DNA of 64,000 nucleotides from a virus, in the IMG/VR virus record IMGVR_UViG_3300036770_006296, positions 62,001 through 126,000 of that record; one strand, 5' to 3'. Below, in pieces: positions 1 through 64,000 of the stretch; positions within the stretch are counted from its first letter, which is position 1, and every line of letters begins with the position of its first letter. The position numbers and the translations under genes were made by a program. The notes under the pieces are model-generated. The model saw only the letters and a list, made by a program, of their open reading frames with translations, made no database searches and had not been told where the DNA came from.

Positions 1-1
1 G

Positions 2-823
2 GGATTCGGAGAACTTGTAGTAAACTTCCTAGCCTATGTGGGAAAAGCATGTTTCTCGTGGTTATTTAAAGCTATTACCGGTGCTTTATCAGGGATAGGC
101 AAGCTTATAAATGGAATAATGGATCTTCCCTCGAGAATAACAAAGGGAATAGATTCATTTAGAGAAAAATATAAATCATCCTTCATAGGAGGTATTCTAT
201 CAGGGGCTCTTGCAACATTTGTAAGACCTTTTTCTAGCGTTGCATCTAAAGTGATAGATGGATATGTTAAACCAATAGTTAAACCGGTTACAGGTTGGAT
301 GATAGATCTTGGTAAAAAAGAGGCATCTATTTCAGCTAAAATAAAAGCTAATCCAGTACTGGCAAAACCTCCTATACCAGGAGTAAAAGACCCAGGTAAA
401 GTAACTATCCCACAGAAAAAAGTTGAGATATCACCTAAAGATCAGGCAGCTATAAAGAAAATCGGAGTTACTGGAGTAAAAACAATGGTTAAATCTGGAG
501 GTGGATCGGAAAAAATGGTGGAAAAGATCAACAAAGCTCAGGATGAATTCAAAAAGAAATTTCCTGGGGTTTCTAAAGAAAAAGGATCCTGGGGACAAAG
601 TCCTAGCGGTAAAGCAACTTACACCATAAAATCAAAAGAAGCAGAAGGCTCAGTTACCCTGTTCAATGACGGTAAATACACAGTTGTAACAGGTCCCAAC
701 AAAAAAGCTAGAGGGGAATTTAAAGCCGACAAGGGAATAAAATTGATGGAGCCTAAGGATGGATGGAAGAAAAAGAATGAATCTAGAAGATATGTTCTAC
801 CTATAAATTCTTTCTTGGGTTGA
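2..823 (+). CDS. C-terminal part of a phage protein, 5' end outside window
   Basis: The frame is open from base 2 and continues upstream without a stop, so this is the 3' part of a longer gene. The GTG at 38 is an internal valine codon in an open frame and need not be the start. The visible part begins with a small-residue and hydrophobic stretch (about residues 13-75, rich in G, I, A and L), then a Pro/Lys-rich linker, then a Lys/Gly-rich C-terminal domain of about 90 residues. No family was recognised. It lies just upstream of an OmpA-domain gene with its own late promoter, so a virion or packaged protein is likely but inferred. Confidence 0.7.
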   Translation, partial: GFGELVVNFLAYVGKACFSWLFKAITGALSGIGKLINGIMDLPSRITKGIDSFREKYKSSFIGGILSGALATFVRPFSSVASKVIDGYVKPIVKPVTGWMIDLGKKEASISAKIKANPVLAKPPIPGVKDPGKVTIPQKKVEISPKDQAAIKKIGVTGVKTMVKSGGGSEKMVEKINKAQDEFKKKFPGVSKEKGSWGQSPSGKATYTIKSKEAEGSVTLFNDGKYTVVTGPNKKARGEFKADKGIKLMEPKDGWKKKNESRRYVLPINSFLG

Positions 824-840
824 AAACAATTTATTAATTA

Positions 841-850
841 GATATATAAA
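841..850 (+). promoter_or_regulatory. late-type promoter motif
   Basis: GATATATAAA lies 25 bp before the ATG at 866. The same GATATATA core at the same distance precedes the paralogue at 2988 and the gene at 6674. It resembles the T4 late box TATAAATA. Confidence 0.55.
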
Positions 851-865
851 ACATAAAAAAACAAA

Positions 866-2380
866 ATGAAAAAACAAGTATTATCTTTCAACGAATTTAT
901 ATTCGAAGCTTATAATTCAGTATCTAGAATAATGGAAGGAGAAGTATCCGGAGCTGAAGAATTGATAGAAGCTATAAGTAAATTGGACAAAGCCGGATTA
1001 TCAGCAGAGGCCAAGAAACAGTTAGGCAATTTATCAGGAATAGCTAAAGCAGTTCAAACTACTGAAAATCCAAATGCCGAGAAACATCTAGGAGAAGGCT
1101 TACTAGGGGTTTTGGATAATCTAACAACAACCGGTGTTGAAATAACAGGTATCGTATCAAAGGTTAATACTATTACCTATGACAATCTAATTGCTGGGCA
1201 TGTTTTACTGGAGGATGATAAAAGAGTTAATCTATTGGATTTCTTATATCTTATTAATAGTGAAAACTGTTACAGTAAAATCAATATAGGAGCTTTTGAG
1301 GAAGATGGAAAATTAGAATGGAGCAAGATTCAAACTGATAGAAGATTTACCTTAGCAATGGAGGATTACAGGAAAACAGCAGGTGGCAAAAGATTGAAAC
1401 CTGGAGCAGCTAAATTTGGCAACTTTATTGGATCTTTCTTTTCAAGAGACCCTAATGTTGAGAAAAAAACTAAAGATAGTGTTTACTTAACAGGATCTGG
1501 ATTATTAGGAAATGAAGTTATAACAGGTATCGAAAGCGGAGTTATAAAGACAGAAAAATCTGTTTCCACTTATAAAGATATGGCTCTTGGAGGTAAAAGT
1601 AAAAAAGGAAGAGATAAAAAAGGGTTTTCTAATATTGGAGGAGATAAGAGCGTAATTACTGGATATAATATTGCTCTTCCTTTAGGTGCTGAACTAACGC
1701 CCAATCAAAAATTCCCAACTAAAGGAGCTACTAAAGTATCTAAGAATCCTAAGGCTTACTTTAGTCTTGTTCTTTATACTATGGGACAATCAGAAAAATC
1801 AAATAGAGAAATACCATTTAGTGATTTAGTACTCATAGAAAAAATGAGACCTACTGGCGAAACTATCGTTGAATATACGCTTGATATGTACAACAATGAC
1901 GAAAATGGTAAGCCTCTATTATTTGCTGTGGATTCATCAGTACTTACTGCAGCAGGGAAGGACAACATTAAAGCTGCCATAGAGCAATTTTATGCAATTG
2001 AATCTATAGAGATTCTAGGATTTGCTTCTCAAGAAGGTGCGGTAGATCATAACACTAATCTTTGTAAGGCAAGAGCAAAAGCAGTTGCAGACTTTGTAAA
2101 AAGTGTAAAAGAATGGAACATTCCTGCTACTAGTGTGACTTCTTCAGATACAGCTAACATTCAACCAAAATCTCCAGCAGCAACCGAAACAGAGAGGAAG
2201 AAATGGAGAAAAGTTCAATTTAAAATTAAAGGTACTAAAACAATTACTAGACCTGGGGAAGAAAACTTTATTGAATATGTGCCTACTACTGGTAAATTTA
2301 ATCCAGATAAAGTTGATATCTACCAAACAATTATAACTATGGAAGTTAGCGCTAGATCAACTAGAGTTAAAGGAAGATAA
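866..2380 (+). CDS. OmpA-like C-terminal domain protein with MKKQVLSF leader
   Basis: 504 residues. The first 15 residues, MKKQVLSFNEFIFEA, are nearly identical to those of the gene at 2988, although the bodies differ. The C-terminal ~150 residues fit the OmpA/MotB peptidoglycan-binding fold: a strand ending FAVDSSVLTAAG, then EILGFASQEG (normally GHTD..G), an N-x-x-L-x-x-x-R-A-x-A-V helix, and a final E-x-x-K-W-R-K-V-x-F (normally R..NRRVEF). Known: this domain binds diaminopimelate in peptidoglycan. Inferred: a virion-associated or injected protein that contacts the cell wall. There is no signal peptide. A bidirectional terminator follows. Confidence 0.75.
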   Translation: MKKQVLSFNEFIFEAYNSVSRIMEGEVSGAEELIEAISKLDKAGLSAEAKKQLGNLSGIAKAVQTTENPNAEKHLGEGLLGVLDNLTTTGVEITGIVSKVNTITYDNLIAGHVLLEDDKRVNLLDFLYLINSENCYSKINIGAFEEDGKLEWSKIQTDRRFTLAMEDYRKTAGGKRLKPGAAKFGNFIGSFFSRDPNVEKKTKDSVYLTGSGLLGNEVITGIESGVIKTEKSVSTYKDMALGGKSKKGRDKKGFSNIGGDKSVITGYNIALPLGAELTPNQKFPTKGATKVSKNPKAYFSLVLYTMGQSEKSNREIPFSDLVLIEKMRPTGETIVEYTLDMYNNDENGKPLLFAVDSSVLTAAGKDNIKAAIEQFYAIESIEILGFASQEGAVDHNTNLCKARAKAVADFVKSVKEWNIPATSVTSSDTANIQPKSPAATETERKKWRKVQFKIKGTKTITRPGEENFIEYVPTTGKFNPDKVDIYQTIITMEVSARSTRVKGR

Positions 2381-2395
2381 AAAATATGACACAAT

Positions 2396-2425
2396 AAAAA
2401 AGGATCCTCTAGGGGATCCTTTTTT
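2396..2425. terminator. bidirectional hairpin terminator
   Basis: A-rich stem AAAAAGGATCC with its complement GGATCCTTTTT and a six-base loop. It sits between convergent genes ending at 2380 (+) and 2440 (-) and can serve both. Confidence 0.8.
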
Positions 2426-2439
2426 GTTTTATACTATTT

Positions 2440-2874
2440 CTAGTTTATTGCAACCACTAAGTAATATTTGCCATTCTTTTCTACTGACTCTACCCAGAAA
2501 CGATTTCCCTCAATGTAGGGTACATAATTACGGAATGTATCCTGTCCTAGCATTTTAACTAAGGAATTACATAATCCATCGACCTTATAATTTTCTGGCT
2601 TCTCAGAAAGCTCCCAAATTTGGTGGAAGTAAGCGTAGTTTTTACCTTTAACTATTTCTTTCCCATCGACCTCCTGGTCAACAAATTTAATACAGCTTTC
2701 TTTTAAAGTTGAGTCGAGTTCAACCTCATGGTTGAAAAACTGCGTGAGACTTTGGTCAAAAGAGACCTTAATCTTGTCGAGTCCTACAAATAAAGGCTGA
2801 GGACCATTACTAAAGCCTTTGTTATTAATTCCAATCAAGGATAAAAATAACAGTGATAAACCTAAATTTTTCAT
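2440..2874 (-). CDS. small secreted protein, unknown function
   Basis: 144 residues with a clear Sec-type signal peptide: MKN, a hydrophobic core LGLSLLFLSLIG to about residue 16, then a polar region. The mature part is about 125 residues with two cysteines and no recognised domain. The gene is antisense between the two OmpA-domain genes and has its own early-type promoter at 2903-2939, so it is probably expressed at a different time from its late neighbours. Leader length and layout match the other secreted gene at 4329-4775, but the bodies differ. A periplasmic protein acting on the host envelope is plausible. Confidence 0.75.
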   Translation of the reverse strand: MKNLGLSLLFLSLIGINNKGFSNGPQPLFVGLDKIKVSFDQSLTQFFNHEVELDSTLKESCIKFVDQEVDGKEIVKGKNYAYFHQIWELSEKPENYKVDGLCNSLVKMLGQDTFRNYVPYIEGNRFWVESVEKNGKYYLVVAIN

Positions 2875-2902
2875 AACATAAATTTTAAATTGTTAGACAT
2901 CT

Positions 2903-2939
2903 CAAATATAGAGCATTATCTACTGATAAAAAAAGGATT
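2903..2939 (-). promoter_or_regulatory. early-type 37-bp promoter
   Basis: Read on the minus strand: AATCCTTTTTTT at the upstream end and TATATTTG at the downstream end, exactly 37 bp overall. The leader after it contains TAACAATTTAAA before the ATG at 2874. Confidence 0.85.
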
Positions 2940-2960
2940 CTTGGAATTTATTTAAAATAG

Positions 2961-2972
2961 AGATATATAATA
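2961..2972 (+). promoter_or_regulatory. late-type promoter motif
   Basis: AGATATATAATA lies about 25 bp before the ATG at 2988. Confidence 0.55.
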
Positions 2973-2987
2973 GAAAAACTAAAAAAA

Positions 2988-4268
2988 ATGAAAAAACAGG
3001 TATTATCGTTCGCCGAATTCGTGTTTGAAGCATATAACACTATGAATGAGGAAGACAAAGTTACAATAGGATCTTTTGATCCCCTAAAAAAAACCCTAGG
3101 AGGGGGATTAAGTTTTAATAAAACTGAGACTGAAAGATTTAAGTTAACAATCGACAGACTAAATATGCTTAATCCTTCTACAAAGGTAGCTGAAGAGGCT
3201 CTTGTAAGAGCAGAAGGTATAACAGAGAAGATAAACCAATCATCAGAAGGGGTTAAGATATCATCAGCAGGAATAACACAGGCTGTTACCGTTACAAACA
3301 AATATGGATGGTTAGTAAATGGTACATGCAGAGTACAAAATGATATTACTGCCGATTCTAGTGTAGCTGAAGGAGATTCTCCTGCTTATAATGGAACAGA
3401 TGGCACTGATGTAGTTGTGGCACCAATAGCATCAGTGTTAAAAAAATTGTTTGCACATAACCTAGATTCAGCTAATGACTTGTTAGGGAAATCAAAAAAG
3501 GAACTTAAAAACGACTCAAATTTTGGAACAAAAGGTAAGAGCAAAGGGAAAAGTGAAGTGTTTTATACTATTGATGAAGACTCATTGAAAGGAGATGTTA
3601 TACAAATTATTAAATTTGAGGGGGAAGTCCCAGGAACTCCAACTGGAGAATATGGATTTGGATTCCCTGTTTATACAATTGCAGAAAATCCAGAAGGAGG
3701 TCTTGCAATTGAGACCGGAACTAACGAGATATCTAAGGATATTTACGATGTGGTTCTTCCCCCAGATCCAACAGCAACAGTTGTGACTGTAGAGAATAAG
3801 CCTTACAATTCAACGGGAGTGGATTTCTTTGAAGAAAATGCGGTTGAGATTGGTGAGGATGGTATGGCAGCTCTTAGAGCTATTCTATCCGAATTTAATA
3901 CAATTTCAAAAATCGTAGTTAATGGAGGAGCATCTAGTAAACCAACTTCCAGAGCAGGAGGAAACGAGAAACTAGCTAAAGATAGAATGGCTGCTGGAGT
4001 TGCTGCTTTGACCCAAATGAAAAAAGATGGTGTTGCTCAGCTAGCTGGTGCTACTATTTCTGCAGGTGAAGCAAAAGTACAGGCTGCAGCACCTTCAGAA
4101 AGCGATCCTAAGAATCAACAGGTTTCTTTTGTAATCTCTGGAACAATTAAAAAAATGGTGGAGAGCACAGATACAACACCCGTTGTTATAAAGAAAGTTG
4201 ATTCCAAGATGGCTCAGGTAGTAACATTGAAAAAGCAATATTTATATTGTAGTTATAATATATCTTAA
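2988..4268 (+). CDS. diverged OmpA-like domain protein with MKKQVLSF leader
   Basis: 426 residues, sharing the leader MKKQVLSFAEFVFEA with the gene at 866. The C-terminal ~130 residues keep the OmpA-like order: a strand with FFEENAVEIGEDG, IVVNGGASS in place of GHTD, an R-x-x-x-G-V-A-A-L helix and a closing QQVSFVISG strand. Several canonical residues are replaced, including the binding Arg region, so ligand binding may be lost. It has its own late motif and terminator. Likely a virion or injected wall-contacting protein; this is an inference from the fold and leader. Confidence 0.68.
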   Translation: MKKQVLSFAEFVFEAYNTMNEEDKVTIGSFDPLKKTLGGGLSFNKTETERFKLTIDRLNMLNPSTKVAEEALVRAEGITEKINQSSEGVKISSAGITQAVTVTNKYGWLVNGTCRVQNDITADSSVAEGDSPAYNGTDGTDVVVAPIASVLKKLFAHNLDSANDLLGKSKKELKNDSNFGTKGKSKGKSEVFYTIDEDSLKGDVIQIIKFEGEVPGTPTGEYGFGFPVYTIAENPEGGLAIETGTNEISKDIYDVVLPPDPTATVVTVENKPYNSTGVDFFEENAVEIGEDGMAALRAILSEFNTISKIVVNGGASSKPTSRAGGNEKLAKDRMAAGVAALTQMKKDGVAQLAGATISAGEAKVQAAAPSESDPKNQQVSFVISGTIKKMVESTDTTPVVIKKVDSKMAQVVTLKKQYLYCSYNIS

Positions 4269-4281
4269 TATCAAAGAACAC

Positions 4282-4315
4282 AAAAAAGCCTATCTTTTGG
4301 ATAGGCTTTTTTTTT
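4282..4315. terminator. hairpin terminator
   Basis: Stem AAAAAAGCCTATC with its complement GATAGGCTTTTTT and a T-run. It lies between convergent genes ending at 4268 (+) and 4329 (-). Confidence 0.8.
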
Positions 4316-4328
4316 GAGATAAGGAAAT

Positions 4329-4775
4329 TTATTCATTACCAGTGGATAAATTTCTACTAAAGTTGTTGTCTATGATAATTCCATAACGAACCATCCCGTT
4401 TTCTTTGGTAGCAGTTGCACAGAATTCGGTAAATTCACATTTTTTTAAAGCTGCATCATCCATATACAAAACTTTTTTAAGGTATTCCTTGTAAGCTGTA
4501 ACTAATTTTTCGGCTTCTACCTTTTCCTCGTTGGCTGTGTTTACCATGCCTCCTTTTTTAGTTCCGTAGCAATCTGGATACCCTGCCTCTGCCTGACTTG
4601 TAGCTCTTGTAGCAAAATTTAATGTCGTGTCCAATTTCATACCCGGAAATTGCTTATACATTTCAGAGATTAGCAGACTCTCGAATTTTTCAACTTTAAA
4701 GTTGTTGGCTTTTTGTGCTTTCAATCCCGTTACTGATACCAGGATGACAGCTAAGATTAAAAATAGATTTTTCAT
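4329..4775 (-). CDS. small secreted protein, unknown function
   Basis: 148 residues with a signal peptide: MKN, the hydrophobic run LFLILAVILVSVTG, and a likely cleavage near LKAQKA. The mature part has a CYGTKKGG segment and three cysteines (residues ~69, 112, 118). No family recognised. It has its own early-type promoter (4804-4840) and a leader with TAACAATTAAAA, as at 2440-2874. Probably exported to the periplasm of the infected cell. Confidence 0.75.
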   Translation of the reverse strand: MKNLFLILAVILVSVTGLKAQKANNFKVEKFESLLISEMYKQFPGMKLDTTLNFATRATSQAEAGYPDCYGTKKGGMVNTANEEKVEAEKLVTAYKEYLKKVLYMDDAALKKCEFTEFCATATKENGMVRYGIIIDNNFSRNLSTGNE

Positions 4776-4803
4776 AACTTTATTTTTTAATTGTTAGACC
4801 ACT

Positions 4804-4840
4804 CAAATGTAGAGCATAACCTATAATAAAAAAAAGGATT
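4804..4840 (-). promoter_or_regulatory. early-type 37-bp promoter
   Basis: Minus strand AATCCTTTTTTTT to TACATTTG in exactly 37 bp; drives the gene starting at 4775. Confidence 0.85.
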
Positions 4841-4860
4841 TCTAAAAAAATAAAGCCACA

Positions 4861-4886
4861 AAAAAAGACCCCTTTCAGGGTCTTTT
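4861..4886 (-). terminator. hairpin terminator for 4907-5188
   Basis: On the minus strand AAAAGACCC, loop, GGGTCTTTT followed by a T-tract ending in GTG. Confidence 0.75.
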
Positions 4887-4906
4887 AGTAGTTTGATCTA
4901 GGTTGA

Positions 4907-5188
4907 TTAAGCGTTAGCCCAAACAAATCCACCAGCAGTTTTCATGATTCCACGAACCACTTTAGAGATTGAGCCAGTGTTAACTCCTGTTGCTCTTTCA
5001 GCATCAGACATTGAGTTGTACTTTCTGATTCTTCTACCTCTTGGGGTAAGCTGGATAACTGCAATAGTATTTCTATTACTAGTTTTAGATTTAGTAACTA
5101 CTGCCTTAGTAGCTTTAGGAGCTGTTTTAGAAACGGCTCTAACAGTCTTAGCCGTAGCCTTAACAGTTTTCTTTGTTTTTGTACTCAT
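4907..5188 (-). CDS. histone-tail-like basic protein with NUMOD1 domain
   Basis: 93 residues. Residues 1-45 are rich in K, A, T and V (repeated TKKTVKA/AVVTKSKT blocks), like bacterial histone H1-type tails. Residues ~50-93 fit NUMOD1, a small DNA-binding module: basic RGRRIRKYNS, then MSDAERATGVNTGSISKVVRG and GGFVWA. Known: NUMOD1 usually accompanies homing endonucleases; no nuclease is fused here. Inferred: a DNA-binding protein that coats or condenses phage DNA, or a regulator. A TATAAATTATATAATC stretch upstream could be a late promoter. Confidence 0.75.
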   Translation of the reverse strand: MSTKTKKTVKATAKTVRAVSKTAPKATKAVVTKSKTSNRNTIAVIQLTPRGRRIRKYNSMSDAERATGVNTGSISKVVRGIMKTAGGFVWANA

Positions 5189-5274
5189 TTTTTTTGTTTT
5201 TTATGATTATATAATTTATACTCATTTATCATTAAAAAGTTTCATTTAAAGCGTTTTAAAAGCATTTAGATGTT

Positions 5275-5287
5275 TGATATATAGATT
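5275..5287 (+). promoter_or_regulatory. late-type promoter motif
   Basis: GATATATAGATTA lies 16 bp before the ATG at 5291, the same spacing class as at 61522 and 62232. Confidence 0.5.
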
Positions 5288-5290
5288 AGG

Positions 5291-5458
5291 ATGACAAAGA
5301 AAAAAAGGCGCATTAAAACGTTTAAAAACTGGCTTCTTGCTAGAGATTCATCTAGCCGTATATCAACTAAATCAAATTATAATGGGTTTCTTGAATCTGA
5401 AGAAACTGAAGATAAGAAGGATCCGTTATTTTTTAGATCTTCTAGGCTTAATAGATGA
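5291..5458 (+). CDS. small basic protein with leader-like start
   Basis: 55 residues, beginning MTKKKRRIKTFKNWLLARD and ending RSSRLNR. The IKTFKNWL part resembles the MKHIKLFE-type leader. A GATATATAGATTA motif sits directly upstream. The 3' end overlaps the convergent gene 5426-6433 by 33 bp. No family recognised. The start and promoter placement make it a likely late gene, but its short length keeps confidence moderate. Confidence 0.5.
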   Translation: MTKKKRRIKTFKNWLLARDSSSRISTKSNYNGFLESEETEDKKDPLFFRSSRLNR

Positions 5459-6433
5459 TTTTTTCTTATATGAAACCTTAGCCTGTCCTATTCTGTCAAT
5501 AGTAAACTTGTTTAATTCTTCAAACACTATATACTGAAATGGTTCTTCCTTGTTCTTACTCTCGTATATTATAATGGAACTCAAAGAACATAGTATAAAG
5601 TATTGCTCTAAAGGAATAGGGGAAAGATCCCCTAGCCCCAATATGTTATTCACATAATCGTTTAATTCCCTCTTTTGTACACGGGTGGTTCTGTTAGGAT
5701 CTATTATAGATGCTAGCTTCACACTTAGCATACCCCTTCCTAACCAGTTCCTGAGAGAATTTCTCACCACTGAATAATTAATATACTCCTTAGGTGATTC
5801 TGTGCTGATCTTAAATACGATTCTGTCGTCCGTCTTGGACTCTAGCTTCCAGATATTACTATTTAATTCAATGTATCCTCTAGGACAAAGAAAGCTTTCA
5901 CAAAAATGTCTTAGACCTTTCCTTATATCATTATTATTTACGTCTGTTAAGCTAGTAATAAACCCACCCTGGACTAGAGCTTGTATGATTGTCCCTAAAT
6001 CAGTAAAGAAAGATGTTGCTTCTGTTAGTCTGAAGTTTTCTCCGTAAGATTTAACCTCCATTCTTTCAGACGAATCAAGAAATAATATATCTGGATTTCT
6101 TTTACCCCCGCTGTAACTATTATCTGATAGGAGTAAACACATTATTTCACCAGGTCCCAGGTATGAATGACTCCAATCCGAAACGAAATAAAATGTCCTA
6201 GTTAATTTCTTGTCTTCCGAGAGAAACTTATTTAGAACTAATAAAGAATCCTTTAACTGATTTTCCCTGTTTTCTTTTATGAATTCCCAAAAAATCTTAA
6301 ATGGTTTTTGGTTCTCGTTTATGTGAGAGTAAAAAGAGGTTAGAAATCTTTTGGATATAGTTGGACTGATTAATTTGGTCCTGAAATATTCTTCAAATTC
6401 CTGTTTATAAATCTCAACAGTGCTTCTTCTCAT
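5426..6433 (-). CDS. putative PD-(D/E)XK-type nuclease
   Basis: 335 residues. Residues ~100-135 contain GEIMCLLLSDNSYSGG, then NPDILFLD followed by MEVKSYGE. The order PD...E-V-K, after an upstream conserved E, is the PD-(D/E)XK nuclease signature used by restriction, resolvase and repair enzymes. The remaining ~200 residues are helix-rich and unrecognised. Known: the Asp, Glu and Lys would bind Mg2+ for phosphodiester cleavage. Inferred: a phage DNA nuclease acting in recombination, host DNA degradation or DNA processing. GGATATAATATTATG just upstream suggests late expression. An annotation based on one motif may be wrong. Confidence 0.6.
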   Translation of the reverse strand: MRRSTVEIYKQEFEEYFRTKLISPTISKRFLTSFYSHINENQKPFKIFWEFIKENRENQLKDSLLVLNKFLSEDKKLTRTFYFVSDWSHSYLGPGEIMCLLLSDNSYSGGKRNPDILFLDSSERMEVKSYGENFRLTEATSFFTDLGTIIQALVQGGFITSLTDVNNNDIRKGLRHFCESFLCPRGYIELNSNIWKLESKTDDRIVFKISTESPKEYINYSVVRNSLRNWLGRGMLSVKLASIIDPNRTTRVQKRELNDYVNNILGLGDLSPIPLEQYFILCSLSSIIIYESKNKEEPFQYIVFEELNKFTIDRIGQAKVSYKKKSSIKPRRSKK

Positions 6434-6506
6434 TCATAATATTATATCCAAAAGGACATAATAAGTTACAAATCATTCTTTTGTCTTACAGTAAAAATAG
6501 GTAATA

Positions 6507-6534
6507 AAAAAACCGATTCCGAAGAATCGGTTTT
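6507..6534. terminator. hairpin terminator between divergent genes
   Basis: Strong stem AAAACCGATTC with GAATCGGTTTT. It lies between divergently starting genes (6433 minus, 6674 plus), where no terminator is expected, so it may insulate the two promoters or end an unseen short transcript. Confidence 0.65.
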
Positions 6535-6648
6535 GAGAGATATGGAGAAGCAGAAAGCCCTAGAGCTTTTGCTGGATGTATTATTTATCCGGTATTTAAA
6601 GAAAAGTTTCAATAAAACAAAAAAACCCCGGACTCCCGCAAGAAAAAA

Positions 6649-6660
6649 GATATATAATAA
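6649..6660 (+). promoter_or_regulatory. late-type promoter motif
   Basis: GATATATAATAA 25 bp before the ATG at 6674; likely serves the four-gene run to 8812. Confidence 0.55.
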
Positions 6661-6673
6661 AAAACTTGAATAG

Positions 6674-7384
6674 ATGAAAGTTAAAAATTATAAGAACTTT
6701 ATAAAACTCCAAGAAGTTAGGAGAGAGAAAAAATGCCCCGTATTAAGTTTTAAACCAATTAGAGAATCTGAAACATATCAAGATATGATCGGAATGGGAT
6801 GGATCGAGGTACTAGCAGACAATCCTAAAGGAATTTTAGCATGGGCAACAGCAGAAGAAAGAAGTCATAAAGATAGAATGGGTAACATCGCATTCTATCA
6901 TCCGGTATTTCAAGGGAGAAGATTAACAAGAAGAGCAACCTCGAATGCACCGGAGGGATATCCACACTTTAATATAAAACACGACGGTGGAGTTAGAGTT
7001 GTTGAGGGTCTTCAAAACAGTGCTGAATTTCCAAGATTAACTACAGATCTAACAAGATCTTGTATGACTATTGAGGATTACCTTTACAAAATGAGTTTTT
7101 TAATAAAATATGCTATGAGAGAGCAAGGATTTCCTATCTCAGATAGCGAACTTTATGATAATGAATCCTACAAAGATCTTATAAAAAGAAAAATGCAGGA
7201 AGATCCAACAGTAATCAAACATTTCAAAGATGTAGATGTGCCTTCAGATCCTAGAGAAACAAGTATTGCTGGATCTGAAAAAATATACAAGCAAGTTTCA
7301 CTTCCTCCTAGTTTAAAAAAGGATGATCTAGGAAAAGGAGCTGCGATGTTGAAAAGATTTGGAGCATTCGGAGAAGATGAATAA
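6674..7384 (+). CDS. phage protein with leader-like start and KGAAMLKRFG tail
   Basis: 236 residues, no family recognised. It begins MKVKNYKNFIKLQE, a basic/aromatic start like the shared leader, and ends KGAAMLKRFGAFGEDE, carrying the KGxxMLxRFG peptide seen in many proteins here. The middle part contains AWATAEERSHKDRMGN and a GGVRVVEGLQ segment. First gene of a late-promoter run with 7402, 8007 and 8426. Presumably a virion or packaged protein. Confidence 0.75.
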   Translation: MKVKNYKNFIKLQEVRREKKCPVLSFKPIRESETYQDMIGMGWIEVLADNPKGILAWATAEERSHKDRMGNIAFYHPVFQGRRLTRRATSNAPEGYPHFNIKHDGGVRVVEGLQNSAEFPRLTTDLTRSCMTIEDYLYKMSFLIKYAMREQGFPISDSELYDNESYKDLIKRKMQEDPTVIKHFKDVDVPSDPRETSIAGSEKIYKQVSLPPSLKKDDLGKGAAMLKRFGAFGEDE

Positions 7385-7401
7385 GGTTAGGGCTTAAAAC
7401 A

Positions 7402-8010
7402 ATGATAGAGATAACACAGATAATAGTAACCGGAATTTTTTCCGTAGTAGTGGCCTTTGGTACCGTTTGGTTAAAACACTATCTAGATAATAAAAAGAAA
7501 GCTACCGACGAAGAAAATTATGAGAGAATCTCACAGCAAGACATAGACTCTATGCTGGAAGTACAGGAATTTCTAGAAGATTTCAGAGAAAAATGGGGAT
7601 TCGACAGGGTAGGTATATTTCAATTTCATAATGGGGGTAAATTTTTTCACGGTATTCCGATGAAAAAATATTCACAGACCTTTGAATCAGTATCTCACGG
7701 GGTTTCTAAATCTAAGGAACATAATCAGGGCGTGTTTGTAACGGAACATCCATCTCTTATGAAACACTTAAGTGAGAAAGAATTCTTTCATGTTGATGCG
7801 GACGATCCAGTTCTTGACTATATAAGAGGAAGAGTAACAGAGGAAGGTATACTGCAGATATTTAGCTCTCCTATAAGAAGTCTTTCTGGACAACTAATTG
7901 GATTTATTCAGTTACACACTGTTAAGCACAAAGTGGATATGACGGATGAGCTAATAGTTGAGATAATAGATCTAGCTAATAATCTCTCCGGATATTTAAT
8001 AAAAAAATGA
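7402..8010 (+). CDS. membrane-anchored GAF-like protein
   Basis: 202 residues. An N-terminal membrane helix (residues ~6-24, IIVTGIFSVVVAFGTVW) is followed by a short charged linker and a GAF-like alpha/beta domain (residues ~45-200) with VGIFQFHNGGKFFHG and SPIRSLSGQLIGFIQLH. Proteins with this FQFHNGG segment are known from phages as uncharacterised GAF-like proteins. The ligand is unknown. The stop overlaps the next gene's ATG by four bases, so translation is coupled. Probable membrane-bound sensor or inhibitor on the inner face of the host membrane. Confidence 0.68.
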   Translation: MIEITQIIVTGIFSVVVAFGTVWLKHYLDNKKKATDEENYERISQQDIDSMLEVQEFLEDFREKWGFDRVGIFQFHNGGKFFHGIPMKKYSQTFESVSHGVSKSKEHNQGVFVTEHPSLMKHLSEKEFFHVDADDPVLDYIRGRVTEEGILQIFSSPIRSLSGQLIGFIQLHTVKHKVDMTDELIVEIIDLANNLSGYLIKK

Positions 8011-8429
8011 CAACAGAGTACGAGATAAATTTTTTTACCAAAGGAGAAGGGGAATTAGTTTTTACTCTTGGTATAGTAGGAGGCTCAAGAACTAAGCTTC
8101 TCTATAATATTATTACCCAGAATTGGGACCAGGGAGGATATTTCACCGTTGACGAAGATGATTGGAATGATATAGAATGGAATTTTTTAGATATAATTTG
8201 TGAGAATGTCCCTTATCATCATGAAGATCCAGATGGATATAATAAATTCATCTATAATTTAGAAATGCTTTGTGAATACAATCTTAATATAAGAGGAGCA
8301 ATATCAAAATATAATGCTGAAATAAAAGAAAAAGCTATCTTAGAAACGCTTTGTGGTTGTATACTAGAAAATTTCGATTACGAAGCGGCAGGAACTGAGG
8401 AATTTAAATTTAAGATACAAAAATTATGA
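8007..8429 (+). CDS. acidic protein, paralogue of 8426-8812
   Basis: 140 residues, acidic, no known family. It shares with the next gene the plan beta-rich start, then L-L-Y-N-I-I-x-x-x-W-D, then a helical part ending in a DYEA/DEES-type acidic turn and a closing strand. ATGA overlaps at both ends couple it to 7402-8010 and 8426-8812. Likely arose by tandem duplication. Confidence 0.75.
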   Translation: MTTEYEINFFTKGEGELVFTLGIVGGSRTKLLYNIITQNWDQGGYFTVDEDDWNDIEWNFLDIICENVPYHHEDPDGYNKFIYNLEMLCEYNLNIRGAISKYNAEIKEKAILETLCGCILENFDYEAAGTEEFKFKIQKL

Positions 8430-8812
8430 TATACGAATTTAGATTTTCAGCAGAGGAGGATCCTGAGGTATACAAGATGGTAATAGAAGCAGATACTAGA
8501 TCTAATCTACTTTATAATATATTAAATAACCAATGGGATACGGAACAAATTTATTTTGATGATACCGAAATAATTCAGATTTTGGAGAACATCTTTGATA
8601 GATTAATGAATGCGGATCCAAGAACATATTCGGAAGATCTATATGATTTTTTAATGAGATGTCAATTTAAGCTTGATCTTAGAAGATTTTTAGGTGAAAA
8701 CAGCAATGAATCTTTACAAAGACTATTACATTTATTTGGAGAATGTGTTTGTAATATTTTTGACGAAGAATCTGGAGGTCTTGATTTCGAGTACGAATTC
8801 CTAGAAAGGTAA
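8426..8812 (+). CDS. acidic protein, paralogue of 8007-8429
   Basis: 128 residues. Shares NLLYNILNNQWD with LLYNIITQNWD of the gene before, and a similar C-terminus (FEYEFLE against FKFKIQK). Function unknown. Overlaps the convergent gene 8801-9043 by 12 bp. Confidence 0.75.
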   Translation: MIYEFRFSAEEDPEVYKMVIEADTRSNLLYNILNNQWDTEQIYFDDTEIIQILENIFDRLMNADPRTYSEDLYDFLMRCQFKLDLRRFLGENSNESLQRLLHLFGECVCNIFDEESGGLDFEYEFLER

Positions 8813-9043
8813 ATCCATAGCCATTAAGAATATGTGCTCCTTATTAGCATTATACATAGCCATTTTTTCTAACATCTCCTCTTTACTTAACTTGCTAAAT
8901 AAATAAGATTTATCCTCCACGATACATTCATGATCCTCGTCTCCCAGTGTATTATCCCACAATTCGTAGAAATATTTCAACGCATGGTCATATCCATATA
9001 CGAATTCTCGATTTCCCTCTAGTTGTATAACGTATCTACTCAT
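8801..9043 (-). CDS. small hypothetical protein
   Basis: 80 residues, no family recognised; contains two Asp/Glu-rich stretches and a YNANKEHIFLMAMD end. Its start overlaps the stop of 9043-9402 by one base (TAATG), so both are made from the early-type promoter at 9407-9443. Confidence 0.65.
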   Translation of the reverse strand: MSRYVIQLEGNREFVYGYDHALKYFYELWDNTLGDEDHECIVEDKSYLFSKLSKEEMLEKMAMYNANKEHIFLMAMDLPF

Positions 9044-9402
9044 TATATTAATTGTTTTTGTTTGTTTTTAAGCTCGCTATTGAGATATTTTGCTAAGACT
9101 TGACCATGACAAAGGAAACTCTTTTCAGATCCGTCTGCGGGCTTATTACAACACCAACATCCCAATACTTTTCCCTTTAATTCATCGATATCTTTTATTA
9201 ACCCGCTTTCATTTAGATACTTTTCATATCCTTCTATAGCTTCTTTTCTAGAATCAACCTTAAATTTAGCTTGCGTCTTATCAAGATCTTTGTGTGTGTA
9301 AGGATTAGCCCACTTGCTAGGCCTTCCTATATACACATCATGGAAATATTTTTTAAAGTGGACCACATATGTTACTCCATCTATCCTTTCGAAATTCTCC
9401 AT
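9043..9402 (-). CDS. DUF4326 family protein
   Basis: 119 residues matching the DUF4326 layout: YIGRPSKWANPYTH near the start, a central R-x-E-A-I-x-x-Y-x-x-Y-L helix, then LKGKVLGCWCCNKP and CHGQVLAKYL. The GCWC...CHG arrangement suggests a metal or catalytic thiol site. Known: the family is common in phages and is proposed, not proven, to have a nucleotide-related role. The ATG is four bases after a -7 box, so the mRNA is probably leaderless. Confidence 0.85.
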   Translation of the reverse strand: MENFERIDGVTYVVHFKKYFHDVYIGRPSKWANPYTHKDLDKTQAKFKVDSRKEAIEGYEKYLNESGLIKDIDELKGKVLGCWCCNKPADGSEKSFLCHGQVLAKYLNSELKNKQKQLI

Positions 9403-9406
9403 ATCA

Positions 9407-9443
9407 CAAAGATAGTAAAATATAGATGTATAAAAAAATGATT
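9407..9443 (-). promoter_or_regulatory. early-type 37-bp promoter, leaderless class
   Basis: Minus strand AATCATTTTTTT to TATCTTTG in 37 bp; only four bases separate the -7 box from the ATG at 9402. Confidence 0.85.
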
Positions 9444-9446
9444 CTT

Positions 9447-9815
9447 TTAAATAGAGCGTACTAATCTAGCCCTTTCTCTCTGATTTTTTGGTAATCCCCC
9501 TCTCCTGCTAGTGGGGAAATAAAATTTTACTGCCCAATCTCCAGATATTTGCTCTGGATATCCATTAGGATCTACCCAATATCCGCTATCATCAAACCCC
9601 ATTATCCCCATATCATAGTATTGTTTTAAAAAGATGATTTCTTTTATTGTGGGAAGTCTCCATCCAGGACCGAGTTCTTCTGCATATTTTATGGCTTCAT
9701 CGTACATGACACGATAATCGAATCTATAATTAGCAGGAACATTAGGATTCTTACTTCTTTCGACCATAACATCCTCTGCCATAACTTCCAATATTCCTAG
9801 ATTGTAGAATTTCAT
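9447..9815 (-). CDS. DUF1566/FISUMP-like protein
   Basis: 122 residues. Contains GPGWRLPTIKEI, the G-W-R-L-P-T-x-x-E signature of the DUF1566 and FISUMP families, then a glycine-rich GYW...SGDWAVKFYF part and a C-terminal R-x-R-L-V-R typical of the fold. A related protein is encoded at 42980. Function unknown. It begins three bases after the stop of 9819-10220, giving a two-gene late unit. Confidence 0.65.
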   Translation of the reverse strand: MKFYNLGILEVMAEDVMVERSKNPNVPANYRFDYRVMYDEAIKYAEELGPGWRLPTIKEIIFLKQYYDMGIMGFDDSGYWVDPNGYPEQISGDWAVKFYFPTSRRGGLPKNQRERARLVRSI

Positions 9816-9818
9816 TAA

Positions 9819-10220
9819 TTAAAGCATCATACTTAGTGCACCCGATACGTCAGAACCAACATTCTTACCATTTAATTTGAATTCTCCGCCTTTTTTAACT
9901 ATTTGGTAATCCCCTCTTTTTGTTTTAATAGAAACAGTATTACATAAATTTCCCCCACGAGTAAAGAAGTTGTGGACTGACTCTTCTAATCCCCCTCTCC
10001 CGTCTGCTTCTCCAAAAAAGCTCATAGAAACACCTCTGCTTTTATTGAGAATTCTAGGAACACCTAGCTGTGAAGCTCTTTCCCTAATTTTATCTATTTC
10101 ATCTCTTGTAAACCAGTTAACAGATCCTTTGGATCTCTTTTCTGATAATTTAGGTATACCGCTATAGGATGTTTTTGGATTATAGCTGGTAAACTCTTCG
10201 AAAAGCTTTAGGTATTTCAT
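9819..10220 (-). CDS. small protein with MKYLKLFEEF leader
   Basis: 133 residues from the ATG at 10220, chosen because the product then starts MKYLKLFEEFTSYN, the shared leader, and a GATATATATAG motif lies just upstream; the open frame extends 31 codons further. The body is basic with NWFTRDEIDKIRERA and ends SGALSMML, a possible remnant of the KGxxML tail. No family recognised. Candidate packaged protein. Confidence 0.65.
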   Translation of the reverse strand: MKYLKLFEEFTSYNPKTSYSGIPKLSEKRSKGSVNWFTRDEIDKIRERASQLGVPRILNKSRGVSMSFFGEADGRGGLEESVHNFFTRGGNLCNTVSIKTKRGDYQIVKKGGEFKLNGKNVGSDVSGALSMML

Positions 10221-10240
10221 TTTTATTCCTATATTTACTC

Positions 10241-10250
10241 TATATATATC
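10241..10250 (-). promoter_or_regulatory. late-type promoter motif
   Basis: Minus strand GATATATATA about 20 bp before the ATG at 10220. Confidence 0.5.
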
Positions 10251-10256
10251 ATTGAT

Positions 10257-10805
10257 TTGATACTTCCCAATGAGATAAAATACAGATTCGTGAGTGACAT
10301 TGACGTCTCTCACTTAAAAGAAAAGATTATAGCCAATAATCTTGATTGGGATTCATATGATTTTAGACAATTAAGGTACAAGGACCACTCACAAACTAAG
10401 ACTATACCTCTTATATGGTCGGAAAATTTCAGTTCTCCGCAAAAATGGGATCCATATTATTCAATTTTTAAAGGGGATCTAGATAAAATAGAATTGATAA
10501 TAAGATCTTCCTTATGTAAAAGCGGAGATTTTATGAGTGCTATACTTATTAATCTTCCCGCTGGAAAATCTATAACAAGACACGTAGATGCAAATCCAAT
10601 AGGGGACAAGTTTAATAGGTGCCACAGAATACACATTCCTATAATAACAAACTCTGACTGTATATTTGAAATTGATGGAGAGGAGAAAAATATGAAGGAA
10701 GGAGAAATCTGGGAGATAAGCAACGTCAAGAAACCACATAGTGTACAAAACAAAGGTGCATCCGATCGGATACACCTCCTTATAGATTGGGATCCTTTTC
10801 TTTAA
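10257..10805 (+). CDS. 2OG-Fe(II) / aspartyl beta-hydroxylase-like oxygenase
   Basis: 182 residues. Fits the double-stranded beta-helix of Asp/Asn beta-hydroxylase-type dioxygenases: HVDANPIG (His-x-Asp iron ligands), HRIHIPIITN, then EGEIWEISNVKKPHSVQN with the distal His, and a closing DRIHLLIDW. Known: these enzymes use Fe(II), O2 and 2-oxoglutarate to hydroxylate proteins or small molecules. Substrate unknown. The start is uncertain: a TTG at 10257 is used here, no in-frame ATG is near, and an ATT upstream is possible. Overlaps the convergent gene 10802-11494. Confidence 0.75.
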   Translation: MILPNEIKYRFVSDIDVSHLKEKIIANNLDWDSYDFRQLRYKDHSQTKTIPLIWSENFSSPQKWDPYYSIFKGDLDKIELIIRSSLCKSGDFMSAILINLPAGKSITRHVDANPIGDKFNRCHRIHIPIITNSDCIFEIDGEEKNMKEGEIWEISNVKKPHSVQNKGASDRIHLLIDWDPFL

Positions 10806-11494
10806 TCTATTCCAAATCTCCTTAGCATAGATCCTCCTTTACCAGCTCTAACAAGGTCATCATACTCTTCAGGCGAAAGCTTAGCTCTAACTTTATCATC
10901 AACCCCAGAGATTGAAGAAGATGTATCCTTATACATCATAACCCCAGTTTTTGGGTTTTTATCTCTATATCCTTTTACTATGGTATCGGATAACACATCA
11001 GATAATTCTTGAGAAGTTGAATCGAGAGGATATATTTGCCCTGCTATTGCAATTTCATTATCTGAACCTCTTGAAATAACATAAACAACTCCTTCAGTCT
11101 CTATAGCTGCTTGCATGAAATCGTCGTGACATGAAGTACCCTCATAATCAAACACTCTATTCAATATATCGTCAGGATCTATACCAGGATTAGCTAGCAT
11201 TTCATATGAATTTCTGAAAACATCAAAACTTCCCCATTCATCGTAACAGTCTTCTTTAGAGCTCTTCTGACTTTCTTCCCAATCTGCATATGCTTCATCA
11301 TATTCTTCTGATGTTTCATAGTCATCCTCATCCGGCGCCTCATCCACATCGTAATCCCCCATATGCCATGCACTGTATCCGGATTCACAATAATCTTCAA
11401 CTAAAGTATCATAGTCAAGGGGTTCTTCACCATTGGTTGATTCCGGATATCCATAGTGTCCATCAGGAACGAATATAAACTTCTTTATTTTCAT
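10802..11494 (-). CDS. very acidic protein ending KGGSMLRRFG
   Basis: 230 residues. Residues ~30-90 are dominated by D, E and Y (ESGYSAWHMGDYDVDEAPDE and similar). The C-terminus is AGKGGSMLRRFGID, the shared KGxxMLxRFG peptide. No family recognised. It starts 17 bp after 11512-12072 ends; the gap holds GGATAAATAATG, a possible late box. The acidic body could mimic nucleic acid, but this is speculation. Confidence 0.72.
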   Translation of the reverse strand: MKIKKFIFVPDGHYGYPESTNGEEPLDYDTLVEDYCESGYSAWHMGDYDVDEAPDEDDYETSEEYDEAYADWEESQKSSKEDCYDEWGSFDVFRNSYEMLANPGIDPDDILNRVFDYEGTSCHDDFMQAAIETEGVVYVISRGSDNEIAIAGQIYPLDSTSQELSDVLSDTIVKGYRDKNPKTGVMMYKDTSSSISGVDDKVRAKLSPEEYDDLVRAGKGGSMLRRFGID

Positions 11495-11511
11495 TTTTTT
11501 GATTTATATCA

Positions 11512-12072
11512 TTATTTATCCATATTTCGAATTAAAAAATAAAGCTCCTTTGGAAATTCTGGTATGTCCCCTATGGAATTAAGATCGAAAACTGATCTGC
11601 CTAAGAATTTGTAAGATTTTCCCATGAATTCAGAAGGGGAAGTAAATGATTTTCCATTAAAAAGCACATCAAAATTGATGTTGCCGTGCTTACTCGCATA
11701 AATGTTTCGCATTTTCCATCCCTTAGGAACCCTAAAATATAGATGGAGACCTCCATTCATAGTGGTTTCCACCAGGAAATCTTTGATTTTTAGCGAATTT
11801 TCCTCTAAAATCCCCATGAATTCATCTACTGAATGCGGTGTTCCCTCTATATCTAAGCACATAATACCTGAATCCTTCAGGCAGATACCCAGAAAATTAT
11901 ACCCCTGATAGTTTTCTCTGAAATTTTCTGCGATATCAACAGAAAAATAAACGGAATCTTTGTGTAATTTTCTTATTCCTAACTCTTTTTCTATCTTACA
12001 TATTTTTGTTTCGATGCCTAAGCCGTACCACTTGATACAGTGTCTTAAAATCTCTGATATTTTATCTCTCAT
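11512..12072 (-). CDS. small prim-pol (archaeo-eukaryotic primase-like) domain
   Basis: 186 residues, about the size of a stand-alone domain. It shows the bifunctional primase/polymerase N-terminal pattern: GIMCLDIEG (metal-binding D-x-E), TTMNGGLHLYFRVP (the G-G-x-H-x-Y-F motif), then NINFDVLFNGKSFTSPSE (the third acidic strand and S-P-S turn). Known: this fold makes primers and may extend them. There is no helicase or C-terminal domain, so it could act with a separate phage helicase or have another nucleotidyl role. A CTATTTTTATA stretch upstream is a weak late-box candidate. Confidence 0.72.
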   Translation of the reverse strand: MRDKISEILRHCIKWYGLGIETKICKIEKELGIRKLHKDSVYFSVDIAENFRENYQGYNFLGICLKDSGIMCLDIEGTPHSVDEFMGILEENSLKIKDFLVETTMNGGLHLYFRVPKGWKMRNIYASKHGNINFDVLFNGKSFTSPSEFMGKSYKFLGRSVFDLNSIGDIPEFPKELYFLIRNMDK

Positions 12073-12110
12073 TTCTATTTTTATAGAGAAAATAGAGTAA
12101 AGATTTCAAC

Positions 12111-12137
12111 AAAAAAGCCCCTATCTCTAGGGGCTAG
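12111..12137 (-). terminator. hairpin terminator for 12183-12896
   Basis: Minus strand TAGCCCCTA, loop, TAGGGGCTTTTTTG. Confidence 0.8.
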
Positions 12138-12182
12138 CTGTAAATCGTAGATCTTCTCTACCTTGTCCTGAGACAATATTTA

Positions 12183-12896
12183 TTAGTTATTTAATGGGTG
12201 TGATAAGAAGTCCTTAGCCACCTTTGCTATTGATATCTTTGTTTTTAATTTGTCCTTCAATTCCATATTCTCCTCTGGTTTACTAAGGGCTTCTCCAACA
12301 AATTCATTTAATTCTTCGGACTCTAAATCTGAAAGACCATATCCAGCAAATATCTTTTCCAATCGGGATAGAAATTCGCCACCCTCTAGGGTTCCAACCA
12401 AAATGCTGTGAGCCAATATGAAGAAATTCTGTGTGTCTACTAAGAAACTATCGTCGCTGCTTTCGTAAACATCATAGAATGCCTTTAATACCACGCCAGA
12501 CTCCTCATCCTTGAGAAATAATATGAGCTTCTGTAACTCCTCAAATACTTCTTTATTAAGTCCATCAAAGTATTTGTTCAGTTCGTATTTATTAACATCA
12601 TATTTCGGTACTGGACTTTCGTCCTCATCAATCATTAAGTGTGTGGGATCCTGCATCACCACTTTGTATATTTTCTCGTGATACCAATTCTGATATTCCT
12701 GCAGTGCGTTGAGCGCCACATTTTGTACCATATCACGGTATTGATTACCTCCATTAATGTAAATCACTGCAGCTCTTTTAATAAGTGCAGCGGCTCTATC
12801 ATTTCTAGTGTCCTTTTCGTTGATCCCTTCTAGTTCGTGTGAAAGCAAAAGAATATCTAATCCGAAGAAAAACCTTGCTTTGTCTTTTTTTTCCAT
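12183..12896 (-). CDS. hypothetical early protein
   Basis: 237 residues from the ATG at 12896. A TTG eight codons upstream is rejected because it lies inside the -7 box TACATTTG. Helix-rich; a central acidic segment (DPTHLMIDEDESP) separates an N-terminal half with RAAALIKRAAVIYINGG from a C-terminal half with EFLSRLEKIFAGYG. No family recognised. Single-gene early unit with its own promoter and terminator. Confidence 0.72.
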   Translation of the reverse strand: MEKKDKARFFFGLDILLLSHELEGINEKDTRNDRAAALIKRAAVIYINGGNQYRDMVQNVALNALQEYQNWYHEKIYKVVMQDPTHLMIDEDESPVPKYDVNKYELNKYFDGLNKEVFEELQKLILFLKDEESGVVLKAFYDVYESSDDSFLVDTQNFFILAHSILVGTLEGGEFLSRLEKIFAGYGLSDLESEELNEFVGEALSKPEENMELKDKLKTKISIAKVAKDFLSHPLNN

Positions 12897-12917
12897 ATTT
12901 CTATTAATTTTTCTTTC

Positions 12918-12954
12918 CAAATGTAGAGTATCGAATCTGGTTAAAAAAAAGATT
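12918..12954 (-). promoter_or_regulatory. early-type 37-bp promoter
   Basis: Minus strand AATCTTTTTTTT to TACATTTG in 37 bp; its position decides the start of the gene at 12896. Confidence 0.85.
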
Positions 12955-12962
12955 TCATAAAA

Positions 12963-13691
12963 TTAATATTCACCAAATCTCCTAAGCATTCTTGATCCCT
13001 TAAAAGCCTCTTCTGGTGTTTCTCCAAAGAATAATTTTATCCTGTCCTCTAGATGAGGATAAGCTTTTATAGTTCTATGTGCCACTATGGTGAATTCAGA
13101 GAAAGATGTTTTATCAAGAATGTCCTTCAACATAGTAACAATATCGTCATCCGAAACATCCCTTATTCCTATAATCAATTTCTCCTCGTGCTGGTAGTTG
13201 CTTCTTCTCTTGCCATTCCTGAAATTAATGGAATATATTCTACTTCTATTTGGATGATCAATATCTTCAAGGTCCGATGTTCCATAATCAAGCGCTCCAG
13301 TTTCATCTACCATTTCATCATATTCTCCCATACCACCACTCTGATAGAAATCATAAAAAGCCTCCATCTCATCGATGTCCATAAGCCTCCAATTAGTAGC
13401 AGATCCACTCAATGACTCTGGTGTGTTGTGCCAGTCTTTCCCGAGCAGGATCTTCTCTCCCTCGCTGACTTTTCTAAAAGTAAGCATCCCTGGAACAAGC
13501 ACAATCTTATTTCTAAAACGTGGATCGTCAACTAGAAAAACCTGATGCACTGCATAATCTTTATGAAAATTCGAATATTGACAAAGATCCACGGGGATTA
13601 TCCTTCCCATTTCTTTATCTGATAGATCCATTCTAGGGGATTTGTCTATTCCTTCACTTAACATTTCGTAGTATCCCTTGATGTGTTTCAT
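12963..13691 (-). CDS. protein with MKHIKGYYEM start and KGSRMLRRFG tail
   Basis: 242 residues. It starts MKHIKGYYEMLSEG, like the shared leader, and ends FKGSRMLRRFGEY, the shared tail, so it carries both short peptides. The body has NSRIYSINFRNGKRRSNYQ-like strands and a DVSDDDIVTMLKDILDK helix; no family recognised. Unlike most leader-bearing genes it has an early-type promoter, four bases before the ATG, so its mRNA is probably leaderless. Confidence 0.72.
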   Translation of the reverse strand: MKHIKGYYEMLSEGIDKSPRMDLSDKEMGRIIPVDLCQYSNFHKDYAVHQVFLVDDPRFRNKIVLVPGMLTFRKVSEGEKILLGKDWHNTPESLSGSATNWRLMDIDEMEAFYDFYQSGGMGEYDEMVDETGALDYGTSDLEDIDHPNRSRIYSINFRNGKRRSNYQHEEKLIIGIRDVSDDDIVTMLKDILDKTSFSEFTIVAHRTIKAYPHLEDRIKLFFGETPEEAFKGSRMLRRFGEY

Positions 13692-13695
13692 TTTG

Positions 13696-13732
13696 TAAAT
13701 GTAGTTATTTATTTATCCAACAAAAAATGATT
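13696..13732 (-). promoter_or_regulatory. early-type 37-bp promoter, leaderless class
   Basis: Minus strand AATCATTTTTTG to TACATTTA in 37 bp, four bases from the ATG at 13691. Confidence 0.8.
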
Positions 13733-13796
13733 TCTAATTCTAATTCTATTTAATCAAAACTTAACGCTAAATAAGTTATTTACCAGCAATTGTTGC

Positions 13797-13808
13797 CATA
13801 TATAAATT
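13797..13808 (+). promoter_or_regulatory. possible late promoter
   Basis: CATATATAAATT just before the ATG at 13811 contains a TATAAAT core. Confidence 0.4.
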
Positions 13809-13810
13809 AA

Positions 13811-14488
13811 ATGAATTGCAATTTAAGTATAGTTATTCCTTGTAAAAACGAGGAAGATATAATAATAGAAACTTTAAAGTCTATAAAAAAAAGAGAGAAA
13901 TACAAAATAATTGTAGCTGACTGCTCTACCGACAAAACCAAGGAATTGATAAAAAATCACGATGCTTCTATAGAAATAGTAGATGGTGGATTACCCGCAG
14001 TAGCAAGAAATAAAGGAGCTTCTCATTCATCATCTGATCTCATACTCTTCATGGATGCTGATATGAACATATCAAATATAGATCTAGATGACATAATATC
14101 AGATTTTGAGAAAAAAAATCTTGATCTCGCTACTTGTAAGATAACAGTAGATGGATTTTTCTACAAGATACCCTATTTTTTATTCTATATAGCTCAAAAA
14201 ATAATCTCATTAAAAACTCCATTCGCTGTGGGAGGGTTCATGCTTTTTAGAAAGAGTGAATTTGATAAAATGTGTGGATTTAACGAGAACGATAAGTTTG
14301 CAGAGGACTATCATCTTTCAATGAAAATAGACCCTAGAAAATTTAAAATATACAACAAAAATATCTCAACATCAAACAGAAGACTTAAAAATAAATCAAT
14401 ATTCTACATGGTAAAAATGATGACTCTTTGCTGGATTAATAGGTACAATGATGACTTCTATAAAAAAGATTACAACTACTGGAAATAA
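13811..14488 (+). CDS. GT2-family glycosyltransferase
   Basis: 225 residues. GT-A fold: LSIVIPCKNEEDIIIETLKS at the start, VADCSTDKT, a GGLPAVARNKG segment, ILFMDADM (the D-x-D metal site at about residue 77-80), AVGGFMLFRKSEFD and NDKFAEDYHLSMK near the acceptor site. About residues 115-135 form a hydrophobic stretch that may touch the membrane. Known: such enzymes transfer sugars from nucleotide-sugars. Next to a phosphoesterase gene, it may modify host surface glycans, phage DNA or virion proteins. Confidence 0.85.
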   Translation: MNCNLSIVIPCKNEEDIIIETLKSIKKREKYKIIVADCSTDKTKELIKNHDASIEIVDGGLPAVARNKGASHSSSDLILFMDADMNISNIDLDDIISDFEKKNLDLATCKITVDGFFYKIPYFLFYIAQKIISLKTPFAVGGFMLFRKSEFDKMCGFNENDKFAEDYHLSMKIDPRKFKIYNKNISTSNRRLKNKSIFYMVKMMTLCWINRYNDDFYKKDYNYWK

Positions 14489-14512
14489 CAAACTGTGCTA
14501 AATACATTTTAT

Positions 14513-15226
14513 ATGAAAAAGTGGAGAACTATAATAATGAGTGATTTGCATCTAGGTGCAAGACAATCTCAAACAGATAAGATATTAAAATTCTTGAACG
14601 AAAACGAATCAGATATCCTAATATTAAATGGAGACATAATAGATGGATGGGCTTTGAAATCAGGGGGAAAATGGAAAAAAGACTGTTCCAAGATTTTTAG
14701 AAAATTTATGAAGAGAAGTGAAGATGGAACCAAAGTGATTTATATAAGGGGAAACCACGACGATTTTTTAAAACCTTTTGTTCCTTTTAAACTTAACAAT
14801 ATAGAAATGCTTAGAAAATATATCCATATAGGAATAGATGGAAGGAAATACTTTTGCTTTCACGGTGACGTTTTAGATTTTGTTATAATGAAAGCTAGGT
14901 GGCTAGCCGTTATAGGAGGATGGTCATATGATCTAGTAATTAAATTAAACACAGGGTATAACTACATCAGAAAAAAATTAAACCTCCCTTATCATTCACT
15001 AGCTAACACAATAAAACAGTCAGTAAAAGGAGCAATAAATTTTGTGTCCAATTTTGAGGAAAATGCTAAGGGATTAACCAAACAAAAGGGATATGATGTT
15101 GCAGTTTGTGGTCATATACATCAACCAAAAATAGATAAAGAATATATGAACTCCGGCGATTTTTGTGAGAACTCAACCTGTTTAGTGGAGGATATAAATG
15201 GTAATTGGAAAATTATACATCTATAG
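14513..15226 (+). CDS. calcineurin-type metallophosphoesterase (LpxH-like)
   Basis: 237 residues from the ATG at 14513 (an upstream GTG at 14495 is less likely). All metal motifs are present: SDLHLGA, LNGDIIDGW, RGNHDD, FHGD and CGHIHQP. The arrangement is close to UDP-2,3-diacylglucosamine diphosphatase-like proteins, which cleave pyrophosphate bonds in lipid A synthesis. A long helical insert lies between the HGD and GHIH motifs, as in that family. With the adjacent GT2 gene it may alter host lipopolysaccharide; a nucleic acid phosphodiesterase role is the alternative. Confidence 0.82.
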   Translation: MKKWRTIIMSDLHLGARQSQTDKILKFLNENESDILILNGDIIDGWALKSGGKWKKDCSKIFRKFMKRSEDGTKVIYIRGNHDDFLKPFVPFKLNNIEMLRKYIHIGIDGRKYFCFHGDVLDFVIMKARWLAVIGGWSYDLVIKLNTGYNYIRKKLNLPYHSLANTIKQSVKGAINFVSNFEENAKGLTKQKGYDVAVCGHIHQPKIDKEYMNSGDFCENSTCLVEDINGNWKIIHL

Positions 15227-15252
15227 ATTATTTATCCAATAAAAAATGATTT

Positions 15253-15600
15253 CTAAGCTCCTAATCTTTTAACCATCAATTTAAAGAGCCTCATACTATC
15301 AATTCCAGGTAGATCGGAATCCTGGGGATCATCAGTTCTAAACTCTTTAAGAATCACTTTCTGAATACCTTCGAACTCTGTGTCTTTTGGTATATCCCAA
15401 AAAGAGATGTAATATATGTTTATAAAATCTCCCCTAAAAGTGACTCTTGGCGGAATATGAAGTACACCGCTTATGTATAGAACATTATATAAGCCTCGCT
15501 TTTTCGTAACGGGGACGGATACTACTATTCTATCATCAATCAGATCTGCTCTATACCCAAGCTCCTCAATTTCACCCAAGAATTTCTTTGTCACATTCAT
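15253..15600 (-). CDS. repeat-array protein 9 (degenerate)
   Basis: 115 residues, last gene of the tandem array. The C-terminus LPGIDSMRLFKLMVKRLGA keeps the family end (GIDSKRLLNLMIKRGLFI), and the N-terminus keeps FLGEIEELGYRADLIDDRIVV. Only two worn repeats remain (HIPPRVTFRGD, DIPKDTEFEG). Function unknown. Convergent with the phosphoesterase gene. ATG overlaps the preceding gene. Confidence 0.72.
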   Translation of the reverse strand: MNVTKKFLGEIEELGYRADLIDDRIVVSVPVTKKRGLYNVLYISGVLHIPPRVTFRGDFINIYYISFWDIPKDTEFEGIQKVILKEFRTDDPQDSDLPGIDSMRLFKLMVKRLGA

Positions 15601-16040
15601 AAAAATACCCCTTGTTTAACCATAAGCTTAAATAATCTCTTGGTGTGTATATCATCTATAGATCCTTCCCATGATTCACCCCAATCACCAGATGTGCTAA
15701 ACATATATGTTCCACCCCTTTGATACCCAAGCATAATCTTACTCTTTCCGTTATTGAAAACAGTGGAGGGATGTATCTTAATACCTTGGTCGTATAATCC
15801 CAAAACAATATTGCCACCATTGTTAAATTGAACACCCTCAGGAATCTCCTGTAGCTCCGTTAGATGAACATTACCCTTGTTATTAAAGATAACACCAGAA
15901 GGCAGAGACTTTAAGTGATTAATGCCCACGTTCCACTTGTAAGCAAGCCCATTAGATCCAGTGATCTCAATCTCGTTGCCCAAGATATTATAAGTGATCT
16001 TATCACTATCTAACTGTTCTATAAATTCTTCCCTTGTCAT
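15597..16040 (-). CDS. repeat-array protein 8
   Basis: 147 residues. Family N-terminus MTREEFIEQLDSDKITYNI, three repeats of the L-x-x-L-P-x-G-V-x-F-N-N-x-G-N-x type, and the end RLFKLMVKQGVFL. The third repeat is diverged (HPSTVFNNGKSKIML). ATG/stop overlap with both neighbours suggests coupled translation. Confidence 0.75.
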   Translation of the reverse strand: MTREEFIEQLDSDKITYNILGNEIEITGSNGLAYKWNVGINHLKSLPSGVIFNNKGNVHLTELQEIPEGVQFNNGGNIVLGLYDQGIKIHPSTVFNNGKSKIMLGYQRGGTYMFSTSGDWGESWEGSIDDIHTKRLFKLMVKQGVFL

Positions 16041-16504
16041 ATAAATAAGCCTCTTTTAATCATCAAGTTCAATAACCTCTTACTATCTATTCCCTCTATG
16101 TTACCTTCCCAATTTTTAAACCATACAACATAATTCCCCATTAATGACTCCAAATAGACACTCCCTTCATTCTTAAACTCCACACCAGGCGGAAGGGTTT
16201 TTAATGAGTCCAAATAGACACTCCCTTCATTCTTAAACTCCACACCAGGAGAAATGGTTTCTAATGAGTTCAAATAGACACCCCCTTCATTCTTAAACTC
16301 CACACCAGGAGGAAGGGTTTTTAATGAGCTCAAATAGACATTCCCTCCATTCTTAAACTCCACACCAGAAGGAAGGGTTTCTAATAATGAGTTCAAAAAG
16401 ACAGTCCCATTCCTATCTCCTCTAGTCACCACTAGCTTATCTCCTTTTATCTCGTAGGAGTAACCTTCCTTATCTAACTTCTTTATAAACTTTTCTTGTG
16501 TCAT
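16037..16504 (-). CDS. repeat-array protein 7
   Basis: 155 residues. N-terminal MTQEKFIKKLDKEGYSYEI, then four 20-residue repeats (LKTLPPGVEFKNEGGVYLNS type), then GNIEGIDSKRLLNLMIKRG. The repeats form a regular beta-solenoid or LRR-like pattern. Overlaps both neighbours by four bases. Confidence 0.78.
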   Translation of the reverse strand: MTQEKFIKKLDKEGYSYEIKGDKLVVTRGDRNGTVFLNSLLETLPSGVEFKNGGNVYLSSLKTLPPGVEFKNEGGVYLNSLETISPGVEFKNEGSVYLDSLKTLPPGVEFKNEGSVYLESLMGNYVVWFKNWEGNIEGIDSKRLLNLMIKRGLFI

Positions 16505-16947
16505 ATAAATAAGCCTCTTTTAATCATCACGTTCAATAACATCTTACTATCGATACCTTCTATGTTACCAGTCCATGTATAAATCCATCCTCTGATTAGT
16601 GATTCCAAATAGACACCACCTTCATTCTTAAACCCCACACCAGGGGAAATACTAGTTAGTGATCTCAAACTGACATATCCCTCATTATTAAACTCCATAC
16701 CAGATGGAAGACTAGTTAGTGAATCCAACCAGAGATCCCCTACATTCTTAAACTCAATACCAGGAGGAAGTGTAGTTAATGAGTTCAATTCGACATATCC
16801 TTCATTCCTAAACACCACATCAGAAGGAAGACTATCTAGTAATCTCAAATCGACCCACCGTTTATGATTAATAACTATCTTATCTCCTTCTATCTTGTAG
16901 GAGTAACCTTTCTCTTCTAATATCTCTATAAATTCTTCTCTTGTCAT
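16501..16947 (-). CDS. repeat-array protein 6
   Basis: 148 residues with four repeats that are more diverged than those of its neighbours (LTTLPPGIEFKNVGDLWLDS, LTSLPSGMEFNNEGYVSLRS). Same head (MTREEFIEILEEKGYSYKI) and tail (GIDSKMLLNVMIKRGLFI). Confidence 0.78.
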   Translation of the reverse strand: MTREEFIEILEEKGYSYKIEGDKIVINHKRWVDLRLLDSLPSDVVFRNEGYVELNSLTTLPPGIEFKNVGDLWLDSLTSLPSGMEFNNEGYVSLRSLTSISPGVGFKNEGGVYLESLIRGWIYTWTGNIEGIDSKMLLNVMIKRGLFI

Positions 16948-17336
16948 ATAAACATTCCCTTACTTATCATGTAGTTCAATAGCCTCTTATTATCTATTCC
17001 TTCTATGTTACCAGTCCATTTATGAAAGTATCCTCCGATTAATGATCCCAAATAGACATCCCCTCCATTCTTAAACACAACACCAGGAGGAAGGGTTTTT
17101 AATGAATTCAAAAAGACATTGCCATTATTCCTAAACTCCACACCAGGAGAAATGGTTTTTAATAAGTCCAAACTGACATAACCTTTATTCATAAACACCA
17201 CTTCAGGAGGAATGGTTTCTAATGAGCCAAAAATAAAACCCCCAATTAAACCCCCTACAACCACTATCTTATCACCTTCTATATTGTAGGGGCAACCTTC
17301 CTTATTTAATATTCCTACAAACTCTTCTCTTGTCAT
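16944..17336 (-). CDS. repeat-array protein 5
   Basis: 130 residues, one of the short members, with three repeats (LETIPPEVVFMNKGYVSLDL, LKTISPGVEFRNNGNVFLNS, LKTLPPGVVFKNGGDVYLGS). Head and tail as in the family; ends NYMISKGMFI. Confidence 0.78.
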   Translation of the reverse strand: MTREEFVGILNKEGCPYNIEGDKIVVVGGLIGGFIFGSLETIPPEVVFMNKGYVSLDLLKTISPGVEFRNNGNVFLNSLKTLPPGVVFKNGGDVYLGSLIGGYFHKWTGNIEGIDNKRLLNYMISKGMFI

Positions 17337-17848
17337 ATAAACACACCTTGCTTAATCATCAAGTTCAGAAGCCTCTTACTATCTATTCCCTCTATGTTAC
17401 CTTCCCATTTACTAAACCGAACAAACCGCCCTCCAACTAATGATCTCAAATCGACATCCCCTTCATTCTTAAACTCCACACCAGGAGGAAGGGTTTTTAA
17501 TGAGCTCAAATTGACACCCCCTTCATTCCTAAACACCACGCCAGGAGAAATGGTTTGTAATGATGACAAATCGACATACCCCTCATTCCTAAACACCACG
17601 CCAGGCGGAAGGGTTTTTAATGAGCGCAAATAGACATGCCCTTCATTCTTAAACTCCACACCAGGGGGAAGTGTTTCTAATGATCTCAAATCGACATCCC
17701 CTCCATTATTAAACTCCACGCCAGGGGGAAGGGTTTGTAATGAGCGCAAATAGACATCCCCTCTATGAGTAACAATTATCAGATCTCCCACAATCTCGTA
17801 GGAGTAACCTTTCTCTTCTAATATCTCTATAAATTCTTCTCTAGTCAT
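17333..17848 (-). CDS. repeat-array protein 4
   Basis: 171 residues with five repeats close to the consensus LKTLPPGVEFKNEGDVDLRS. The DNA repeats are 60 bp and nearly identical, which favours slippage or unequal crossing over. Head MTREEFIEILEEKGYSYEI; tail SKRLLNLMIKQGVFI. Confidence 0.78.
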   Translation of the reverse strand: MTREEFIEILEEKGYSYEIVGDLIIVTHRGDVYLRSLQTLPPGVEFNNGGDVDLRSLETLPPGVEFKNEGHVYLRSLKTLPPGVVFRNEGYVDLSSLQTISPGVVFRNEGGVNLSSLKTLPPGVEFKNEGDVDLRSLVGGRFVRFSKWEGNIEGIDSKRLLNLMIKQGVFI

Positions 17849-18288
17849 ATAAATAAGCCTCTTTTAATCATCACGTTCAATAACATCTTACTATCTACCC
17901 CTTCTATGTTACCTTCCCATTTACTAAAATAACCCCCAACTAATGATCCCCATTTACTAAAATAACCCCCAATTAATGATCCCAAATTGACATTCCCTCC
18001 ATTATTAAACTCCACTCCAGGAAGAAGCTCCTCCACATGATATAAAATAGCATCCCCACCATTATTAAACACCACACCAGAAGGCATAACTTTTACACTC
18101 CTTAAGTCGACATCACCTTTATTATTAAACTCAACATTAGGAGGAATGCTACTTATTGAGCTTAGCCAAACATTGCCATTATTATCATCGATCCTCCCAG
18201 TATTAACCACTATCTTATCACCTTCGTTACCGTAGGTGTAATAGTAATCCATCTGTTCTAATACATCTATAAATTCCTCTCTTGTCAT
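17845..18288 (-). CDS. repeat-array protein 3
   Basis: 147 residues. Three diverged repeats, then a duplicated linker (SLIGGYFSKWG followed by SLVGGYFSKWEG) before the common tail, a visible short tandem duplication of 36 bp. Head MTREEFIDVLEQMDYYYTY is one of the more divergent ones. Confidence 0.77.
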   Translation of the reverse strand: MTREEFIDVLEQMDYYYTYGNEGDKIVVNTGRIDDNNGNVWLSSISSIPPNVEFNNKGDVDLRSVKVMPSGVVFNNGGDAILYHVEELLPGVEFNNGGNVNLGSLIGGYFSKWGSLVGGYFSKWEGNIEGVDSKMLLNVMIKRGLFI

Positions 18289-18980
18289 ATAAATAAGCCT
18301 CTTTTAATCATCAAGTTCAGAAGCCTCTTACTATCTATTCCATCTATGTTACCTTCCCATTCATCAAATCGACCACCAAATAATGAATCAAAATAGACAT
18401 CCCCTCCATTCTTAAACTCCACACCAGGAGGAAGGGTTTCTAATGATTTAAGATAGACATCCCCCCAATTATTAAACTCCACACCAGGAGGAAGGGTTTT
18501 TAATGATCTCAAATCGACATCCCCTTCATTCTTAAACTCCACACCAGGAGGAAGGGTTTTTAATGATCTCAACCAGACATCCCCTCCATTCTTAAACTCC
18601 ACACCAGGAGGAAGGGTTTCTAATGAGTTCAAATTGACATACCCTCCATTCTTAAACTCCACACCATGAGGAAGGGTTTTTAATGAGTGCAAATTGACAT
18701 ACCCTCCATTCTTAAACTCCACACTAGTAGAAAGGGTTTTCAAAAAATTCAGAAAGACATTGCCATTATTCATAAATACCACCCCAGGAGGAAGGGTTTC
18801 TAATGATTCCAAATTGACATTCCCTCTATTATTAAACTCCACACCAGGAGGAAGGGTTTGTAATGATTGCAATTCGACACTCCCATATAACCCTCCTCCA
18901 GTCACCACTAGCTTATCTCCTTTTATCTCGTAGGAGTAACCTTTATTTTTTAATATCTTTATAAAAGCTTCCCTAGTCAT
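18285..18980 (-). CDS. repeat-array protein 2 (longest)
   Basis: 231 residues with eight 20-residue repeats, the most of any member, six of them almost consensus. One repeat (LKTLSTSVEFKNGGYVNLHS) with its flanking bases is shared almost exactly with protein 1, indicating recent gene conversion or duplication. Repeats alternate a beta strand (V-x-L), a turn and a short L-P-P-G loop. No catalytic residues are evident; a binding or decoy scaffold is the simplest idea. Confidence 0.8.
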   Translation of the reverse strand: MTREAFIKILKNKGYSYEIKGDKLVVTGGGLYGSVELQSLQTLPPGVEFNNRGNVNLESLETLPPGVVFMNNGNVFLNFLKTLSTSVEFKNGGYVNLHSLKTLPHGVEFKNGGYVNLNSLETLPPGVEFKNGGDVWLRSLKTLPPGVEFKNEGDVDLRSLKTLPPGVEFNNWGDVYLKSLETLPPGVEFKNGGDVYFDSLFGGRFDEWEGNIDGIDSKRLLNLMIKRGLFI

Positions 18981-19444
18981 ATAAACACCCCTTGTTTAAT
19001 CATCAAGTTCAATAACCTATTACTATCTATTCCATCTATGTTACCTTCCCATTCATCAAATCGACCACCAAATAATGAGTCCAATTCGACCTCACCTCCA
19101 TTCTTAAAAACAACATCAGGAGAAATACTAGTTAGTGATTCTAAAACGACATACCCTCTATTATTAAACTCCACACTAGTAGAAAGGGTTTTCAAAAAAT
19201 TCAGAAAGACATTGCCATTATTCATAAATACCACACCAGAAGGAAGGGTTTTCAAAAAATTCAGAAAGACATTGCCATTATTCATAAATACCACATCAGG
19301 AGGAATAGTATCTAATTCTTCCCACTCTTCTATTGAATCCAAATAAACATCACCATCTTCTGTAACCACTATCTTGTCCCCTTCAATCTCGTAGGAGTAA
19401 CCTTTAAGATCTTCTAATACCTTGATAAATTCTTCCTGTGTCAT
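18977..19444 (-). CDS. repeat-array protein 1 (promoter-proximal)
   Basis: 155 residues, first full gene of the array. Four repeats, two of which (TLPSGVVFMNNGNVFLNFLK type) are adjacent duplicates. Head MTQEEFIKVLEDLKGYSYEI; tail SNRLLNLMIKQGVFI. It starts 27 bp after the kinase-like gene ends, so it is probably read from the late motif at 20135-20143. Confidence 0.78.
   Translation of the reverse strand: MTQEEFIKVLEDLKGYSYEIEGDKIVVTEDGDVYLDSIEEWEELDTIPPDVVFMNNGNVFLNFLKTLPSGVVFMNNGNVFLNFLKTLSTSVEFNNRGYVVLESLTSISPDVVFKNGGEVELDSLFGGRFDEWEGNIDGIDSNRLLNLMIKQGVFI
19172..19294 (-). repeat. recent ~62-bp duplications shared with 18719-18782
   Basis: A block starting near the SpeI-like ACTAGTAG and running through GAAAGACATTGCC to ATAAATACC occurs at about 18719-18782 and 19172-19233, and again in part at 19234-19294, with very few differences. 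This marks recent copying inside the array. Confidence 0.8.
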
Positions 19445-19471
19445 ATAAATAATATGTTTTAATATATTTCA

Positions 19472-20056
19472 TTAAAAATCTAATATTTTTAAATTTCCAG
19501 AACCGCTATAGCCAAATTGATCCCTATGCAAATCCATTCCTGGCTGAGATGTATTCCTCATCTTTCTCAGGTCTTCTATCCCTAAAGTGTCCAGATATTT
19601 TTTCCATTTGTCCGAGAACTTAGAAAAAATCTTTATATACCTTTCCAAACAAACTTTCCATCTTTTCCATATATTCTTTATTTCTATGGTTGAATTCTCA
19701 AGGAGATTCGAAATTATATCTAAATTACTTTGGCTTAAATCCTGTGATAGGATTTCTTCTAGATCTAATTTTGGACTCAAACTCCAAAGCCAATTGTCCA
19801 GTATATCATATTCCCTTCCAGCTTGTTTCGTGTCTAATTTCTCTATTGAGATCCAATCTTTTCCTTCGCCATAAACCACGGGAAAAATGGAAGAATCCAT
19901 TTTTAATAATTCTAAATACCACTTTTCGATTGTTTCGTATCTAGTTTTCTTGAAAACTCTATCAGTATGTAATGGATCATAGAAAACATCGTGCTCAGCC
20001 CCACTACCAAAAGAAGGGCTTTCAAAAAAATTTTCAAATATCACTATATGCTTCAT
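19472..20056 (-). CDS. protein-kinase-like protein with MKHIVIFENF leader
   Basis: 194 residues. Starts MKHIVIFENFFES, the shared leader. Then a kinase-like order: GSGAEHDVF (glycine loop), RVFKKTRYE (candidate lysine), a hinge WISIEKLDT, and near the C-terminus MDLHRDQFGYSG followed by NLKILDF, matching the catalytic H-x-D/N loop and the D-F-(G) metal site. Known: similar short kinase-like proteins occur in other phages, mostly uncharacterised. The protein ends at the LDF motif, so the usual C-lobe is missing; activity is uncertain. Inferred: a packaged, injected kinase or pseudokinase that acts on host proteins. Confidence 0.65.
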   Translation of the reverse strand: MKHIVIFENFFESPSFGSGAEHDVFYDPLHTDRVFKKTRYETIEKWYLELLKMDSSIFPVVYGEGKDWISIEKLDTKQAGREYDILDNWLWSLSPKLDLEEILSQDLSQSNLDIISNLLENSTIEIKNIWKRWKVCLERYIKIFSKFSDKWKKYLDTLGIEDLRKMRNTSQPGMDLHRDQFGYSGSGNLKILDF

Positions 20057-20076
20057 AATTTTATATTATGTACTCT

Positions 20077-20130
20077 CTAATTTAGATATCCTTTCTTGTC
20101 TAATATCTTTATAAAACTCTCTCTAGTCAT
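20077..20130 (-). pseudogene. 17-codon remnant of the repeat-array family
   Basis: Directly after a late motif, an ATG opens a frame reading MTRESFIKILDKKGYLN and then a stop. This matches the array head (MTREEFIKILxxKGYSYEI) and then breaks off. It is likely a deleted tenth member whose promoter now drives the kinase-like gene 20 bases downstream. Confidence 0.7.
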
Positions 20131-20134
20131 ACAT

Positions 20135-20143
20135 CTATATATC
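20135..20143 (-). promoter_or_regulatory. late-type promoter motif
   Basis: Minus strand GATATATAG followed by ATGTATGA, the same arrangement as at 61522 and 62232. It probably starts the transcript covering 20130 down to 15253. Confidence 0.55.
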
Positions 20144-20282
20144 GTTATTCACATCGCCTCGTTACCCCGAGGCAAGCACCTATAAACTTGCCCCGTTTTC
20201 GCCCCGTTCCTCACCAAATACTCCACTTCGCCCCGCAACCTCTAATTAAACTATCTTAAAGCGCGGAATAGAAAAATCCCCA

Positions 20283-20347
20283 TTTAGTCCCCCGATTTTT
20301 CCACTAAAATGATCAGAAATTTCTACCCTAAAAATGGGGGGACTAAA
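20283..20347. repeat. inverted repeat TTTAGTCCCCC / GGGGGACTAAA
   Basis: Perfect 11-bp arms separated by 43 bp in the boundary region. Confidence 0.75.
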
Positions 20348-20839
20348 ACGATAAAAACCCCCAAACACGCCCCCGCTCTTATACATACTACTACTAGCTA
20401 TTACCACCTATTAACACCTACTACTAACTAGACATATACCTATACATATACAGTACAGCATACACATATACACTAGACACACTCCTACCCCTATAAATCA
20501 ACATACCTTAATTAAACTAATAAAAACAAAAAGAATCACTACATCTACTATAGTACATAGAGTACCCATATCTATATAGACACCTACCCCTACTGTATAC
20601 ACAACCCATACCCCTACTGTATATGAAAGGGGACGTATAGATGACCCCGCGCTCACACGTATACACGTACTTAATAGATAGAGACACAAGGGCATTTTTA
20701 TAGCGTCCCGTGCATCCAAAATACTCCATGATAACTACCCCTTTGACCTCCCGTGGAAAGGCCCGTAGAATATACCACAGAGTGAGCAAGGTTAAACCCA
20801 CTTTCTACGTGCGCCTCGGAAGGCCCCCAGGGGGACCCC

Positions 20840-20960
20840 ACGCGGTCTCGAGCGGGCGATTATCTGGGATTTTCTGGGAATCTCCTGGAGATCTAGGATA
20901 CCTTCCCGGGGAACTCCCGAGGATTCCCTGGGATTCCCCTGGATATTCTTAGAAACTCTT
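20840..20960. repeat. cluster of CCTGGGA/TCCCGGGG words
   Basis: Repeated short dyad-like words (CTGGGAATCTCCTGGAG, CCCGGGGAACTCCCG, CCTGGGATTCCCCTGG) in a locally GC-rich stretch. They look like several worn copies of the intergenic dyad found downstream. Confidence 0.6.
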
Positions 20961-21099
20961 GGAAACCCCTGGATGCGTGCGAGTGCGGGGGCGAATCCGG
21001 GTGATCCCGGGAGTCACGAAAAATATTTGGATAGGGGGATTTACTTTTTGATAAACTTTTTATATAATTGAAATATAAGAAAGGAGGGGAAAATTTAGG

Positions 21100-21136
21100 A
21101 ATCGTTTTTTTCTTCCGAGGAGAACTGCTAAATTTG
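21100..21136 (+). promoter_or_regulatory. early-type 37-bp promoter
   Basis: AATCGTTTTTTT to TAAATTTG; first promoter of the rightward early region, before the gene at 21161. Confidence 0.8.
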
Positions 21137-21160
21137 CAAAAAATAAAAACGTAAAAAGCG

Positions 21161-21532
21161 ATGATTATAAAAAGAAAAAAAGAAACTCCCCCGAACGATT
21201 CCCGTCTGTGGTCTAAAGGAGATCGTAAGACTTTGAAGGCTATGGTGAAGGAGGGTAAGACACTTAAGGATATCGCAGAGGAGCTTGGGCGAACCCCTGC
21301 TGCTGTGCAATATCAGAAGAGTGCGATGGGATTGGTTAAGAAGGACAAGAAGGTGAGGATGAAGACTAAGGAGGGTAAGAAGATTGAAGTTAATGTGTCT
21401 GCTGAGGTTCTCCCTGATAAGGAGATGACCCCTAGAGATAATGCCAAGGAGTTGGCGAGGGTTGCTCGTGGAATAGCCCGAGCAAATGGTAAAAGGATAA
21501 CGATGGCTATGTTCTTCGTTGAAGATTTGTAA
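21161..21532 (+). CDS. Myb/SANT-like HTH DNA-binding protein
   Basis: 123 residues. Residues ~14-50 form a Myb/GcrA-like helix-turn-helix: RLWSKGDRKTLKAMVKEG, then TLKDIAEELGRTPAAVQYQ. The C-terminal ~60 residues are basic and end in RITMAMFFVEDL. It precedes another HTH gene by 20 bp, forming a two-gene regulator unit at the very start of the rightward region. Codon choice is less AT-biased than in the genes to its left. Probably a transcriptional regulator. Confidence 0.75.
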   Translation: MIIKRKKETPPNDSRLWSKGDRKTLKAMVKEGKTLKDIAEELGRTPAAVQYQKSAMGLVKKDKKVRMKTKEGKKIEVNVSAEVLPDKEMTPRDNAKELARVARGIARANGKRITMAMFFVEDL

Positions 21533-21552
21533 ACAATTAAAATCAAATAAGT

Positions 21553-22197
21553 ATGGGAAAACAAATTCCAAAAAATGTAAAGGTGGCTGCTATGAAGGCA
21601 TATGTGGCCGATGGTAAAAACCTAAGGGATGCTGCGTCAGAGCACGGGGTTAATCCAGAGAGTCTACGTAAATGGTTAGGTAGCAAAGTGCGTAAGAGAG
21701 GTGCACATCTTAGAGGTAAGAGAATCACTATGTCTCCTGTGCCTACTCCAATTAATGCTCGTAAGCCTAGAACATCTAAGGCATCTCCGGAGAACAACCG
21801 TTCTAATAAGCGATGGAGCCGCACAGAGGATGAACTACTAAGAGACGCGGTTCTTAGCAAGATGACTGTTAAGGAGACTGTTGAATTGTTAGGAAGAACC
21901 TCCGTGGCTATCTACTGTCGTAAGAACTACCTAACCGATAATGGATTCATTAACGAGACGAGTAAGTTTGTTATGCCGACTGGCATCAAGAGAGTACGTA
22001 AGCAGATGGAGACTCCTTTCGATACTGCTGAGGTGGAAGCTATTGTGGATATCCCTGAGACTGAGCCATTACAAGAATCTAATGGAGCTTACCAGAACAT
22101 TGAGCTTTCCGATCTTGCTAAAGTTGTCCGAGACTATGGTGTTAACATCACCGTGTCTATGACACCACGAGGTATGGAAGTTAAAATGAGTAACTAG
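21553..22197 (+). CDS. two-HTH regulator (transposase-type HTH plus Myb/SANT)
   Basis: 214 residues. Residues ~8-45 resemble the IS3/IS911 OrfA-type HTH (KVAAMKAYVADGKNLRDAA...NPESLRKWLG). Residues ~85-125 are a Myb/SANT domain (KRWSRTEDELLRDAVLSKMT, then LLGRTSVAIYCRK). The tail (DLAKVVRDYGVNITVSMTPR) has a beta character. There is no transposase catalytic domain, so a domesticated DNA-binding regulator is the best reading. Confidence 0.75.
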   Translation: MGKQIPKNVKVAAMKAYVADGKNLRDAASEHGVNPESLRKWLGSKVRKRGAHLRGKRITMSPVPTPINARKPRTSKASPENNRSNKRWSRTEDELLRDAVLSKMTVKETVELLGRTSVAIYCRKNYLTDNGFINETSKFVMPTGIKRVRKQMETPFDTAEVEAIVDIPETEPLQESNGAYQNIELSDLAKVVRDYGVNITVSMTPRGMEVKMSN

Positions 22198-22224
22198 TCT
22201 CAAACCCCTCGAGATTAAAAAAGA

Positions 22225-22252
22225 AGGCCAGTCTTATGACTGGTCTTTTTTG
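22225..22252 (+). terminator. hairpin terminator
   Basis: GGCCAGTC, TTAT, GACTGGTC then TTTTTTGTG. Confidence 0.85.
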
Positions 22253-22253
22253 T

Positions 22254-22300
22254 GGGAGGGCCCTTGATAGGACCCCTTGCGTGTGTGCGTGCGTATGTGG
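22254..22300. repeat. GGACCCC / GCGTGCGT intergenic repeat, variant
   Basis: AGGACCCCTTGCGTG followed by GTGCGTGCGTATGTG; a member of the G-rich plus alternating CG/TG repeat family best seen at 54663 and 57752. Confidence 0.5.
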
Positions 22301-22306
22301 ATTTTT

Positions 22307-22759
22307 CTAATATTTATCCTCTTCCCCTAGGTGTAGGGTGATCTTCCAGAGTTTAGTGTCTTCTGAGTTGTTCATATAGATTTCTATTGAGGTGAGGGAT
22401 AGAGGAAATCTGTGTACTTCTGCGGTGAATGTGTCGTATTCAAAATCTGATTCTGTGAGTTCGATGGTGTCTTCTTCAGGATCTCCTGTGGCGGGATCGT
22501 CCATCTCAATAGTCATGGAGAGGGATTTTAGTTTTATTCCATTAGATCCTATGTCGATGCCCCAGTTTCTGTAATCCAGATCTATCGTCCATTCTGCGGT
22601 GCCGTCGATGACTCTTGCCATGTAGAGAGATTTGGGTTCGTCATAGAAGTCTATGGATGTGGGAGCGCCACTGCGGGAGTAGGTGGCTATTTTTGTGCGG
22701 TACACTAGGGTGTCCGATGCGGATTCCGAGATGTGTCCGAATGTTTTAATACGTTTCAT
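22307..22759 (-). CDS. small protein with MKRIKTFGHISES leader
   Basis: 150 residues, minus strand inside the rightward region. The start MKRIKTFGHISESA fits the shared leader. The body is acidic and beta-rich (EWTIDLDYRNWGIDIG, LKSLSMTIEMDDPATG). No family recognised. The late-type box GGATAAATATC lies just before its ATG. Candidate packaged protein. Confidence 0.7.
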   Translation of the reverse strand: MKRIKTFGHISESASDTLVYRTKIATYSRSGAPTSIDFYDEPKSLYMARVIDGTAEWTIDLDYRNWGIDIGSNGIKLKSLSMTIEMDDPATGDPEEDTIELTESDFEYDTFTAEVHRFPLSLTSIEIYMNNSEDTKLWKITLHLGEEDKY

Positions 22760-22761
22760 AA

Positions 22762-22772
22762 GATATTTATCC
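22762..22772 (-). promoter_or_regulatory. late-type promoter motif
   Basis: Minus strand GGATAAATATC, close to the T4 late box, two bases before the ATG at 22759. Confidence 0.5.
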
Positions 22773-22775
22773 GTG

Positions 22776-22812
22776 AATTGTTTTTTTATTCCGAGAAGGA
22801 GCCGTATATTTG
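22776..22812 (+). promoter_or_regulatory. early-type 37-bp promoter of a short non-coding unit
   Basis: AATTGTTTTTTT to TATATTTG in 37 bp, with a terminator about 85 bp later and no gene between. Confidence 0.75.
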
Positions 22813-22816
22813 CAAT

Positions 22817-22900
22817 GTAAAAACACTTCTTTGTTTTTCCATATTATTTAGGTTTATAATTGGTTATCATAAGACCGAGTCCACAAAGGCTCGGTTTTTT
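22817..22900 (+). ncRNA. candidate phage small RNA (~85 nt)
   Basis: Bounded by the promoter at 22776-22812 and the terminator at 22873-22900. The only ATG (22815) is followed at once by TAA. No homology recognised; the end is placed by the T-tract and the start by the usual -7 to +1 distance. Confidence 0.55.
22873..22900 (+). terminator. hairpin terminator
   Basis: ACCGAG, loop, CTCGGT followed by TTTTTT. Confidence 0.75.
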
Positions 22901-22904
22901 GTTG

Positions 22905-23040
22905 TCCGTGAATTTGCGGACATCCCAGAATTTCTAAGAAAATCCCAGCGGCATCCCGAGCGGAACTCGAGCGGAATCCGAGCGGAAGGTCTGCGGCATC
23001 TCTGCGGAAGTCTCCGAGGATTAATCCCCAGGGGAGCCAC
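22905..23040. repeat. CGAGCGGAA-type short direct repeats
   Basis: GAGCGGAA and GCGGCAT words recur (AGCGGCATCCCGAGCGG, CGAGCGGAATCCGAGCGG, CTGCGGCATCTCTGCGG), then CCCCAGGGGAGCC. A locally GC-rich non-coding stretch, probably decayed copies of the intergenic dyad. Confidence 0.6.
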
Positions 23041-23092
23041 CGGGAAATATAATGCGAGGGAAATTTATCGGATCGGATTGGAATTTTTTGGA

Positions 23093-23129
23093 AATCATTT
23101 TTTTGATTGTAGAGAATTTTCTATCTTTG
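23093..23129 (+). promoter_or_regulatory. early-type 37-bp promoter
   Basis: AATCATTTTTTT to TATCTTTG, 15 bp before the ATG at 23145. Confidence 0.85.
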
Positions 23130-23144
23130 TAAGAAAAAGGGATT

Positions 23145-23675
23145 ATGAAAGACACTACCAAAGTTGCAGCATTAGCGGTCACAAGGAACATCGCAGACAA
23201 GCTTTACGAGGGTAACGACGTGAGCAAGCGTATGGGACGCATATTATCTATAACATCTGCCGTGCTGGAAAAGAGCGATGCTCGATTTGATAGAATGCGG
23301 GAAGAGTTACAGAGTGTATACGAGGAGATGTCCCGTGTACATAATAAATTGTATCAGGATTTGGGCGGGCAATTAGGTTCCGGTGAATTCTTCGGAGTGG
23401 ACATTGAGGATCTCGAAGGTAAGACGGATTTAAACTTTAAGCGGCTGGTTGAAGGAATCGATCCCGACGGATTTATGAGTCTTCAGCTTTCCCTTGGAGG
23501 ATTACGAGAGCTCATTGGTAAACTCTCGGCCGGTGTTCCCTTTAGAACCCCAGACTTGATTTTTGCCGAGAGACTACAGTTTGCTCATTGGTTGACGTTC
23601 ATGAGTGTGTACGAGAGTAAGCACCGAGATCGGGTTTTAAAAATAATCTCTAAGTACGATCCAAAAGCTTCTTAA
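23145..23675 (+). CDS. hypothetical early protein
   Basis: 176 residues, helix-rich, no family recognised. Residues ~20-75 could form a coiled coil (SAVLEKSDARFDRMREELQS). A Gly-rich SLQLSLGGLRELIGKL segment follows. The promoter of the next gene overlaps its stop codon, showing how tightly the cassettes are packed. Confidence 0.7.
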   Translation: MKDTTKVAALAVTRNIADKLYEGNDVSKRMGRILSITSAVLEKSDARFDRMREELQSVYEEMSRVHNKLYQDLGGQLGSGEFFGVDIEDLEGKTDLNFKRLVEGIDPDGFMSLQLSLGGLRELIGKLSAGVPFRTPDLIFAERLQFAHWLTFMSVYESKHRDRVLKIISKYDPKAS

Positions 23676-23711
23676 ATCATTTTTTTAATTAAATAGAATT
23701 TTCTACATTTG
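23675..23711 (+). promoter_or_regulatory. early-type 37-bp promoter
   Basis: AATCATTTTTTT to TACATTTG; its first base overlaps the stop of the gene before. Confidence 0.85.
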
Positions 23712-23726
23712 TAAAAACAATCAAAC

Positions 23727-24599
23727 ATGCCAAATCACATTTCTAACATTTTGACTATCGAAGGCGACTCCAAGAGGGTAGCACAGATTAAGAGCGATAT
23801 CATTTCCGTTGATGAGGAAGGGAATATCAGACACATTGATTTCAACAAGATCGTTCCGATGCCGGAGAGTTTGCATATCACGAGTGGCAGCAGTACGAGT
23901 AACGGGCTTGCTATCTTGAAATATCGTGCAGGTGATCCCACGGAGATTAATCAGATAATGGGATATCAATGGGCGACTGAGTTTGCGACCCCGGAGGATT
24001 TAATCAATCATATGCTCGAGAAGGGTACGGCTAATCTCGAAGAGGCTCAGAAGGCTTTGGATAACGAGAAGTTATACGGACACCTAGATTGGTATTCTTG
24101 GAGTATTGCTAATTGGGGTACTAAGTGGAACGCATATGACACCAACGAGAATGAAGACGACGGGATTTATTTCCAGACGGCTTGGAGTAATCCATATCCT
24201 GTCATGGAGGCTTTAAGCCGTAAGTATCCGGATGTTGTGTTTCATGTGAGATTTGCCGACGAGGATTTCGGTCACAATGTGGGCGAGTACAGTTTGGAAA
24301 ACGGAGAGGTTATCTCGGAGAACATTCCCGAGGGTGGTTCCGAGGAGGCTTATGATCTGGCCGCTGATATCACGGGATATGAAAGTTATCTCACTGACCG
24401 TGTGTATGATATCGAAGCAGAGACTATCGACGAGCTTGAGGATTACGAGAAGACTTATATCAAATCGGTTTACAACAAGGGTGTCATTGAAGACTTCCCG
24501 AGAGTTGTGATTGACTACATGTTGGAGTTAGCCGTTGCTGATGAGAACTTCGAGTTAGCTACTCAGCTAAGAGATATGATCGCTTGTAATGACGAGTAA
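23727..24599 (+). CDS. Api92-like (DUF1281-type) phage protein
   Basis: 290 residues. N-terminal MPNHISNILTIEG, then DFNKIVPMPESL, WYSWSIANWGTKWNAYD, FQTAWSNPYPVMEALSRKYP and FADEDFGHNVGEY, the ordered signature of Api92-like proteins with a ferredoxin-like fold. The last ~70 residues are an extra acidic helical tail (TIDELEDYEKTYIK). Known: widespread in phages and plasmids, biochemical role unknown. Confidence 0.88.
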   Translation: MPNHISNILTIEGDSKRVAQIKSDIISVDEEGNIRHIDFNKIVPMPESLHITSGSSTSNGLAILKYRAGDPTEINQIMGYQWATEFATPEDLINHMLEKGTANLEEAQKALDNEKLYGHLDWYSWSIANWGTKWNAYDTNENEDDGIYFQTAWSNPYPVMEALSRKYPDVVFHVRFADEDFGHNVGEYSLENGEVISENIPEGGSEEAYDLAADITGYESYLTDRVYDIEAETIDELEDYEKTYIKSVYNKGVIEDFPRVVIDYMLELAVADENFELATQLRDMIACNDE

Positions 24600-24634
24600 T
24601 CATTTTTTTTAACAACAAACGTTTTCTATATTTA
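24598..24634 (+). promoter_or_regulatory. early-type 37-bp promoter, nearly leaderless
   Basis: AATCATTTTTTT to TATATTTA; five bases separate it from the ATG at 24640. Confidence 0.82.
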
Positions 24635-24639
24635 GGTGG

Positions 24640-25458
24640 ATGGACGATAAATCTAAGATAGTTAGAATGCGAGATATAAGCTTCGATCCCTCCTTATTCG
24701 AAACAATGAGGACGGGAAAGAAGATTGATAACTTGCTAAGCTCTGAAGGTGGATTTACAAGATCCACCAATTTTATTTTGGTGGGTGACCCAGGAATTGG
24801 TAAGAGTACGGTTTCGATGGATATCTTAGCGGATTTAAAGCGGAATGGTTATTCTGTTCTTTTTATCTCTGGTGAGATGGACCGCGTGGATTTATACCGC
24901 TATGTTAAACGATATCCTAAGTTTGCCGATCTCGACATTCTTTTCCTCGGTGAGTACATAGACGAAAATCCGATGAGAGTTATAGAGAGTACACTCGACC
25001 TAGGATACGATGTGGTGCTGATAGATTCATTCATCGAAGTTTGTGACACGGTCAAGGAAGGATGTAAGATCACTTCGAATGCTGCGGAAAAATGGCTGAT
25101 TGATTTAATGCGTAAGAACAATGCGGGTGGCAATTCTAAATCCGCTTACACCTCGTTCCTTTGTATTCAACAGGTTACTAAGGAAGGTGTGTTCGTCGGT
25201 TCGAATAAACTTAAACATAATACGACCGGTATGATGGAGCTTCGATTTACACCAGACGGATCCCGTTTTATTATGTTTACTAAGAACCGAAGAGGCGAGG
25301 TCAACAAGAAATTATACTTCGACCTTTCTTCCACTTCGGATGTAAACTATGAATACGAGACATTTAATATTTCCATAGAGAAAGCCGCAAAACACGTGAC
25401 GTCACGTAAGGATGACGAGGACGAAGAGAACACCACTAGTATATTTTTCGGGATGTAA
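24640..25458 (+). CDS. RadA/KaiC-like RecA-fold ATPase
   Basis: 272 residues. Walker A GDPGIGKST (about residue 49-57), a VLFISGEMD strand as in RadA/DnaB-type ATPases, Walker B VVLIDS (residue ~125-130), a QQV sensor-like strand, and KNRRG, which corresponds to the KNRFG motif diagnostic of RadA. There is no N-terminal zinc finger and no Lon-like C-domain, so it is a core ATPase. Inferred role: branch migration or helicase loading in phage recombination or replication. A DnaB-type helicase is the main alternative. Confidence 0.78.
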   Translation: MDDKSKIVRMRDISFDPSLFETMRTGKKIDNLLSSEGGFTRSTNFILVGDPGIGKSTVSMDILADLKRNGYSVLFISGEMDRVDLYRYVKRYPKFADLDILFLGEYIDENPMRVIESTLDLGYDVVLIDSFIEVCDTVKEGCKITSNAAEKWLIDLMRKNNAGGNSKSAYTSFLCIQQVTKEGVFVGSNKLKHNTTGMMELRFTPDGSRFIMFTKNRRGEVNKKLYFDLSSTSDVNYEYETFNISIEKAAKHVTSRKDDEDEENTTSIFFGM

Positions 25459-25507
25459 TTCCTGCTTTTTTGCATCCCGAGGCCCAAGAGCGATCTTGGG
25501 TTTTTTT
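25449..25507 (+). terminator. double hairpin terminator
   Basis: First hairpin CGGGATG...CATCCCG (25449-25480), then CCCAAGA, GCGA, TCTTGGG and TTTTTTTGTG. Confidence 0.8.
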
Positions 25508-25511
25508 GTGG

Positions 25512-25548
25512 AATCATTTTTTATATTAGAAAATTCTATCTACATTTG
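25512..25548 (+). promoter_or_regulatory. early-type 37-bp promoter
   Basis: AATCATTTTTTA to TACATTTG; followed by a repeat ACAAACAACAAACAAAC leader before 25587. Confidence 0.85.
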
Positions 25549-25586
25549 AATTAGAAACAAACAACAAACAAACGACTATAATTGAT

Positions 25587-25841
25587 ATGGCAAAAAGAAA
25601 GATATCAAGAAAGAAGTTAGAGGAAAGGTTATCAAGGGGTGAGGTTAATTTCTCTTATGAGAAAATCGATGGTACTACACGTAAGGCTAGAGGTACCACT
25701 AATGTTGATTTGATACCTGAGGAGTGGAGACCTACTGGAGGTTCATTAGCGCATGATGGCACTGCGTATTTTGATTTGGATATCCAGGAGTGGCGTTCAA
25801 TTTCGTCGGTTGTTTCTAAGGTTAATCTTTTGGGACTATAA
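25587..25841 (+). CDS. Sm/SH3-like small protein (DUF2693/WYL_2 type)
   Basis: 84 residues. A short basic helix (RKKLEERLSRGEVNF), then a small barrel pattern F-x-Y-x-K-x-D-G-T-x-R-x-A-R-G-T and YFDLDIQEWRSI, matching DUF2693/WYL_2 proteins common in Bacteroidota genomes and their phages. A paralogue lies at 41712. Function unknown; nucleic acid or ligand binding is likely from the fold. Confidence 0.75.
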   Translation: MAKRKISRKKLEERLSRGEVNFSYEKIDGTTRKARGTTNVDLIPEEWRPTGGSLAHDGTAYFDLDIQEWRSISSVVSKVNLLGL

Positions 25842-25851
25842 ATCAAATAAT

Positions 25852-26268
25852 ATGACTAATCGGAAAATTAAACTTAAGTTTTGGAAAATGGTCAGGTGGA
25901 TGGACAGAAAAATGATAAAGCCCACGCCTCTAACCGACACACAGCAAATGGGTGTTAAAATATTTGAAAGAACTGTGTCGATTAAGGATGCTGAAATCTT
26001 TTTCTCCCCCTTGAGCGACTCAATCTATATAGAGGTCGACGACATTTATATTATACTAGAGGGTAGCGATCTTCAAATCATCAACGGGAAATTCAGATAC
26101 GATTTACACTATCCAGATTCGGTTAGATCTAAGCTCGTAAGGAAAGTGCTTAACACGCTGGAGCAAAGAAGAATAGAAGTTGAAAGAAGAATAAAAGCTA
26201 AAAGCGATCGCACACTTAATTCCATAATGGAAGAAATCGAAGATATTCGAAAAGAAAAGGGACAATAG
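25852..26268 (+). CDS. hypothetical early protein
   Basis: 138 residues from the ATG at 25852, chosen because it follows the previous stop by 10 bp; the longer open frame overlaps that gene. Basic at both ends, with a long charged C-terminal helix (RRIEVERRIKAKSDRTL). No family recognised. Confidence 0.68.
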   Translation: MTNRKIKLKFWKMVRWMDRKMIKPTPLTDTQQMGVKIFERTVSIKDAEIFFSPLSDSIYIEVDDIYIILEGSDLQIINGKFRYDLHYPDSVRSKLVRKVLNTLEQRRIEVERRIKAKSDRTLNSIMEEIEDIRKEKGQ

Positions 26269-26290
26269 TTTGTTTTGTTTGTTCATAGAA

Positions 26291-26322
26291 AAGGACCGGG
26301 GTTTTTACTTCGGTCTTTTTTT
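26291..26322 (+). terminator. hairpin terminator
   Basis: GACCG, loop, CGGTC then TTTTTTTGTG. Confidence 0.7.
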
Positions 26323-26354
26323 GTGGTCTGCTGTGTGGTTGCACTGCACATCTC

Positions 26355-26368
26355 CTGAGGAACCCCCG
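26355..26368. repeat. intergenic dyad, variant CTGAGGAACCCCCG
   Basis: First clear copy of a dyad with consensus CTGnGGnnCCnCAG that sits between terminators and promoters throughout 26-61 kb. As DNA it is a near-perfect palindrome; as RNA it could form a five-base-pair stem with a four-base loop. Confidence 0.7.
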
Positions 26369-26395
26369 GAAGGATGCTAAAAAGTTTTCTTGGAA

Positions 26396-26432
26396 AATCA
26401 TTTTTTTCTTTATATAGATTTTTCTACATTTA
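26396..26432 (+). promoter_or_regulatory. early-type 37-bp promoter
   Basis: AATCATTTTTTT to TACATTTA, before 26460. Confidence 0.85.
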
Positions 26433-26459
26433 TTAGGTAACCAAATAAAAAATTATGTC

Positions 26460-27269
26460 ATGAAATTATTTGATGAACGCCAGGTGAAGATGATGAAATA
26501 TCTTTCCTCTGGACTTCCACCACAGAGTAGATGGCGGTACAATCCGGTAACAGACCTTATAGATATAGAGGGGGATTTCAATTGTGGATGGACGGGTTTT
26601 AAAGATTTTAGAGGAGTTAAATTTGGAAAGATCACTGGACATTTCGATTGTTCCGGTATAGGACTCACCAGTTTAATAGGAGCTCCTGAAGAGGTCGGAA
26701 AAGATTTCAATTGTTCGAAAAACAATTTAACTAGTCTTGAAGGTGCACCTAAAAAGGTTGGTTATAGTTTCAATTGTTCAAAAAACTCTCTAGAAAGCCT
26801 AGAAGGAGGTCCTGAATATGTTAGGGGAAATTATGATTGTTCGAGTAATAAGCTCGTTACTCTTAAAGGATCCCCTAAAGCTTTACGCAGGGGGAGTAAA
26901 TTTATTTGCTCCAATAATCTTTTAAAAGATTTAAACGGGTTAATAGATAATGATTTTATGGGATTTTTTACATGTAAACGCAATCCCCTTACTAGTCTGG
27001 AAGGAGCACCAATCAACATAGAACCTTATTGGGATGGAAGTTATGAAGGAAAAATTTCATATTATGGAAATAAAGGTGTTTCGGGAAAGGTGCTCGAATT
27101 AATTCATCTCACGATGATTGAAAAGAAAGTGCCATTTATTATCGCTCTAGGTATTCTTAAGAACGAGATAAAATCGAGCGATCTTAAGAAGCTACTTCCT
27201 TCGGATCAGGAGAACGTAGAAGATGTACTAAAAGGAGCTAGCATGTTAGCTAAATTTGAATCTTTCTAA
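26460..27269 (+). CDS. LRR-like repeat protein, ends KGASMLAKF
   Basis: 269 residues. After an N-terminal YNPVTDLIDIEGDFNC-type cap come about seven ~21-residue repeats of the form F-x-C-S-x-N-x-L-T-S-L-E-G-A-P-x-x-V-G. The C-terminal ~70 residues are helical and end LKGASMLAKFESF, a version of the shared KGxxMLxRFG tail. Four relatives lie at 33151, 39293, 39930 and 44512. Known: similar phage LRR-like proteins exist, function unknown; the fold usually binds proteins. Confidence 0.82.
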   Translation: MKLFDERQVKMMKYLSSGLPPQSRWRYNPVTDLIDIEGDFNCGWTGFKDFRGVKFGKITGHFDCSGIGLTSLIGAPEEVGKDFNCSKNNLTSLEGAPKKVGYSFNCSKNSLESLEGGPEYVRGNYDCSSNKLVTLKGSPKALRRGSKFICSNNLLKDLNGLIDNDFMGFFTCKRNPLTSLEGAPINIEPYWDGSYEGKISYYGNKGVSGKVLELIHLTMIEKKVPFIIALGILKNEIKSSDLKKLLPSDQENVEDVLKGASMLAKFESF

Positions 27270-27270
27270 G

Positions 27271-27307
27271 AATCATTTTTTTATTTAGGTAGATTTTTCT
27301 ATATTTA
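27271..27307 (+). promoter_or_regulatory. early-type 37-bp promoter
   Basis: AATCATTTTTTT to TATATTTA, directly after the stop at 27269. Confidence 0.85.
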
Positions 27308-27331
27308 TGATAACCAATTAAACTTCCAGTT

Positions 27332-27559
27332 ATGGAAATGAACTTCATTAAAGTTATAGACGAGAGAACAAGAGACACAGTAGGATTTGCTGTTGTTGAG
27401 AAAGGCTCTCTGGAAGAGTCAATGATAGTTGACCGCTTCATAGACGAGGGAATGATTTTTGTAGCCTCGAATGAAGAGGAATTTAGTAATTTTGATGGAG
27501 ACTTCGTGAAGAGGTTTGGTAATGGAATGTTTTGTACTCACGCACCAATGGCAGATTAA
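27332..27559 (+). CDS. small hypothetical protein
   Basis: 75 residues, starts MEMNFIKVIDERTRDT, contains DRFIDEGMIFVASNEEEF. No family recognised. One base separates its stop from the next ATG. Confidence 0.65.
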   Translation: MEMNFIKVIDERTRDTVGFAVVEKGSLEESMIVDRFIDEGMIFVASNEEEFSNFDGDFVKRFGNGMFCTHAPMAD

Positions 27560-27560
27560 T

Positions 27561-27833
27561 ATGACAAATAACGAAAGAATAGAGGCTTTAATAGTTGATT
27601 TAGTTGCTAAGAGTCCTTCGCAGGTTAATGTATGTGATTTGTTAATCGACTACATTAAGACTTTAACAAAAGACGAGATTATTGAATTCGTTGACAGAAC
27701 TACAACTGAAGTTTGGCCAGCTAGGTTTGACGAAGAAAGAAGCGGGTGTTTACACAAGGAGACATATGCTGCTGTTCGTCACGAGTCCGGGATGGCTTTG
27801 TACCGATGTAAAAAATGTAACGCCAAGGTATAA
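27561..27833 (+). CDS. small protein with C-terminal zinc-ribbon half
   Basis: 90 residues from the ATG at 27561; the longer frame overlaps the preceding gene. An N-terminal helical part, then CLHKETYAAVRHESG and YRCKKCNAKV: C-x2-C with an upstream Cys/His pair may bind zinc. Its stop codon overlaps the next promoter. Confidence 0.65.
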   Translation: MTNNERIEALIVDLVAKSPSQVNVCDLLIDYIKTLTKDEIIEFVDRTTTEVWPARFDEERSGCLHKETYAAVRHESGMALYRCKKCNAKV

Positions 27834-27869
27834 ATCATTTTTTTCTTTAGATAGAATTTTCTACATTTA
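27833..27869 (+). promoter_or_regulatory. early-type 37-bp promoter, leaderless class
   Basis: AATCATTTTTTT to TACATTTA, four bases before the ATG at 27874. Confidence 0.85.
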
Positions 27870-27873
27870 CAAT

Positions 27874-28164
27874 ATGGAAACATCAGTAATTATAACACCT
27901 AACCCTTATGGCTTCGGAAGGAACTGGAGCTTACTTGTTAAGACGCCAGAACACACCAAGAGTTTTTATCTTGGACAGGACGTAAAGTTTTGTTCGAGAG
28001 TTCTTGGTATGGAGCCAAGAGATGTCGTTGAGGCTATAGGTACTGGAGAGATCTCGGAAGGTCAACCAGGAAATAAGAAGCTCGCCGAGTTTATTTGTGA
28101 GTGTTTAGAATTAAATGAAACCAACGTCATGGAGTTAGAGCCATGGAGTTTAAGCGCAGAATAA
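27874..28164 (+). CDS. small hypothetical protein
   Basis: 96 residues from the ATG at 27874, set by the promoter. Contains a helix pair DVKFCSRVLGMEPRDVVEAI that could be HTH-like. No family recognised. One base before the next gene. Confidence 0.68.
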   Translation: METSVIITPNPYGFGRNWSLLVKTPEHTKSFYLGQDVKFCSRVLGMEPRDVVEAIGTGEISEGQPGNKKLAEFICECLELNETNVMELEPWSLSAE

Positions 28165-28165
28165 T

Positions 28166-28489
28166 ATGGAAAGGATATACGTAGCAATCATTAAAGGACC
28201 TAAGGAATATTTACCAGGAGGCATTAAGTTCGAGAAGTTCGAAATCCATCAACATGAGATAGACGACTTTTTAGAGGATGGCGAAGAGGGAGAGACCGAG
28301 GAGGATGCTATCCAATACTATAAGGAAGAGTATGCTGCGGAGTGGGAGCAACGATGGTGCTCAGTTACTTTCCTGAGTGAGTCTGAGTTTAATTCCCTCT
28401 ATGGAGCGGTTCAGGAATTCTTTATCGACAATGGGGATGACGGAGAAGAGGAAGAGCAAGAAGAAGACGAATGGCAAGATTGGAAGTAA
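28166..28489 (+). CDS. acidic small protein
   Basis: 107 residues; two runs of Glu/Asp (DDFLEDGEEGETEEDA and DDGEEEEQEEDE), the second at the C-terminus. Resembles phage proteins beginning with YVAIIKG but no family can be named. Very acidic phage early proteins sometimes mimic DNA or bind host polymerase; not shown here. Confidence 0.65.
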   Translation: MERIYVAIIKGPKEYLPGGIKFEKFEIHQHEIDDFLEDGEEGETEEDAIQYYKEEYAAEWEQRWCSVTFLSESEFNSLYGAVQEFFIDNGDDGEEEEQEEDEWQDWK

Positions 28490-28499
28490 ATTAAAAAAT

Positions 28500-28724
28500 A
28501 TGAGACAGGTAGATATTAAAATTTCTGGTAGGAAGATCGAAGGCTATCCTACAGTTACAAGAACTATAAAGTTCAATAACGTCGAAGAATTTATATCAAA
28601 GGCGGATGAAGCTATAGACGAAACTGATTTTGGTAAGGTTGATTGCTATGTCGATAACTTTGATAATGTATTTAACGATGAGGAGATTAAGCTTCTAGAG
28701 GAGCAATGGTTTATTATTGAATAA
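28500..28724 (+). CDS. small hypothetical protein
   Basis: 74 residues from the ATG at 28500; acidic, with VDIKISGRKIEGYPTV strands and a terminal helix LLEEQWFIIE. No family recognised. The next promoter starts on its last base. Confidence 0.65.
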   Translation: MRQVDIKISGRKIEGYPTVTRTIKFNNVEEFISKADEAIDETDFGKVDCYVDNFDNVFNDEEIKLLEEQWFIIE

Positions 28725-28760
28725 ATCATTTTTTTAATTAATTAGAATTTTCTATATTTG
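28724..28760 (+). promoter_or_regulatory. early-type 37-bp promoter, leaderless class
   Basis: AATCATTTTTTT to TATATTTG, four bases before the ATG at 28765. Confidence 0.85.
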
Positions 28761-28764
28761 AGAT

Positions 28765-29256
28765 ATGGCAACAAGGAGTAGAATAGGAATAGTAAACGAG
28801 GACGGAACAGTTTCCTCAATATATTGTCACTGGGACGGATACGTATCTCACCACGGTCCACTCTTACTTACGCATTATACAGACCGTGAAAAGGTTAAAG
28901 CCCTTATCGAATTGGGAAGTATTAGTGTCTTAGCTCAACACGTTGAGCCGCCTTCAGTCGTTGACGAGAATGATATCGATGGTAAGAAGGGTGAGAGGAT
29001 GCTTAAGAGATTTGGAGTCATAGGAAAACATTCTTTCTACGATCCACTACCAGGTGTTACTGTTGCTTATCATCGAGACAGAGGAGAGGAATACATCAAA
29101 CCGAGAATTAATAAGTCGCTAGAGGATTATTTTCTAGCAGACAATGAAGAATATGGCTACGTCTTTACCCTTGAGGGTGAATGGCTAGTCAAGTCGGGGT
29201 ACAACGAAAGTGCTCCAATTAGACCAATCGCTGAGGTTTTAGCAGAAGAAACTTAG
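28765..29256 (+). CDS. conserved phage MATRSRIG-family protein with inserted KGERMLKRFG
   Basis: 163 residues. N-terminus MATRSRIGIVNEDGTV, then SIYCHWDGY, LLTHYTDREKVKALIELG and VAYHRDRGEE mark a very widespread phage/plasmid family of unknown function. Between the ALIELGSIS region and the AYHRDRGEE motif it carries KKGERMLKRFGVIGKH, the short peptide that ends other proteins in this window; as I remember the family, this segment is not a usual part of it. Leaderless start. Confidence 0.83.
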   Translation: MATRSRIGIVNEDGTVSSIYCHWDGYVSHHGPLLLTHYTDREKVKALIELGSISVLAQHVEPPSVVDENDIDGKKGERMLKRFGVIGKHSFYDPLPGVTVAYHRDRGEEYIKPRINKSLEDYFLADNEEYGYVFTLEGEWLVKSGYNESAPIRPIAEVLAEET

Positions 29257-29277
29257 TGTTTAATTGGTTTAACGCTG

Positions 29278-29307
29278 AGGGGATCGAGAAATCGGTCCCT
29301 TTTTTTG
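29278..29307 (+). terminator. hairpin terminator
   Basis: AGGGGATCG, loop, GGTCCCT with a G-T pair, then TTTTTTTGTG. Confidence 0.7.
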
Positions 29308-29340
29308 TGTGCTGGTTTTTTTGCAGCATATGCTAGATTC

Positions 29341-29356
29341 CCGGGGGCTCCTCAGG
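29341..29356. repeat. intergenic dyad, variant CCGGGGGCTCCTCAGG
   Basis: Diverged copy with G-T-type mismatch in the arms. Confidence 0.6.
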
Positions 29357-29400
29357 AATCTCCCACGGTTGCGTGGTAATTTTTTTTAGAAATTTCTGGA

Positions 29401-29437
29401 AATCATTTTTTATATTACATAGAAGTTTCTACATTAG
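29401..29437 (+). promoter_or_regulatory. early-type 37-bp promoter
   Basis: AATCATTTTTTA to TACATTAG, before 29463. Confidence 0.85.
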
Positions 29438-29462
29438 CTATGTAAATCAAAAAACGCTACCA

Positions 29463-29813
29463 ATGAAAAGCCATTGTACACACTGCGGAGCCATACATGA
29501 AAGAAAGAGTAAATTCTGCTCAAAGAAATGTAGCGATGCAGCCTACAGAGCCAGTAAGAAAGAGGAACCGATCGAGCCAAAGGCTTCAACATCCGACCCA
29601 GAAGTAGTGGTCGAGAAATTCACCAAAGCATTCGGTTTTCCTGTCAGACTATATTGGAACCGTAGGTTAGAGGGTAAGAACTCCTCTTGCGCTAAAGCCG
29701 GTACAGTACTCGAGTTCGAGCAGATAACAAAAGTGGGCGGCAAGGTGATCTACAGGGTAAGAAGGGGTAAGCGTAACTTCTTTACCTCAAGTCGAGAGAT
29801 TGAGGAAATTTAA
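29463..29813 (+). CDS. zinc-finger plus RVRR-domain protein
   Basis: 116 residues from the ATG at 29463. Residues 1-35: HCTHCGAIHERKSKFCSKKC, a four-cysteine zinc finger, then AYRASKK. The C-terminal ~65 residues match the domain of the genes at 51704, 55657 and 58436: VRL...SSCAKAGTVLEFEQI and YRVRRGKRNFFTSS. It therefore links the zinc finger of 37595 with that domain. Function unknown; nucleic acid binding likely. Confidence 0.75.
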   Translation: MKSHCTHCGAIHERKSKFCSKKCSDAAYRASKKEEPIEPKASTSDPEVVVEKFTKAFGFPVRLYWNRRLEGKNSSCAKAGTVLEFEQITKVGGKVIYRVRRGKRNFFTSSREIEEI

Positions 29814-29833
29814 GAAAGCCATGGGGGCAAAAA

Positions 29834-29862
29834 TAGCCTGGGTTAAACGCCCAGGCTTTTTT
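29834..29862 (+). terminator. hairpin terminator
   Basis: AGCCTGGG, loop, CCCAGGCT then TTTTT. Confidence 0.85.
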
Positions 29863-29866
29863 ATGA

Positions 29867-29903
29867 AATCATTTTTTTAATTAAATAGAATTTTCTACAT
29901 TTA
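29867..29903 (+). promoter_or_regulatory. early-type 37-bp promoter, leaderless class
   Basis: AATCATTTTTTT to TACATTTA, four bases before the ATG at 29908. Confidence 0.85.
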
Positions 29904-29907
29904 CAAT

Positions 29908-30219
29908 ATGAACAAAAGGGAAAACAAAAGAGGTGAGTTATTAGTTTGGCCGGGAATTGGTCCTTGTGGTAGCACGCCAGCGGAAGTTAAAGAATTCGAG
30001 AATTATGTGAGTTCGGAGTTCAACATTAGGGTGGAGTTCGTACAGGATTTGGAACGGAAGGACGGTAACGTCGACACAATCATTCGGGTGTTTGCCGAGG
30101 ATGCTTGGGGATCGGACCTCATCTTTAGAATGTTCTGCGTACATGTGGGGATCTATCCGATTGAAATGATTAGTCGCACAGATTATGATGTTGTTTCGGC
30201 TTCAAAAATTTTCAAATAA
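29908..30219 (+). CDS. small hypothetical protein
   Basis: 103 residues, alpha/beta pattern with RVEFVQDLERKDGNVDT and FRMFCVHVGIYPIEM. No family recognised. Single-gene leaderless cassette; no terminator before the next promoter. Confidence 0.66.
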   Translation: MNKRENKRGELLVWPGIGPCGSTPAEVKEFENYVSSEFNIRVEFVQDLERKDGNVDTIIRVFAEDAWGSDLIFRMFCVHVGIYPIEMISRTDYDVVSASKIFK

Positions 30220-30226
30220 TTTCCAA

Positions 30227-30263
30227 AATCATTTTTTTTATCAAGTAGAATATTCTACTTTAG
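30227..30263 (+). promoter_or_regulatory. early-type 37-bp promoter
   Basis: AATCATTTTTTT to TACTTTAG, before 30292. Confidence 0.83.
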
Positions 30264-30291
30264 CAATGTAAACCAATAAACACAAATAAAA

Positions 30292-31314
30292 ATGGCAAGA
30301 ACAAAAAAAGCAGAAGGGTCGGTAACGACCGAGACAACGGCTAAGAAAGGTCTTAGTGAAGAGACAAAAGCAAAGATCTCTGAGGCGTTAAAACGCAGAA
30401 AGACTTCAGTGGTCGAAGCAGCGGAAGCGCTATCTCCTAAGTTGGTAGCGGATGAGTCCAAAATCAAGGAGGAAGGAAACATCGTTACTCTTAACGACTA
30501 CTTCAAAGTCGAGAAGGGGACTTTCGAGATACTCAAGCACAACATCGGCTATGGTATCAATACGATGCTTATCGGGGCAACGGGTACTGGAAAGACGGAA
30601 GTCGTGGCTAACATCGCTAAGGTGTTCAATGTTCCGCTGACTATCTTCGACATGGGTACAATGACCGATCCTGTAATGGGACTTGTGGGTACTCACGTCA
30701 TCACAGTTGAGAATGGGGTGACTAAGTCGGAGTTCAAACGCTCTCGCTTCTCGGAACTCATTCAGCAACCAGGTATCATACTCTTAGACGAGATCTCCCG
30801 AGCCGGAGCGATGGCTAACAACCTTCTCTTCCCTTGTCTCGACTTCCGTAGAGAGTTACCGATGGAGTACTCGTTCCACGACACAACTCCAATCCCGGTT
30901 CACCCACAGTGCGTATTCTTCTCAACGGCTAACATGGGAAGTCAATATACGGGAACTCACAAATTAGACCGTGCCTTACTTGACCGTTTCATGCTCATCG
31001 AAGTAGACTCGATCAAACCAGAGGACATCATCGCAACACTAACCGCAGAGTTTCCGAAAATCACTAAGACGAAAATCAAGAAGTTGGTAAGCGTGTTCAC
31101 CAAAATCAACAAGGAACACGACGAGTTCAAAATCTCGTTCAACCTCTCAGTTCGTCACCTTAAGACTATCGCCAAATTGGTCTCTAACGGCTTCACAATC
31201 TACGACGGTTATGTCGCTCTTTGTAAAGGTCTCGGTAGTCAAGAAGGTTTGAAAGCGATTAACGCAATCTTGGACGATGCTAAAACCTCAACGGATACAG
31301 ATACAGAATCCTAA
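30292..31314 (+). CDS. MoxR/CobS-type AAA+ ATPase
   Basis: 340 residues. A basic N-terminal ~65 residues precede the AAA+ core: Walker A GATGTGKT (residue ~101-108), Walker B IILLDEIS (~162-169), sensor STANMGS, and an arginine-finger LLDRF. The layout is that of CobS/NorQ/MoxR proteins. Known: these work with VWA-domain partners as metal-chelatase or protein-remodelling pairs, and CobS-like genes are frequent in large phages. The two VWA genes downstream (31434, 33932) are its likely partners. Codons are notably more GC-rich and regular than in the neighbours. Confidence 0.9.
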   Translation: MARTKKAEGSVTTETTAKKGLSEETKAKISEALKRRKTSVVEAAEALSPKLVADESKIKEEGNIVTLNDYFKVEKGTFEILKHNIGYGINTMLIGATGTGKTEVVANIAKVFNVPLTIFDMGTMTDPVMGLVGTHVITVENGVTKSEFKRSRFSELIQQPGIILLDEISRAGAMANNLLFPCLDFRRELPMEYSFHDTTPIPVHPQCVFFSTANMGSQYTGTHKLDRALLDRFMLIEVDSIKPEDIIATLTAEFPKITKTKIKKLVSVFTKINKEHDEFKISFNLSVRHLKTIAKLVSNGFTIYDGYVALCKGLGSQEGLKAINAILDDAKTSTDTDTES

Positions 31315-31332
31315 TTCGTAAGGACTCAACAG

Positions 31333-31365
31333 GACTGGCGGCAAAACACCGCCAGTCTTTTTTTT
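31333..31365 (+). terminator. hairpin terminator
   Basis: GACTGGCGG, CAAAACA, CCGCCAGTC then eight T. Confidence 0.88.
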
Positions 31366-31367
31366 GA

Positions 31368-31404
31368 AATCATTTTTTTCTCTAAGTAGAATTTTCTATA
31401 TTAG
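31368..31404 (+). promoter_or_regulatory. early-type 37-bp promoter
   Basis: AATCATTTTTTT to TATATTAG, before 31434. Confidence 0.85.
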
Positions 31405-31433
31405 CTATGTAAACCAATTAAAACAAAAAAACA

Positions 31434-32984
31434 ATGGGTAAGTATGGATATGGATCTTGGGGCTCAGGCTACGGTAGGAAGACTTGGTCTTCAACATCGG
31501 GCTGGGAGAACTCACACTACGGAGGGTACAATCGACTAATTTACGATTATCCCTTCATCAAGTTCGATTATAAGGCAAACATCGAAGTCTCGCAAGACTT
31601 AAGAACCCAATTAGGTATCTGGTCGGCGGAAAAGCTTATCAAGATGTATCTTATGAAATGTAAGGAGAAAGGACTTCTTAAACGTTTAATTCGTGAACGT
31701 ATAACTAAGAAAAACTTTCTTGGGCAGGAAAAACATTACGACGTTCTTAAGCTAGATAACGAAGTCGTTCTAGAAGCGGTGATGAAAGAGTTCAAAGAAT
31801 TTGCTCCTCTCTTCGACCACTATCGTAATGAGATACTTTCGAGTAGCCTACAAATCGAAGTTCCGCCACCAGGAAACGAAGGTGGAGGAGGACAAGGTAA
31901 AGGCGAAGGGGAAGACAAAAAAGAAGGCCAAGGTAAAGGAAAGGGTGAAGGCGAGGGAGAAGGTGAAGGAGAAGGTGAAGGTGAAGGTGAAGGAGAGGGC
32001 AAAGGTAAAGGACAAGGTAAAGGACAAGGCGAAGGGGAAGGCGAAGGGGAAGGCGAAGAAGGTAGAGGCGAGGGTAAAGGAAAACCGAGTAAGAAAGGCG
32101 GAGGTTGGGGACCTTCGGATGGTGATGCTCCGGACTTCAAAGAACTTGAACGAGTACTTAAGGAAATGTCGGAACAAAAACCTTTCGAGAGCTTTAAAGG
32201 TCTCGGAGCAGAATGTAACCCTAAATTCGTTCCACCAAAAAAGAATGCGAAAGACTACAAGTTCAAGACCGATGAGATTAGAAATGCCGAGATGATGCTC
32301 AAACAACTCGACATCAGTTTTGAACCAAAGAGTGACGAAGTAAAGAACCTTAAACTCGGTAAGCTTGACACTTCAAAATTGGCAGAAGTACCCGCAGGTA
32401 ATATCTCCGTCTACAAACAAACTTTGGAGGATCAAGATACGAAACCATTTGCGGTATGTGTGTTGGCAGACATGTCGGGTAGTATGCAAGGTGCTAGACT
32501 CGATACTCAACTTAAGGTACTTAACGCTTTATATCTTGCCTTAAGCGAAATTATACCGGAAGAGGACCTACACATTTACGGTCACAGTGGAAATTCGTCA
32601 GAACCTAAGATATACACCTTCTGTAATCCGTATCACCCAGACTACCGAAAGAATATTCAAGACTATTATAGGATAGAGAATAACACTAATTACGACGGGA
32701 TTGTTATAGAACAGGTACACAAAAAGATACGTGAGAAAACAGATCGCCCAGTAATTCTGATTAGTCTTTCTGACGGTCAACCTTGTGATAGCGTGGCAGA
32801 CATGAAACGAATTCTTGAAAGAGCTAGACGAGACTCATTCGTTACAGTAGGTATCGGTATTGGTACAGACTACGTCAAAAAACTCTACACTTATTCGAGA
32901 GTGGTACACGACGAAAAGCTACACGAAATGCCGAGAGAGGTAGCGGGAATTATCAACCATGTTGTTAAAGCCGAATTCAAATAA
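31434..32984 (+). CDS. CobT-like VWA protein 1
   Basis: 516 residues. A Gly/Ser/Tyr/Trp-rich start ([12 protein letters not shown]), a helical domain (~50-145), a long low-complexity linker of [12 protein letters not shown] type (~150-225), then a VWA domain from about residue 335 with the MIDAS motif DMSGSM, a LHIYGHSG strand and SLSDGQP. Known: CobT/MoxR-partner VWA proteins bind metal through MIDAS and recruit substrates to the ATPase. It pairs with the ATPase at 30292. The linker length probably varies by slippage. Confidence 0.87.
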
Positions 32985-33005
32985 ATCCATATCCATACCC
33001 GAGAA

Positions 33006-33035
33006 GGGGAAGACTTCGGTCTTCCCTTTTTTTTG
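33006..33035 (+). terminator. hairpin terminator
   Basis: GGGGAAGAC, TTCG, GTCTTCCC then TTTTTTTTGTG. Confidence 0.88.
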
Positions 33036-33067
33036 TGGGCTAAACCTTAGTCCTGCCGGCAGATTCT

Positions 33068-33081
33068 CTGGGGAACCCCAG
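33068..33081. repeat. intergenic dyad CTGGGGAACCCCAG
   Basis: Perfect consensus copy, between the terminator at 33035 and the promoter at 33097. Confidence 0.85.
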
Positions 33082-33096
33082 GAAACTGGATACAGA

Positions 33097-33133
33097 GATC
33101 ATTTTTTTCTTTAATTAGAATTTTCTACATTAG
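33097..33133 (+). promoter_or_regulatory. early-type 37-bp promoter
   Basis: GATCATTTTTTT to TACATTAG, before 33151. Confidence 0.85.
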
Positions 33134-33150
33134 CTATGTAACCAATTAAT

Positions 33151-33867
33151 ATGAAAATACTAGGATTTAATTTCCTTACTCTAAGACAGATAATATTTTT
33201 AAACGAGTTCACTTATGGCAAGTGGACTCTTAACAAGAAGACTGGACTGGTCGATATAGAAGGAGATTTCAATTGTTCAGATAAAAAATTAACCGGCTTT
33301 AAAGGTGTTCGGTTTGGAGTGGTTACTGGGAGTTTCTATTGTTACGATAACAATCTCACAAGTCTTGAGGGAGCGCCACAAAAGGTTGGATGGTATTTCG
33401 ATTGCTCCCATAACTCTCTCACAAGTCTTGAGGGAGCGCCACAGAATGTTGGGAGGGATTTCCGTTGCTACAATAACAAGCTCACAAGTCTTGAGGGAGC
33501 GCCGCAGAAGGTTGGATGGAGTTTCTATTGCCCATATAACAGGCTCACAAGTCTTGAGGGAGCGCCACAGGAGGTTGGAGGGTGTTTCTATTGCTACAAT
33601 AACTCTCTCACAAGTCTTGTGGGAGCGCCACAGGAGGTTGGAGGGAGTTTCGATTTCTACGGTAATCCGATCTCAGAGAAGACGTTAAAGTTGGTATGGG
33701 AGACGATGAGAGATAATAAGATCGACTATTGGTTTGCTTTATCGATACTTAAGAGCCAGATCGAGAGTGAGGATTGGAAGAAGATGTCTATAGGCTTAGA
33801 CGAGAGATTATCTAAAGACGCTCTGAAGGGTATTTCAATGATGGATCGGTTTGGACATTTTGATTAG
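33151..33867 (+). CDS. LRR-like repeat protein, ends KGISMMDRFG
   Basis: 238 residues. Cap GKWTLNKKTGLVDIEGDF, six repeats (LTSLEGAPQKVGWYFDCS type), and a helical C-terminal domain ending LKGISMMDRFGHFD. It is inserted between the two VWA genes of the MoxR system, with its own promoter. The 63-bp DNA repeats are almost identical. Confidence 0.82.
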   Translation: MKILGFNFLTLRQIIFLNEFTYGKWTLNKKTGLVDIEGDFNCSDKKLTGFKGVRFGVVTGSFYCYDNNLTSLEGAPQKVGWYFDCSHNSLTSLEGAPQNVGRDFRCYNNKLTSLEGAPQKVGWSFYCPYNRLTSLEGAPQEVGGCFYCYNNSLTSLVGAPQEVGGSFDFYGNPISEKTLKLVWETMRDNKIDYWFALSILKSQIESEDWKKMSIGLDERLSKDALKGISMMDRFGHFD

Positions 33868-33904
33868 AATCATTTTTTTCTTTAAATAGAATTTTCTACA
33901 TTAG
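33868..33904 (+). promoter_or_regulatory. early-type 37-bp promoter
   Basis: AATCATTTTTTT to TACATTAG, directly after the stop of 33151-33867. Confidence 0.85.
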
Positions 33905-33931
33905 CTATGTAATTAAAAACAAAATAAGGGT

Positions 33932-35440
33932 ATGGGTAAATATGGATATGGATCGTGGAATTCTTGGGGTTCCGGTTGGGGATCTGGAAAAGGAAAGGGT
34001 AGTGTTTCCGGATGGGAGAATTCGCACTTCGGTGGATACAACAGAGTACTAACGGATTACCCTTACATCAAGATCGACTTCGAACTTGATATTAAAGCGG
34101 GTAAAAAGATTGGAGAGGATCTCGGATCGTGGATGGGTGACAAACTAATCAAGCTTTATATTCTTAAAGCGAAGGAATTAGGTTTAATCGAGCAATTACA
34201 AACCGAGGTTGTTGAGCGGATGAAATTCTTGCAACTTAAAAAGTACGTAGTTGCAAAATTGGACGATGAGCTTGTGTTTTCCCTTATCTGTGGAGCTTAT
34301 ACCGAGCTAGCTCCTATGTTCGAACATTACAAAGAAGGGATCTTTGAAAGCACCCTAGAGATGGAAATAAAAGACGGAGAGGAGGGTAAGGGTAGTAAGA
34401 GCGATAAAGGAGAAGAGAACGAAGGCGAAGGTAAAGGAAAAGGTGAAGGCCAAGGCGAAGGCGAAAAACAGGGCGAGGGTCAAGGTGAAGGCCAAGGTGA
34501 AGGTGAAGGTGATGCAAAAGATTCACCAGGAAAAGGAACGGGTCAGCCTACAAGAAACGGTAAGACGATACATCAATACATGAACGATATAGGGGAGGTT
34601 AAACCTTATAGCTCGCATAGTTCGTTAAGTGACTTCTCCGAAAAACCTAAATTTATCTCGTTCGCTCAAAGAATAAAAGAGGAAGGAAAGTCTCCTTATA
34701 AATTCTCTCCAGTAGAGATAAAAGATGCCGAAGCTTTAATTAAGTTATTGGATATCGATTTTGACCCAAAAAGCGACGAGGTTAAAAATCTTAAGCTCGG
34801 TAAGCTAGACGTCAGTAAGATAGCAGAGGTACCCGCAGGTAATGTATCGGTCTACAAACAGATAGTCGAAGAACAAGATACCAAACCATTCTCCGTCTGT
34901 ATCTTAGCCGATATGTCTGGTAGTATGGGATATGGTAATCGGATAGCTTCTCAGCGTCATATATTAAACTCGCTTTATCTGGCAATGTCGCAGATACTTC
35001 CGCCAGATAAACTTTACATCTACGGACACAGCGGAGAATACACCCCGGAGATCTATACGTTCTATAGTCCTTACGATCCCGACTACGAAAGGAACATCAA
35101 ATACTACCAGAAAGTACATTGGTGTCAGAACTACGACGGTCCGGTTATCGAAGCTATCCATAAGAAGATACGAGAAAACTCAGAAGACCGTATTATCTTC
35201 ATATCACTATCCGACGGTGAACCAGCAGGTAACAACTACGGAGGTCTTAAAGATAACGAAGAGCTCAAAAGAATACTTGAGAGAGCTAGACGAGACTCAT
35301 TCGTTACAGTAGGTATCGGTATTGAAGCAGGCCACGTATCAAGCCTATACACATACGCCAAACCAGTATGGGATTTATCAACCCTACCGAAAGACGTAGC
35401 AGGTATCATCAATCAAGTGGTTCGAGCCGAGTTCAAGTAA
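33932..35440 (+). CDS. CobT-like VWA protein 2
   Basis: 502 residues, paralogue of 31434. Same Gly/Trp-rich start (KYGYGSWNSWGSGWG), same helical domain, a shorter GEGQGEGEKQ linker (~150-200), then the VWA domain with MIDAS DMSGSMGYG, LYIYGHSG and SLSDGEP. The segment [12 protein letters not shown] and the region from [12 protein letters not shown] to AGN are near-identical to copy 1, including many DNA bases. Two VWA partners for one ATPase suggest different substrates or a hetero-complex. Confidence 0.87.
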   Translation: MGKYGYGSWNSWGSGWGSGKGKGSVSGWENSHFGGYNRVLTDYPYIKIDFELDIKAGKKIGEDLGSWMGDKLIKLYILKAKELGLIEQLQTEVVERMKFLQLKKYVVAKLDDELVFSLICGAYTELAPMFEHYKEGIFESTLEMEIKDGEEGKGSKSDKGEENEGEGKGKGEGQGEGEKQGEGQGEGQGEGEGDAKDSPGKGTGQPTRNGKTIHQYMNDIGEVKPYSSHSSLSDFSEKPKFISFAQRIKEEGKSPYKFSPVEIKDAEALIKLLDIDFDPKSDEVKNLKLGKLDVSKIAEVPAGNVSVYKQIVEEQDTKPFSVCILADMSGSMGYGNRIASQRHILNSLYLAMSQILPPDKLYIYGHSGEYTPEIYTFYSPYDPDYERNIKYYQKVHWCQNYDGPVIEAIHKKIRENSEDRIIFISLSDGEPAGNNYGGLKDNEELKRILERARRDSFVTVGIGIEAGHVSSLYTYAKPVWDLSTLPKDVAGIINQVVRAEFK

Positions 35441-35467
35441 ACCCACAATCCAATCCATCATACACAA

Positions 35468-35491
35468 GAAAAGACCTTCGGGTCTTTTTTT
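35468..35491 (+). terminator. hairpin terminator
   Basis: AAAAGACC, TTCG, GGTCTTTT then T-run and GTG. Confidence 0.88.
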
Positions 35492-35529
35492 GTGGGTCAC
35501 AGTTTAACTGCAGACGGCCTCTGAATTCT

Positions 35530-35543
35530 CTGGGGAACCCCTG
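35530..35543. repeat. intergenic dyad, variant CTGGGGAACCCCTG
   Basis: One-base change in the right arm; followed by GGAAGTTTGATCAGG leading into the promoter. Confidence 0.8.
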
Positions 35544-35557
35544 GAAGTTTGATCAGG

Positions 35558-35594
35558 AATCATTTTTTTCTTTAAATAGATTTTTCTACATTTA
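35558..35594 (+). promoter_or_regulatory. early-type 37-bp promoter
   Basis: AATCATTTTTTT to TACATTTA, before 35614. Confidence 0.85.
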
Positions 35595-35613
35595 CTTTAT
35601 AAATAAAACCTAT

Positions 35614-36063
35614 ATGTCAAAAGAAAGACAAAAAGCAGCAGAAGAGATTAAGAGCATGGCTGATGCTAATGGAGGTAAGATCTTTATGGGAATGGTGCAT
35701 CATATGTACGGTCCTTTAAGAGGTCTCAACTTTATTGTAGATAACCCGAATATTGAAGAGGTTATGTTGGCTATGGATTCGCAAGCTGAAGGGATGGAGC
35801 TGGAGGATCAATTAAAGCTCATTGAGGACATCAAAACAAGAGAGCCCAATAATGTTATTGAGTTATGTTTTAAGATTTGGACGGAGACTGCATTATCACC
35901 AAGGTTAATGATATTGCCTTTCGAGATGGTTGAGCAGGCGGAGAACTATCCTAACATTGTCAAGGACATCGATGGTGGAATCAAAGAGGTTTATTCGGCA
36001 TTAAAGATGACTTCGTCTTTGCAGGGTAAGGACGCATTCTTTTATCGTACTGGTATTATTTAG
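35614..36063 (+). CDS. hypothetical early protein
   Basis: 149 residues from the ATG at 35614 after the promoter; the longer frame runs back into the VWA gene. Helix-rich, with MVHHMYGPLRGLNFIVDN and an acidic central part. No family recognised. Confidence 0.68.
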   Translation: MSKERQKAAEEIKSMADANGGKIFMGMVHHMYGPLRGLNFIVDNPNIEEVMLAMDSQAEGMELEDQLKLIEDIKTREPNNVIELCFKIWTETALSPRLMILPFEMVEQAENYPNIVKDIDGGIKEVYSALKMTSSLQGKDAFFYRTGII

Positions 36064-36066
36064 CGG

Positions 36067-36103
36067 AATCTTTTTTTTATTCCGATCGGTTTATCTAGAT
36101 TTG
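36067..36103 (+). promoter_or_regulatory. early-type 37-bp promoter
   Basis: AATCTTTTTTTT to TAGATTTG. Confidence 0.8.
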
Positions 36104-36124
36104 ATAAGAACAATATCTTAACAA

Positions 36125-36220
36125 ATGAGCGGAAAGAAAAAGGGGGAAAAGGGGGCAAAACCGAAATTTAATTATTATGAAATCGCTAAAGGTACAAAGC
36201 CAATTAATAAGCCGAAATAA
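36125..36220 (+). CDS. possible 31-residue basic peptide
   Basis: First ATG after the promoter at 36067; reads MSGKKKGEKGAKPKFNYYEI and ends KPINKPK. Overlaps the next gene by 44 bases in another frame. It could be a real basic microprotein or a leader that controls 36177. Confidence 0.35.
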   Translation: MSGKKKGEKGAKPKFNYYEIAKGTKPINKPK

Positions 36221-36704
36221 TAAACACTCGGTCAGGAACTATTTGAACGCTCATGGTATAATGAACATGAGCGTTTCTAGTCTAGATGGGTTCTTTTCTG
36301 GAGTTTTCAAATCGTTGGGTTTAGACATTAACGGTACATACACAGTGGCCGATCTGTTTAAGATATTCAACGGAAAGAAGATTAAGATCCTTTCAGTATG
36401 CGGTATAGAGTGTCCTCCTTTAGAGATAAACCCTGACATTCGTGATGTGATAATGCAGAGCAATTCGCGTAAGAAGATATTTGGGAATATGCTATTTAGC
36501 GAGAGTGAGGACAGAGATGATTTTTACGAGATACTCAACCGCTTAGACGATTCTTACAAGATAGTTACTGCTAAGATACTTCCATCCTTTACTGAGTTAA
36601 ATCACAACCTTTCGATCAAGGACAGATACACAATAATAATATTTGGTAGTAAATCGGACGGTAAATCGGCATCTGAGCCGGTTATGGCCGTAGAATTATC
36701 TTAA
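36177..36704 (+). CDS. hypothetical early protein
   Basis: 175 residues, no family recognised. The ATG at 36177 lies inside the short frame at 36125; a later start at MNMSVSSLDGFF is possible. Contains VSSLDGFFSGVFKSLGLDIN and a C-terminal RYTIIIFGSKSDGKS strand. Confidence 0.62.
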   Translation: MKSLKVQSQLISRNNKHSVRNYLNAHGIMNMSVSSLDGFFSGVFKSLGLDINGTYTVADLFKIFNGKKIKILSVCGIECPPLEINPDIRDVIMQSNSRKKIFGNMLFSESEDRDDFYEILNRLDDSYKIVTAKILPSFTELNHNLSIKDRYTIIIFGSKSDGKSASEPVMAVELS

Positions 36705-36715
36705 AAATATTCGGA

Positions 36716-36752
36716 AATCATTTTTTTTATTTAGAAAAAACTATTACCTTTA
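36716..36752 (+). promoter_or_regulatory. early-type 37-bp promoter
   Basis: AATCATTTTTTT to TACCTTTA, before 36774. Confidence 0.8.
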
Positions 36753-36773
36753 CGGTATATAAACCGGACAAAA

Positions 36774-37001
36774 ATGAACGACTGGGAACGATGCAGAAAT
36801 TACGGATTAGTACAAATCGACAACAATGTTATTCGCTTGTATTACAACCCTTACAGTTATCAACTAGCTGGCAATCCGCTTTTCTTAAATGTTAACGAAG
36901 CCTACTGGCAAGGCGAAAATTTAATCTTAAGAGGAACGGACACATCGGGATACCCAAGAGTTTATGTAATGAACGGATTCAACAATTATCGACAAATTTA
37001 A
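36774..37001 (+). CDS. small hypothetical protein
   Basis: 75 residues, rich in N, Y and R (RLYYNPYSYQLAGNPLF, YPRVYVMNGFNNYRQ). A beta-rich domain likely. No family recognised. Confidence 0.66.
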   Translation: MNDWERCRNYGLVQIDNNVIRLYYNPYSYQLAGNPLFLNVNEAYWQGENLILRGTDTSGYPRVYVMNGFNNYRQI

Positions 37002-37020
37002 ACTTAAATTAAAAAAAAAC

Positions 37021-37236
37021 ATGAACAGGACGTTAACAGTAACGCTAGCCGAATCAGTTAAATTATACGCTAGCTTGAAGTTCGAAGAGAAGGGGATAAC
37101 TCGATTAAAAGAAGGTGCAACGGTAACATTTGAAGAAACGGGTAAAGTCCACATAAATTCCGAGGGTAAAGAATGTAAGGTATTACGCCTTCGTAAAAAC
37201 ACTCGTAACTATTACGTATTAGAAGAGTTAAAATAG
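37021..37236 (+). CDS. small beta-rich basic protein
   Basis: 71 residues. MNRTLTVTLAESVKLY, then FEETGKVHINSEGKECKVLR and LRKNTRNYYVLEEL. The last part faintly recalls the FRVRRTGRRTFFTT end of the 51704 family. Second gene of the 36716 cassette. Confidence 0.64.
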   Translation: MNRTLTVTLAESVKLYASLKFEEKGITRLKEGATVTFEETGKVHINSEGKECKVLRLRKNTRNYYVLEELK

Positions 37237-37272
37237 AAAGCGGATATACTGCCTGTCCGCTAACTGCCGTCA

Positions 37273-37306
37273 GAGAGCCTAGATATAAATCTAGGCTCTT
37301 TTTTTG
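37273..37306 (+). terminator. hairpin terminator
   Basis: AGAGCCTAGAT, short loop, ATCTAGGCTCT then TTTTTTTGTG. Just before it, GCGGATATACTGCCTGTCCGC could form another stem. Confidence 0.88.
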
Positions 37307-37393
37307 TGTTCTAATGCGATATCGTAGCAAATATATGTGTTATAATGTTACGAGAAATAAAGTGTCTTAAACGTAAAGTATTTAATATTTATT

Positions 37394-37433
37394 GGGGTCC
37401 TTAGCAGGGGGGCTAGCGTATACGTACGCGTAG
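37394..37433. repeat. GGGGTCC / CGTATACGTACGCG intergenic repeat
   Basis: GGGGTCC, then CAGGGGGGCTAGC and an alternating TATACGTACGCG tract. Same family as 43595, 51068, 54663 and 57752. It lies in the 358-bp gene-free stretch 37237-37594, which otherwise holds only the terminator, a dyad and the -7 boxes. Confidence 0.75.
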
Positions 37434-37486
37434 AGGGGTTAACAGCTGAAAACACCTTGAAGACATCTGAAAACACCTGAACTTTC

Positions 37487-37500
37487 CTGAGGATCCCCAG
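37487..37500. repeat. intergenic dyad, variant CTGAGGATCCCCAG
   Basis: Preceded by GAAAACACCT-type direct repeats (AAAACACCTTGAAG, AAAACACCTGAAC). Confidence 0.7.
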
Positions 37501-37524
37501 GGAAATATGTGTATTTCACATACT

Positions 37525-37551
37525 TACTTTTGTAATCTTTACTTACTTTTG
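37525..37551 (+). promoter_or_regulatory. tandem -7 boxes, atypical promoter
   Basis: TACTTTTG occurs twice, 19 bp apart, inside a direct repeat TTTACTTACTTTTG. There is no AATCATTTTTT box at the usual distance, so 37595 seems to use a different promoter type. Confidence 0.5.
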
Positions 37552-37594
37552 GACTATAACTAACAACATAATGTTCTAAAACCAAACCAAAGAT

Positions 37595-38005
37595 ATGCAA
37601 TGTGTTCAATGCGGTGCTAATCACGAAAGAAAGGGTATGTACTGTTCTAAAAGCTGTACGGATAAAGCATACAGAGAAAGAAAGAAATTAAAAGATCTTA
37701 AACTAAAGTATAATCACGAGGAAACCCCCGAGGAAGAATCTGAACCTCATGTAAACATACCAGAGGAAAAGGGTGAAAAACAAAGATGGTGTAACTTCTG
37801 TGGCGCTACTATCGAGAATTCCCCTAAGCTAGGGTTCTGCGACGGACAACACGAACGGGACTACTGGCGATCGATAAGCTTAAATCTCCCGCTTAAGATA
37901 AGAATCGACTCTAAAACAATAGTAGAGACTCGGAGGTACCACAAGGTGCAAGACATAATAGAGGCTATGCTCAGCCGAAACAAAATGGGTGTCACCTTCT
38001 TTTGA
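37595..38005 (+). CDS. two-zinc-finger protein
   Basis: 136 residues. Finger 1: CVQCGANHERKGMYCSKSC, nearly the same as in 29463, followed by AYRERKKLKDLKLKY as in the 51704 family. Finger 2: WCNFCGATIEN...FCDGQHERDYW, a second four-ligand site. The C-terminal ~45 residues are a basic, beta-type end. Likely nucleic-acid binding. Only cassette here with a non-standard promoter. Confidence 0.74.
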   Translation: MQCVQCGANHERKGMYCSKSCTDKAYRERKKLKDLKLKYNHEETPEEESEPHVNIPEEKGEKQRWCNFCGATIENSPKLGFCDGQHERDYWRSISLNLPLKIRIDSKTIVETRRYHKVQDIIEAMLSRNKMGVTFF

Positions 38006-38043
38006 AACTTTTTAGTGGTTTTATCTATAATTCGAAAATTCAT

Positions 38044-38334
38044 ATGAACAAAAATTACCGGCTTATAATTATTCTTATATTCCTGTGTCTGATGTCGCTT
38101 GTCGTGGCTTCGTGTAAATCCTCGAAAAGCGGATGTGATGCCTATGGTATTCGATGGGAGAACCCCCGGATAGATTCACTGGCTGTTGTAAAGGACGATA
38201 AAACATATCTTCCTTTTATTCCCGTTAAAGATGCAAGAGAATTTCATATCAGCTATGCGGAGCGTGGGAAGTATATGATCCTCTTAAAAGACGGAGACGT
38301 AATAGTTGAGGAGAAGTCTTTCGTGTTAAAATAA
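38044..38334 (+). CDS. small lipoprotein
   Basis: 96 residues from the ATG at 38044 (a TTG at 38002 is rejected). N-terminal NKNYRLIIILIFLCLMSL and the lipobox VVASC at about residue 17-21 predict a lipid-anchored envelope protein. The mature part has no recognised domain. Phage lipoproteins often block superinfection (as Llp or Cor do), which is a possible role here. Confidence 0.75.
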   Translation: MNKNYRLIIILIFLCLMSLVVASCKSSKSGCDAYGIRWENPRIDSLAVVKDDKTYLPFIPVKDAREFHISYAERGKYMILLKDGDVIVEEKSFVLK

Positions 38335-38341
38335 ATTTCTG

Positions 38342-38378
38342 AATCATTTTTTTCTTCATATAGAAATTTCTATATTTG
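38342..38378 (+). promoter_or_regulatory. early-type 37-bp promoter
   Basis: AATCATTTTTTT to TATATTTG, before 38404. Confidence 0.85.
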
Positions 38379-38403
38379 AGATAACCAATTAAATCAAATA
38401 GAA

Positions 38404-38679
38404 ATGACTGATGAAGAAAGAGAAAGAAAACACGAGCTGCTATCTAAAATAGCAAACCTCGTAAAGTTAGCTTCCGCACTAGGAGAAGTTACCGATGATG
38501 AGCAAACTAAATTTATCTCGGAAACATGTAAGCTAGTTCTTATAGCAGGAAGCGACCCAGAAGACACGCTTCTCCTTTCGGAACACATAATAAATTATCT
38601 CGAAAGCCAAGCAATGAGGAAAGGCGAAAAAACAGCAACGGAGTATTTAACTAAGGACTATAAAGTCCAATTAAATTAA
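38404..38679 (+). CDS. small helical protein
   Basis: 91 residues, all-helical and acidic, starts MTDEERERKHELLSKI. No family recognised. Five bases before the membrane-protein gene at 38685. Confidence 0.66.
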   Translation: MTDEERERKHELLSKIANLVKLASALGEVTDDEQTKFISETCKLVLIAGSDPEDTLLLSEHIINYLESQAMRKGEKTATEYLTKDYKVQLN

Positions 38680-38684
38680 AAGGG

Positions 38685-39119
38685 ATGACGAGTATATTTT
38701 TTATTCTAGCAGTATTCTTCTTTTTCTACGAGATCAGAGTAGCTTTAAACCCTTCTAAGTCCACAGCGAGGTTAAAGCAGCTTATGGATAAGGAAGAGTT
38801 TAAAAAAGCTAAGACGGATGACAAAATTGGAGGATGTCTTTTTGCACTCAATCAGATGTTCTATTTAACATGGACTATTATCGGTCTTGCCTTTGCCACC
38901 CAGTGGATATCATTCGCCTTACTATTTTTAATAAGCGTGATATCATGGTTAGTACAAAAGGCTTTCCGTATGAAATCACTAGATAATTCAAAAGTCGCAT
39001 TAGGCCTAAGATCCATTGACGCTTTATTATGTGCCTTTATAATCTTCGACATCTTCATGACTCATTTCCGGGGAGATGTTTGGGGAACAGGACTTGTCAG
39101 AATGCTGATTGGTTTATAG
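38685..39119 (+). CDS. integral membrane protein, about four helices
   Basis: 144 residues with hydrophobic stretches at ~2-16, ~50-68, ~70-90 and ~108-125; the loop between the first two is basic and polar. No family recognised. Co-transcribed with 38404. Confidence 0.7.
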   Translation: MTSIFFILAVFFFFYEIRVALNPSKSTARLKQLMDKEEFKKAKTDDKIGGCLFALNQMFYLTWTIIGLAFATQWISFALLFLISVISWLVQKAFRMKSLDNSKVALGLRSIDALLCAFIIFDIFMTHFRGDVWGTGLVRMLIGL

Positions 39120-39139
39120 TTTGATTGATTAACAATAAG

Positions 39140-39166
39140 AGCCTAGGATTTTATCCTAGGCTTTTT
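39140..39166 (+). terminator. hairpin terminator
   Basis: AGCCTAGGAT, TTT, ATCCTAGGCT then TTTTTGTG. Confidence 0.88.
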
Positions 39167-39201
39167 TGTGTGCTAAGGTTTTGCAGCATATGCTAGATGC
39201 A

Positions 39202-39215
39202 CTGGGGAACCCCAG
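39202..39215. repeat. intergenic dyad CTGGGGAACCCCAG
   Basis: Consensus copy, preceded by GATGCA and followed by GAAGTTTAATCAGG. Confidence 0.85.
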
Positions 39216-39229
39216 GAAGTTTAATCAGG

Positions 39230-39266
39230 AATCATTTTTTTCTTTAAGTAGAATTTTCTATATTAG
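39230..39266 (+). promoter_or_regulatory. early-type 37-bp promoter
   Basis: AATCATTTTTTT to TATATTAG, before 39293. Confidence 0.85.
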
Positions 39267-39292
39267 CTAGGTAATCAATAAAACAAAAAGAC

Positions 39293-39889
39293 ATGCCTGG
39301 AATATTAATGGATCTAAGAAAATTAACGGAATACCAACCTTGGTTATTTAGAAACAAACACATGCAGCCAGTTATGGAAGCTCTTATGGAAGCACGTATA
39401 AATATCTTTAAGGACGAGGTACTATCCTCATTGAAAGGAGGTGATTCACTAACCGAGGATCAGATACGTATACTAGCCCTTTCTACCGATGCTTCTATTC
39501 ACATTAGGAAGGATGGAAAGATTAACGTGAATGGAATTTTTAACTGCTCTGGATTAGGACTAACTGATTTGTGTGGACTTCGATTTGGTAGAGTAAAAGG
39601 AAGATTTATTTGCAGAAATAATTCTATAACAAATCTTGAAGGGTTTCCTATTGAGGGAGATCCGGAGGTATTCTTTGACAGAAACAAAGGTATATCCGAC
39701 GGAACCTTAGATCTTATATTTGAAGCTATGAGAAAGAACCAAATGGACTATTGGTCGGCTTTATGTGTTGTTAAAAGCGAGATAGACTCTAAAGAATGGG
39801 TTGTTATGTCTAAAGGGATAGACGAGAGACTTTCACAAGACGCTCAGAAGGGAGCTTCGATGTTGGGACGATTTGGACATTTTGATTAA
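39293..39889 (+). CDS. repeat-poor member of the LRR-like family, ends KGASMLGRFG
   Basis: 198 residues. An N-terminal helical ~65 residues not found in the relatives, then KINVNGIFNCSGLGLTDL and only about two repeats, then the family's helical C-domain and the end KGASMLGRFGHFD, identical over the last residues to 39930. It shows that the C-domain and tail are kept even when the repeats are nearly gone. Confidence 0.78.
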   Translation: MPGILMDLRKLTEYQPWLFRNKHMQPVMEALMEARINIFKDEVLSSLKGGDSLTEDQIRILALSTDASIHIRKDGKINVNGIFNCSGLGLTDLCGLRFGRVKGRFICRNNSITNLEGFPIEGDPEVFFDRNKGISDGTLDLIFEAMRKNQMDYWSALCVVKSEIDSKEWVVMSKGIDERLSQDAQKGASMLGRFGHFD

Positions 39890-39925
39890 ATCATTTTTTT
39901 CTTTAAGTAGAATTTTCTACATTTA
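39889..39925 (+). promoter_or_regulatory. early-type 37-bp promoter, leaderless class
   Basis: AATCATTTTTTT to TACATTTA, four bases before the ATG at 39930; its first base is the last base of the preceding gene. Confidence 0.85.
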
Positions 39926-39929
39926 TAGT

Positions 39930-40688
39930 ATGGAACTTAATAAAGAACAAATAGAATTTTTAAACGGGTTTACTAAAGGCAAATGGACTCTTAACAAGAA
40001 GACCGGACTAGTTGATATAGAGGGTTATTTTGATTGTTCATGTGAAGAATTAACCGATTTTAAAGGTGTTCGGTTTGGAGTGGTTACTGGGAGTTTCAAT
40101 TGCAGCGGTAACAATCTCAAAAGTCTTGAGGGAGCGCCACAAGAGGTTGGACTGGGTTTCGATTGCGACAATAACAATCTCAAAAGTCTTGTGGGAGCGC
40201 CACAGAAGGTTGGAGATTATTTCAATTGTTACTGGAACAAGCTCACAAGTCTAGTGGGAGCGCCACAAGAGGTTGGAGGGATTTTCGATTGTTCCAGTAA
40301 CAAGCTCACAAGTCTAGTGGGAGCGCCACAAGAGGTTGGAGAGATTTTCGATTGTTCCTATAACAAGCTCACAAGTCTAGTGGGAGCGCCACAGAAGGTT
40401 GGGCGTTTCGATTGTTGCTATAATAAGCTCACAAGTCTAGAGGGAGCGCCACAGAAGGTTGGGGAGGGTTTCTATTGCTACAATAACCCAATCTCGGAGA
40501 ATACTCTGAATTTAGTGTGGAACACTATGCAAGAAAAAAAGATCGACTACTGGTCGGCTTTATGTATTCTTAAGAGTGAAATCTCAAGGAGTGATTTCGA
40601 GAATTTAGAGGGAGAGTTGGAAAAGAGACTTTCACAAGACGCTCAGAAGGGGGTTTCTATGTTGGGACGGTTTGGACATTTTGATTAA
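39930..40688 (+). CDS. LRR-like repeat protein, ends KGVSMLGRFG
   Basis: 252 residues from the ATG at 39930. Cap GKWTLNKKTGLVDIEGYF, about seven repeats (LTSLVGAPQEVGGIFDCS type), helical C-domain with KIDYWSALCILKSE and tail KGVSMLGRFGHFD. Repeats 3-6 are almost identical at the DNA level. Confidence 0.83.
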   Translation: MELNKEQIEFLNGFTKGKWTLNKKTGLVDIEGYFDCSCEELTDFKGVRFGVVTGSFNCSGNNLKSLEGAPQEVGLGFDCDNNNLKSLVGAPQKVGDYFNCYWNKLTSLVGAPQEVGGIFDCSSNKLTSLVGAPQEVGEIFDCSYNKLTSLVGAPQKVGRFDCCYNKLTSLEGAPQKVGEGFYCYNNPISENTLNLVWNTMQEKKIDYWSALCILKSEISRSDFENLEGELEKRLSQDAQKGVSMLGRFGHFD

Positions 40689-40723
40689 ATCATTTTTTCT
40701 TTAAATAGATTTTTCTACATTTG
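40688..40723 (+). promoter_or_regulatory. early-type promoter, 36 bp
   Basis: AATCATTTTTT (one T fewer) to TACATTTG; the only clear copy with 36 bp instead of 37. Confidence 0.8.
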
Positions 40724-40743
40724 ACTTAACCAATTAAAATAAT

Positions 40744-41082
40744 ATGAAAGACAATTTTGATGTAACCTATGTTCCTTGCGGTTCGATAAAACCTGATAAC
40801 AAGGATTACGAAAGAGCACTCGATTTTGCATACTCGGATGATCCAGAAACACCGCAAGCATCTAAGGCGGAGAAGATGTCCAAGCTCATAAAAGATCCTC
40901 TTAAGTTAGTACGAAGATCCAAAGCCGTAGTAGGTATCTGGGGTACTGACGACTACTACAACAACAATGAAGGAACAGAAAATGTTTGGCTTCCGTTCAA
41001 GAGAGCTTTGATCGCTATGGGATTCACCCCCGATCAAATAGCGGAGATAAGTGAATTTGAAATTGACGAAGAAAATTTATAA
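40744..41082 (+). CDS. hypothetical early protein
   Basis: 112 residues, no family recognised. Contains SKAVVGIWGTDDYYNNNEG and a closing acidic helix. Single-gene cassette. Confidence 0.68.
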   Translation: MKDNFDVTYVPCGSIKPDNKDYERALDFAYSDDPETPQASKAEKMSKLIKDPLKLVRRSKAVVGIWGTDDYYNNNEGTENVWLPFKRALIAMGFTPDQIAEISEFEIDEENL

Positions 41083-41094
41083 AATAATTTCAGG

Positions 41095-41131
41095 AATCAT
41101 TTTTTATATTAAATAGAATTTTCTACTTTAG
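41095..41131 (+). promoter_or_regulatory. early-type 37-bp promoter
   Basis: AATCATTTTTTA to TACTTTAG, before 41159. Confidence 0.84.
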
Positions 41132-41158
41132 CTACATAAACCAATTAAATCTTTTAAC

Positions 41159-41581
41159 ATGGCTGAAAAAAATCAAACAATCACAGGAGGACTCGGCATT
41201 CGGGAAGGCTATTTCGAAGTTGCTCAAGAACGAGTCGTTAAAAAACTTAAAGACCTCGACACCATCTCTGATGCGTTAGAGGCAGTTGCGGAAGAGATCC
41301 GGGACGAGGAGTTCGGAGAGTCTAATCTTCGAGTATCTGATTACGAGAAAAAGCTTATTTTGTCGGGATTCATTATGGGATGTGTTCGCTCAGAAGCTCA
41401 GATGTCGCAAAAGCTCGACGAGCTAAAAATGATGTTTCATCTTATGGCGATGAGTAAGCAGGTCGGCACGAACAAAGACGGAAGTCCTATCTTAGGAGGT
41501 ATGATCGACGCTAAAGATATGCCGAAGGAGCTTCGAGATCTTTTAGAAAAATTATCAGGCGAGGATGACGAAGACGATTAA
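41159..41581 (+). CDS. hypothetical early protein
   Basis: 140 residues, helix-rich with an acidic C-terminus (SGEDDEDD). No family recognised. The GC-leaning codon choice resembles the MoxR and sigma genes. Confidence 0.68.
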   Translation: MAEKNQTITGGLGIREGYFEVAQERVVKKLKDLDTISDALEAVAEEIRDEEFGESNLRVSDYEKKLILSGFIMGCVRSEAQMSQKLDELKMMFHLMAMSKQVGTNKDGSPILGGMIDAKDMPKELRDLLEKLSGEDDEDD

Positions 41582-41596
41582 TTGGTTAAGGTGAGC

Positions 41597-41631
41597 AACC
41601 CGAGGGGGAAATAGGATGCCTCCTCGGGTTT
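41597..41631 (+). terminator. hairpin terminator, weak T-tract
   Basis: AACCCGAGG, 14-base loop, CCTCGGGTT then TTAG. Confidence 0.6.
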
Positions 41632-41645
41632 TAGAAATTTCCAAA

Positions 41646-41682
41646 AATCATTTTTTTAATTAGAATAAAATTCTTATATTAG
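41646..41682 (+). promoter_or_regulatory. early-type 37-bp promoter
   Basis: AATCATTTTTTT to TATATTAG, before 41712. Confidence 0.84.
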
Positions 41683-41711
41683 CTAAGTAAATCAATTAAA
41701 GATATAGAGAT

Positions 41712-41960
41712 ATGGCATCAAAAACGAAAATTAGTCATTCGGATCTTAAGAAGAAATTAAATGGTGGTTCACTAAAGTTTTATTACCGAAAGGTTGGAGG
41801 CGAGCTTAGAGAAGCACTCGGAACCTTAGACTTAAGTCGAATCCCTAGTGTTAATCAACCTAAAGGTGGAAAGGTTTCTGGAGACCAAACCGCTTACTAC
41901 GATTTGGAAGTTGGAGCATGGAGATCGGTTTCAAGCTCGCAAGAAATTTGGATAGATTAG
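41712..41960 (+). CDS. Sm/SH3-like small protein (DUF2693/WYL_2 type), copy 2
   Basis: 82 residues. Paralogue of 25587: the same basic helix (SHSDLKKKLNGGSLKF), Y-Y-R-K-x-G-G-x-L-R-E-A-x-G-T and AYYDLEVGAWRSV. Followed two bases later by 41963. Function unknown. Confidence 0.74.
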   Translation: MASKTKISHSDLKKKLNGGSLKFYYRKVGGELREALGTLDLSRIPSVNQPKGGKVSGDQTAYYDLEVGAWRSVSSSQEIWID

Positions 41961-41962
41961 TC

Positions 41963-42247
41963 ATGGCGAAAAAAATTAAGGACGAAGAAATAATGCACGA
42001 GCTCTATAGAAGAGCTTTTGCTGTGAGTACGCCTCCGGGTGATTTTGATGAGTTAATGACTAAAGCAGAGATCAACGAGTTTGGACAAAAAGTAATTCCT
42101 TTTATGGACTACGAATGTCCGCACGAAGTAATGGAAAAAATACTAGAGGATGCGATGGTTGAATTCAAAGTACCTAAGCATAGAATCAAGGCTTTCTCAT
42201 TTAACTTCTGGCTTGGATGTTCACCTAAATCAGCCCAACCAAAATGA
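41963..42247 (+). CDS. small hypothetical protein
   Basis: 94 residues from the ATG at 41963. Mostly helical; contains VIPFMDYECPHEVMEKIL and ends with Lys/Pro-rich residues. No family recognised. Confidence 0.65.
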   Translation: MAKKIKDEEIMHELYRRAFAVSTPPGDFDELMTKAEINEFGQKVIPFMDYECPHEVMEKILEDAMVEFKVPKHRIKAFSFNFWLGCSPKSAQPK

Positions 42248-42250
42248 TGA

Positions 42251-42287
42251 AATCATTTTTTTCAATTAATAGAATTTTCTACATTAG
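42251..42287 (+). promoter_or_regulatory. early-type 37-bp promoter
   Basis: AATCATTTTTTT to TACATTAG; followed by an unusually long leader. Confidence 0.85.
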
Positions 42288-42291
42288 CTAT

Positions 42292-42380
42292 GTAACCCAA
42301 TTAGGTCTTGTTAAGTATCACCAGAGAGATGATATGATGAGTCTGGTAAGGTTCCAGGCGACAAACTAAAAGTAAAGAAT
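42292..42380 (+). promoter_or_regulatory. structured ~90-nt 5' leader with competing stems
   Basis: Most leaders here are 0-35 nt; this one is about 90. Stem A pairs ACCAGA (42320-42325) with TCTGGT (42342-42347). Stem B pairs GTCTGG (42341-42346) with CCAGGC (42354-42359). They share TCTGG and exclude each other, as in switches. No known riboswitch class recognised. Confidence 0.45.
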
Positions 42381-42563
42381 ATGAGACGCTACAATCCAAA
42401 CAATTTAATAATTTCAATTTTAGCTGTAATCGGGATCTCTTTTGCATTTGAGAGCTATCCAATTATTGTAGGTCTTGTTTCTTTCGGTGTTGGGATAGCT
42501 TACAAATCCCTTTCCTGGGAGAAAGGGAATTCAGACAAGAAGATCGGAGACGTCCTTGATTAA
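42381..42563 (+). CDS. small membrane protein, two helices
   Basis: 60 residues: RRYNPNN, hydrophobic stretch ~8-25 (LIISILAVIGISFAF), second stretch ~28-45 and a charged tail. No family recognised. Its leader looks structured. Confidence 0.66.
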   Translation: MRRYNPNNLIISILAVIGISFAFESYPIIVGLVSFGVGIAYKSLSWEKGNSDKKIGDVLD

Positions 42564-42585
42564 CTTGTAAGTAGGTAAAAAGATT

Positions 42586-42611
42586 AGGCTTCCTTATGGA
42601 AGCCTTTTTTG
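42586..42611 (+). terminator. hairpin terminator
   Basis: AGGCTTCC, TTAT, GGAAGCCT then TTTTTGTG. Confidence 0.88.
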
Positions 42612-42643
42612 TGTGGTAAATCCTAGGGTCTGCATGGAGATGC

Positions 42644-42657
42644 ACTGGGGAACCCCA
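42644..42657. repeat. intergenic dyad CTGGGGAACCCCAG
   Basis: Consensus copy followed by GAAGTTTGAGCAGG and the promoter. Confidence 0.85.
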
Positions 42658-42672
42658 GGAAGTTTGAGCAGG

Positions 42673-42709
42673 AATCATTTTTTTCTTCATGTAGAATTTT
42701 CTACATTTG
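42673..42709 (+). promoter_or_regulatory. early-type 37-bp promoter
   Basis: AATCATTTTTTT to TACATTTG, before 42729. Confidence 0.85.
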
Positions 42710-42728
42710 TATTGTAACCAATTACAAT

Positions 42729-42983
42729 ATGAATATGAAATTACTAAAATTAAGAAGAGTTAAAAGAGGTCCATTCAATTTTTATGAGAGAGGAGGATAC
42801 ACTAGCTCTAATGTAGTAGAGGTAAAACTTTTCTTCTTATTCATCCCAATCAAAACAGTACGCGTTTATCGTGAATCCTATATTGGTAAAATGGAGCCTC
42901 TCGAGGATTTAAGTTTTAAAGCAAAAACTTTTAGATACGTCGAGGCTTTGGGTGTTGTTGCTTCAATAATACTTAACAAATGA
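42729..42983 (+). CDS. small basic protein
   Basis: 84 residues; basic start (KLLKLRRVKRGPFNF), an aromatic strand FFLFIPIKTVRVYRES and a C-terminal hydrophobic helix (VEALGVVASIIL). May touch a membrane. Stop overlaps the next ATG by four bases. Confidence 0.65.
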   Translation: MNMKLLKLRRVKRGPFNFYERGGYTSSNVVEVKLFFLFIPIKTVRVYRESYIGKMEPLEDLSFKAKTFRYVEALGVVASIILNK

Positions 42984-43327
42984 CGAAAGTAACTATAGGT
43001 GATTTAGAATATGACTTATCTCATAGGGAAAGTATGACCTTCGAAGAAGCAAAGTCTCTTTGCATTGATGGATGGAGAATACCAAAGATTGAAGAGCTAG
43101 CTATATTAGGTTCAGAATACTACGTTAAAGGTAAAAAGATTTTCTTAGGTGGAAGACATTTCTCTCCTAGATTATATTGGACGCCAGGTATGGTTAAGAA
43201 TATGAGAGGTGGACTCATAGACGAAACAAAAGGATGGTCCACTCTATTCTATTTTGATCTTAATTGTGGATGGTTCATTTCACCTCACGAGAACAAGCAT
43301 TTTCTAATATTGGTTAGGAATATTTAG
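42980..43327 (+). CDS. DUF1566/FISUMP-like protein, copy 2
   Basis: 115 residues. EEAKSLCIDGWRIPKIEEL is the G-W-R-(L/I)-P-x-x-x-E-L signature; FSPRLYWTPG and a final HFLILVRNI follow the fold. Related to 9447-9815. Translationally coupled to 42729-42983. Function unknown. Confidence 0.65.
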   Translation: MTKVTIGDLEYDLSHRESMTFEEAKSLCIDGWRIPKIEELAILGSEYYVKGKKIFLGGRHFSPRLYWTPGMVKNMRGGLIDETKGWSTLFYFDLNCGWFISPHENKHFLILVRNI

Positions 43328-43328
43328 A

Positions 43329-43365
43329 AATCATTTTTTATATTAAATAGAATTTTCTACATTTA
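43329..43365 (+). promoter_or_regulatory. early-type 37-bp promoter
   Basis: AATCATTTTTTA to TACATTTA, before 43390. Confidence 0.85.
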
Positions 43366-43389
43366 CATTAACCAATTAAAACAGTAACT

Positions 43390-43593
43390 ATGACACCAAA
43401 AGCAAAAGAGGTATTTATTAACGTAACTCCTCAAGATGAATTGAACCAAAGAATCGCTGATGCTGCAGCAAACTGCGAGGAGTTAATCCACAACCTTCGT
43501 TTAAGCTATGATATCCAACCTAACAAGAGGTTATCCGATATCATCATAGCTCAGGAGGTGTCATTAAGGGAACTTAAAGCCCTTGTAAAATAA
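43390..43593 (+). CDS. small helical protein
   Basis: 67 residues: DELNQRIADAAANCEELIHN and LSDIIIAQEVSLRELKAL form two amphipathic helices, perhaps a coiled coil. No family recognised. No clear terminator follows, only the G-rich repeat at 43595. Confidence 0.65.
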   Translation: MTPKAKEVFINVTPQDELNQRIADAAANCEELIHNLRLSYDIQPNKRLSDIIIAQEVSLRELKALVK

Positions 43594-43594
43594 G

Positions 43595-43632
43595 CGGGGA
43601 CCCTCCCAGGAGGCCACGCGTATACGTGCGTA
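43595..43632. repeat. GGGGACC / CGCGTATACGTGCG intergenic repeat
   Basis: GGGGACCCTCCCAGGAGG then CCACGCGTATACGTGCG. Immediately follows a stop codon and may replace a terminator. Confidence 0.75.
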
Positions 43633-43650
43633 GCAATAGATAAGATCAGG

Positions 43651-43687
43651 AATCATTTTTTTATTCAGTTAGAGTTTTCTACATTAG
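43651..43687 (+). promoter_or_regulatory. early-type 37-bp promoter
   Basis: AATCATTTTTTT to TACATTAG, before 43709. Confidence 0.84.
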
Positions 43688-43708
43688 CATTATTAAACAA
43701 ACGAAACT

Positions 43709-44029
43709 ATGAAATATTTTGGAATTGCAGATGCCCACGGAATTGAAAGCTTCATTAAAGGAGACCCAACCGAGGGAGAACACTCTCATCAAGCTATGAT
43801 TCTAAACCTTAGAGCAGGAGCTAACCGTCACAGACACGCTGTAGTCTATGTGGTTGACATACCAGAAGACACTGCAGAAGAGGTAGATGATCTTATCATT
43901 GCTGGTAATTATATAGGTGCATTAGAACATCTAAAAGATTCAGTGAAATCCCTTCAACTAACTAGTCTACCCGGCGCAGAAAAGAGCTGGGGACTTATCC
44001 CGAATCCAGATTTGGATCCTTACAACTAG
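43709..44029 (+). CDS. conserved phage protein, MKYFGIADAHG type
   Basis: 106 residues. Starts MKYFGIADAHGIESFI; contains AMILNLRAGANRHRHAVVYV and PEDTAEEVDDLIIAG. I recognise the start as recurring in phage genomes without known function. It may be a small enzyme, but no catalytic motif can be named. Confidence 0.68.
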   Translation: MKYFGIADAHGIESFIKGDPTEGEHSHQAMILNLRAGANRHRHAVVYVVDIPEDTAEEVDDLIIAGNYIGALEHLKDSVKSLQLTSLPGAEKSWGLIPNPDLDPYN

Positions 44030-44048
44030 GCGGAACCTGTCCGCTGCG

Positions 44049-44075
44049 GCCTGGGTGAATCACCCAGGCTTTTTT
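44049..44075 (+). terminator. hairpin terminator
   Basis: GCCTGGGTGA, AT, TCACCCAGGC then TTTTTTGTG. Preceded by GCGGAACCTGTCCGC, a second short stem. Confidence 0.88.
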
Positions 44076-44113
44076 GTGCGCTAAGGTTTCCGAATGATTC
44101 TTTGATTCGCTCT

Positions 44114-44127
44114 CTGGGGAACCCCAG
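44114..44127. repeat. intergenic dyad CTGGGGAACCCCAG
   Basis: Consensus copy followed by GAATCTTGATCAG. Confidence 0.85.
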
Positions 44128-44141
44128 GAATCTTGATCAGA

Positions 44142-44178
44142 AATCATTTTTTTATTTGTAGAAAAATCCATACATTAG
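44142..44178 (+). promoter_or_regulatory. early-type 37-bp promoter, leaderless class
   Basis: AATCATTTTTTT to TACATTAG, four bases before the ATG at 44183. Confidence 0.85.
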
Positions 44179-44182
44179 CTAC

Positions 44183-44512
44183 ATGAAAGATAAGGATATA
44201 CTAGCGAGAATAAAAGAACTATCAAATGAAGATTGGTTCCAGAACGGTGATGATTCACCGGAAGAGGTCTACGAGGAGCTTTACGGGATAGAAGCTGAAA
44301 ACGATGATCTTGCATATCTTCTCGAGTTAACTATTGGTGGACCGGGATACTCGGATGTTTGGCTTTCACGAGGTGTACTTATAGGAGATGTGCTTGCTTA
44401 CGGAGATGGATTAGAAGAGGGTGAGGAAGTTACTGAGGATGATATCTACGAAGATAATCAAATGTTTATTGCGGAAAGAAGAATGGGTTTACTTGATGAA
44501 ATAATTTTGTAA
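44183..44512 (+). CDS. acidic hypothetical protein
   Basis: 109 residues, strongly acidic, with LLELTIGGPGYSDVWLSRG in the middle and DGLEEGEEVTEDDIYED after it. The GGPGYSDVW segment recurs in phage hypothetical proteins. Its last base is the first base of the next ATG. Confidence 0.67.
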   Translation: MKDKDILARIKELSNEDWFQNGDDSPEEVYEELYGIEAENDDLAYLLELTIGGPGYSDVWLSRGVLIGDVLAYGDGLEEGEEVTEDDIYEDNQMFIAERRMGLLDEIIL

Positions 44513-45372
44513 TGGGATTAACTAAAGATCAAATAGAATGGCTAAATAGCTGCCACGGATGGGCTGGTCTAAAAAAGACTAAATGGACATTTAACGAAGA
44601 AACCGGACTAGTAGACGTAGAGGGTGATTTTATAACCCCCAATTCATATGGTTCTTGTAAAGCTTTAGGACGGAAAGGAGGTGGTGGATATGGAGGTATT
44701 AAGGATTTTATGGGTATTAAATTCGGTACTGTTACTGGGACCTTCGATTGCTCGTATAACAATCTAACAAATATAGAGGGAGCGCCTATTTACGTAGGAG
44801 GGGATTTCGATTGCTCATATAACAAACTCACAAGCTTAGTGGGAGCACCACAAGAAGTTGGAGGTTCCTTCAGTTGTATAGATAATAATCTCACAAGTCT
44901 TATTGGATCTCCTCGAAGGGTTAAGCTTCACTTCCACTGTGCTTATAACAAACTACCAAATCTAGTAGGAGCTCCTATGTACGTGGGAGGGGATTTCTGG
45001 TGCACTGATTTATCCAATGATCTACATATAGAAAGTCTGCACGGAGCAGAAGAATGTATAATAGGTGGAGATTTCGATTGTCATTACAACAAATTGAAAG
45101 ATTTAAAAGGTGCTCCTAGATTAATTTACGGTCAATTTATGGTCTATGGTAATTACGAAGGAAATTACAAAAGAGTTAAAAAAGATACATTCATTCTAAT
45201 AACTAGTACAATGAAAGAAAAAAATCTAGACTATTTTGGCGCTTTGTGCTTATTAAAAGATTCCCTCGATAAGAAGGAATGGAATAAGTTATCTAAAGGT
45301 ATAGACGAAAGATTGTCGAAAGAAGCCCAGAAGGGTCTTAGAATGTTGGACAAGTTTAAAATTTTTGAATAA
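44512..45372 (+). CDS. LRR-like repeat protein, ends KGLRMLDKF
   Basis: 286 residues, the longest of this family. Cap KWTFNEETGLVDVEGDF, a ~25-residue Gly-rich insertion, about six repeats (LTSLVGAPQEVGGSFSC type), the helical C-domain with NLDYFGALCLLKDS, and tail KGLRMLDKFKIFE. Unlike its relatives it lacks its own promoter and is coupled to 44183-44512. Confidence 0.82.
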   Translation: MGLTKDQIEWLNSCHGWAGLKKTKWTFNEETGLVDVEGDFITPNSYGSCKALGRKGGGGYGGIKDFMGIKFGTVTGTFDCSYNNLTNIEGAPIYVGGDFDCSYNKLTSLVGAPQEVGGSFSCIDNNLTSLIGSPRRVKLHFHCAYNKLPNLVGAPMYVGGDFWCTDLSNDLHIESLHGAEECIIGGDFDCHYNKLKDLKGAPRLIYGQFMVYGNYEGNYKRVKKDTFILITSTMKEKNLDYFGALCLLKDSLDKKEWNKLSKGIDERLSKEAQKGLRMLDKFKIFE

Positions 45373-45408
45373 ATCATTTTTTTCTTTATGTAGAATTTTC
45401 TACATTAG
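45372..45408 (+). promoter_or_regulatory. early-type 37-bp promoter
   Basis: AATCATTTTTTT to TACATTAG, starting on the last base of the preceding gene. Confidence 0.85.
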
Positions 45409-45432
45409 CTGTGTAACCAAATAAAAAATAAT

Positions 45433-45981
45433 ATGAGTAACCATCTAAACCCCCACGGAGCCACAGCACAAGAACTAAAGGAACAAGAATTATTAGACTC
45501 ATTATTACACGCAGAATTTGCATGGAACGATTCAAAGACCTTAGAAGAAAAGAAACAAGCATTAGCTCAAGTCAACCTCGCTTTAGAGGCTATCGAAAAG
45601 TTCGAAGAGGAGAAAAAAGCAAAACCTAAAAGACCAAATCTTTATTTCGATGTAGATCCCTCGCTTATCCCTATGATGATGCAAGAGATGGAAGCTCGTG
45701 TAGCACGCCATGAAAGATTACAAAATTGGCAAAATCCTGAATGGATGGATAGACAAGCTGAGGAGTTTAGTAACTTGAAAGAGATGGGTTACTCCGAAAG
45801 CGAAGCAGAGAAATACGTAGGTATACTCGGTAATTCCGTAAAGGAGGTAAAAGAAATCTTGGACTTAGAAGCCAAAGACTACTCGCAATTGAATTGGTGC
45901 CATCCGATCGACGACTATGATTTTGATATCAACCCAGTAGATGAGTGGGACAATCAATCTTGGGCAGAACAAAGAGGGTAA
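45433..45981 (+). CDS. hypothetical early protein
   Basis: 182 residues. Helical N-terminal half with a Lys/Glu-rich linker (KFEEEKKAKPKRPNL), then EMGYSESEAEKYVGILG, which resembles a UBA-like three-helix bundle, and an acidic tail. No family can be named. Confidence 0.67.
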   Translation: MSNHLNPHGATAQELKEQELLDSLLHAEFAWNDSKTLEEKKQALAQVNLALEAIEKFEEEKKAKPKRPNLYFDVDPSLIPMMMQEMEARVARHERLQNWQNPEWMDRQAEEFSNLKEMGYSESEAEKYVGILGNSVKEVKEILDLEAKDYSQLNWCHPIDDYDFDINPVDEWDNQSWAEQRG

Positions 45982-46018
45982 AATCATTTTTTTCTTTAAA
46001 TAGAATTTTCTACATTTA
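45982..46018 (+). promoter_or_regulatory. early-type 37-bp promoter
   Basis: AATCATTTTTTT to TACATTTA, before 46046. Confidence 0.85.
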
Positions 46019-46045
46019 TAGAGTAACCAAATAAAAATTAAAGTA

Positions 46046-46588
46046 ATGGAGAACACACAAGAAGAAAACGCGAGAAAAGGTGAAGCGATGCTAACCAAAT
46101 TCGGAGTAATTAAAAAAATCGGGGTTTATTGCTACGATGTTACAATAGAGAATCATAATGGAGCGGTAGGTACAATATCGAGTGAAGAGGAGCAATTAAT
46201 CATAATCGGTATTAACGAAGAATCTTTAGAAGAGAGAACTAAGGAAGAACACTACGAAGACGATGGATTCATGAGATCAACTACATATTCCTTAGTATTC
46301 AAAGAAGAAGGTTGGACCTCCGACGAGGTCATGGAAAGATTTAATCTAAGCGAATATGAGATAGAGGAAATCCTAGATGGGGAAAACCTTGAATTAGATG
46401 ATTGGGACTTAAGAGATACATATTATTTTGATGAGTGTAAGCTCTCAATTAAAGAGTTAAGGGAGAAAAGAAAGATCGATTCAGAACCTTTCGATGCCGA
46501 CGAGATCATAAGCAAGATTGCTAGCGAGTATGTTCTTACTACAAGAAGAAAAGCATCGCTTGTTAAAAGTATTAAAAAATTATCCTAA
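46046..46588 (+). CDS. protein with N-terminal KGEAMLTKFG peptide, copy 1
   Basis: 180 residues. Starts MENTQEENARKGEAMLTKFG, placing the shared KGxxMLxRFG peptide at residues ~11-20. The C-terminal ~45 residues (ELREKRKIDSEPFDADEI...RRKASLVKSI) are nearly the same as in 47778; the middle parts differ. No family recognised. Confidence 0.74.
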   Translation: MENTQEENARKGEAMLTKFGVIKKIGVYCYDVTIENHNGAVGTISSEEEQLIIIGINEESLEERTKEEHYEDDGFMRSTTYSLVFKEEGWTSDEVMERFNLSEYEIEEILDGENLELDDWDLRDTYYFDECKLSIKELREKRKIDSEPFDADEIISKIASEYVLTTRRKASLVKSIKKLS

Positions 46589-46604
46589 ACTAAAAACGTA
46601 ACAA

Positions 46605-46970
46605 ATGGCAAAGTGTAATAATTGTAAAGGAGAAATGAAGAGGACAAAAAAATTAACAACCTGCGACTTAACAGGAACCCATCAATATATCGAATTCGGA
46701 GAATGTGATTGTGACGACATTTCAGGAAGAATGATAGATTTCGGAGAGAAACCATATTACGAAGAGGTACAGGCTAAAAAAAAGCTTTATCCACCTCATA
46801 TTCAAAGAAAGATCGATCAGCTTGAAGAGCTAGAAGAAATGAATGCTGCTTTAGGACTTCATGATAAGATAGATTCGATTAGACATTTGATTGCTAAAGA
46901 GATCGAAGAGGAAGCAAAAAAAGAAGCACAAGTTTCAAACAAAAGGATAGAATCCGGAGGGTTCATGTAG
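46605..46970 (+). CDS. small zinc-finger-like protein
   Basis: 121 residues. AKCNNCKGEMKRTKK, then TTCDLTG and GECDCDD: C-x2-C plus later cysteines could bind zinc. The C-terminal half is helical with HIQRKIDQLEELEEMNAALG. Second gene of the 45982 cassette. Confidence 0.68.
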   Translation: MAKCNNCKGEMKRTKKLTTCDLTGTHQYIEFGECDCDDISGRMIDFGEKPYYEEVQAKKKLYPPHIQRKIDQLEELEEMNAALGLHDKIDSIRHLIAKEIEEEAKKEAQVSNKRIESGGFM

Positions 46971-47028
46971 ACATGAACGTAATTATATAGCCGCTGCAAA
47001 ACCGAGGGGTGGAGAGATGGCAAACTAA

Positions 47029-47056
47029 GAGAGGACTTTTAAGTCCTCTTTTTTTG
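47029..47056 (+). terminator. hairpin terminator
   Basis: AGAGGACTT, TT, AAGTCCTCT then TTTTTTTGTG. Confidence 0.86.
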
Positions 47057-47094
47057 TGTGGTAAGCCAAAGGGTCAAAGGGCAGATCTAGATGC

Positions 47095-47108
47095 ACTGGG
47101 GAACCCCA
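47095..47108. repeat. intergenic dyad CTGGGGAACCCCAG
   Basis: Consensus copy. The flanks (CTAGATGCA before; GAAGTCTGATCCA and TTAACCTATAGGTTTATT after) are repeated at 53141, so a ~90-bp block was copied. Confidence 0.86.
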
Positions 47109-47149
47109 GGAAGTCTGATCCAGCTTAACCTATAGGTTTATTTTTTTAG

Positions 47150-47186
47150 AATCATTTTTTTATCTGTAGAAAATTCTATATATTAG
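47150..47186 (+). promoter_or_regulatory. early-type 37-bp promoter
   Basis: AATCATTTTTTT to TATATTAG, before 47212. Confidence 0.85.
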
Positions 47187-47211
47187 CTAAGTAACCAATT
47201 AAAACAATAGT

Positions 47212-47754
47212 ATGAAAAGAGTTAATTTAGTAGAAATTTTAGGGGCAGATATATTAGATATATTCAATCGCTCCAGGTATCACTCCAGTCTAGAAAGATT
47301 TAGTGTCTTTGCAGTAGCATCAGACCTTTCTCCTTCTTCCGCAGATTTTATAGAGGAGGTTAAATCTTTAGCGGGATCATATGCCTTTAACTTCTTCCGT
47401 CATATGAGTCTCGAGAAATCAAAAAAGCTATTAGAAAAAGCACAAACTATAGAAGAGATAGAAGATATCATTAAAGAAGAGCTAACTGACTACAGAGACG
47501 GAGACGACGAATATCGGGAGACCTTGGGGATATTCGTAACAGAAATTAAAAATCCGGACATATTAGATGGACTAGTTCATCTTCCCGAAAATTCTTTTAG
47601 TTGTGATGTTGATGTGGAGTCAAGAATAAAAGAGCTTAAGAGTGATGAAAATTTTAAAGAAGCTCTTGAGCTAACCGAATCTTTTAATGAATTAAAAGAT
47701 CTGATAAATAATAATGGACCCAGCAAATACCAAGAAATTCTCGGAAATAGCTAA
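47212..47754 (+). CDS. hypothetical early protein
   Basis: 180 residues, helical, acidic in the second half. No family recognised. Its last codons and stop lie inside a promoter-leader-like sequence (see 47731-47768), so the C-terminus may have been created by a deletion that joined it to the next cassette. Confidence 0.68.
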   Translation: MKRVNLVEILGADILDIFNRSRYHSSLERFSVFAVASDLSPSSADFIEEVKSLAGSYAFNFFRHMSLEKSKKLLEKAQTIEEIEDIIKEELTDYRDGDDEYRETLGIFVTEIKNPDILDGLVHLPENSFSCDVDVESRIKELKSDENFKEALELTESFNELKDLINNNGPSKYQEILGNS

Positions 47755-47768
47755 GTAACCAATTAAAA
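47731..47768 (+). promoter_or_regulatory. remnant of an early promoter and leader
   Basis: AGAAATTCTCGGAAATAG then CTAAGTAACCAATTAAAA: the leader is intact but the -7 box is damaged (GGAAATAG for TATATTAG) and the upstream box is absent. Confidence 0.6.
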
Positions 47769-47777
47769 ATTAGAGTA

Positions 47778-48260
47778 ATGAAGAGCACACAAGAAGAAAA
47801 CGCTAGAAAAGGTGAAGCGATGCTAACAACATTTGAGGTAATTAAAAAAATATACGTATCACCATATATTATTGAAGGCGAGGATGAGCGGGAAATACAT
47901 GTAGTATTATTAGGTGCTAAGGAAGAAGATTTAGAAGATTTTTTCGAAAGAAATGATGACGATGCTGATATCATTGGTACGCCTGAAATTATAGAGATGC
48001 TGCGATCAGAGGCAGAAGAAAGGTACGGGAAGGATCGGATAGAATATATTTTAGGAGCAAGAGATGGATACGTTGATTGGATTCACGGTGAGAATATTTT
48101 TGTCGAAACTCTGATGCCCATAGAAGAATTAAGAGAAAAAAGAAGAATTGAGTCTGAGCCTTTCGATGCTGAGGAGATCATAAGAAAGATTGCTAGCGAA
48201 TATGTTATTACCCAGAGAAGAAAAGAATCGCTTATTGAAATTATAAATAAATTACTCTAG
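47778..48260 (+). CDS. protein with N-terminal KGEAMLTTF peptide, copy 2
   Basis: 160 residues. Starts MKSTQEENARKGEAMLTTFE, parallel to 46046, and ends with ELREKRRIESEPFDAEEI and RRKESLIEII. The central acidic part (DFFERNDDDADIIG) is its own. It has lost an intact promoter and is probably read from 47150. Confidence 0.74.
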   Translation: MKSTQEENARKGEAMLTTFEVIKKIYVSPYIIEGEDEREIHVVLLGAKEEDLEDFFERNDDDADIIGTPEIIEMLRSEAEERYGKDRIEYILGARDGYVDWIHGENIFVETLMPIEELREKRRIESEPFDAEEIIRKIASEYVITQRRKESLIEIINKLL

Positions 48261-48296
48261 ATCATTTTTTTCTTTGTAGAAAATTCCATATATTAG
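48260..48296 (+). promoter_or_regulatory. early-type 37-bp promoter
   Basis: GATCATTTTTTT to TATATTAG, first base at the preceding stop. Confidence 0.84.
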
Positions 48297-48314
48297 CTAA
48301 GTAAATCAATCAGA

Positions 48315-48662
48315 ATGAAATGTCAAAGATGCGGTAACGAGGCCAAGGCACACACGATGTCTATGTTCAATGTACAAACTATTTGTTTACCTTGTAAGGA
48401 GATCGAGAAGAAGCATCCTAAATATGAAGAAGCTTGTAAAACCGATCTCGAATATATTAGGGCAGGCGACTATAACTTTCCTGGTATCGGTTGGGATGCT
48501 TTGACGTACGAGGAAAGGATAGCTTGGTTCGTTAGCAAGTATTACGAGAGTGGTATGGAATACCAGAGCTTACTCGTTACTATGAAGGACGAAGACCTTG
48601 ACAATTTCAAATGGTACGATGACGTGATTAAGTTTCCTAAATATAGATGCGAAATTAAATAG
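48315..48662 (+). CDS. zinc-ribbon phage protein
   Basis: 115 residues. MKCQRCGNEAKAHTMSMFN and ICLPCKEIEKKHPKYEEAC form a C-x2-C...C-x2-C zinc ribbon; GDYNFPGIGWD follows. The arrangement (zinc ribbon, HPxYxxA, G-x-x-N-F-x-G-I-G) is common in phage proteins of unknown function. Confidence 0.76.
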   Translation: MKCQRCGNEAKAHTMSMFNVQTICLPCKEIEKKHPKYEEACKTDLEYIRAGDYNFPGIGWDALTYEERIAWFVSKYYESGMEYQSLLVTMKDEDLDNFKWYDDVIKFPKYRCEIK

Positions 48663-48664
48663 CT

Positions 48665-48910
48665 ATGATAATAATTGACGCAGACTACACTCCAGAATCT
48701 TCAGCGAAACAAGCAGAAAAAGAGTTTGGTAATATGTTGCCACTAGGTATGAAATTTAGAATTGGTACTACACCTAGAGGTAGAAAAAGATTGCAGATTA
48801 AAGAGGGAAGAAAACTAGTGTTTGAATTTAGTACCATCATCGGACAGAAAGATTACCTAACTCGTGATAAGGTTAAGCACGCATTAGAATATATTAAAAA
48901 ATACGGGTAA
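48665..48910 (+). CDS. small hypothetical protein
   Basis: 81 residues, basic, with MKFRIGTTPRGRKRLQIKEG and a C-terminal helix. No family recognised. Two bases after the zinc-ribbon gene and one base before the next. Confidence 0.65.
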   Translation: MIIIDADYTPESSAKQAEKEFGNMLPLGMKFRIGTTPRGRKRLQIKEGRKLVFEFSTIIGQKDYLTRDKVKHALEYIKKYG

Positions 48911-48911
48911 C

Positions 48912-49247
48912 ATGGCAGAGAAAATAGACCCACTAAAAATTGCAAGGTCCTCCAGAGACATGGACGTGAAAGGACTCGTAGGATTCTTTTATGCACACCA
49001 AAGTAAGTTCTGGTCGTGGGGACCGCACAATTTTGTAGATATAAAAAGTAGAGGCTTACGCTTTAATGTTCAAGGACACCACCACACTGGACATGTGTAT
49101 CTGTTCGTCAATGGATTGGACTTGTTCGATATTTACCTTACCTCATCCCATGGTACGATAAAAGAAACTATAAATGATATTTACTTAGACGATTTGTTTG
49201 ATACTCTTGATAAGAAGATCGAGTGGATTGATATCTATGAAGATTAA
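48912..49247 (+). CDS. hypothetical early protein
   Basis: 111 residues. Contains FWSWGPHNFVDIKSRGLRFN and VQGHHHTGHVYLFVNG, a His-rich beta segment that could bind metal. Third gene of the 48260 cassette. No family can be named. Confidence 0.67.
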   Translation: MAEKIDPLKIARSSRDMDVKGLVGFFYAHQSKFWSWGPHNFVDIKSRGLRFNVQGHHHTGHVYLFVNGLDLFDIYLTSSHGTIKETINDIYLDDLFDTLDKKIEWIDIYED

Positions 49248-49249
49248 GA

Positions 49250-49286
49250 AATCATTTTTTTCTTTAGGTAGAAATTTCTATATTAG
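49250..49286 (+). promoter_or_regulatory. early-type 37-bp promoter
   Basis: AATCATTTTTTT to TATATTAG, before 49313. Confidence 0.85.
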
Positions 49287-49312
49287 CTAGGTAACCAATT
49301 AAAATAATAAAA

Positions 49313-49777
49313 ATGGATAATAAAGTTTTTGTTCTCTCTTATTACAATGGATATTATGATGAGTGGAAAAAGAAAAAAACCTATTCAAACTATAACGAAG
49401 TCCTGAAATTTTTATGGAAAAAATTTACTAAATCAACGAAGAAAGACTTTTATGGGAATCCAATGGAACCTGAAGTAAACAGTTATACTTTTGAGGATAC
49501 TATTTATTGTAGTTATCTTGAAAGTACCGAAGAGGGAGCTGAAATTCTCAAAAAATCGAATTCTTGGAAAGAATTTTTAGAAGCTATAAAAGATGTTGAT
49601 TGTATAGAATCTTTCTGCTTGGACGAATTTTCTTCTAAAGATAAAGCGATAGTTGGTGAGGTAGGAGACGGAATTGAAATAAGTCAAGCTCAGATTTTAT
49701 TAGACCTTGATCTATCCGAAGGACTTAATAACCTATATGATTTTAATAAATTCAAAAAGAATTATTTGTCTTGTTAA
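49313..49777 (+). CDS. early paralogue (no leader) of the late gene 61536-62153
   Basis: 154 residues. Matches 61536 in TIYCSYLESTEEGAEILKKS, then NSWKEFLEAI, and ISQAQILLDLDLSEGLNNL (against ISQNQILLDMNKLPGGLDSL). It lacks the MKHIRLFESF leader of that protein and has an early promoter. Function unknown. The pair suggests one domain used in two phases, once made in the cell and once possibly packaged. Confidence 0.75.
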   Translation: MDNKVFVLSYYNGYYDEWKKKKTYSNYNEVLKFLWKKFTKSTKKDFYGNPMEPEVNSYTFEDTIYCSYLESTEEGAEILKKSNSWKEFLEAIKDVDCIESFCLDEFSSKDKAIVGEVGDGIEISQAQILLDLDLSEGLNNLYDFNKFKKNYLSC

Positions 49778-49794
49778 TCAATTAAAATAATATC

Positions 49795-49986
49795 ATGGGA
49801 ACAAAAAATGTTTATGTCTTAGTCCACTCTAATCCGGATTACGTGAATGTTGAAGTTTATGAAAAAGAGGAGGATGCGATACAAGCTCTTGAAGAGTTAG
49901 CAAATGAGTACGATATGGAAGTGGACGGGAGTGAAGCTTTTGGAGACGAAGATCATGCTATAGTAGAAGAGAAGGAAGTGATATAA
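49795..49986 (+). CDS. small acidic protein
   Basis: 63 residues, acidic, starting MGTKNVYVLVHSNPDYV; helix EEDAIQALEELANEYD. No family recognised. It is preceded by AATCAATTAAAATAATATC, a leader-like A-rich stretch. Confidence 0.65.
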   Translation: MGTKNVYVLVHSNPDYVNVEVYEKEEDAIQALEELANEYDMEVDGSEAFGDEDHAIVEEKEVI

Positions 49987-50008
49987 AATAATTTCAATTA
50001 TTTTTCAG

Positions 50009-50045
50009 AATCATTTTTTTATTCATGTAGAAATTTCTATATTTG
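50009..50045 (+). promoter_or_regulatory. early-type 37-bp promoter of the sigma gene
   Basis: AATCATTTTTTT to TATATTTG, before 50075; the sigma gene thus has the promoter class it might itself read. Confidence 0.85.
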
Positions 50046-50074
50046 TAATGTTAATCAATTAAACAAAAACAATT

Positions 50075-50920
50075 ATGAAACATCACATTTTTCAGCAATC
50101 AGTTACAGGACGTAACGAAGTAGTAGACGCTTACCTAAGCGAAATCAACAAAATCTCGATGGTCAATCCGGACGAGGAAAAAGTTCTTTGCGACCGTATC
50201 ATCTCTGGCCAGAATGGCTTAGACGAAAAGGCTCGTCAAAGATTTGTCGAGGGCAACTTAAGATTTGTCGTATCGGTTGCGAAACAGTACCAAGGTTCGG
50301 GACTAGAGTTAATGGACTTAATCAACGAAGGGAATGTCGGCTTAGTTAAAGCTTCCCAACTATTCGACCCGACCAGAGGTATACGTTTCATCTCATTTGC
50401 AGTTTGGTGGGTTCGCCAGGCAATCATGGAGTCGCTAAAAGAGAAAGGGCGTTTGGTAAAACTCCCTCTAAATCAAATCAACGCTCAAAAGAAAATCTCC
50501 CGTGAAATGGACCAAATCCTAAAGACGGAAGGGTTCACATCGGTTGACTTGGCAGCGGCTTCTTTAGGACTCGAGCCGGAAAAATACCAAACACAATCTT
50601 CAGTTTCGCTAAGTACACCTATCGGAGAAGAAGACTTCACACTAGGCGATACTCTATCAGACGGAACAGTTTCAGATGAGGGATTAGAAAAACTAAGTTT
50701 TATCAAACAGATATCCGCAGTACTTAAAACGTTAGAGGAAAGAGAAAGCTTCGTAATCTCTAACTGGTTCGGAGTCAACGGTCAGTCACAAAGACCAAAA
50801 AGCGATATTGCAAAAGACCTCGGAATCTCAGAAGAGCGAGTAGAACAAATCTACCACAAAGCAATTCGCAAACTCAAAGCTTCTAACCGCTCTCGCCTAC
50901 TAAAACATTTTGTTTCATAG
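50075..50920 (+). CDS. phage-encoded RpoD-like sigma-70 factor
   Basis: 281 residues, colinear with the Bacteroidota primary sigma: region 1.2 (NEVVDAYLSEINKISMVNPD), region 2 with NLRFVVSVAKQYQGSGLELM, DLINEGNVGLVKA, FDPTRGIRFISFAVWWVRQA, region 3, and region 4 with LEERESFVISNWFGVNG and DLGISEERVEQIYHKAIRKL. Region 2.4, which reads the -7 box, is well kept, while region 4.2 is more divergent. Known: such factors direct RNA polymerase to promoters. Inferred: it may reprogram host polymerase to the AATCATTTTTTT promoters or to late promoters. Codons are notably more GC-rich. Confidence 0.93.
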   Translation: MKHHIFQQSVTGRNEVVDAYLSEINKISMVNPDEEKVLCDRIISGQNGLDEKARQRFVEGNLRFVVSVAKQYQGSGLELMDLINEGNVGLVKASQLFDPTRGIRFISFAVWWVRQAIMESLKEKGRLVKLPLNQINAQKKISREMDQILKTEGFTSVDLAAASLGLEPEKYQTQSSVSLSTPIGEEDFTLGDTLSDGTVSDEGLEKLSFIKQISAVLKTLEERESFVISNWFGVNGQSQRPKSDIAKDLGISEERVEQIYHKAIRKLKASNRSRLLKHFVS

Positions 50921-50935
50921 GTTTGGTTGATTAAC

Positions 50936-50967
50936 AAAAAGAGAGGAGACTTCGGTCTCCTTTTTTT
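50936..50967 (+). terminator. hairpin terminator
   Basis: GGAGAC, TTCG, GTCTCC then TTTTTTTGTG. Confidence 0.88.
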
Positions 50968-51002
50968 GTGGACCTAAGTTTATTATCCAGTGAATGATAA
51001 AT

Positions 51003-51019
51003 CCCCAGAGGTACCCCAG
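51003..51019. repeat. intergenic dyad, variant CAGAGGTACCCCAG
   Basis: The left arm differs, but the centre GGTACC is still palindromic. Confidence 0.6.
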
Positions 51020-51067
51020 GATCTGGATTTATAACCTGTAATATTGGATTTACATTAAAATAATAAT

Positions 51068-51100
51068 GGGGTCCTCACCAGGGGGCCACGCACGCGTAGG
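51068..51100. repeat. GGGGTCC / CCACGCACGCG intergenic repeat
   Basis: GGGGTCCTCACCAGGGGG then CCACGCACGCGTAGG. Confidence 0.75.
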
Positions 51101-51120
51101 GTATTTTAGAATAAACCACA

Positions 51121-51157
51121 AATCATTTTTTAGTTTAGTTAAGATTACTTATATTAG
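51121..51157 (+). promoter_or_regulatory. early-type 37-bp promoter, leaderless class
   Basis: AATCATTTTTTA to TATATTAG, four bases before the ATG at 51162. Confidence 0.84.
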
Positions 51158-51161
51158 CTAT

Positions 51162-51485
51162 ATGGAAACAATCAATAGAGACACATTCAAAACACATGAA
51201 TTCTTTGCAGAGATTATGAAGAAAGAGTCTCATCACAGCCATGAGATTGTAGATGAAGGTCATGGTGCAAGATGGAAGGAAGATCCTGATGTATGTAAGT
51301 TGGTTGATGACATGGGAGGTTTAAATAACATTATAAGACTTTTCTTTTCACTTGGTATAACAAAGAATTCTGAGGAATGGAGAAAGCTTTACAGAGATAT
51401 AGGTTATTCACTCTATGGATATTGGGAGATATTCTATTGGGAAACGAATAACGAAGATGCTGCTGATTATCGTTCAGATTGTTAG
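51162..51485 (+). CDS. hypothetical early protein
   Basis: 107 residues from the ATG fixed by the promoter. His-rich start (HEFFAEIMKKESHHSHEIVD) and an aromatic C-terminus (YSLYGYWEIFYWETN). No family recognised. Confidence 0.68.
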   Translation: METINRDTFKTHEFFAEIMKKESHHSHEIVDEGHGARWKEDPDVCKLVDDMGGLNNIIRLFFSLGITKNSEEWRKLYRDIGYSLYGYWEIFYWETNNEDAADYRSDC

Positions 51486-51506
51486 TAGTTTGATTGATTA
51501 ACAGGA

Positions 51507-51535
51507 AAAGGTCGGATTCGCATCCGGCCTTTTTC
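51507..51535 (+). terminator. hairpin terminator
   Basis: AAAGGTCGGAT, TCGC, ATCCGGCCTTTTT with one wobble pair, ending CGTG. Confidence 0.82.
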
Positions 51536-51573
51536 GTGCTCCAAGGTTTGCTGGATGTTGGCTGGAAGATGCA

Positions 51574-51587
51574 CTGGGGAACCCCAG
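51574..51587. repeat. intergenic dyad CTGGGGAACCCCAG
   Basis: Consensus copy preceded by GATGCA. Confidence 0.85.
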
Positions 51588-51639
51588 GAGCTTTAGGCCT
51601 GCCTGGAATTATTTTTAGAAATTTCTATTTTTTTCTAAG

Positions 51640-51676
51640 AATCATTTTTTTCTAAGTAGAAAAATCCATATATTAG
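51640..51676 (+). promoter_or_regulatory. early-type 37-bp promoter
   Basis: AATCATTTTTTT to TATATTAG, before 51704. Confidence 0.85.
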
Positions 51677-51703
51677 CTAAGTAACCAATTAAATTATTTA
51701 TTT

Positions 51704-52006
51704 ATGAAAAAGGAGATGTCAGTAGAACAAAAAGCAAAAAAAGCAGCAGCTAACAAAGCTTATCGTGAGCGCAAGAAAATGCAATCTCAAGACTGGATGG
51801 TATTGGATAAATTTGAAATGTCGTTTGAACATAAAATTCGACTTTTCAAAAACCTTAAATTGGAAATTGAAAATTCCTATTGCGCAAGTCCCGGTACGGT
51901 CTTAAAGTTTGAGCGAATCAAAAATGAAGACAATAAGATTATCTTCCGAGTCCGTAGAACAGGGCGAAGAACTTTCTTTACGACTTCTGAATTCCTAGTC
52001 GTATAG
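51704..52006 (+). CDS. RVRR-domain small protein, copy 1
   Basis: 100 residues. A Lys/Ala-rich start (VEQKAKKAAANKAYRERKK), then WMVLDKFEMSFEHKIRLFKN, SYCASPGTVLKFERIKN and FRVRRTGRRTFFTTS. The NKAYRERKK segment equals the piece after the zinc finger of 37595, and the rest matches the C-domain of 29463. Two close paralogues follow at 55657 and 58436. Basic, beta-rich; nucleic acid or ribosome binding is plausible. Confidence 0.75.
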   Translation: MKKEMSVEQKAKKAAANKAYRERKKMQSQDWMVLDKFEMSFEHKIRLFKNLKLEIENSYCASPGTVLKFERIKNEDNKIIFRVRRTGRRTFFTTSEFLVV

Positions 52007-52025
52007 GAATTCAGAAGAACCCTGG

Positions 52026-52051
52026 AAAAGGAGCCATTGGCTCCTTTTTTT
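52026..52051 (+). terminator. hairpin terminator
   Basis: AAAGGAGCC, ATT, GGCTCCTTT then T-run and GTG. Confidence 0.86.
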
Positions 52052-52083
52052 GTGACCAAAACCTATGGCTGTCCTATTCTTCT

Positions 52084-52097
52084 CTGGGGAACCCCAG
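52084..52097. repeat. intergenic dyad CTGGGGAACCCCAG
   Basis: Consensus copy followed by GAAGTTTGATCAGG and the promoter. Confidence 0.85.
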
Positions 52098-52111
52098 GAA
52101 GTTTGATCAGG

Positions 52112-52148
52112 AATCATTTTTTAGTTTCCATAGAATTCGCTACATTTA
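52112..52148 (+). promoter_or_regulatory. early-type 37-bp promoter, leaderless class
   Basis: AATCATTTTTTA to TACATTTA, four bases before the ATG at 52153. Confidence 0.85.
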
Positions 52149-52152
52149 CCAC

Positions 52153-52530
52153 ATGGCTAGATACAAGATAAGATTTAATTTAAGCAAGGGTGTCAACTAC
52201 ATGAAATGGAAGGTGACACATCCTGATGGTGAGGTTGAATACTTAGATCCAAATAAAGTGCGTCTAACGCTTAAAAATTGTCACCTCAAGAACAATCCTA
52301 AGACAGCTAATAAAATCTTAGCAGGCGCAAATAAAAGCGTGTGTGCATGGATCCTTTGTGATGATGTAATCCTTGAGGAACCCCACGGTGGAGATCCAAT
52401 GGAAGAAGTGCAAAGACTCCGGTTCAACCCCAGGGTAGCAGCAAACTGGATGTTCAGAGATGTCAATGTTGACTTTGTGAAGTACCACAGGATAGAAAGC
52501 AGGGGTGATCGCCTTTATGTTATTTATTAG
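52153..52530 (+). CDS. hypothetical early protein
   Basis: 125 residues, basic and beta-rich. Contains WKVTHPDGEVEYLDPNKVRL, an N-x-H-L-K-N-N-P-K-T-A segment, and SVCAWILCDDVIL. No family recognised. Confidence 0.7.
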   Translation: MARYKIRFNLSKGVNYMKWKVTHPDGEVEYLDPNKVRLTLKNCHLKNNPKTANKILAGANKSVCAWILCDDVILEEPHGGDPMEEVQRLRFNPRVAANWMFRDVNVDFVKYHRIESRGDRLYVIY

Positions 52531-52531
52531 A

Positions 52532-52568
52532 AATCATTTTTTTCTTTGTAGAAAATTCTATATATTAG
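52532..52568 (+). promoter_or_regulatory. early-type 37-bp promoter
   Basis: AATCATTTTTTT to TATATTAG, before 52594. Confidence 0.85.
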
Positions 52569-52593
52569 CTAAGTAACCAATTAAATAAAATAA

Positions 52594-52851
52594 ATGAAAA
52601 AGAATTTTTTAGCAGTAGTTGTTTTTAAAGAATATTTAGGAGGACCTGGAGGAGCTGGAGAAGGAATACAGATTCATAAGATCGAGGCATCAGATAAAGA
52701 TGAAGCAAGAAGCATTGTTTATGAAATGCACGGTATTCCTGAAGGACCATCTGAGGATGATTACGAAGATGAGGACGAATATTATGAAGCATCCGAAGAA
52801 TGGGAGGAAGATAATGATGGTGTATGTGTCGAGATCTTTGATTACATTTAA
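52594..52851 (+). CDS. acidic small protein
   Basis: 85 residues. A beta start (FLAVVVFKEYLGGPGGAGEG), then a very acidic second half (SEDDYEDEDEYYEASEEWEE). Similar in composition to 28166 and 53932. No family recognised. Confidence 0.68.
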   Translation: MKKNFLAVVVFKEYLGGPGGAGEGIQIHKIEASDKDEARSIVYEMHGIPEGPSEDDYEDEDEYYEASEEWEEDNDGVCVEIFDYI

Positions 52852-52874
52852 AATTAGGAATCATTTTTTTTAAG

Positions 52875-53051
52875 GTGAAACAGATAGAACAAGCTAAAAC
52901 AATTTTAGAATCCCACGACATACTCGATGGCAGGGATTATATAATTTCCCTACAAGGACCGACAGTGATACTAACCATAGAAGGTAAGACTAAAATCACT
53001 CCGCAGATAATTGACGAATTAATTCCCACAGGTGTAGGCGTAATGCTTTAA
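52875..53051 (+). CDS. 58-residue protein with GTG start, promoter truncated
   Basis: Reads VKQIEQAKTILESHDILDG then RDYIISLQGPTVILTIEGK and ends PTGVGVML; a plausible alpha/beta microdomain. Just upstream at 52859 stands AATCATTTTTTTT, but no -7 box follows at the right distance and the coding frame begins almost directly after the T-run. It is probably expressed by read-through from 52532. Confidence 0.55.
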   Translation: MKQIEQAKTILESHDILDGRDYIISLQGPTVILTIEGKTKITPQIIDELIPTGVGVML

Positions 53052-53080
53052 AGTTATGGGATTTTTTTATTTAAATAAAG

Positions 53081-53104
53081 CCAGCCTTAGAGCTGGTTTT
53101 TTTG
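53081..53104 (+). terminator. hairpin terminator
   Basis: CCAGC, CTTAG, AGCTGG then TTTTTTTGTG. Confidence 0.8.
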
Positions 53105-53140
53105 TGGATCTTAGAAATCAACTAGGCAGATCTAGATGCA

Positions 53141-53154
53141 CTGGGGAACCCCAG
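53141..53154. repeat. intergenic dyad CTGGGGAACCCCAG
   Basis: Consensus copy within a ~90-bp block that is nearly the same as at 47085-47150 (including TTAACCTATAGGTTTATT). Confidence 0.86.
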
Positions 53155-53193
53155 GAAGTCTGATCCAACTTAACCTATAGGTTTATTTTCAGA

Positions 53194-53230
53194 AATCATT
53201 TTTTTCTTTGTAGAAAAATCTATATATTAG
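53194..53230 (+). promoter_or_regulatory. early-type 37-bp promoter
   Basis: AATCATTTTTTT to TATATTAG, before 53254. Confidence 0.85.
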
Positions 53231-53253
53231 CTAAGTAACTAAATAAACAGAGA

Positions 53254-53490
53254 ATGAAGAAGGGAGATAGAATTAAGGTGACATTTACCAAAGACACATT
53301 ACTAGTTGTATACCCAAAGTCAGACAAGCGTTATAGGGAAGGGTGTGAAGAAATGTTTTTGGAGGGACAAACATTAGAATTTGAGATCTTAGAAATCAAG
53401 AACGAAGGTGAGACTATAGAAGTTAAATTTCTTAGCGAGCTTTATTCAATCCATTACATGGGAGTTATAAGTAATATTATTTTTGTTTGA
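53254..53490 (+). CDS. small beta-rich protein
   Basis: 78 residues. MKKGDRIKVTFTKDTLLVVY and EGQTLEFEILEIKNEGETI suggest an SH3-like or OB-like small barrel. No family recognised. Overlaps the convergent gene 53477-53662 by 14 bp. Confidence 0.66.
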   Translation: MKKGDRIKVTFTKDTLLVVYPKSDKRYREGCEEMFLEGQTLEFEILEIKNEGETIEVKFLSELYSIHYMGVISNIIFV

Positions 53491-53662
53491 GTTCTTCAAT
53501 AAAATTCAATATACTTTCCTCACCATCAATTGTTTTAACCGAGTCATCTAGATAAATAACAACAATTCTTGGCGGTAAATCGTTCTCCATAAATGATTGA
53601 ATTTTTTCTATTCCTTTAGCATCTAATATTGTTTCATCAATATCTTTTAAATAATCTTTCAT
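53477..53662 (-). CDS. small protein on the minus strand
   Basis: 61 residues: MKDYLKDIDETILDAKGIEK, then RIVVIYLDDSVKTIDGEES. It is the only clear minus-strand gene between 22.8 and 64 kb. The leader contains TAACAATTAAAAAAG, as in the minus genes at 2440 and 4329, and TATTTTTG lies upstream. No family recognised. Confidence 0.58.
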   Translation of the reverse strand: MKDYLKDIDETILDAKGIEKIQSFMENDLPPRIVVIYLDDSVKTIDGEESILNFIEELKQK

Positions 53663-53685
53663 AATTTTCTTTTTTAATTGTTAAA

Positions 53686-53693
53686 CAAAAATA
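53686..53693 (-). promoter_or_regulatory. -7 box TATTTTTG, atypical promoter
   Basis: Fits TAnnTTTG, but AATC...T7 is absent at the 37-bp distance; perhaps a host-type promoter for 53477-53662. Confidence 0.45.
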
Positions 53694-53867
53694 ATACATA
53701 CTTATAACAACAAATATAAGAAATAAATCTTACTTTGTCTATTTTTTAATGAAAAGATTTACTTCTCATATTTGCAACCGATAAAACTTTTTTATTCCCT
53801 TCTGGGTTTAAAAATAATGATACGCATGGGAGAAGACAGTATTTTAAAATTATCTAAAATCCCAAGG

Positions 53868-53904
53868 AATCATTTTTTTCTTTAGATAGAATTTTCTACA
53901 TTTG
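53868..53904 (+). promoter_or_regulatory. early-type 37-bp promoter
   Basis: AATCATTTTTTT to TACATTTG, before 53932. Confidence 0.85.
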
Positions 53905-53931
53905 TATCGTAACCACTAAAAAATAAAAAAA

Positions 53932-54297
53932 ATGGATAATCAAGAAGAAGAAAACATAAGGAAGGGCAAAAGTATGCTAGTAAAATTTGGGGTGATTGAT
54001 CCCAGATTAGATAGAGCTGTTAGGAAATATTATAATGGAAGAAGATCAAACGATTCAGCTTTTGATGATATTTTTGAATTCTATTACGATAAAGGAGACC
54101 TTTCAGCCGCGGGTATAACTATAGCGGAGTACGATGAATTAGATTGGAATCCTAGCGTCAGTGTACGAGCGCAGGTTGTAAACTGTGCAGAGCTTGATGA
54201 TGAATTATTTGATTATCTAAGAGGTATTGTAGATCCTGATTGGTACGATGATGACGATGATGACGATGATGACGATGATGACGATGACGGATGGTAG
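53932..54297 (+). CDS. protein with N-terminal KGKSMLVKFG peptide and Asp tail
   Basis: 121 residues. MDNQEEENIRKGKSMLVKFG places the shared peptide at residues ~11-20, as in 46046 and 47778. The body is acidic and ends in a run of about 13 aspartates before GW. The GATGATGAC repeat is prone to slippage. No family recognised. Confidence 0.72.
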   Translation: MDNQEEENIRKGKSMLVKFGVIDPRLDRAVRKYYNGRRSNDSAFDDIFEFYYDKGDLSAAGITIAEYDELDWNPSVSVRAQVVNCAELDDELFDYLRGIVDPDWYDDDDDDDDDDDDDDGW

Positions 54298-54319
54298 AAA
54301 AAGAATTAAAAAGATTTGG

Positions 54320-54356
54320 AATCATTTTTATTATTGTAGAAGAATCCATATATTAG
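54320..54356 (+). promoter_or_regulatory. early-type 37-bp promoter
   Basis: AATCATTTTTAT to TATATTAG, before 54384. Confidence 0.84.
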
Positions 54357-54383
54357 CTAAGTAAATCAATTAAACAAAATCAA

Positions 54384-54560
54384 ATGGAAAAACTAGCAGC
54401 AAAAATTAATCTAATTGTTGTAGCACTACTCGTTTTATCAGCAGCAGCGATCTTCTTCATCTCAGTGGTAAGAGGAGATTTAATAATTGGTATCATCGGA
54501 GGAGCATTAACTTGGATAGGAATACAAATCTTAAAAATCACAATCAATGAATCAGCGTAA
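54384..54560 (+). CDS. small membrane protein, two helices
   Basis: 58 residues: hydrophobic stretch ~8-28 (INLIVVALLVLSAAAIFF) and a second ~33-51 (LIIGIIGGALTWIGI), ending KITINESA. No family recognised. Overlaps 54547-54657 by 14 bp. Confidence 0.66.
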   Translation: MEKLAAKINLIVVALLVLSAAAIFFISVVRGDLIIGIIGGALTWIGIQILKITINESA

Positions 54561-54657
54561 ACCAAACAAAACACTAGGAGACCTATACGTTGAGGTTGTC
54601 CTGGTAATAGGGATACCCTTAGGAATAGTAGCACTACTCAACTGGCTGACCCTATAA
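54547..54657 (+). CDS. 36-residue membrane microprotein
   Basis: MNQRKPNKTLGDLYVEVVLV then a hydrophobic helix VIGIPLGIVALLNWLTL. A single predicted membrane helix with positive residues at the N-terminus. Coupled to 54384-54560. Confidence 0.55.
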   Translation: MNQRKPNKTLGDLYVEVVLVIGIPLGIVALLNWLTL

Positions 54658-54662
54658 TATAA

Positions 54663-54703
54663 CGGGGTCCCCACCCGGAGGCCGCGTGCCTACGTGCGTA
54701 CGT
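54663..54703. repeat. GGGGTCC / CGTACGTG intergenic repeat
   Basis: CGGGGTCCCCACCCGGAGG then CCGCGTGCCTACGTGCGTACG, directly after the stop at 54657 with no standard terminator. Confidence 0.78.
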
Positions 54704-54727
54704 GAGGAATAAATCAGAAAAAAACGG

Positions 54728-54764
54728 AATCATTTTTTTAACCAGAGCATTTTAGATACATTTA
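54728..54764 (+). promoter_or_regulatory. early-type 37-bp promoter, leaderless class
   Basis: AATCATTTTTTT to TACATTTA, four bases before the ATG at 54769. Confidence 0.84.
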
Positions 54765-54768
54765 CCTC

Positions 54769-55056
54769 ATGAACACTTACAAATTTAGAGCAGAATGCCT
54801 TCACGATGTGATACAATTCATGAGTCATGCTCCAGAGGTAATACAACAGATAGATGTACAAAAGGATGAAAGGTTTCCTGATTGCTATGTCACTCTTAAA
54901 ACCACCTCAGAGATGTCAGAAGTACTAAATAAAATACTTGAAATGCAAGGAGACGTTCACGTTATGTTTGAGAGTCTTCAACCAGAAGGGGAATACACAG
55001 GAGAAAGAATAAGAAGCTTTCATTCATCATCAAAAGACAACTTCATGGAGAAGTAA
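54769..55056 (+). CDS. hypothetical early protein
   Basis: 95 residues, alpha/beta, with FRAECLHDVIQFMSHAPEV and VTLKTTSEMSEVLNKILEM. Could be a small ferredoxin-like fold. No family recognised. Confidence 0.67.
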   Translation: MNTYKFRAECLHDVIQFMSHAPEVIQQIDVQKDERFPDCYVTLKTTSEMSEVLNKILEMQGDVHVMFESLQPEGEYTGERIRSFHSSSKDNFMEK

Positions 55057-55100
55057 AAAAGACTATTCTGTGATTAGTTTAGTTTGATTAACACCCAAGA

Positions 55101-55134
55101 TAGGGATTCGGCTTCGGCTCGGATCCCTTTTTTG
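55101..55134 (+). terminator. hairpin terminator
   Basis: GGGATTCGGC, TTCG, GCTCGGATCCC (imperfect) then TTTTTTGCG. Confidence 0.72.
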
Positions 55135-55170
55135 CGAGCCGAGGTTTTTTGACCTGGCCTGGATTAATCT

Positions 55171-55184
55171 CTGGGGAACCCCAG
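55171..55184. repeat. intergenic dyad CTGGGGAACCCCAG
   Basis: Consensus copy followed by GAATCCTGATCCAGC. Confidence 0.85.
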
Positions 55185-55230
55185 GAATCCTGATCCAGCA
55201 GATGTAAGAGAAGTGTAAACTTTTTTCAGA

Positions 55231-55267
55231 AATCATTTTTATTCCTGTAGAAAATTCTATATATTTG
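55231..55267 (+). promoter_or_regulatory. early-type 37-bp promoter
   Basis: AATCATTTTTAT to TATATTTG, before 55295. Confidence 0.84.
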
Positions 55268-55294
55268 TATTGTTAATCAATCAAACAAAAATAA

Positions 55295-55444
55295 ATGAAA
55301 GCAGAAACAAAAAAGAAATTAGAATTCTTAATGGAATTAGGTTTAACCCAAAATGAAATTAATGAACTTCTAGATAATCAATCTATTCTTGATGAATCAA
55401 AAGAATTCAAAAAAGAAGAAGTTGAAGAAGATGAAGATTACTAA
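55295..55444 (+). CDS. 49-residue acidic helical protein
   Basis: MKAETKKKLEFLMELGLTQN, then EINELLDNQSILDESKEF and an acidic end EEVEEDEDY. It has its own promoter and terminator, which supports it as a gene despite its length. No family recognised. Confidence 0.65.
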   Translation: MKAETKKKLEFLMELGLTQNEINELLDNQSILDESKEFKKEEVEEDEDY

Positions 55445-55465
55445 GGGGTTAGTAATAAAAAAGGG

Positions 55466-55491
55466 AAGGAGACTTAGGTCTCCTTTTTTTG
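55466..55491 (+). terminator. hairpin terminator
   Basis: AAGGAGAC, TTA, GTCTCCTT then T-run and GTG. Confidence 0.86.
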
Positions 55492-55520
55492 TGGGGAAAA
55501 TCTAGACCAGCTAGATGCTC

Positions 55521-55534
55521 CTGCGGTGCCCCAG
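55521..55534. repeat. intergenic dyad, variant CTGCGGTGCCCCAG
   Basis: Outer arms kept, fourth position unpaired. Confidence 0.75.
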
Positions 55535-55590
55535 GAATCCTGATCCAAACCCCAATAAATTTTTTTTAGAAAATTCCACTTTTTTCCAAG

Positions 55591-55627
55591 AATCATTTTT
55601 TATATTAGAATATTCTACATATATTTG
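55591..55627 (+). promoter_or_regulatory. early-type 37-bp promoter
   Basis: AATCATTTTTTA to TATATTTG, before 55657. Confidence 0.84.
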
Positions 55628-55656
55628 TATAGTTAATCAATTAAACAATATCAATT

Positions 55657-55968
55657 ATGAAAAAGGAAATGACAGCAGAACAAAAAGCAAAAAAGGCGGC
55701 AGCTAACAAGGCGTACAGAGAGCGCAAAAAAATGCAATCTCAAAACTGGATGGAACTCGACAAGTTCGAAATGAGTTTCGAGCATAAAGTTCGACTTTTC
55801 AAAAACCTCAAATTGGAAATCACAAATTCCTATTGCGCATCTCCGGGGACAGTTTTGAAATTTGAAAAACTCACTAATAACGATAACACAATCGTTTATC
55901 GGGTTCGCCGCACAGGTCGAAGAACTTTCTTCACCACCTCCGTCCACCTTCACGCTCCCGCTGAATAG
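55657..55968 (+). CDS. RVRR-domain small protein, copy 2
   Basis: 103 residues, very close to 51704 along its length: TAEQKAKKAAANKAYRERKK, WMELDKFEMSFEHKVRLFKN, SYCASPGTVLKFEKLTN and YRVRRTGRRTFFTTS. The upstream ~60 bp (TTTTTAGAAATTTCCACTTT type) is also copied, so the whole cassette was duplicated. Confidence 0.75.
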   Translation: MKKEMTAEQKAKKAAANKAYRERKKMQSQNWMELDKFEMSFEHKVRLFKNLKLEITNSYCASPGTVLKFEKLTNNDNTIVYRVRRTGRRTFFTTSVHLHAPAE

Positions 55969-55984
55969 CCGGGACTCACCATAG

Positions 55985-56009
55985 AAAGGAGCTTAGGCTC
56001 CTTTTTTTG
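55985..56009 (+). terminator. hairpin terminator
   Basis: AAAGGAGC, TTA, GCTCCTTT then T-run and GTG. Confidence 0.86.
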
Positions 56010-56046
56010 TGCCCAAAGGTTTCTGGATGTAGGCTGAGATAAACTC

Positions 56047-56060
56047 CTGGGGCTCCTCAG
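56047..56060. repeat. intergenic dyad, variant CTGGGGCTCCTCAG
   Basis: Wobble-type change in the right arm. Confidence 0.75.
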
Positions 56061-56093
56061 GAAATTTTCACATCTTCCTTATCTATAAGATTT

Positions 56094-56198
56094 ATGGAAG
56101 AGATAGATAAAATAAAAAGATGGGGTTGTATAGGAATAGTATTCATTACTATCCTATGGACTTCACTTATCTACTGGGCATTGTCCAAAGCATTCTGA
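56094..56198 (+). CDS. 34-residue membrane microprotein
   Basis: MEEIDKIKRWGCIGIVFITI then LWTSLIYWALSKAF: a charged start followed by one membrane helix. It lies between two dyads and has no clear promoter, so confidence is limited. Confidence 0.45.
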   Translation: MEEIDKIKRWGCIGIVFITILWTSLIYWALSKAF

Positions 56199-56208
56199 GG
56201 ATCCTCCG
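56195..56208. repeat. intergenic dyad, variant CTGAGGATCCTCCG
   Basis: Overlaps the stop codon of 56094-56198; GAGGATCCTC is a perfect palindrome. Confidence 0.6.
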
Positions 56209-56241
56209 AGAATCCCAGCTGGCCCAGAAATAATAATCAGG

Positions 56242-56278
56242 AATCATTTTTTTATTTGTGGAAAAATCTATATATTAG
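56242..56278 (+). promoter_or_regulatory. early-type 37-bp promoter
   Basis: AATCATTTTTTT to TATATTAG, before 56305. Confidence 0.85.
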
Positions 56279-56304
56279 CTTGTTAATCAATTAAACAAAA
56301 GCCA

Positions 56305-56460
56305 ATGTATTCTTTAGATTGTGATTATTACACAAAACAATTCCCATCCATCGATGATCTCATATCGGATATTATATCATCTGGCATGGACCCAAATTAT
56401 GTAATAACCTATAATGGTGTACCCATAGGTTATCAAGCTATTGAGCTAATTCAATTTTAA
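56305..56460 (+). CDS. 51-residue protein, tandem copy A
   Basis: MYSLDCDYYTKQFPSIDDLI, then DIISSGMDPNYVITYNG and a tail GYQAIELIQF. Clearly paralogous to 56518. Function unknown. The end of this gene is part of an 82-bp repeat. Confidence 0.7.
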   Translation: MYSLDCDYYTKQFPSIDDLISDIISSGMDPNYVITYNGVPIGYQAIELIQF

Positions 56461-56462
56461 GA

Positions 56463-56499
56463 AATCATTTTTTTCTTCAAATAGATTTTTCTACATTTA
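56463..56499 (+). promoter_or_regulatory. early-type 37-bp promoter
   Basis: AATCATTTTTTT to TACATTTA, before 56518. Confidence 0.85.
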
Positions 56500-56517
56500 C
56501 ATTATAAAACAAATTTT

Positions 56518-56757
56518 ATGTATTCATTAGACTGTGATTACTACAAAAAAGAATTCTCAACCCTTGATGAACTCTTGGACGATATTATACTATCTGGTAT
56601 GGACCCAAATTATTTAATAACATACAATGGGGCCACCTTCAACTACCAAGCTATTGAACTAATAACTGGACGTATGAGCCAGCATTTCCCGAATGTTAAC
56701 ATTACCAAAGAACTCATGATGACATTTTGCAGTTGGGTAAAGTCCCGGAAGAATTAA
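56518..56757 (+). CDS. 79-residue protein, tandem copy B
   Basis: MYSLDCDYYKKEFSTLDELL, then DIILSGMDPNYLITYNG and NYQAIELITG as in copy A, plus 28 extra residues (MSQHFPNVNITKELMMTFCS and on). Copy A looks like a shortened form. Function unknown. Confidence 0.72.
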   Translation: MYSLDCDYYKKEFSTLDELLDDIILSGMDPNYLITYNGATFNYQAIELITGRMSQHFPNVNITKELMMTFCSWVKSRKN

Positions 56758-56787
56758 TCAAGCTATTGAACTAATTCAATTTTAAGA

Positions 56788-56824
56788 AATCATTTTTTTC
56801 TTCAAATAGATTTTTCTACATTTA
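56788..56824 (+). promoter_or_regulatory. early-type 37-bp promoter (copied in the 82-bp repeat)
   Basis: Identical in sequence to 56463-56499; now drives 56846. Confidence 0.85.
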
Positions 56825-56845
56825 CATTATAAAACAAAGACCTAC

Positions 56846-57076
56846 ATGTTAATTTACACAATAATTTTTACCCTAGCTCTCTTGGTCCTAATAGCTACAA
56901 AAACGACAGGGATTGACCAACCCACACTAGATTATAAAGAGAGCTATGCAGCGGAGGTGAGTAATGCCAGCTACTTTACTCTGCCTCGAGGACAGCCCAG
57001 TAGATTGTGGGCTTCTATCATAACAAATAAATCACCGCCCCGTAACAAGGGTAAGCCCGGATATAATACAAGTTAA
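56846..57076 (+). CDS. small protein with N-terminal membrane helix
   Basis: 76 residues: LIYTIIFTLALLVLIATK is a membrane helix or uncleaved signal, followed by ~55 polar residues ending in a basic SPPRNKGKPGYNTS. No family recognised. Confidence 0.66.
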   Translation: MLIYTIIFTLALLVLIATKTTGIDQPTLDYKESYAAEVSNASYFTLPRGQPSRLWASIITNKSPPRNKGKPGYNTS

Positions 57077-57077
57077 A

Positions 57078-57105
57078 GAAAGACCCTTATTACAGGGTCT
57101 TTTTT
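57078..57105 (+). terminator. hairpin terminator
   Basis: AAAGACCC, loop, GGGTCTTT then T-run and GTG. Confidence 0.84.
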
Positions 57106-57143
57106 GTGGACTATTGTTTACAATAAACCTCCTATTGTAAACC

Positions 57144-57157
57144 ACTGGGGCTCCGCA
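57144..57157. repeat. intergenic dyad, variant CTGGGGCTCCGCAG
   Basis: Same variant, with flanking AAACCACTGGGG, is repeated at 57704. Confidence 0.75.
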
Positions 57158-57178
57158 GGAAAATCAAGAAGAAGATAA

Positions 57179-57190
57179 GATATATATAGT
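57179..57190 (+). promoter_or_regulatory. late-type promoter motif
   Basis: GATATATATAGT, 26 bp before the ATG at 57205, in the midst of early cassettes. Confidence 0.55.
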
Positions 57191-57204
57191 ATAAAAAACA
57201 AATT

Positions 57205-57645
57205 ATGAAACATATTAGGCTTTACGAATACTATTCTGAATTACCAACTTCATTCAGTGTAGCAGAGATCCAAAACATGTCGGAGACGGACTTTTTAACA
57301 AACCTTAAAATGTTAAAAGATAAGGGAGACGAAGAGCAGGCTTTTTCGTTATTACAAATTTGGATGAATCACCATAAAGATGCGGCGAACGACATGGATT
57401 TCAATGCGAAACTCGGAGGTATATTTCGTGACGTTTCTCTTGAATCAGATGACAGCCCTAAGTCTGGCAATTTCCTTCATGATAAAGCAGTGCAATTGAA
57501 CACTTATCTTGCTAAGAACAAACGTGAAGGCGTGGTAAAACAAATAGAAGAGGTAAAAAGAAATATAAAAAATTACGAAGAAATGCTTAGAGTGGCTAAA
57601 GATAGATTAGATAGATTAGAATTTGAAATGACAAAAACTATGTAA
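57205..57645 (+). CDS. late protein with MKHIRLYEYYSE leader and coiled coil
   Basis: 146 residues. Starts MKHIRLYEYYSELP, the shared leader, and is preceded by the late motif in place of an early promoter. Residues ~105-145 form a coiled coil (VKQIEEVKRNIKNYEEMLR). No family recognised. An isolated late cassette inside the early region. Confidence 0.74.
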   Translation: MKHIRLYEYYSELPTSFSVAEIQNMSETDFLTNLKMLKDKGDEEQAFSLLQIWMNHHKDAANDMDFNAKLGGIFRDVSLESDDSPKSGNFLHDKAVQLNTYLAKNKREGVVKQIEEVKRNIKNYEEMLRVAKDRLDRLEFEMTKTM

Positions 57646-57666
57646 TTTGAATTCATATAATAATAA

Positions 57667-57691
57667 GAAAGACTCTTAGGAGTCTTTTTTT
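57667..57691 (+). terminator. hairpin terminator
   Basis: AAAGACTC, TTA, GAGTCTTT then T-run and GTG. Confidence 0.86.
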
Positions 57692-57703
57692 GTGATCTAA
57701 ACC

Positions 57704-57717
57704 ACTGGGGCTCCGCA
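57704..57717. repeat. intergenic dyad, variant CTGGGGCTCCGCAG
   Basis: Second copy of the 57144 variant. Confidence 0.75.
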
Positions 57718-57751
57718 GGAAATCCAATGGTAGATGTGATTTATACTCTCA

Positions 57752-57795
57752 TGCCCCCTCCGGGGGGACGCGTGCGTACGTATGCACGCGTAGGC
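57752..57795. repeat. GGGGGG / CGTGCGTACGTATGC intergenic repeat
   Basis: CCCCCTCCGGGGGG then ACGCGTGCGTACGTATGC and ACGCG; the longest alternating purine-pyrimidine run of the family. Confidence 0.78.
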
Positions 57796-57807
57796 ACTTT
57801 TTTCAGG

Positions 57808-57844
57808 AATCGTTTTTTTATCTGTAGAAAATTCCATACATTAG
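57808..57844 (+). promoter_or_regulatory. early-type 37-bp promoter
   Basis: AATCGTTTTTTT to TACATTAG, before 57872. Confidence 0.83.
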
Positions 57845-57871
57845 CTATGTTAATCAATTAAATAAATACAA

Positions 57872-58006
57872 ATGGAAAAGGCAGTAAATGTTTTAGCAGC
57901 AATTTGGGTAGGTGTTTTAATGTCAATGACAATCATCTCATTAGGCTATGCAATAGTTCAAGTTGTAACCGGCAATGTACATTCCACAGCAAGTTTTGAA
58001 TTTTAA
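57872..58006 (+). CDS. 44-residue membrane microprotein, copy 1
   Basis: MEKAVNVLAAIWVGVLMSMT, then IISLGYAIVQVVTGN and HSTASFEF. One membrane helix and a conserved G-N-x-H-x-T-A-S-F-E-F tail shared exactly with 59097. Its stop abuts the next ATG. Confidence 0.68.
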   Translation: MEKAVNVLAAIWVGVLMSMTIISLGYAIVQVVTGNVHSTASFEF

Positions 58007-58171
58007 ATGAAAACAACAATCACAAAAGAAGCCCTAAGAAAAGCCAGAATGGGCTCAGTAAGAGAAGACCAGAAAGCACAAGGTTTCTTTGATGGTAGAT
58101 TTGTAACAAGATGTGAGGAAGACAAAAAGAAATACACAAGAAAAGAGAAACACAAATCTAAATCCTACTAA
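58007..58171 (+). CDS. 54-residue basic protein
   Basis: MKTTITKEALRKARMGSVRE, then GFFDGRFVTRCEEDKKKY and a Lys-rich end. No family recognised. Second gene of the 57808 cassette. Confidence 0.6.
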   Translation: MKTTITKEALRKARMGSVREDQKAQGFFDGRFVTRCEEDKKKYTRKEKHKSKSY

Positions 58172-58188
58172 ACAAAAACAAAATCTTT

Positions 58189-58218
58189 TAAACCCTAGGT
58201 TCGGCCTAGGGTTTTTTT
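58189..58218 (+). terminator. hairpin terminator
   Basis: AAACCCTAGG, TTCG, CCTAGGGTTT then T-run and GTG. Confidence 0.88.
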
Positions 58219-58251
58219 GTGGGCTAAAAATCCCAAGCTATGGTAAATCCT

Positions 58252-58265
58252 CCGAGGCACCCCAG
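58252..58265. repeat. intergenic dyad, variant CCGAGGCACCCCAG
   Basis: Diverged left arm. Confidence 0.65.
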
Positions 58266-58309
58266 GAACTTTTCCATAGATTTATTTTTTATATTTCTCT
58301 ATTTCTCCC

Positions 58310-58323
58310 ATGCGGCACCCCAG
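58310..58323. repeat. intergenic dyad, variant ATGCGGCACCCCAG
   Basis: Second diverged copy in the same gap. Confidence 0.55.
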
Positions 58324-58368
58324 AGTAACCCTATAAATTTTTTTTAGAAATTTCCACTTTTTTCCAAG

Positions 58369-58405
58369 AATCATTTTTTAGTTTGTAGAAAAGTCTATAT
58401 ATTAG
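58369..58405 (+). promoter_or_regulatory. early-type 37-bp promoter
   Basis: AATCATTTTTTA to TATATTAG, before 58436. Confidence 0.84.
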
Positions 58406-58435
58406 CTAAGTTAATCAATTAAACAAAAACAAATT

Positions 58436-58753
58436 ATGAAAAACACAGAAAAAAAACCAGTTGCTAAAAAAGCTACAAAAACCACTAAAGTTTCTAACAC
58501 CCCTGATTGGATGACTTTGGACAAGTTCGAAATGAGTTTCACCCACAAAGTTAGATTATTTAGAAATCTAAAATTGGAAACCACAAACTCCTACTGTGCA
58601 AGCCCAGGGACTTCCCTAAAGTTTGAAAAAATCAAAAATGAAGATAATACAATTGTCTTCCGGGTTCGCCGCAATGGCCGCCGCACCTTCTTCACCACCA
58701 ACGCGGAACTCCAGGCGCCAGCTGAAATCCCCGCTGAAATCCCCGCTGAATAA
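58436..58753 (+). CDS. RVRR-domain small protein, copy 3
   Basis: 105 residues. A different Lys/Thr-rich start (TEKKPVAKKATKTTKVSN) replaces the NKAYRERKK segment, then WMTLDKFEMSFTHKVRLFRN, SYCASPGTSLKFEKIKN and FRVRRNGRRTFFTTN. Ends with a repeated AEIPAEIPAE. Third copy of the family in 7 kb. Confidence 0.75.
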   Translation: MKNTEKKPVAKKATKTTKVSNTPDWMTLDKFEMSFTHKVRLFRNLKLETTNSYCASPGTSLKFEKIKNEDNTIVFRVRRNGRRTFFTTNAELQAPAEIPAEIPAE

Positions 58754-58773
58754 CCGGGGTTTCACAAAACTTC

Positions 58774-58798
58774 AAAAGACCCTTCGGGGTCTTTTTTT
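58774..58798 (+). terminator. hairpin terminator
   Basis: AAAAGACCC, TTCG, GGGTCTTTT then T-run and GTG. Confidence 0.88.
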
Positions 58799-58830
58799 GT
58801 GACCAAATTTTAGGACAGATCCTAATCCTC

Positions 58831-58844
58831 CTGAGGCACCCCTG
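58831..58844. repeat. intergenic dyad, variant CTGAGGCACCCCTG
   Basis: Both arms show single changes. Confidence 0.65.
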
Positions 58845-58858
58845 GAACTTTACCATAT

Positions 58859-58895
58859 ATTCAGTTTTTATATTTAAAAAAAATTCTTATATTTG
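58859..58895 (+). promoter_or_regulatory. degenerate early promoter of small RNA copy 1
   Basis: ATTCAGTTTTTA at the upstream end and a perfect TATATTTG, 37 bp overall. Confidence 0.6.
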
Positions 58896-58900
58896 TAGTT

Positions 58901-58959
58901 CATAAAATATTTATTCTTTGGAGTAAGCCAGGAACCCTAGATTTATCTAGGGTTTCTTG
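58901..58959 (+). ncRNA. candidate small RNA, copy 1 (~60-65 nt)
   Basis: After TATATTTG comes TAGTTCATAAAATATTTATT and CTTTGG, then a hairpin AACCCTAGAT / ATCTAGGGTT. No ATG-started frame of any length. Nearly the same unit recurs at 59233-59332, so it is kept as a unit. Confidence 0.62.
58933..58959 (+). terminator. hairpin terminator of small RNA 1
   Basis: AACCCTAGAT, TT, ATCTAGGGTT then TCTTGTGTG. Confidence 0.75.
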
Positions 58960-58992
58960 TGTGTAAAGAAATCTAGATCTATGGTAAATCTC

Positions 58993-59006
58993 CTGCGGAA
59001 CCCCAG
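58993..59006. repeat. intergenic dyad, variant CTGCGGAACCCCAG
   Basis: One mismatch at the fourth position. Confidence 0.75.
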
Positions 59007-59031
59007 GAAAAGAATCCAAAAAGATTCAAGA

Positions 59032-59068
59032 AATCGTTTTTATCTTTGTAGAAAAATCCATATATTTA
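59032..59068 (+). promoter_or_regulatory. early-type 37-bp promoter
   Basis: AATCGTTTTTAT to TATATTTA, before 59097. Confidence 0.83.
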
Positions 59069-59096
59069 TATAGTTAATCAATTAAACAAAATAAAA

Positions 59097-59228
59097 ATGA
59101 AAACAGCAAATGTAATTGGAATGGCTTGGGTAGGAATTTTAATAGCAACAGTTATAGTTGCTTTAGGTTTCACAGTTTATCAAGTATGCACGGGGAACTA
59201 CCACGGCACAGCAAGTTTTGAGTTTTAA
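59097..59228 (+). CDS. 43-residue membrane microprotein, copy 2
   Basis: MKTANVIGMAWVGILIATVI, then VALGFTVYQVCTGN and HGTASFEF. Paralogue of 57872 with the same tail. A small inner-membrane peptide; role unknown. Confidence 0.68.
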   Translation: MKTANVIGMAWVGILIATVIVALGFTVYQVCTGNYHGTASFEF

Positions 59229-59232
59229 TTAA

Positions 59233-59269
59233 AGTTTTGAATTTCAATTAAAAAAAATTCTTATATTTG
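59233..59269 (+). promoter_or_regulatory. degenerate early promoter of small RNA copy 2
   Basis: Perfect TATATTTG preceded by AATTAAAAAAAATTCT as in copy 1; the upstream AATCATTTT box is not recognisable. Confidence 0.55.
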
Positions 59270-59274
59270 TAGTT

Positions 59275-59332
59275 CATAAAATATTTATTCTTTGGGATAA
59301 ACAAGAAACCCTAGATTCATCTAGGGTTTTCT
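59275..59332 (+). ncRNA. candidate small RNA, copy 2 (~60-65 nt)
   Basis: TAGTTCATAAAATATTTATT and CTTTGG as in copy 1, then AACAAGAAACCCTAGAT and its complementary arm. The two copies differ mainly between CTTTGG and the hairpin. Confidence 0.62.
59306..59332 (+). terminator. hairpin terminator of small RNA 2
   Basis: AAACCCTAGAT, TC, ATCTAGGGTTTT then CTGTGTG. The loop differs from copy 1 while the stem is kept. Confidence 0.75.
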
Positions 59333-59366
59333 GTGTGTAAAGAAATCTAAATCTATGGTAAAACTC

Positions 59367-59380
59367 CTGCGGCGCCTCAG
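59367..59380. repeat. intergenic dyad, variant CTGCGGCGCCTCAG
   Basis: Centre GGCGCC palindromic, one arm mismatch. Confidence 0.75.
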
Positions 59381-59406
59381 GGATGAAGAATCAAAAAAGA
59401 TTCAAG

Positions 59407-59443
59407 AATCATTTTTATCTTCGTAGAAAAATCCATATATTTA
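59407..59443 (+). promoter_or_regulatory. early-type 37-bp promoter
   Basis: AATCATTTTTAT to TATATTTA, before 59471. Confidence 0.84.
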
Positions 59444-59470
59444 TAATGTTAATCAATTAAAATCTATCAC

Positions 59471-59542
59471 ATGAAAAAACCACTTGTAATCTTCATCACA
59501 CCAAATGGATTAATGGTTATAGAAGATATCATAGCTAACTAA
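59471..59542 (+). CDS. 23-residue microprotein
   Basis: MKKPLVIFITPNGLMVIEDI then IAN and a stop. It is the only frame between a full promoter with its standard leader (GTTAATCAATTAAAA) and a terminator, so the cassette appears to exist for this peptide or for the RNA itself. Confidence 0.5.
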   Translation: MKKPLVIFITPNGLMVIEDIIAN

Positions 59543-59563
59543 CACAACCACACATCAGAAATC

Positions 59564-59593
59564 AAAAGGGAGGATTGTATCTTCCCTTTTTTT
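59564..59593 (+). terminator. hairpin terminator
   Basis: AAAGGGAGGAT, loop, ATCTTCCCTTT then T-run. Confidence 0.78.
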
Positions 59594-59625
59594 GTTTAAC
59601 AATTTTTAAGAATCTATTAGACAAC

Positions 59626-59642
59626 CGAGGAGGCACCCCACG
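59626..59642. repeat. intergenic dyad, variant CGAGGAGGCACCCCACG
   Basis: Strongly diverged copy just before a late-type motif. Confidence 0.5.
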
Positions 59643-59654
59643 AATATATAATAG
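59642..59654 (+). promoter_or_regulatory. late-type promoter motif
   Basis: GAATATATAATAG, about 20 bp before the ATG at 59663. Confidence 0.5.
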
Positions 59655-59662
59655 ACCAATGT

Positions 59663-60046
59663 ATGGTTAAAGTGCCAGTGAGTATAGGAGAACTAATTGA
59701 TAAGTTATCAATCCTCCAAGTTAAAAAGACAAAAGTCAAATCACAAGAGAAATTATCATTTATAGAGAAAGAGTATAATCTCTTATATGAGATGAGTTGT
59801 GATTATCTAAAAAACAATGACATTCAAAACACATTTAATGAATTAATAGCAATCAATCTTGCTCTTTGGGAAATAGAAGATTCACTAAGAGTAATAGAAA
59901 GCACAAAACAATTTGATGCCCATTTCATTGAATTAGCAAGAAGTGTTTACTACACCAATGATGAGAGATTTAGACTCAAAGATAAAATCAACTCTCTTAC
60001 ACATTCAGAAATCAAAGAACAAAAAGATTACCAAGGCTATCTATAA
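59663..60046 (+). CDS. DUF6165 family protein
   Basis: 127 residues. VPVSIGELIDKLSILQVKK, then INLALWEIEDSLRVIESTKQ and FIELARSVYYTNDERFRLKD match the ordered motifs of DUF6165. Known: this family is often found near glycosyltransferase and polysaccharide genes, function unknown. It is helix-rich and soluble. It precedes the TerC-like gene but uses a late-type motif. Confidence 0.8.
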   Translation: MVKVPVSIGELIDKLSILQVKKTKVKSQEKLSFIEKEYNLLYEMSCDYLKNNDIQNTFNELIAINLALWEIEDSLRVIESTKQFDAHFIELARSVYYTNDERFRLKDKINSLTHSEIKEQKDYQGYL

Positions 60047-60051
60047 ATTCC

Positions 60052-60065
60052 CTGCGGAGCCTCAG
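60052..60065. repeat. intergenic dyad, variant CTGCGGAGCCTCAG
   Basis: Immediately downstream of the DUF6165 stop. Confidence 0.72.
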
Positions 60066-60121
60066 GGACTCTTCATTAATTTGCAAATGCCTAAGAAAAT
60101 AATAGATAGAATCTTCTCTGG

Positions 60122-60158
60122 AATCATTTTTTTATTTGGAGTATAATGAATATATTTA
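60122..60158 (+). promoter_or_regulatory. early-type 37-bp promoter
   Basis: AATCATTTTTTT to TATATTTA, before 60177; last promoter of the rightward early run. Confidence 0.84.
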
Positions 60159-60176
60159 CTCTATAACACACAACAC

Positions 60177-60806
60177 ATGATAGCAACAATAATAGTTATA
60201 ATAAACATAGTACTTCTAGAAGTCATCCTAAGTATAGATAATGCAGCAGTGATGGCAACCATGGTTAAAAAGCTTCCACAATCCCAACAAAAGAAAGCCC
60301 TCACCTATGGTATCTTAGGAGCATACCTCTTCAGAGGACTTGCACTCCTCTTTGCATCCCTACTCCTCTCCATAGCATGGCTGAAAATAGTCGGAGGCGC
60401 ATATCTGTTCTATATAGGTGTCAAAAGCCTCTCCCCTAAAACACCAGAAGGAGAAATTAAATCATCTCCCTCATTCTGGACCACAGTACTATCAATAGAA
60501 GTAATGGACCTTGTCTTTAGTATAGATAATGTCTTAGCTGCAGTAAGCTTCACCAAAAATCTCAACCTCATTATAGCAGGAGTATTCATAGGCATCCTTG
60601 GTATCAGATTTGCCACCACTAAATTCATCAACATCATCAATCAAAACCCACAGATAGAAAAAATAGCATACATAGTTATATCAGCACTAGGACTAAAACT
60701 CATCCTCTCCTATTTCTTACCATCCCTAAACACTGAATCAGTAGACCTAGCCTTCTCTATCCTCACTCTAGCAGCATTTACCATCCCACTAATCAAAAAG
60801 AGATAA
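60177..60806 (+). CDS. TerC-family integral membrane protein
   Basis: 209 residues with about seven membrane helices. Family motifs are present: LEVILSIDNAAVMA in helix 1 and IEVMDLVFSIDNVLAAVSF in helix 4, with a charged KKLPQSQQKKAL loop between. Known: TerC proteins take part in tellurite resistance and in metal (Mn, Ca) export or metallation of exported proteins. Homologues occur in some large phages. Probably early expressed and placed in the host inner membrane. Confidence 0.9.
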   Translation: MIATIIVIINIVLLEVILSIDNAAVMATMVKKLPQSQQKKALTYGILGAYLFRGLALLFASLLLSIAWLKIVGGAYLFYIGVKSLSPKTPEGEIKSSPSFWTTVLSIEVMDLVFSIDNVLAAVSFTKNLNLIIAGVFIGILGIRFATTKFINIINQNPQIEKIAYIVISALGLKLILSYFLPSLNTESVDLAFSILTLAAFTIPLIKKR

Positions 60807-60825
60807 AATAACACCTCTATTATAC

Positions 60826-60849
60826 AAGGGCCTTTTAGGCCCTTTTTTG
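60826..60849 (+). terminator. hairpin terminator
   Basis: AAGGGCC, TTTTA, GGCCCTT then T-run and GTG; ends the rightward early region. Confidence 0.86.
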
Positions 60850-60886
60850 TGACCCCACTTTTTGCCAACTCTTATCACTTCTTTCT

Positions 60887-60900
60887 CTGGGGCTCCTCAG
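60887..60900. repeat. intergenic dyad, variant CTGGGGCTCCTCAG
   Basis: Same sequence as the copy at 56047. Confidence 0.72.
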
Positions 60901-60933
60901 AGGGCTAAAGCTACCCAAGCAAGATTAAGCTCC

Positions 60934-60947
60934 CTGAGGCACCCTAG
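60934..60947. repeat. intergenic dyad, variant CTGAGGCACCCTAG
   Basis: Last recognisable copy in the window. Confidence 0.6.
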
Positions 60948-60981
60948 CGAAACCCCTCATCAACCCAAATATTAACCCCAC

Positions 60982-61056
60982 AAAAAAGGCCCCTTTAGAA
61001 GAGACCCTTTTTGCTTAGTTCTGTAACCAACTAAAAAAGATATATGGAGATCTTTT
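60982..61056 (-). ncRNA. candidate minus-strand small RNA
   Basis: Runs leftward from the promoter at 61063-61099 to an A-rich/T-rich hairpin at 60982-61013 (AAAAAGG...CCTTTTTTG on the minus strand). The leader contains GTTGGTTACAG, resembling the usual AACCAATTAA leader in reverse complement only by chance. No frame of useful length follows; beyond it lie only dyads and the opposing terminator. Confidence 0.45.
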
Positions 61057-61062
61057 ACATAG

Positions 61063-61099
61063 CTAATATAGAGATATTTCTACAATTAAAAAAATGATT
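61063..61099 (-). promoter_or_regulatory. early-type 37-bp promoter, leftward
   Basis: Minus strand AATCATTTTTTT to TATATTAG in exactly 37 bp, pointing away from the late genes at 61.5 kb and toward the end of the early region. Confidence 0.82.
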
Positions 61100-61129
61100 C
61101 CTGGGACTAGCTGAAGTTTTTTTAGTGGT

Positions 61130-61231
61130 CCAAAATGGCTAAAATGAGGGGCCTAAAAAGAGAGGTTTTTAGGGGGCTAAAATGGCTAAAATAAGGGGGC
61201 TAAAAAAGGGGGCTAAAATGGCTAAAATAGG
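61130..61231. repeat. GGGGGCTAAAATGGCTAAAAT repeats
   Basis: Three imperfect copies (about 61130, 61172 and 61211) of GGCTAAAATGGCTAAAAT, with GGGGGC in two of them. They lie in the gene-free boundary 60807-61535. The inverted repeat at 20283-20347 in the other boundary has similar GGGGGACTAAAA words. Confidence 0.78.
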
Positions 61232-61521
61232 CCCTTTTTGACCCCCTTATAAAAGTGTGCTATGGCCCCGGGGGATATATGTAATTTGGCCCCCGGCTTA
61301 GGGCTAGCAAAATTTTACGAGCCTCCCAAAATGGGTTTCTCTAGGGTTTACTCCGGACTATCTAGGAGGGTCTTGGATTGGTCTAAGGGAGTTACCCCTG
61401 TACATTATATAGGTTATCTCTGATTGTATAGGGGTGGGGCTGGGCCTTGAACAAGTGGTGTGTTCCAAAACCAAAATTTTTTTTTACAGAGAAACTATGG
61501 GTTCCTAGGGCTTCGCCTCGG

Positions 61522-61530
61522 TGATATATA
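61522..61530 (+). promoter_or_regulatory. late-type promoter motif
   Basis: GATATATAG and then ATGTATGAAACAT; preceded by GGTTCC...GGCTTCGCCTCG, a block repeated at 62177-62240 and 63205-63230. Confidence 0.58.
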
Positions 61531-61535
61531 GATGT

Positions 61536-62153
61536 ATGAAACATATTAGACTATTTGAAAGTTTTAAATCGAAACCAAAATATATCATAATGTATATTAA
61601 TAATTATCTGGATGAAGAGAGAAAGCTAAAGATTTTTGATGATTACGAAAAATGCCTTTATTATTTATTTTGGTTATATCTAAATCATAAGGAATTTGAT
61701 AAAAGACGGGATAAAAAGGAAGATACTCCTATTCCTGGGCCTAATCCATTTTCATCTTCTTTAGGAATTCCTGATGGTCCATGGAAAATATCGGTAACTA
61801 AGCAAGACACCCCTGGTGAGATAGGATTTGGTGAATTCATATATCTTAGTTATCTTGAGGGATACAATCAAATAGATTCGGAAAAAAGATTGGACATTTT
61901 AAAAAGAAGTAATTCATGGGATGAATTCCTGAAAAATTTCAAGCCTCAGGGATCATTAGATATTATTGAATACATCTACATATCTATGGATGATATAGAT
62001 CCTTCTTCTGATAGCTTTTATCCTACTCCTGATCCTCTTGAAGATATTAGTCAAAATCAGATACTTTTAGATATGAACAAGCTTCCTGGAGGATTAGATT
62101 CTTTGATACCTTATTCTGTGTATAAGGAAGATCCTTTTTTATATGTTAATTAA
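61536..62153 (+). CDS. late protein with MKHIRLFESF leader, paralogue of 49313
   Basis: 205 residues from the second ATG (61536), which gives MKHIRLFESFKSKPKY. After the leader, the body matches the early protein 49313 in IYLSYLEG, LKRSNSWDEFLKN and ISQNQILLDM, with extra Pro/Asp-rich insertions (TPIPGPNPFSSSLG). Unknown function. The presence of the leader only in the late copy fits a packaging role for the leader. Confidence 0.76.
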   Translation: MKHIRLFESFKSKPKYIIMYINNYLDEERKLKIFDDYEKCLYYLFWLYLNHKEFDKRRDKKEDTPIPGPNPFSSSLGIPDGPWKISVTKQDTPGEIGFGEFIYLSYLEGYNQIDSEKRLDILKRSNSWDEFLKNFKPQGSLDIIEYIYISMDDIDPSSDSFYPTPDPLEDISQNQILLDMNKLPGGLDSLIPYSVYKEDPFLYVN

Positions 62154-62231
62154 TAGGGCCGGGGTCCTAAAATCTGGGTGTGTTCCAAAACGAAATTTTT
62201 GCGTGCGTACTGGAATGGGTGTTCCCTCGAT

Positions 62232-62240
62232 GATATATAG
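62232..62240 (+). promoter_or_regulatory. late-type promoter motif
   Basis: GATATATAG then ATGTATGAAG, as at 61522. Confidence 0.58.
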
Positions 62241-62244
62241 ATGT

Positions 62245-63117
62245 ATGAAGTATATTAAGCTATTTGAAAATTTTAATGAGCCTGAACAGTTCTGTGAGTA
62301 TTGTTTAGAGCCTGTTGATCTTAAGCTTCTTTCTTATGAAGATAAAAGATCTTTTATAAACACAGGGTTATGCTCTAAGTGTTTAGCTGCAAAGAATGAT
62401 AAAAAATTTAATCCCGAGATAGGTTTTGATGACGTTGATGATTACCCTGAAATTGGTAAGAGAGGCAGTGAATTAGATTCTGCAGCTCTTGATGAATTGG
62501 AAAGCCTAGTGGAAAGGGCTATGAACTATCCGGTAACTAAGGATGGATATTTTAGGTTTTGGGCAGATTTCTTTAGATGGGAGGTTGCTAATAATTATTA
62601 TGGGGGCACACAGTTTTTTACTTTTGAAGTAGGAGGTAAACCATCTAAGGATAGAAAAGAATGGATTTATAAGGAGTATTCTCCTAGAACTTTAAAAGCA
62701 AGACCTGCTCTTAGAATAGGGGTTAAGCTTTTGGCTCTTAGAAAAAGATTTGCACCTGTATGGAAGGAATCTTCTGACTCTTCTTTTATGAGAAATACAA
62801 ATCCAGACGTTTCACCGAATACTCCATACCAGGATGATCTTAACAGGCTTGAGACATCTATTAAAGGGAACGTAAGAGGAGCCGTTATACATAATTGGAG
62901 TAATGCTGACCGTAAGGAATTCCATATGACACTTAGAAGAAATGCGTTGAGAAAAGTTGGATTGGCTAATAGACAAAAATTAATGGCTGATCTTGATTCA
63001 GGTGAATATTTTAAAAACCTTAGCTCTAGAGAACTTGAGGAATTAATGAATAATGCCTTAGATTCTGGTGATTTTAAAACTGTAGAGATTTTAAGAAAAA
63101 TTATGTATCCTGGATAG
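62245..63117 (+). CDS. late zinc-finger protein with MKYIKLFENF leader
   Basis: 290 residues from the ATG at 62245. Leader MKYIKLFENFNEPE is followed at once by FCEYCLEPVDLK...GLCSKCLAAK, a C-x2-C...C-x2-C zinc ribbon (residues ~16-50), an acidic linker, and a helical domain with FRFWADFFRWEVANNYYGG and KGNVRGAVIHNWSNADRKEF. The C-terminus is again helical. No family recognised; a packaged nucleic-acid-binding protein is possible. Confidence 0.72.
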   Translation: MKYIKLFENFNEPEQFCEYCLEPVDLKLLSYEDKRSFINTGLCSKCLAAKNDKKFNPEIGFDDVDDYPEIGKRGSELDSAALDELESLVERAMNYPVTKDGYFRFWADFFRWEVANNYYGGTQFFTFEVGGKPSKDRKEWIYKEYSPRTLKARPALRIGVKLLALRKRFAPVWKESSDSSFMRNTNPDVSPNTPYQDDLNRLETSIKGNVRGAVIHNWSNADRKEFHMTLRRNALRKVGLANRQKLMADLDSGEYFKNLSSRELEELMNNALDSGDFKTVEILRKIMYPG

Positions 63118-63321
63118 TAATCCTATTTCTTCTATAATGGTGGGGCCAGGCCCTAAAAATCATCATTGATTGGTTTTAAAAATTTTACGAGCGCGGTGGA
63201 ACAGGGGTTCCTATGGCTTCGCCTCGATTACATACCTTGCCCTCCGGGCTCCTAGATTTTTCTACAGATCTTAAAAACGGCCCTTGGGGCCTTGAGCCTA
63301 AGAATTCATTGATTAGATCTT

Positions 63322-63332
63322 GGATATATAAG
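63322..63332 (+). promoter_or_regulatory. late-type promoter motif
   Basis: GGATATATAAG, about 12 bp before the ATG at 63335. Confidence 0.55.
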
Positions 63333-63334
63333 AT

Positions 63335-63847
63335 ATGAAACATATTAAGCTATTTGAGGGTTTTAACGAGGAGCCTATTGTTATACCACAGTTTGTTAAG
63401 GATAGGTTAAGAGATCTGTGTCAGTACTTACGGTCAAGAGATTTATGGGGTTTGAGTATAGATTGTAATATTTATTATAGGGATGACGGGACCTGGAAAA
63501 GCGATTGGCCTATTAGAATTCAAAATAACGAGGGTAAATATGGAGTTTATATTCACTTTAATAGAACCCCAGAGAATTTAAGTGCTAGTGGGGGTATGTA
63601 CTCTGATAAGAATCCTCATATCTATTTTACTAAGGAGACTAATCCTCGTGAAGTGGGTGAGGATATTTATATCCCTTCAGACAATCCATTGGGTAGAGCG
63701 GCTTCTGGGACTCTATATAAAGGAACATATTTATCTGGACGTGGCTATATCAACCATGTAATTTCTAGAGCTTGCGGAGAGGATGAAGAATTTAAAAAAT
63801 TATTATGGGCTCTAATAACAGATATACAAGGAATTTTACCTTATTAA
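63335..63847 (+). CDS. late protein with MKHIKLFEGF leader
   Basis: 170 residues. Leader MKHIKLFEGFNEEPIV, then a helix (FVKDRLRDLCQYLRSRD) and a beta-rich part (VYIHFNRTPENLSASGGMYS). No family recognised. Third leader-bearing late gene in a row. Confidence 0.73.
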   Translation: MKHIKLFEGFNEEPIVIPQFVKDRLRDLCQYLRSRDLWGLSIDCNIYYRDDGTWKSDWPIRIQNNEGKYGVYIHFNRTPENLSASGGMYSDKNPHIYFTKETNPREVGEDIYIPSDNPLGRAASGTLYKGTYLSGRGYINHVISRACGEDEEFKKLLWALITDIQGILPY

Positions 63848-63860
63848 TCAAATATATCGT

Positions 63861-64000
63861 ATGATCTTTGTTAATGTATACGAGTACTCTTCAACATCAC
63901 ATGGCGATTATATAGTGTATAGATTTTACTCTGGTGACACCGAGGATTCTGTGAAACGTATGATTATAGAGCATACCATCGATTCGTGGGATGGTGCCGG
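63861..64000 (+). CDS. start of a gene cut by the window end
   Basis: 46 codons visible from the ATG at 63861: MIFVNVYEYSSTSHGDYIVY, then RFYSGDTEDSVKRMIIEH. The frame is open to the window end. ATATATCG lies just upstream. No family recognised. Confidence 0.6.
   Translation, partial: MIFVNVYEYSSTSHGDYIVYRFYSGDTEDSVKRMIIEHTIDSWDGA

Follow-up and report, generated by a model that had tools for sequence, protein, structure and literature searches.

We identify a phage-encoded sigma-70 family factor, SigA', whose gene lies within a large array of uniform promoters and bears one of them itself. SigA' is the best candidate for the reader of these class I promoters. We propose that it takes the host core RNA polymerase to class I early promoters, its own included, and thereby amplifies itself, a reading of the DNA that we hold to be probable, though far from assured. 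Core binding, the pairing of sigma factor with promoter class and the order in time are what we infer; the genes, the promoter classes, the residue changes and their placement are read off the record directly. The stretch analysed here (the window, 64,000 nucleotides) comes from a linear virus record of 206,617 bp, of which it covers bases 62001-126000; the record has three sigma genes, SigA' within the window and SigB' and SigC' outside it. A second record, IMGVR_3300035670_000118, encodes an identical SigA' (100%) and likewise three sigma genes. The -7 box and SigB' point to Bacteroidota as the host phylum.

SigA' is an RpoD-like sigma factor with a divergent region 4.2

SigA' is encoded on the plus strand at 50075..50920 (ATG start, 281 aa), and its assignment as a sigma-70 family factor with regions 1.2-4 draws on the ORF and on Pfam, PHROG, NCBIfam and PDB matches. 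Regions 2, 3 and 4 exceed the curated Pfam cut-offs (Sigma70_r2, 8.7e-17, 61.1 bits; r3, 3.9e-07, 30.5 bits; r4, 1.3e-09, 37.8 bits), and region 1.2 is weak, just under its own (r1_2, 2.6e-4, 21.3 bits, cut-off 22). The profile of PHROG 351 (sigma factor) matches residues 21-279 (6.8e-52), and the top matches in a PDB search are SigA chains (1.2e-47). Two NCBIfam RpoD equivalog models score below their cut-offs (NF006666, 190 bits against 572; TIGR02393, 168.5 against 354), and by the former score, which falls well short, SigA' resembles RpoD without being one.

Compared with the host RpoD consensus, SigA' is identical at a fraction of 0.76 in regions 2.1-2.2 and 0.57 in regions 2.3-2.4, with the WWxRQ motif of region 2.4 kept, versus 0.29 in region 4.2, where the sister factor SigB' reaches 0.50. 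An earlier note on this DNA described a protein that keeps regions 1.2 to 4, with region 2.4 well kept and 4.2 more divergent, and these values bear out that contrast. Its label of a primary-type Bacteroidota sigma factor holds insofar as SigA' is RpoD-like, but suits SigB' better: in trees with Bacteroidota RpoD, SigB' nests among them and SigA' forms a long branch.

SigA' forms a single-gene transcription unit: a class I promoter and a short leader precede the coding sequence, and an intrinsic terminator follows at 50940..50967 (plus strand; GGAGAC-TTCG-GTCTCC, then T7). The promoter, a pattern match to AATCATTTTTTT-N17-TATATTTG at 50009..50045 on the plus strand, is the 37-bp copy that the gene had been said to carry.

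Class I promoters form a large and uniform array

About 50 class I promoters (AATCA-T7-N17-TAnATT[T/A][G/A]), mostly intergenic, extend over 23093..60158 on the plus strand. The plus strand of the window has about 51-52 copies of the pattern, where Markov shuffles give 0.2; genome-wide, with class II included, it occurs 63 times forward and 9 times in reverse, against 0 and 0 for a reversed-pattern control. Nearly all copies share one value among the spacings of 12-29 tested. Most lie at 83-124 kb of the genome, upstream of small genes. The -7 box of the 51 scored copies ends in TTAG (23), TTTA (17) or the exact host TTTG (11), and the SigA' promoter belongs to this last group; of the earlier description of a kept -7 box beneath a changed upstream box, the altered upstream box stands and the -7 box proves relaxed. 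For nine promoters the distance between the -7 TA and the ATG is 12-13 bases, and with that TA at -12/-11 their messages should be nearly leaderless.

Host-type promoters show no such excess. The pattern TTTG-N18-21-TAnnTTTG is not enriched genome-wide (7 versus 4 in the control), a looser TTG pattern occurs 3 times in the window against 3.9 expected, and neither window nor genome holds host-type promoters above chance that could give a first kick.

Several further elements accompany the array. Most class I promoters (window 23112-59447) have the palindrome TAGAAnnTTCTA across or directly beside their -7 box; 26 exact copies lie at these promoters and one elsewhere in the window. It occurs in registers -10, -12 and -14, some promoters carry a further copy near -43 or -53, and it resembles the operator of a dimeric regulator. 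A D5-like transcription regulator (phrog_323, 2.9e-7; 21553..22197, plus strand) stands at the start of the array and is a possible activator or repressor. The hairpin CTGGGGAACCCCAGG, or a close variant, recurs about 15-20 bases 5' of the AATCA box (near 33050-33090, 35510-35550, 39190-39230 and 42630-42670) and perhaps terminates the preceding gene. The leader between -7 box and ATG, AACCAATTAAA or TTAATCAATTAAA, is common to class I genes of the window and to the array genes of a related phage, L007, and may be a signal for translation in hosts without Shine-Dalgarno sites.

The recognition helix and the bases at -33 and -31

The recognition helix of region 4.2, SEERVEQIYHKAIRKL (aa 252-267; codons at 50828..50875, plus strand), has glutamate where E. 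coli sigma70 has R584 and R588. SigA' thus reads E584, E585, E588 and Q589 in place of the Bacteroidota RpoD pattern K/R584, E585, R588 and Q589, and the net charge of the helix drops from +4/+5 to +1. Every one of the 80 host RpoDs has K or R at residue 584, where SigA' alone has E. Residue 588 is E in SigA' and R in 80/80 host RpoDs as well as in 57/57 other sigma rows, which include sister sigmas and some near-duplicates and so are not 57 independent cases. The peptides that gathered most of these rows lie outside region 4.2, leaving the sample unbiased by the helix; in two other sigma collections, one peptide of six came from region 4.

Genetics of E. coli sigma70 ties R584 to position -31; E585 contacts -33, and changes at R588 relax -33 (PMC2613000). 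Flavobacterial numbering sets the -7 box at -12 to -5 (PMC9723704), which places the class I T tract at -36 to -30. Among sites chosen by AATCA and TAnnTT only, T occupies -33 in 46/46 and -31 in 43/46; among sites chosen by the spacer palindrome and -7 box only, -33 is T in 32 of 33. Bacteroidota promoters have G at -33.

Near some 90 sigma-bearing viral loci, a local promoter array was found only at the SigA' locus (own/L006), at L007 and at L188. Phage L188 provides the contrast to SigA': its sigma factor has the host-like R584, E585 and R588, and the array of host-type promoters beside the sigma gene (AATTTGGT ... TACCTTTG, 12900-20600) shows G at -33 in 12/12. L007 bears 26-28 promoters of the form TAGG-T7-CCTACG at 3900-20843, in the same register as class I, with the sigma gene inside the array and under an array-type promoter. 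These promoters have T at both -33 and -31, yet the sigma factor keeps K584 and R588. The helix change is therefore not required for T at -33, residue and base do not strictly covary, and the residue-base match comes down to two cases, SigA' and L188. We also considered whether the L007 box is a terminator hairpin and rejected this as a general rule: a few copies do resemble terminators, but pairing of the flanks beyond the core is close to random (9/28, 13/28, 9/28 and similar values). The right arm CCTACG is retained even where the left arm is lost.

SigA' as the proposed reader of class I promoters

We favor SigA' as the class I reader because E584 and E588 stand at residues that in E. coli sigma70 affect the reading of -31 and -33, both of which are T in class I; this support is indirect. 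The pairing is further favored by the position of the sigma gene inside the array under its own class I promoter, an arrangement repeated in L007, by the three sigma genes of the record together with an invariant spacing far above chance, and by the lack of excess of host-type promoters. Against it stand the two further sigma factors, the host-like helix of L007, and G005, a related record that uses ATCA-T7 promoters and in whose 154 kb SigA' was not found, although the distance between its SigB' and SigC' genes suggests that the array region is likely missing. The suggestion in the earlier note that SigA' reads the 37-bp promoters is thus sustained in part. Two other records were dropped as evidence against the pairing: G002 stops after genes that match window 21-46 kb, and G003 stops near 27 kb, both short of the sigma position.

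Under the proposed mechanism, region 2 of SigA' would read the Bacteroidota-type -7 box and its altered 4.2 helix would fit the altered upstream box AATCA-T7, with T for G at -33. Since the gene has a class I promoter and a terminator to itself, it would amplify its own product. A SigA'-dependent promoter cannot by itself start SigA', a point that also counts against the pairing; the first copies would probably come from weak reading of class I promoters by host RpoD, to which the exact host -7 box of the SigA' promoter lends support, or from protein carried in the virion.

The strongest rival places class I among immediate-early promoters that host RpoD reads through the -7 box and A/T-rich upstream DNA, SigA' being a product that reads a later class. 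We consider this unlikely, while regarding it as a serious contender. Many strong promoters before small genes, as in this array, are also typical of the early regions of T4, which host polymerase reads (PMC2988021). The class I -7 box resembles host TAnnTTTG, the first promoter needs some reader, and ATC-T7 promoters also precede the SigA' and SigB' genes. T4 early promoters, however, are excellent matches to the host elements (PMC2988021), whereas class I has T at -33 in 46/46 sites and lacks the exact TTTG at -7 in 40/51. Nor does the altered helix suit another class better, class II having the same T7 tract and class III, GATATATA, no upstream box.

Less probable still is that AATCA-T7 is bound by a phage activator instead of region 4.2, with SigA' supplying the -7 contact and its altered helix having lost DNA reading. 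T4 middle promoters provide the precedent, combining a phage MotA box at nearly fixed spacing with a host -10 element (PMC2988021). The L007 motif CCTACG, at about -29 to -24, reaches past the usual -35 contacts of region 4.2 and leaves room for an activator; the fall in helix charge and the D5-like regulator at the array start fit as well. That regulator, however, is only a candidate, and the exactly fixed spacing of class I is what direct sigma contact would be expected to give. Since an activator would keep SigA' in the reader, it would refine our main reading, not oppose it. We give very little credence to a reading in which SigB' serves the ATC-T7 promoters of both class I and class II, leaving SigA' a different or lesser function: G005 combines such promoters with SigB', and L007 shows that a host-like helix is compatible with T at -33, but the SigB' helix is close to that of host RpoD, a reader of G at -33, and SigB' lies outside the array that holds SigA' and that G005 probably lacks.

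Sister sigma factors and a possible cascade

SigB' (286 aa; L004 6717-7577, genome 148.7 kb) shows up to 63% identity to Bacteroidota RpoD and adjoins a Flavobacteriales RpoD in two trees, and by this placement is a captured Bacteroidota RpoD. SigC' (293 aa; L005 7511-8392) falls in a separate clade with its G005 orthologue and has a divergent region 4 with the divergent helix TTEWARII. In four phages (this record, G005, L152 and L168) the SigB' gene is under an ATC[A/C]-T7 promoter, as a cascade in which SigB' follows SigA' would have it.

Class II promoters have the box ATC[C/T]-T7, often with CTC before the -7 box. One lies at 2903..2939 on the minus strand (ATCC-T7 ... GCTC TATATTTG) and a second at about 4804-4840, also on the minus strand; the SigB' promoter has an ATCC box. 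The late-type class III promoter GATATATA occurs at 2962..2969 (plus strand; without an upstream box, 26 bp 5' of an ATG) and again at 841 and 6649 (plus strand). Class III copies mostly lie 12-30 bp 5' of an ATG, before proteins that start MKH or similar. RGATATATA occurs 30 times forward and 6 in reverse, against 9 and 9 in the control, and recurs in G005. We note that in L004, L005 and window 57-64 kb many proteins, often behind GATATATA, start MKHI or MKHLK..FE.F, which is reminiscent, in sequence, of the capsid-targeting leaders of internal head proteins.

For the late GATATATA promoters, which stand before virion genes, our candidate is SigC', an assignment drawn solely from its divergent helix and the missing upstream box. 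We tentatively extend these pairings to a three-sigma cascade on the Bacteroidota polymerase, a fuller scheme that we hold to be less likely than not: SigA' would read a new -33 box via its charge-reversed helix and drive about 50 near-identical promoters including its own, SigB' and then SigC' at GATATATA would follow, and TAGAAnnTTCTA would serve as a shared early off-switch.

Comparison with known systems

A charge-reversed helix, a large uniform promoter array and three sigma factors in one Bacteroidota phage appear to be a new combination; the open papers that we searched contain no description of such a system. With Bacteroidota primary sigma factors (RpoD/sigma-A; TTTG / TAnnTTTG), SigA' shares regions 2-4, with a weak region 1.2, and a short N-terminus, WWxRQ and the -7 TAnnTT. 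It differs in having E584/E588 for K/R584 and R588, and in promoters that lack G at -33 and whose -7 box ends in [T/A][G/A].

SPO1, a phage of a Bacillus host with different promoters, directs its sigma cascade through gp28 and then gp33/gp34, successive phage sigma factors on the host core. Our three-sigma proposal likewise places successive factors on the host core, in a temporal order that is proposed only. RpoD-like sigma factors are known in group 2 jumbo phages (PMC7824862); these and PHROG 351 are likewise phage-encoded, near-complete and RpoD-type, in a setting where, as here, no polymerase of the phage's own was seen. SigA' differs in its unique helix, its link to a large uniform array and its two sister sigmas. 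phiEco32 gp36 and phage 7-11 gp47 serve 6-8 promoters at middle/late genes, tested in vitro (PMC8948821); they resemble SigA' as phage sigma factors proposed to act on host core at phage-specific promoters, whereas SigA' has about 50 predicted promoters, its own gene's among them, known from sequence alone. T4 middle promoters share the replacement of the upstream box by a phage box with a -10 type element kept, but use host sigma70 with AsiA and MotA (PMC2988021); here a phage sigma factor is at hand, and the part of the proteins scanned gave no match to AsiA or MotA relatives.

Phage sigma factors are common and their promoters usually unknown, and the -33/-7 promoters of Bacteroidota are unusual and little studied. 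About 50 candidate cognate promoters, two residue changes and matching bases make Bacteroidota sigma specificity directly testable. If our reading is true, host RpoD should read this promoter set poorly; the sigma factor and its promoters would then be a useful tool for genetics in Bacteroidota, and the virus would exemplify a transcription programme run by several sigma factors in a large phage of this phylum.

Other features of the window

Two near-identical units of about 90 nt (58894-58985 and 59268-59360) each follow TATATTTG and end in a strong hairpin, AACCCTAGA/TCTAGGGTT. An Rfam scan of the window gave no match, these units included; with fold z-scores of -2.95 and -3.26, they are possible paired small RNAs. 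On the minus strand, 15253-19444 holds a run of some nine neighbouring genes for proteins of 115-231 aa; at least eight are interrelated via one L007 protein, and judged by these relationships the run is a gene family expansion.
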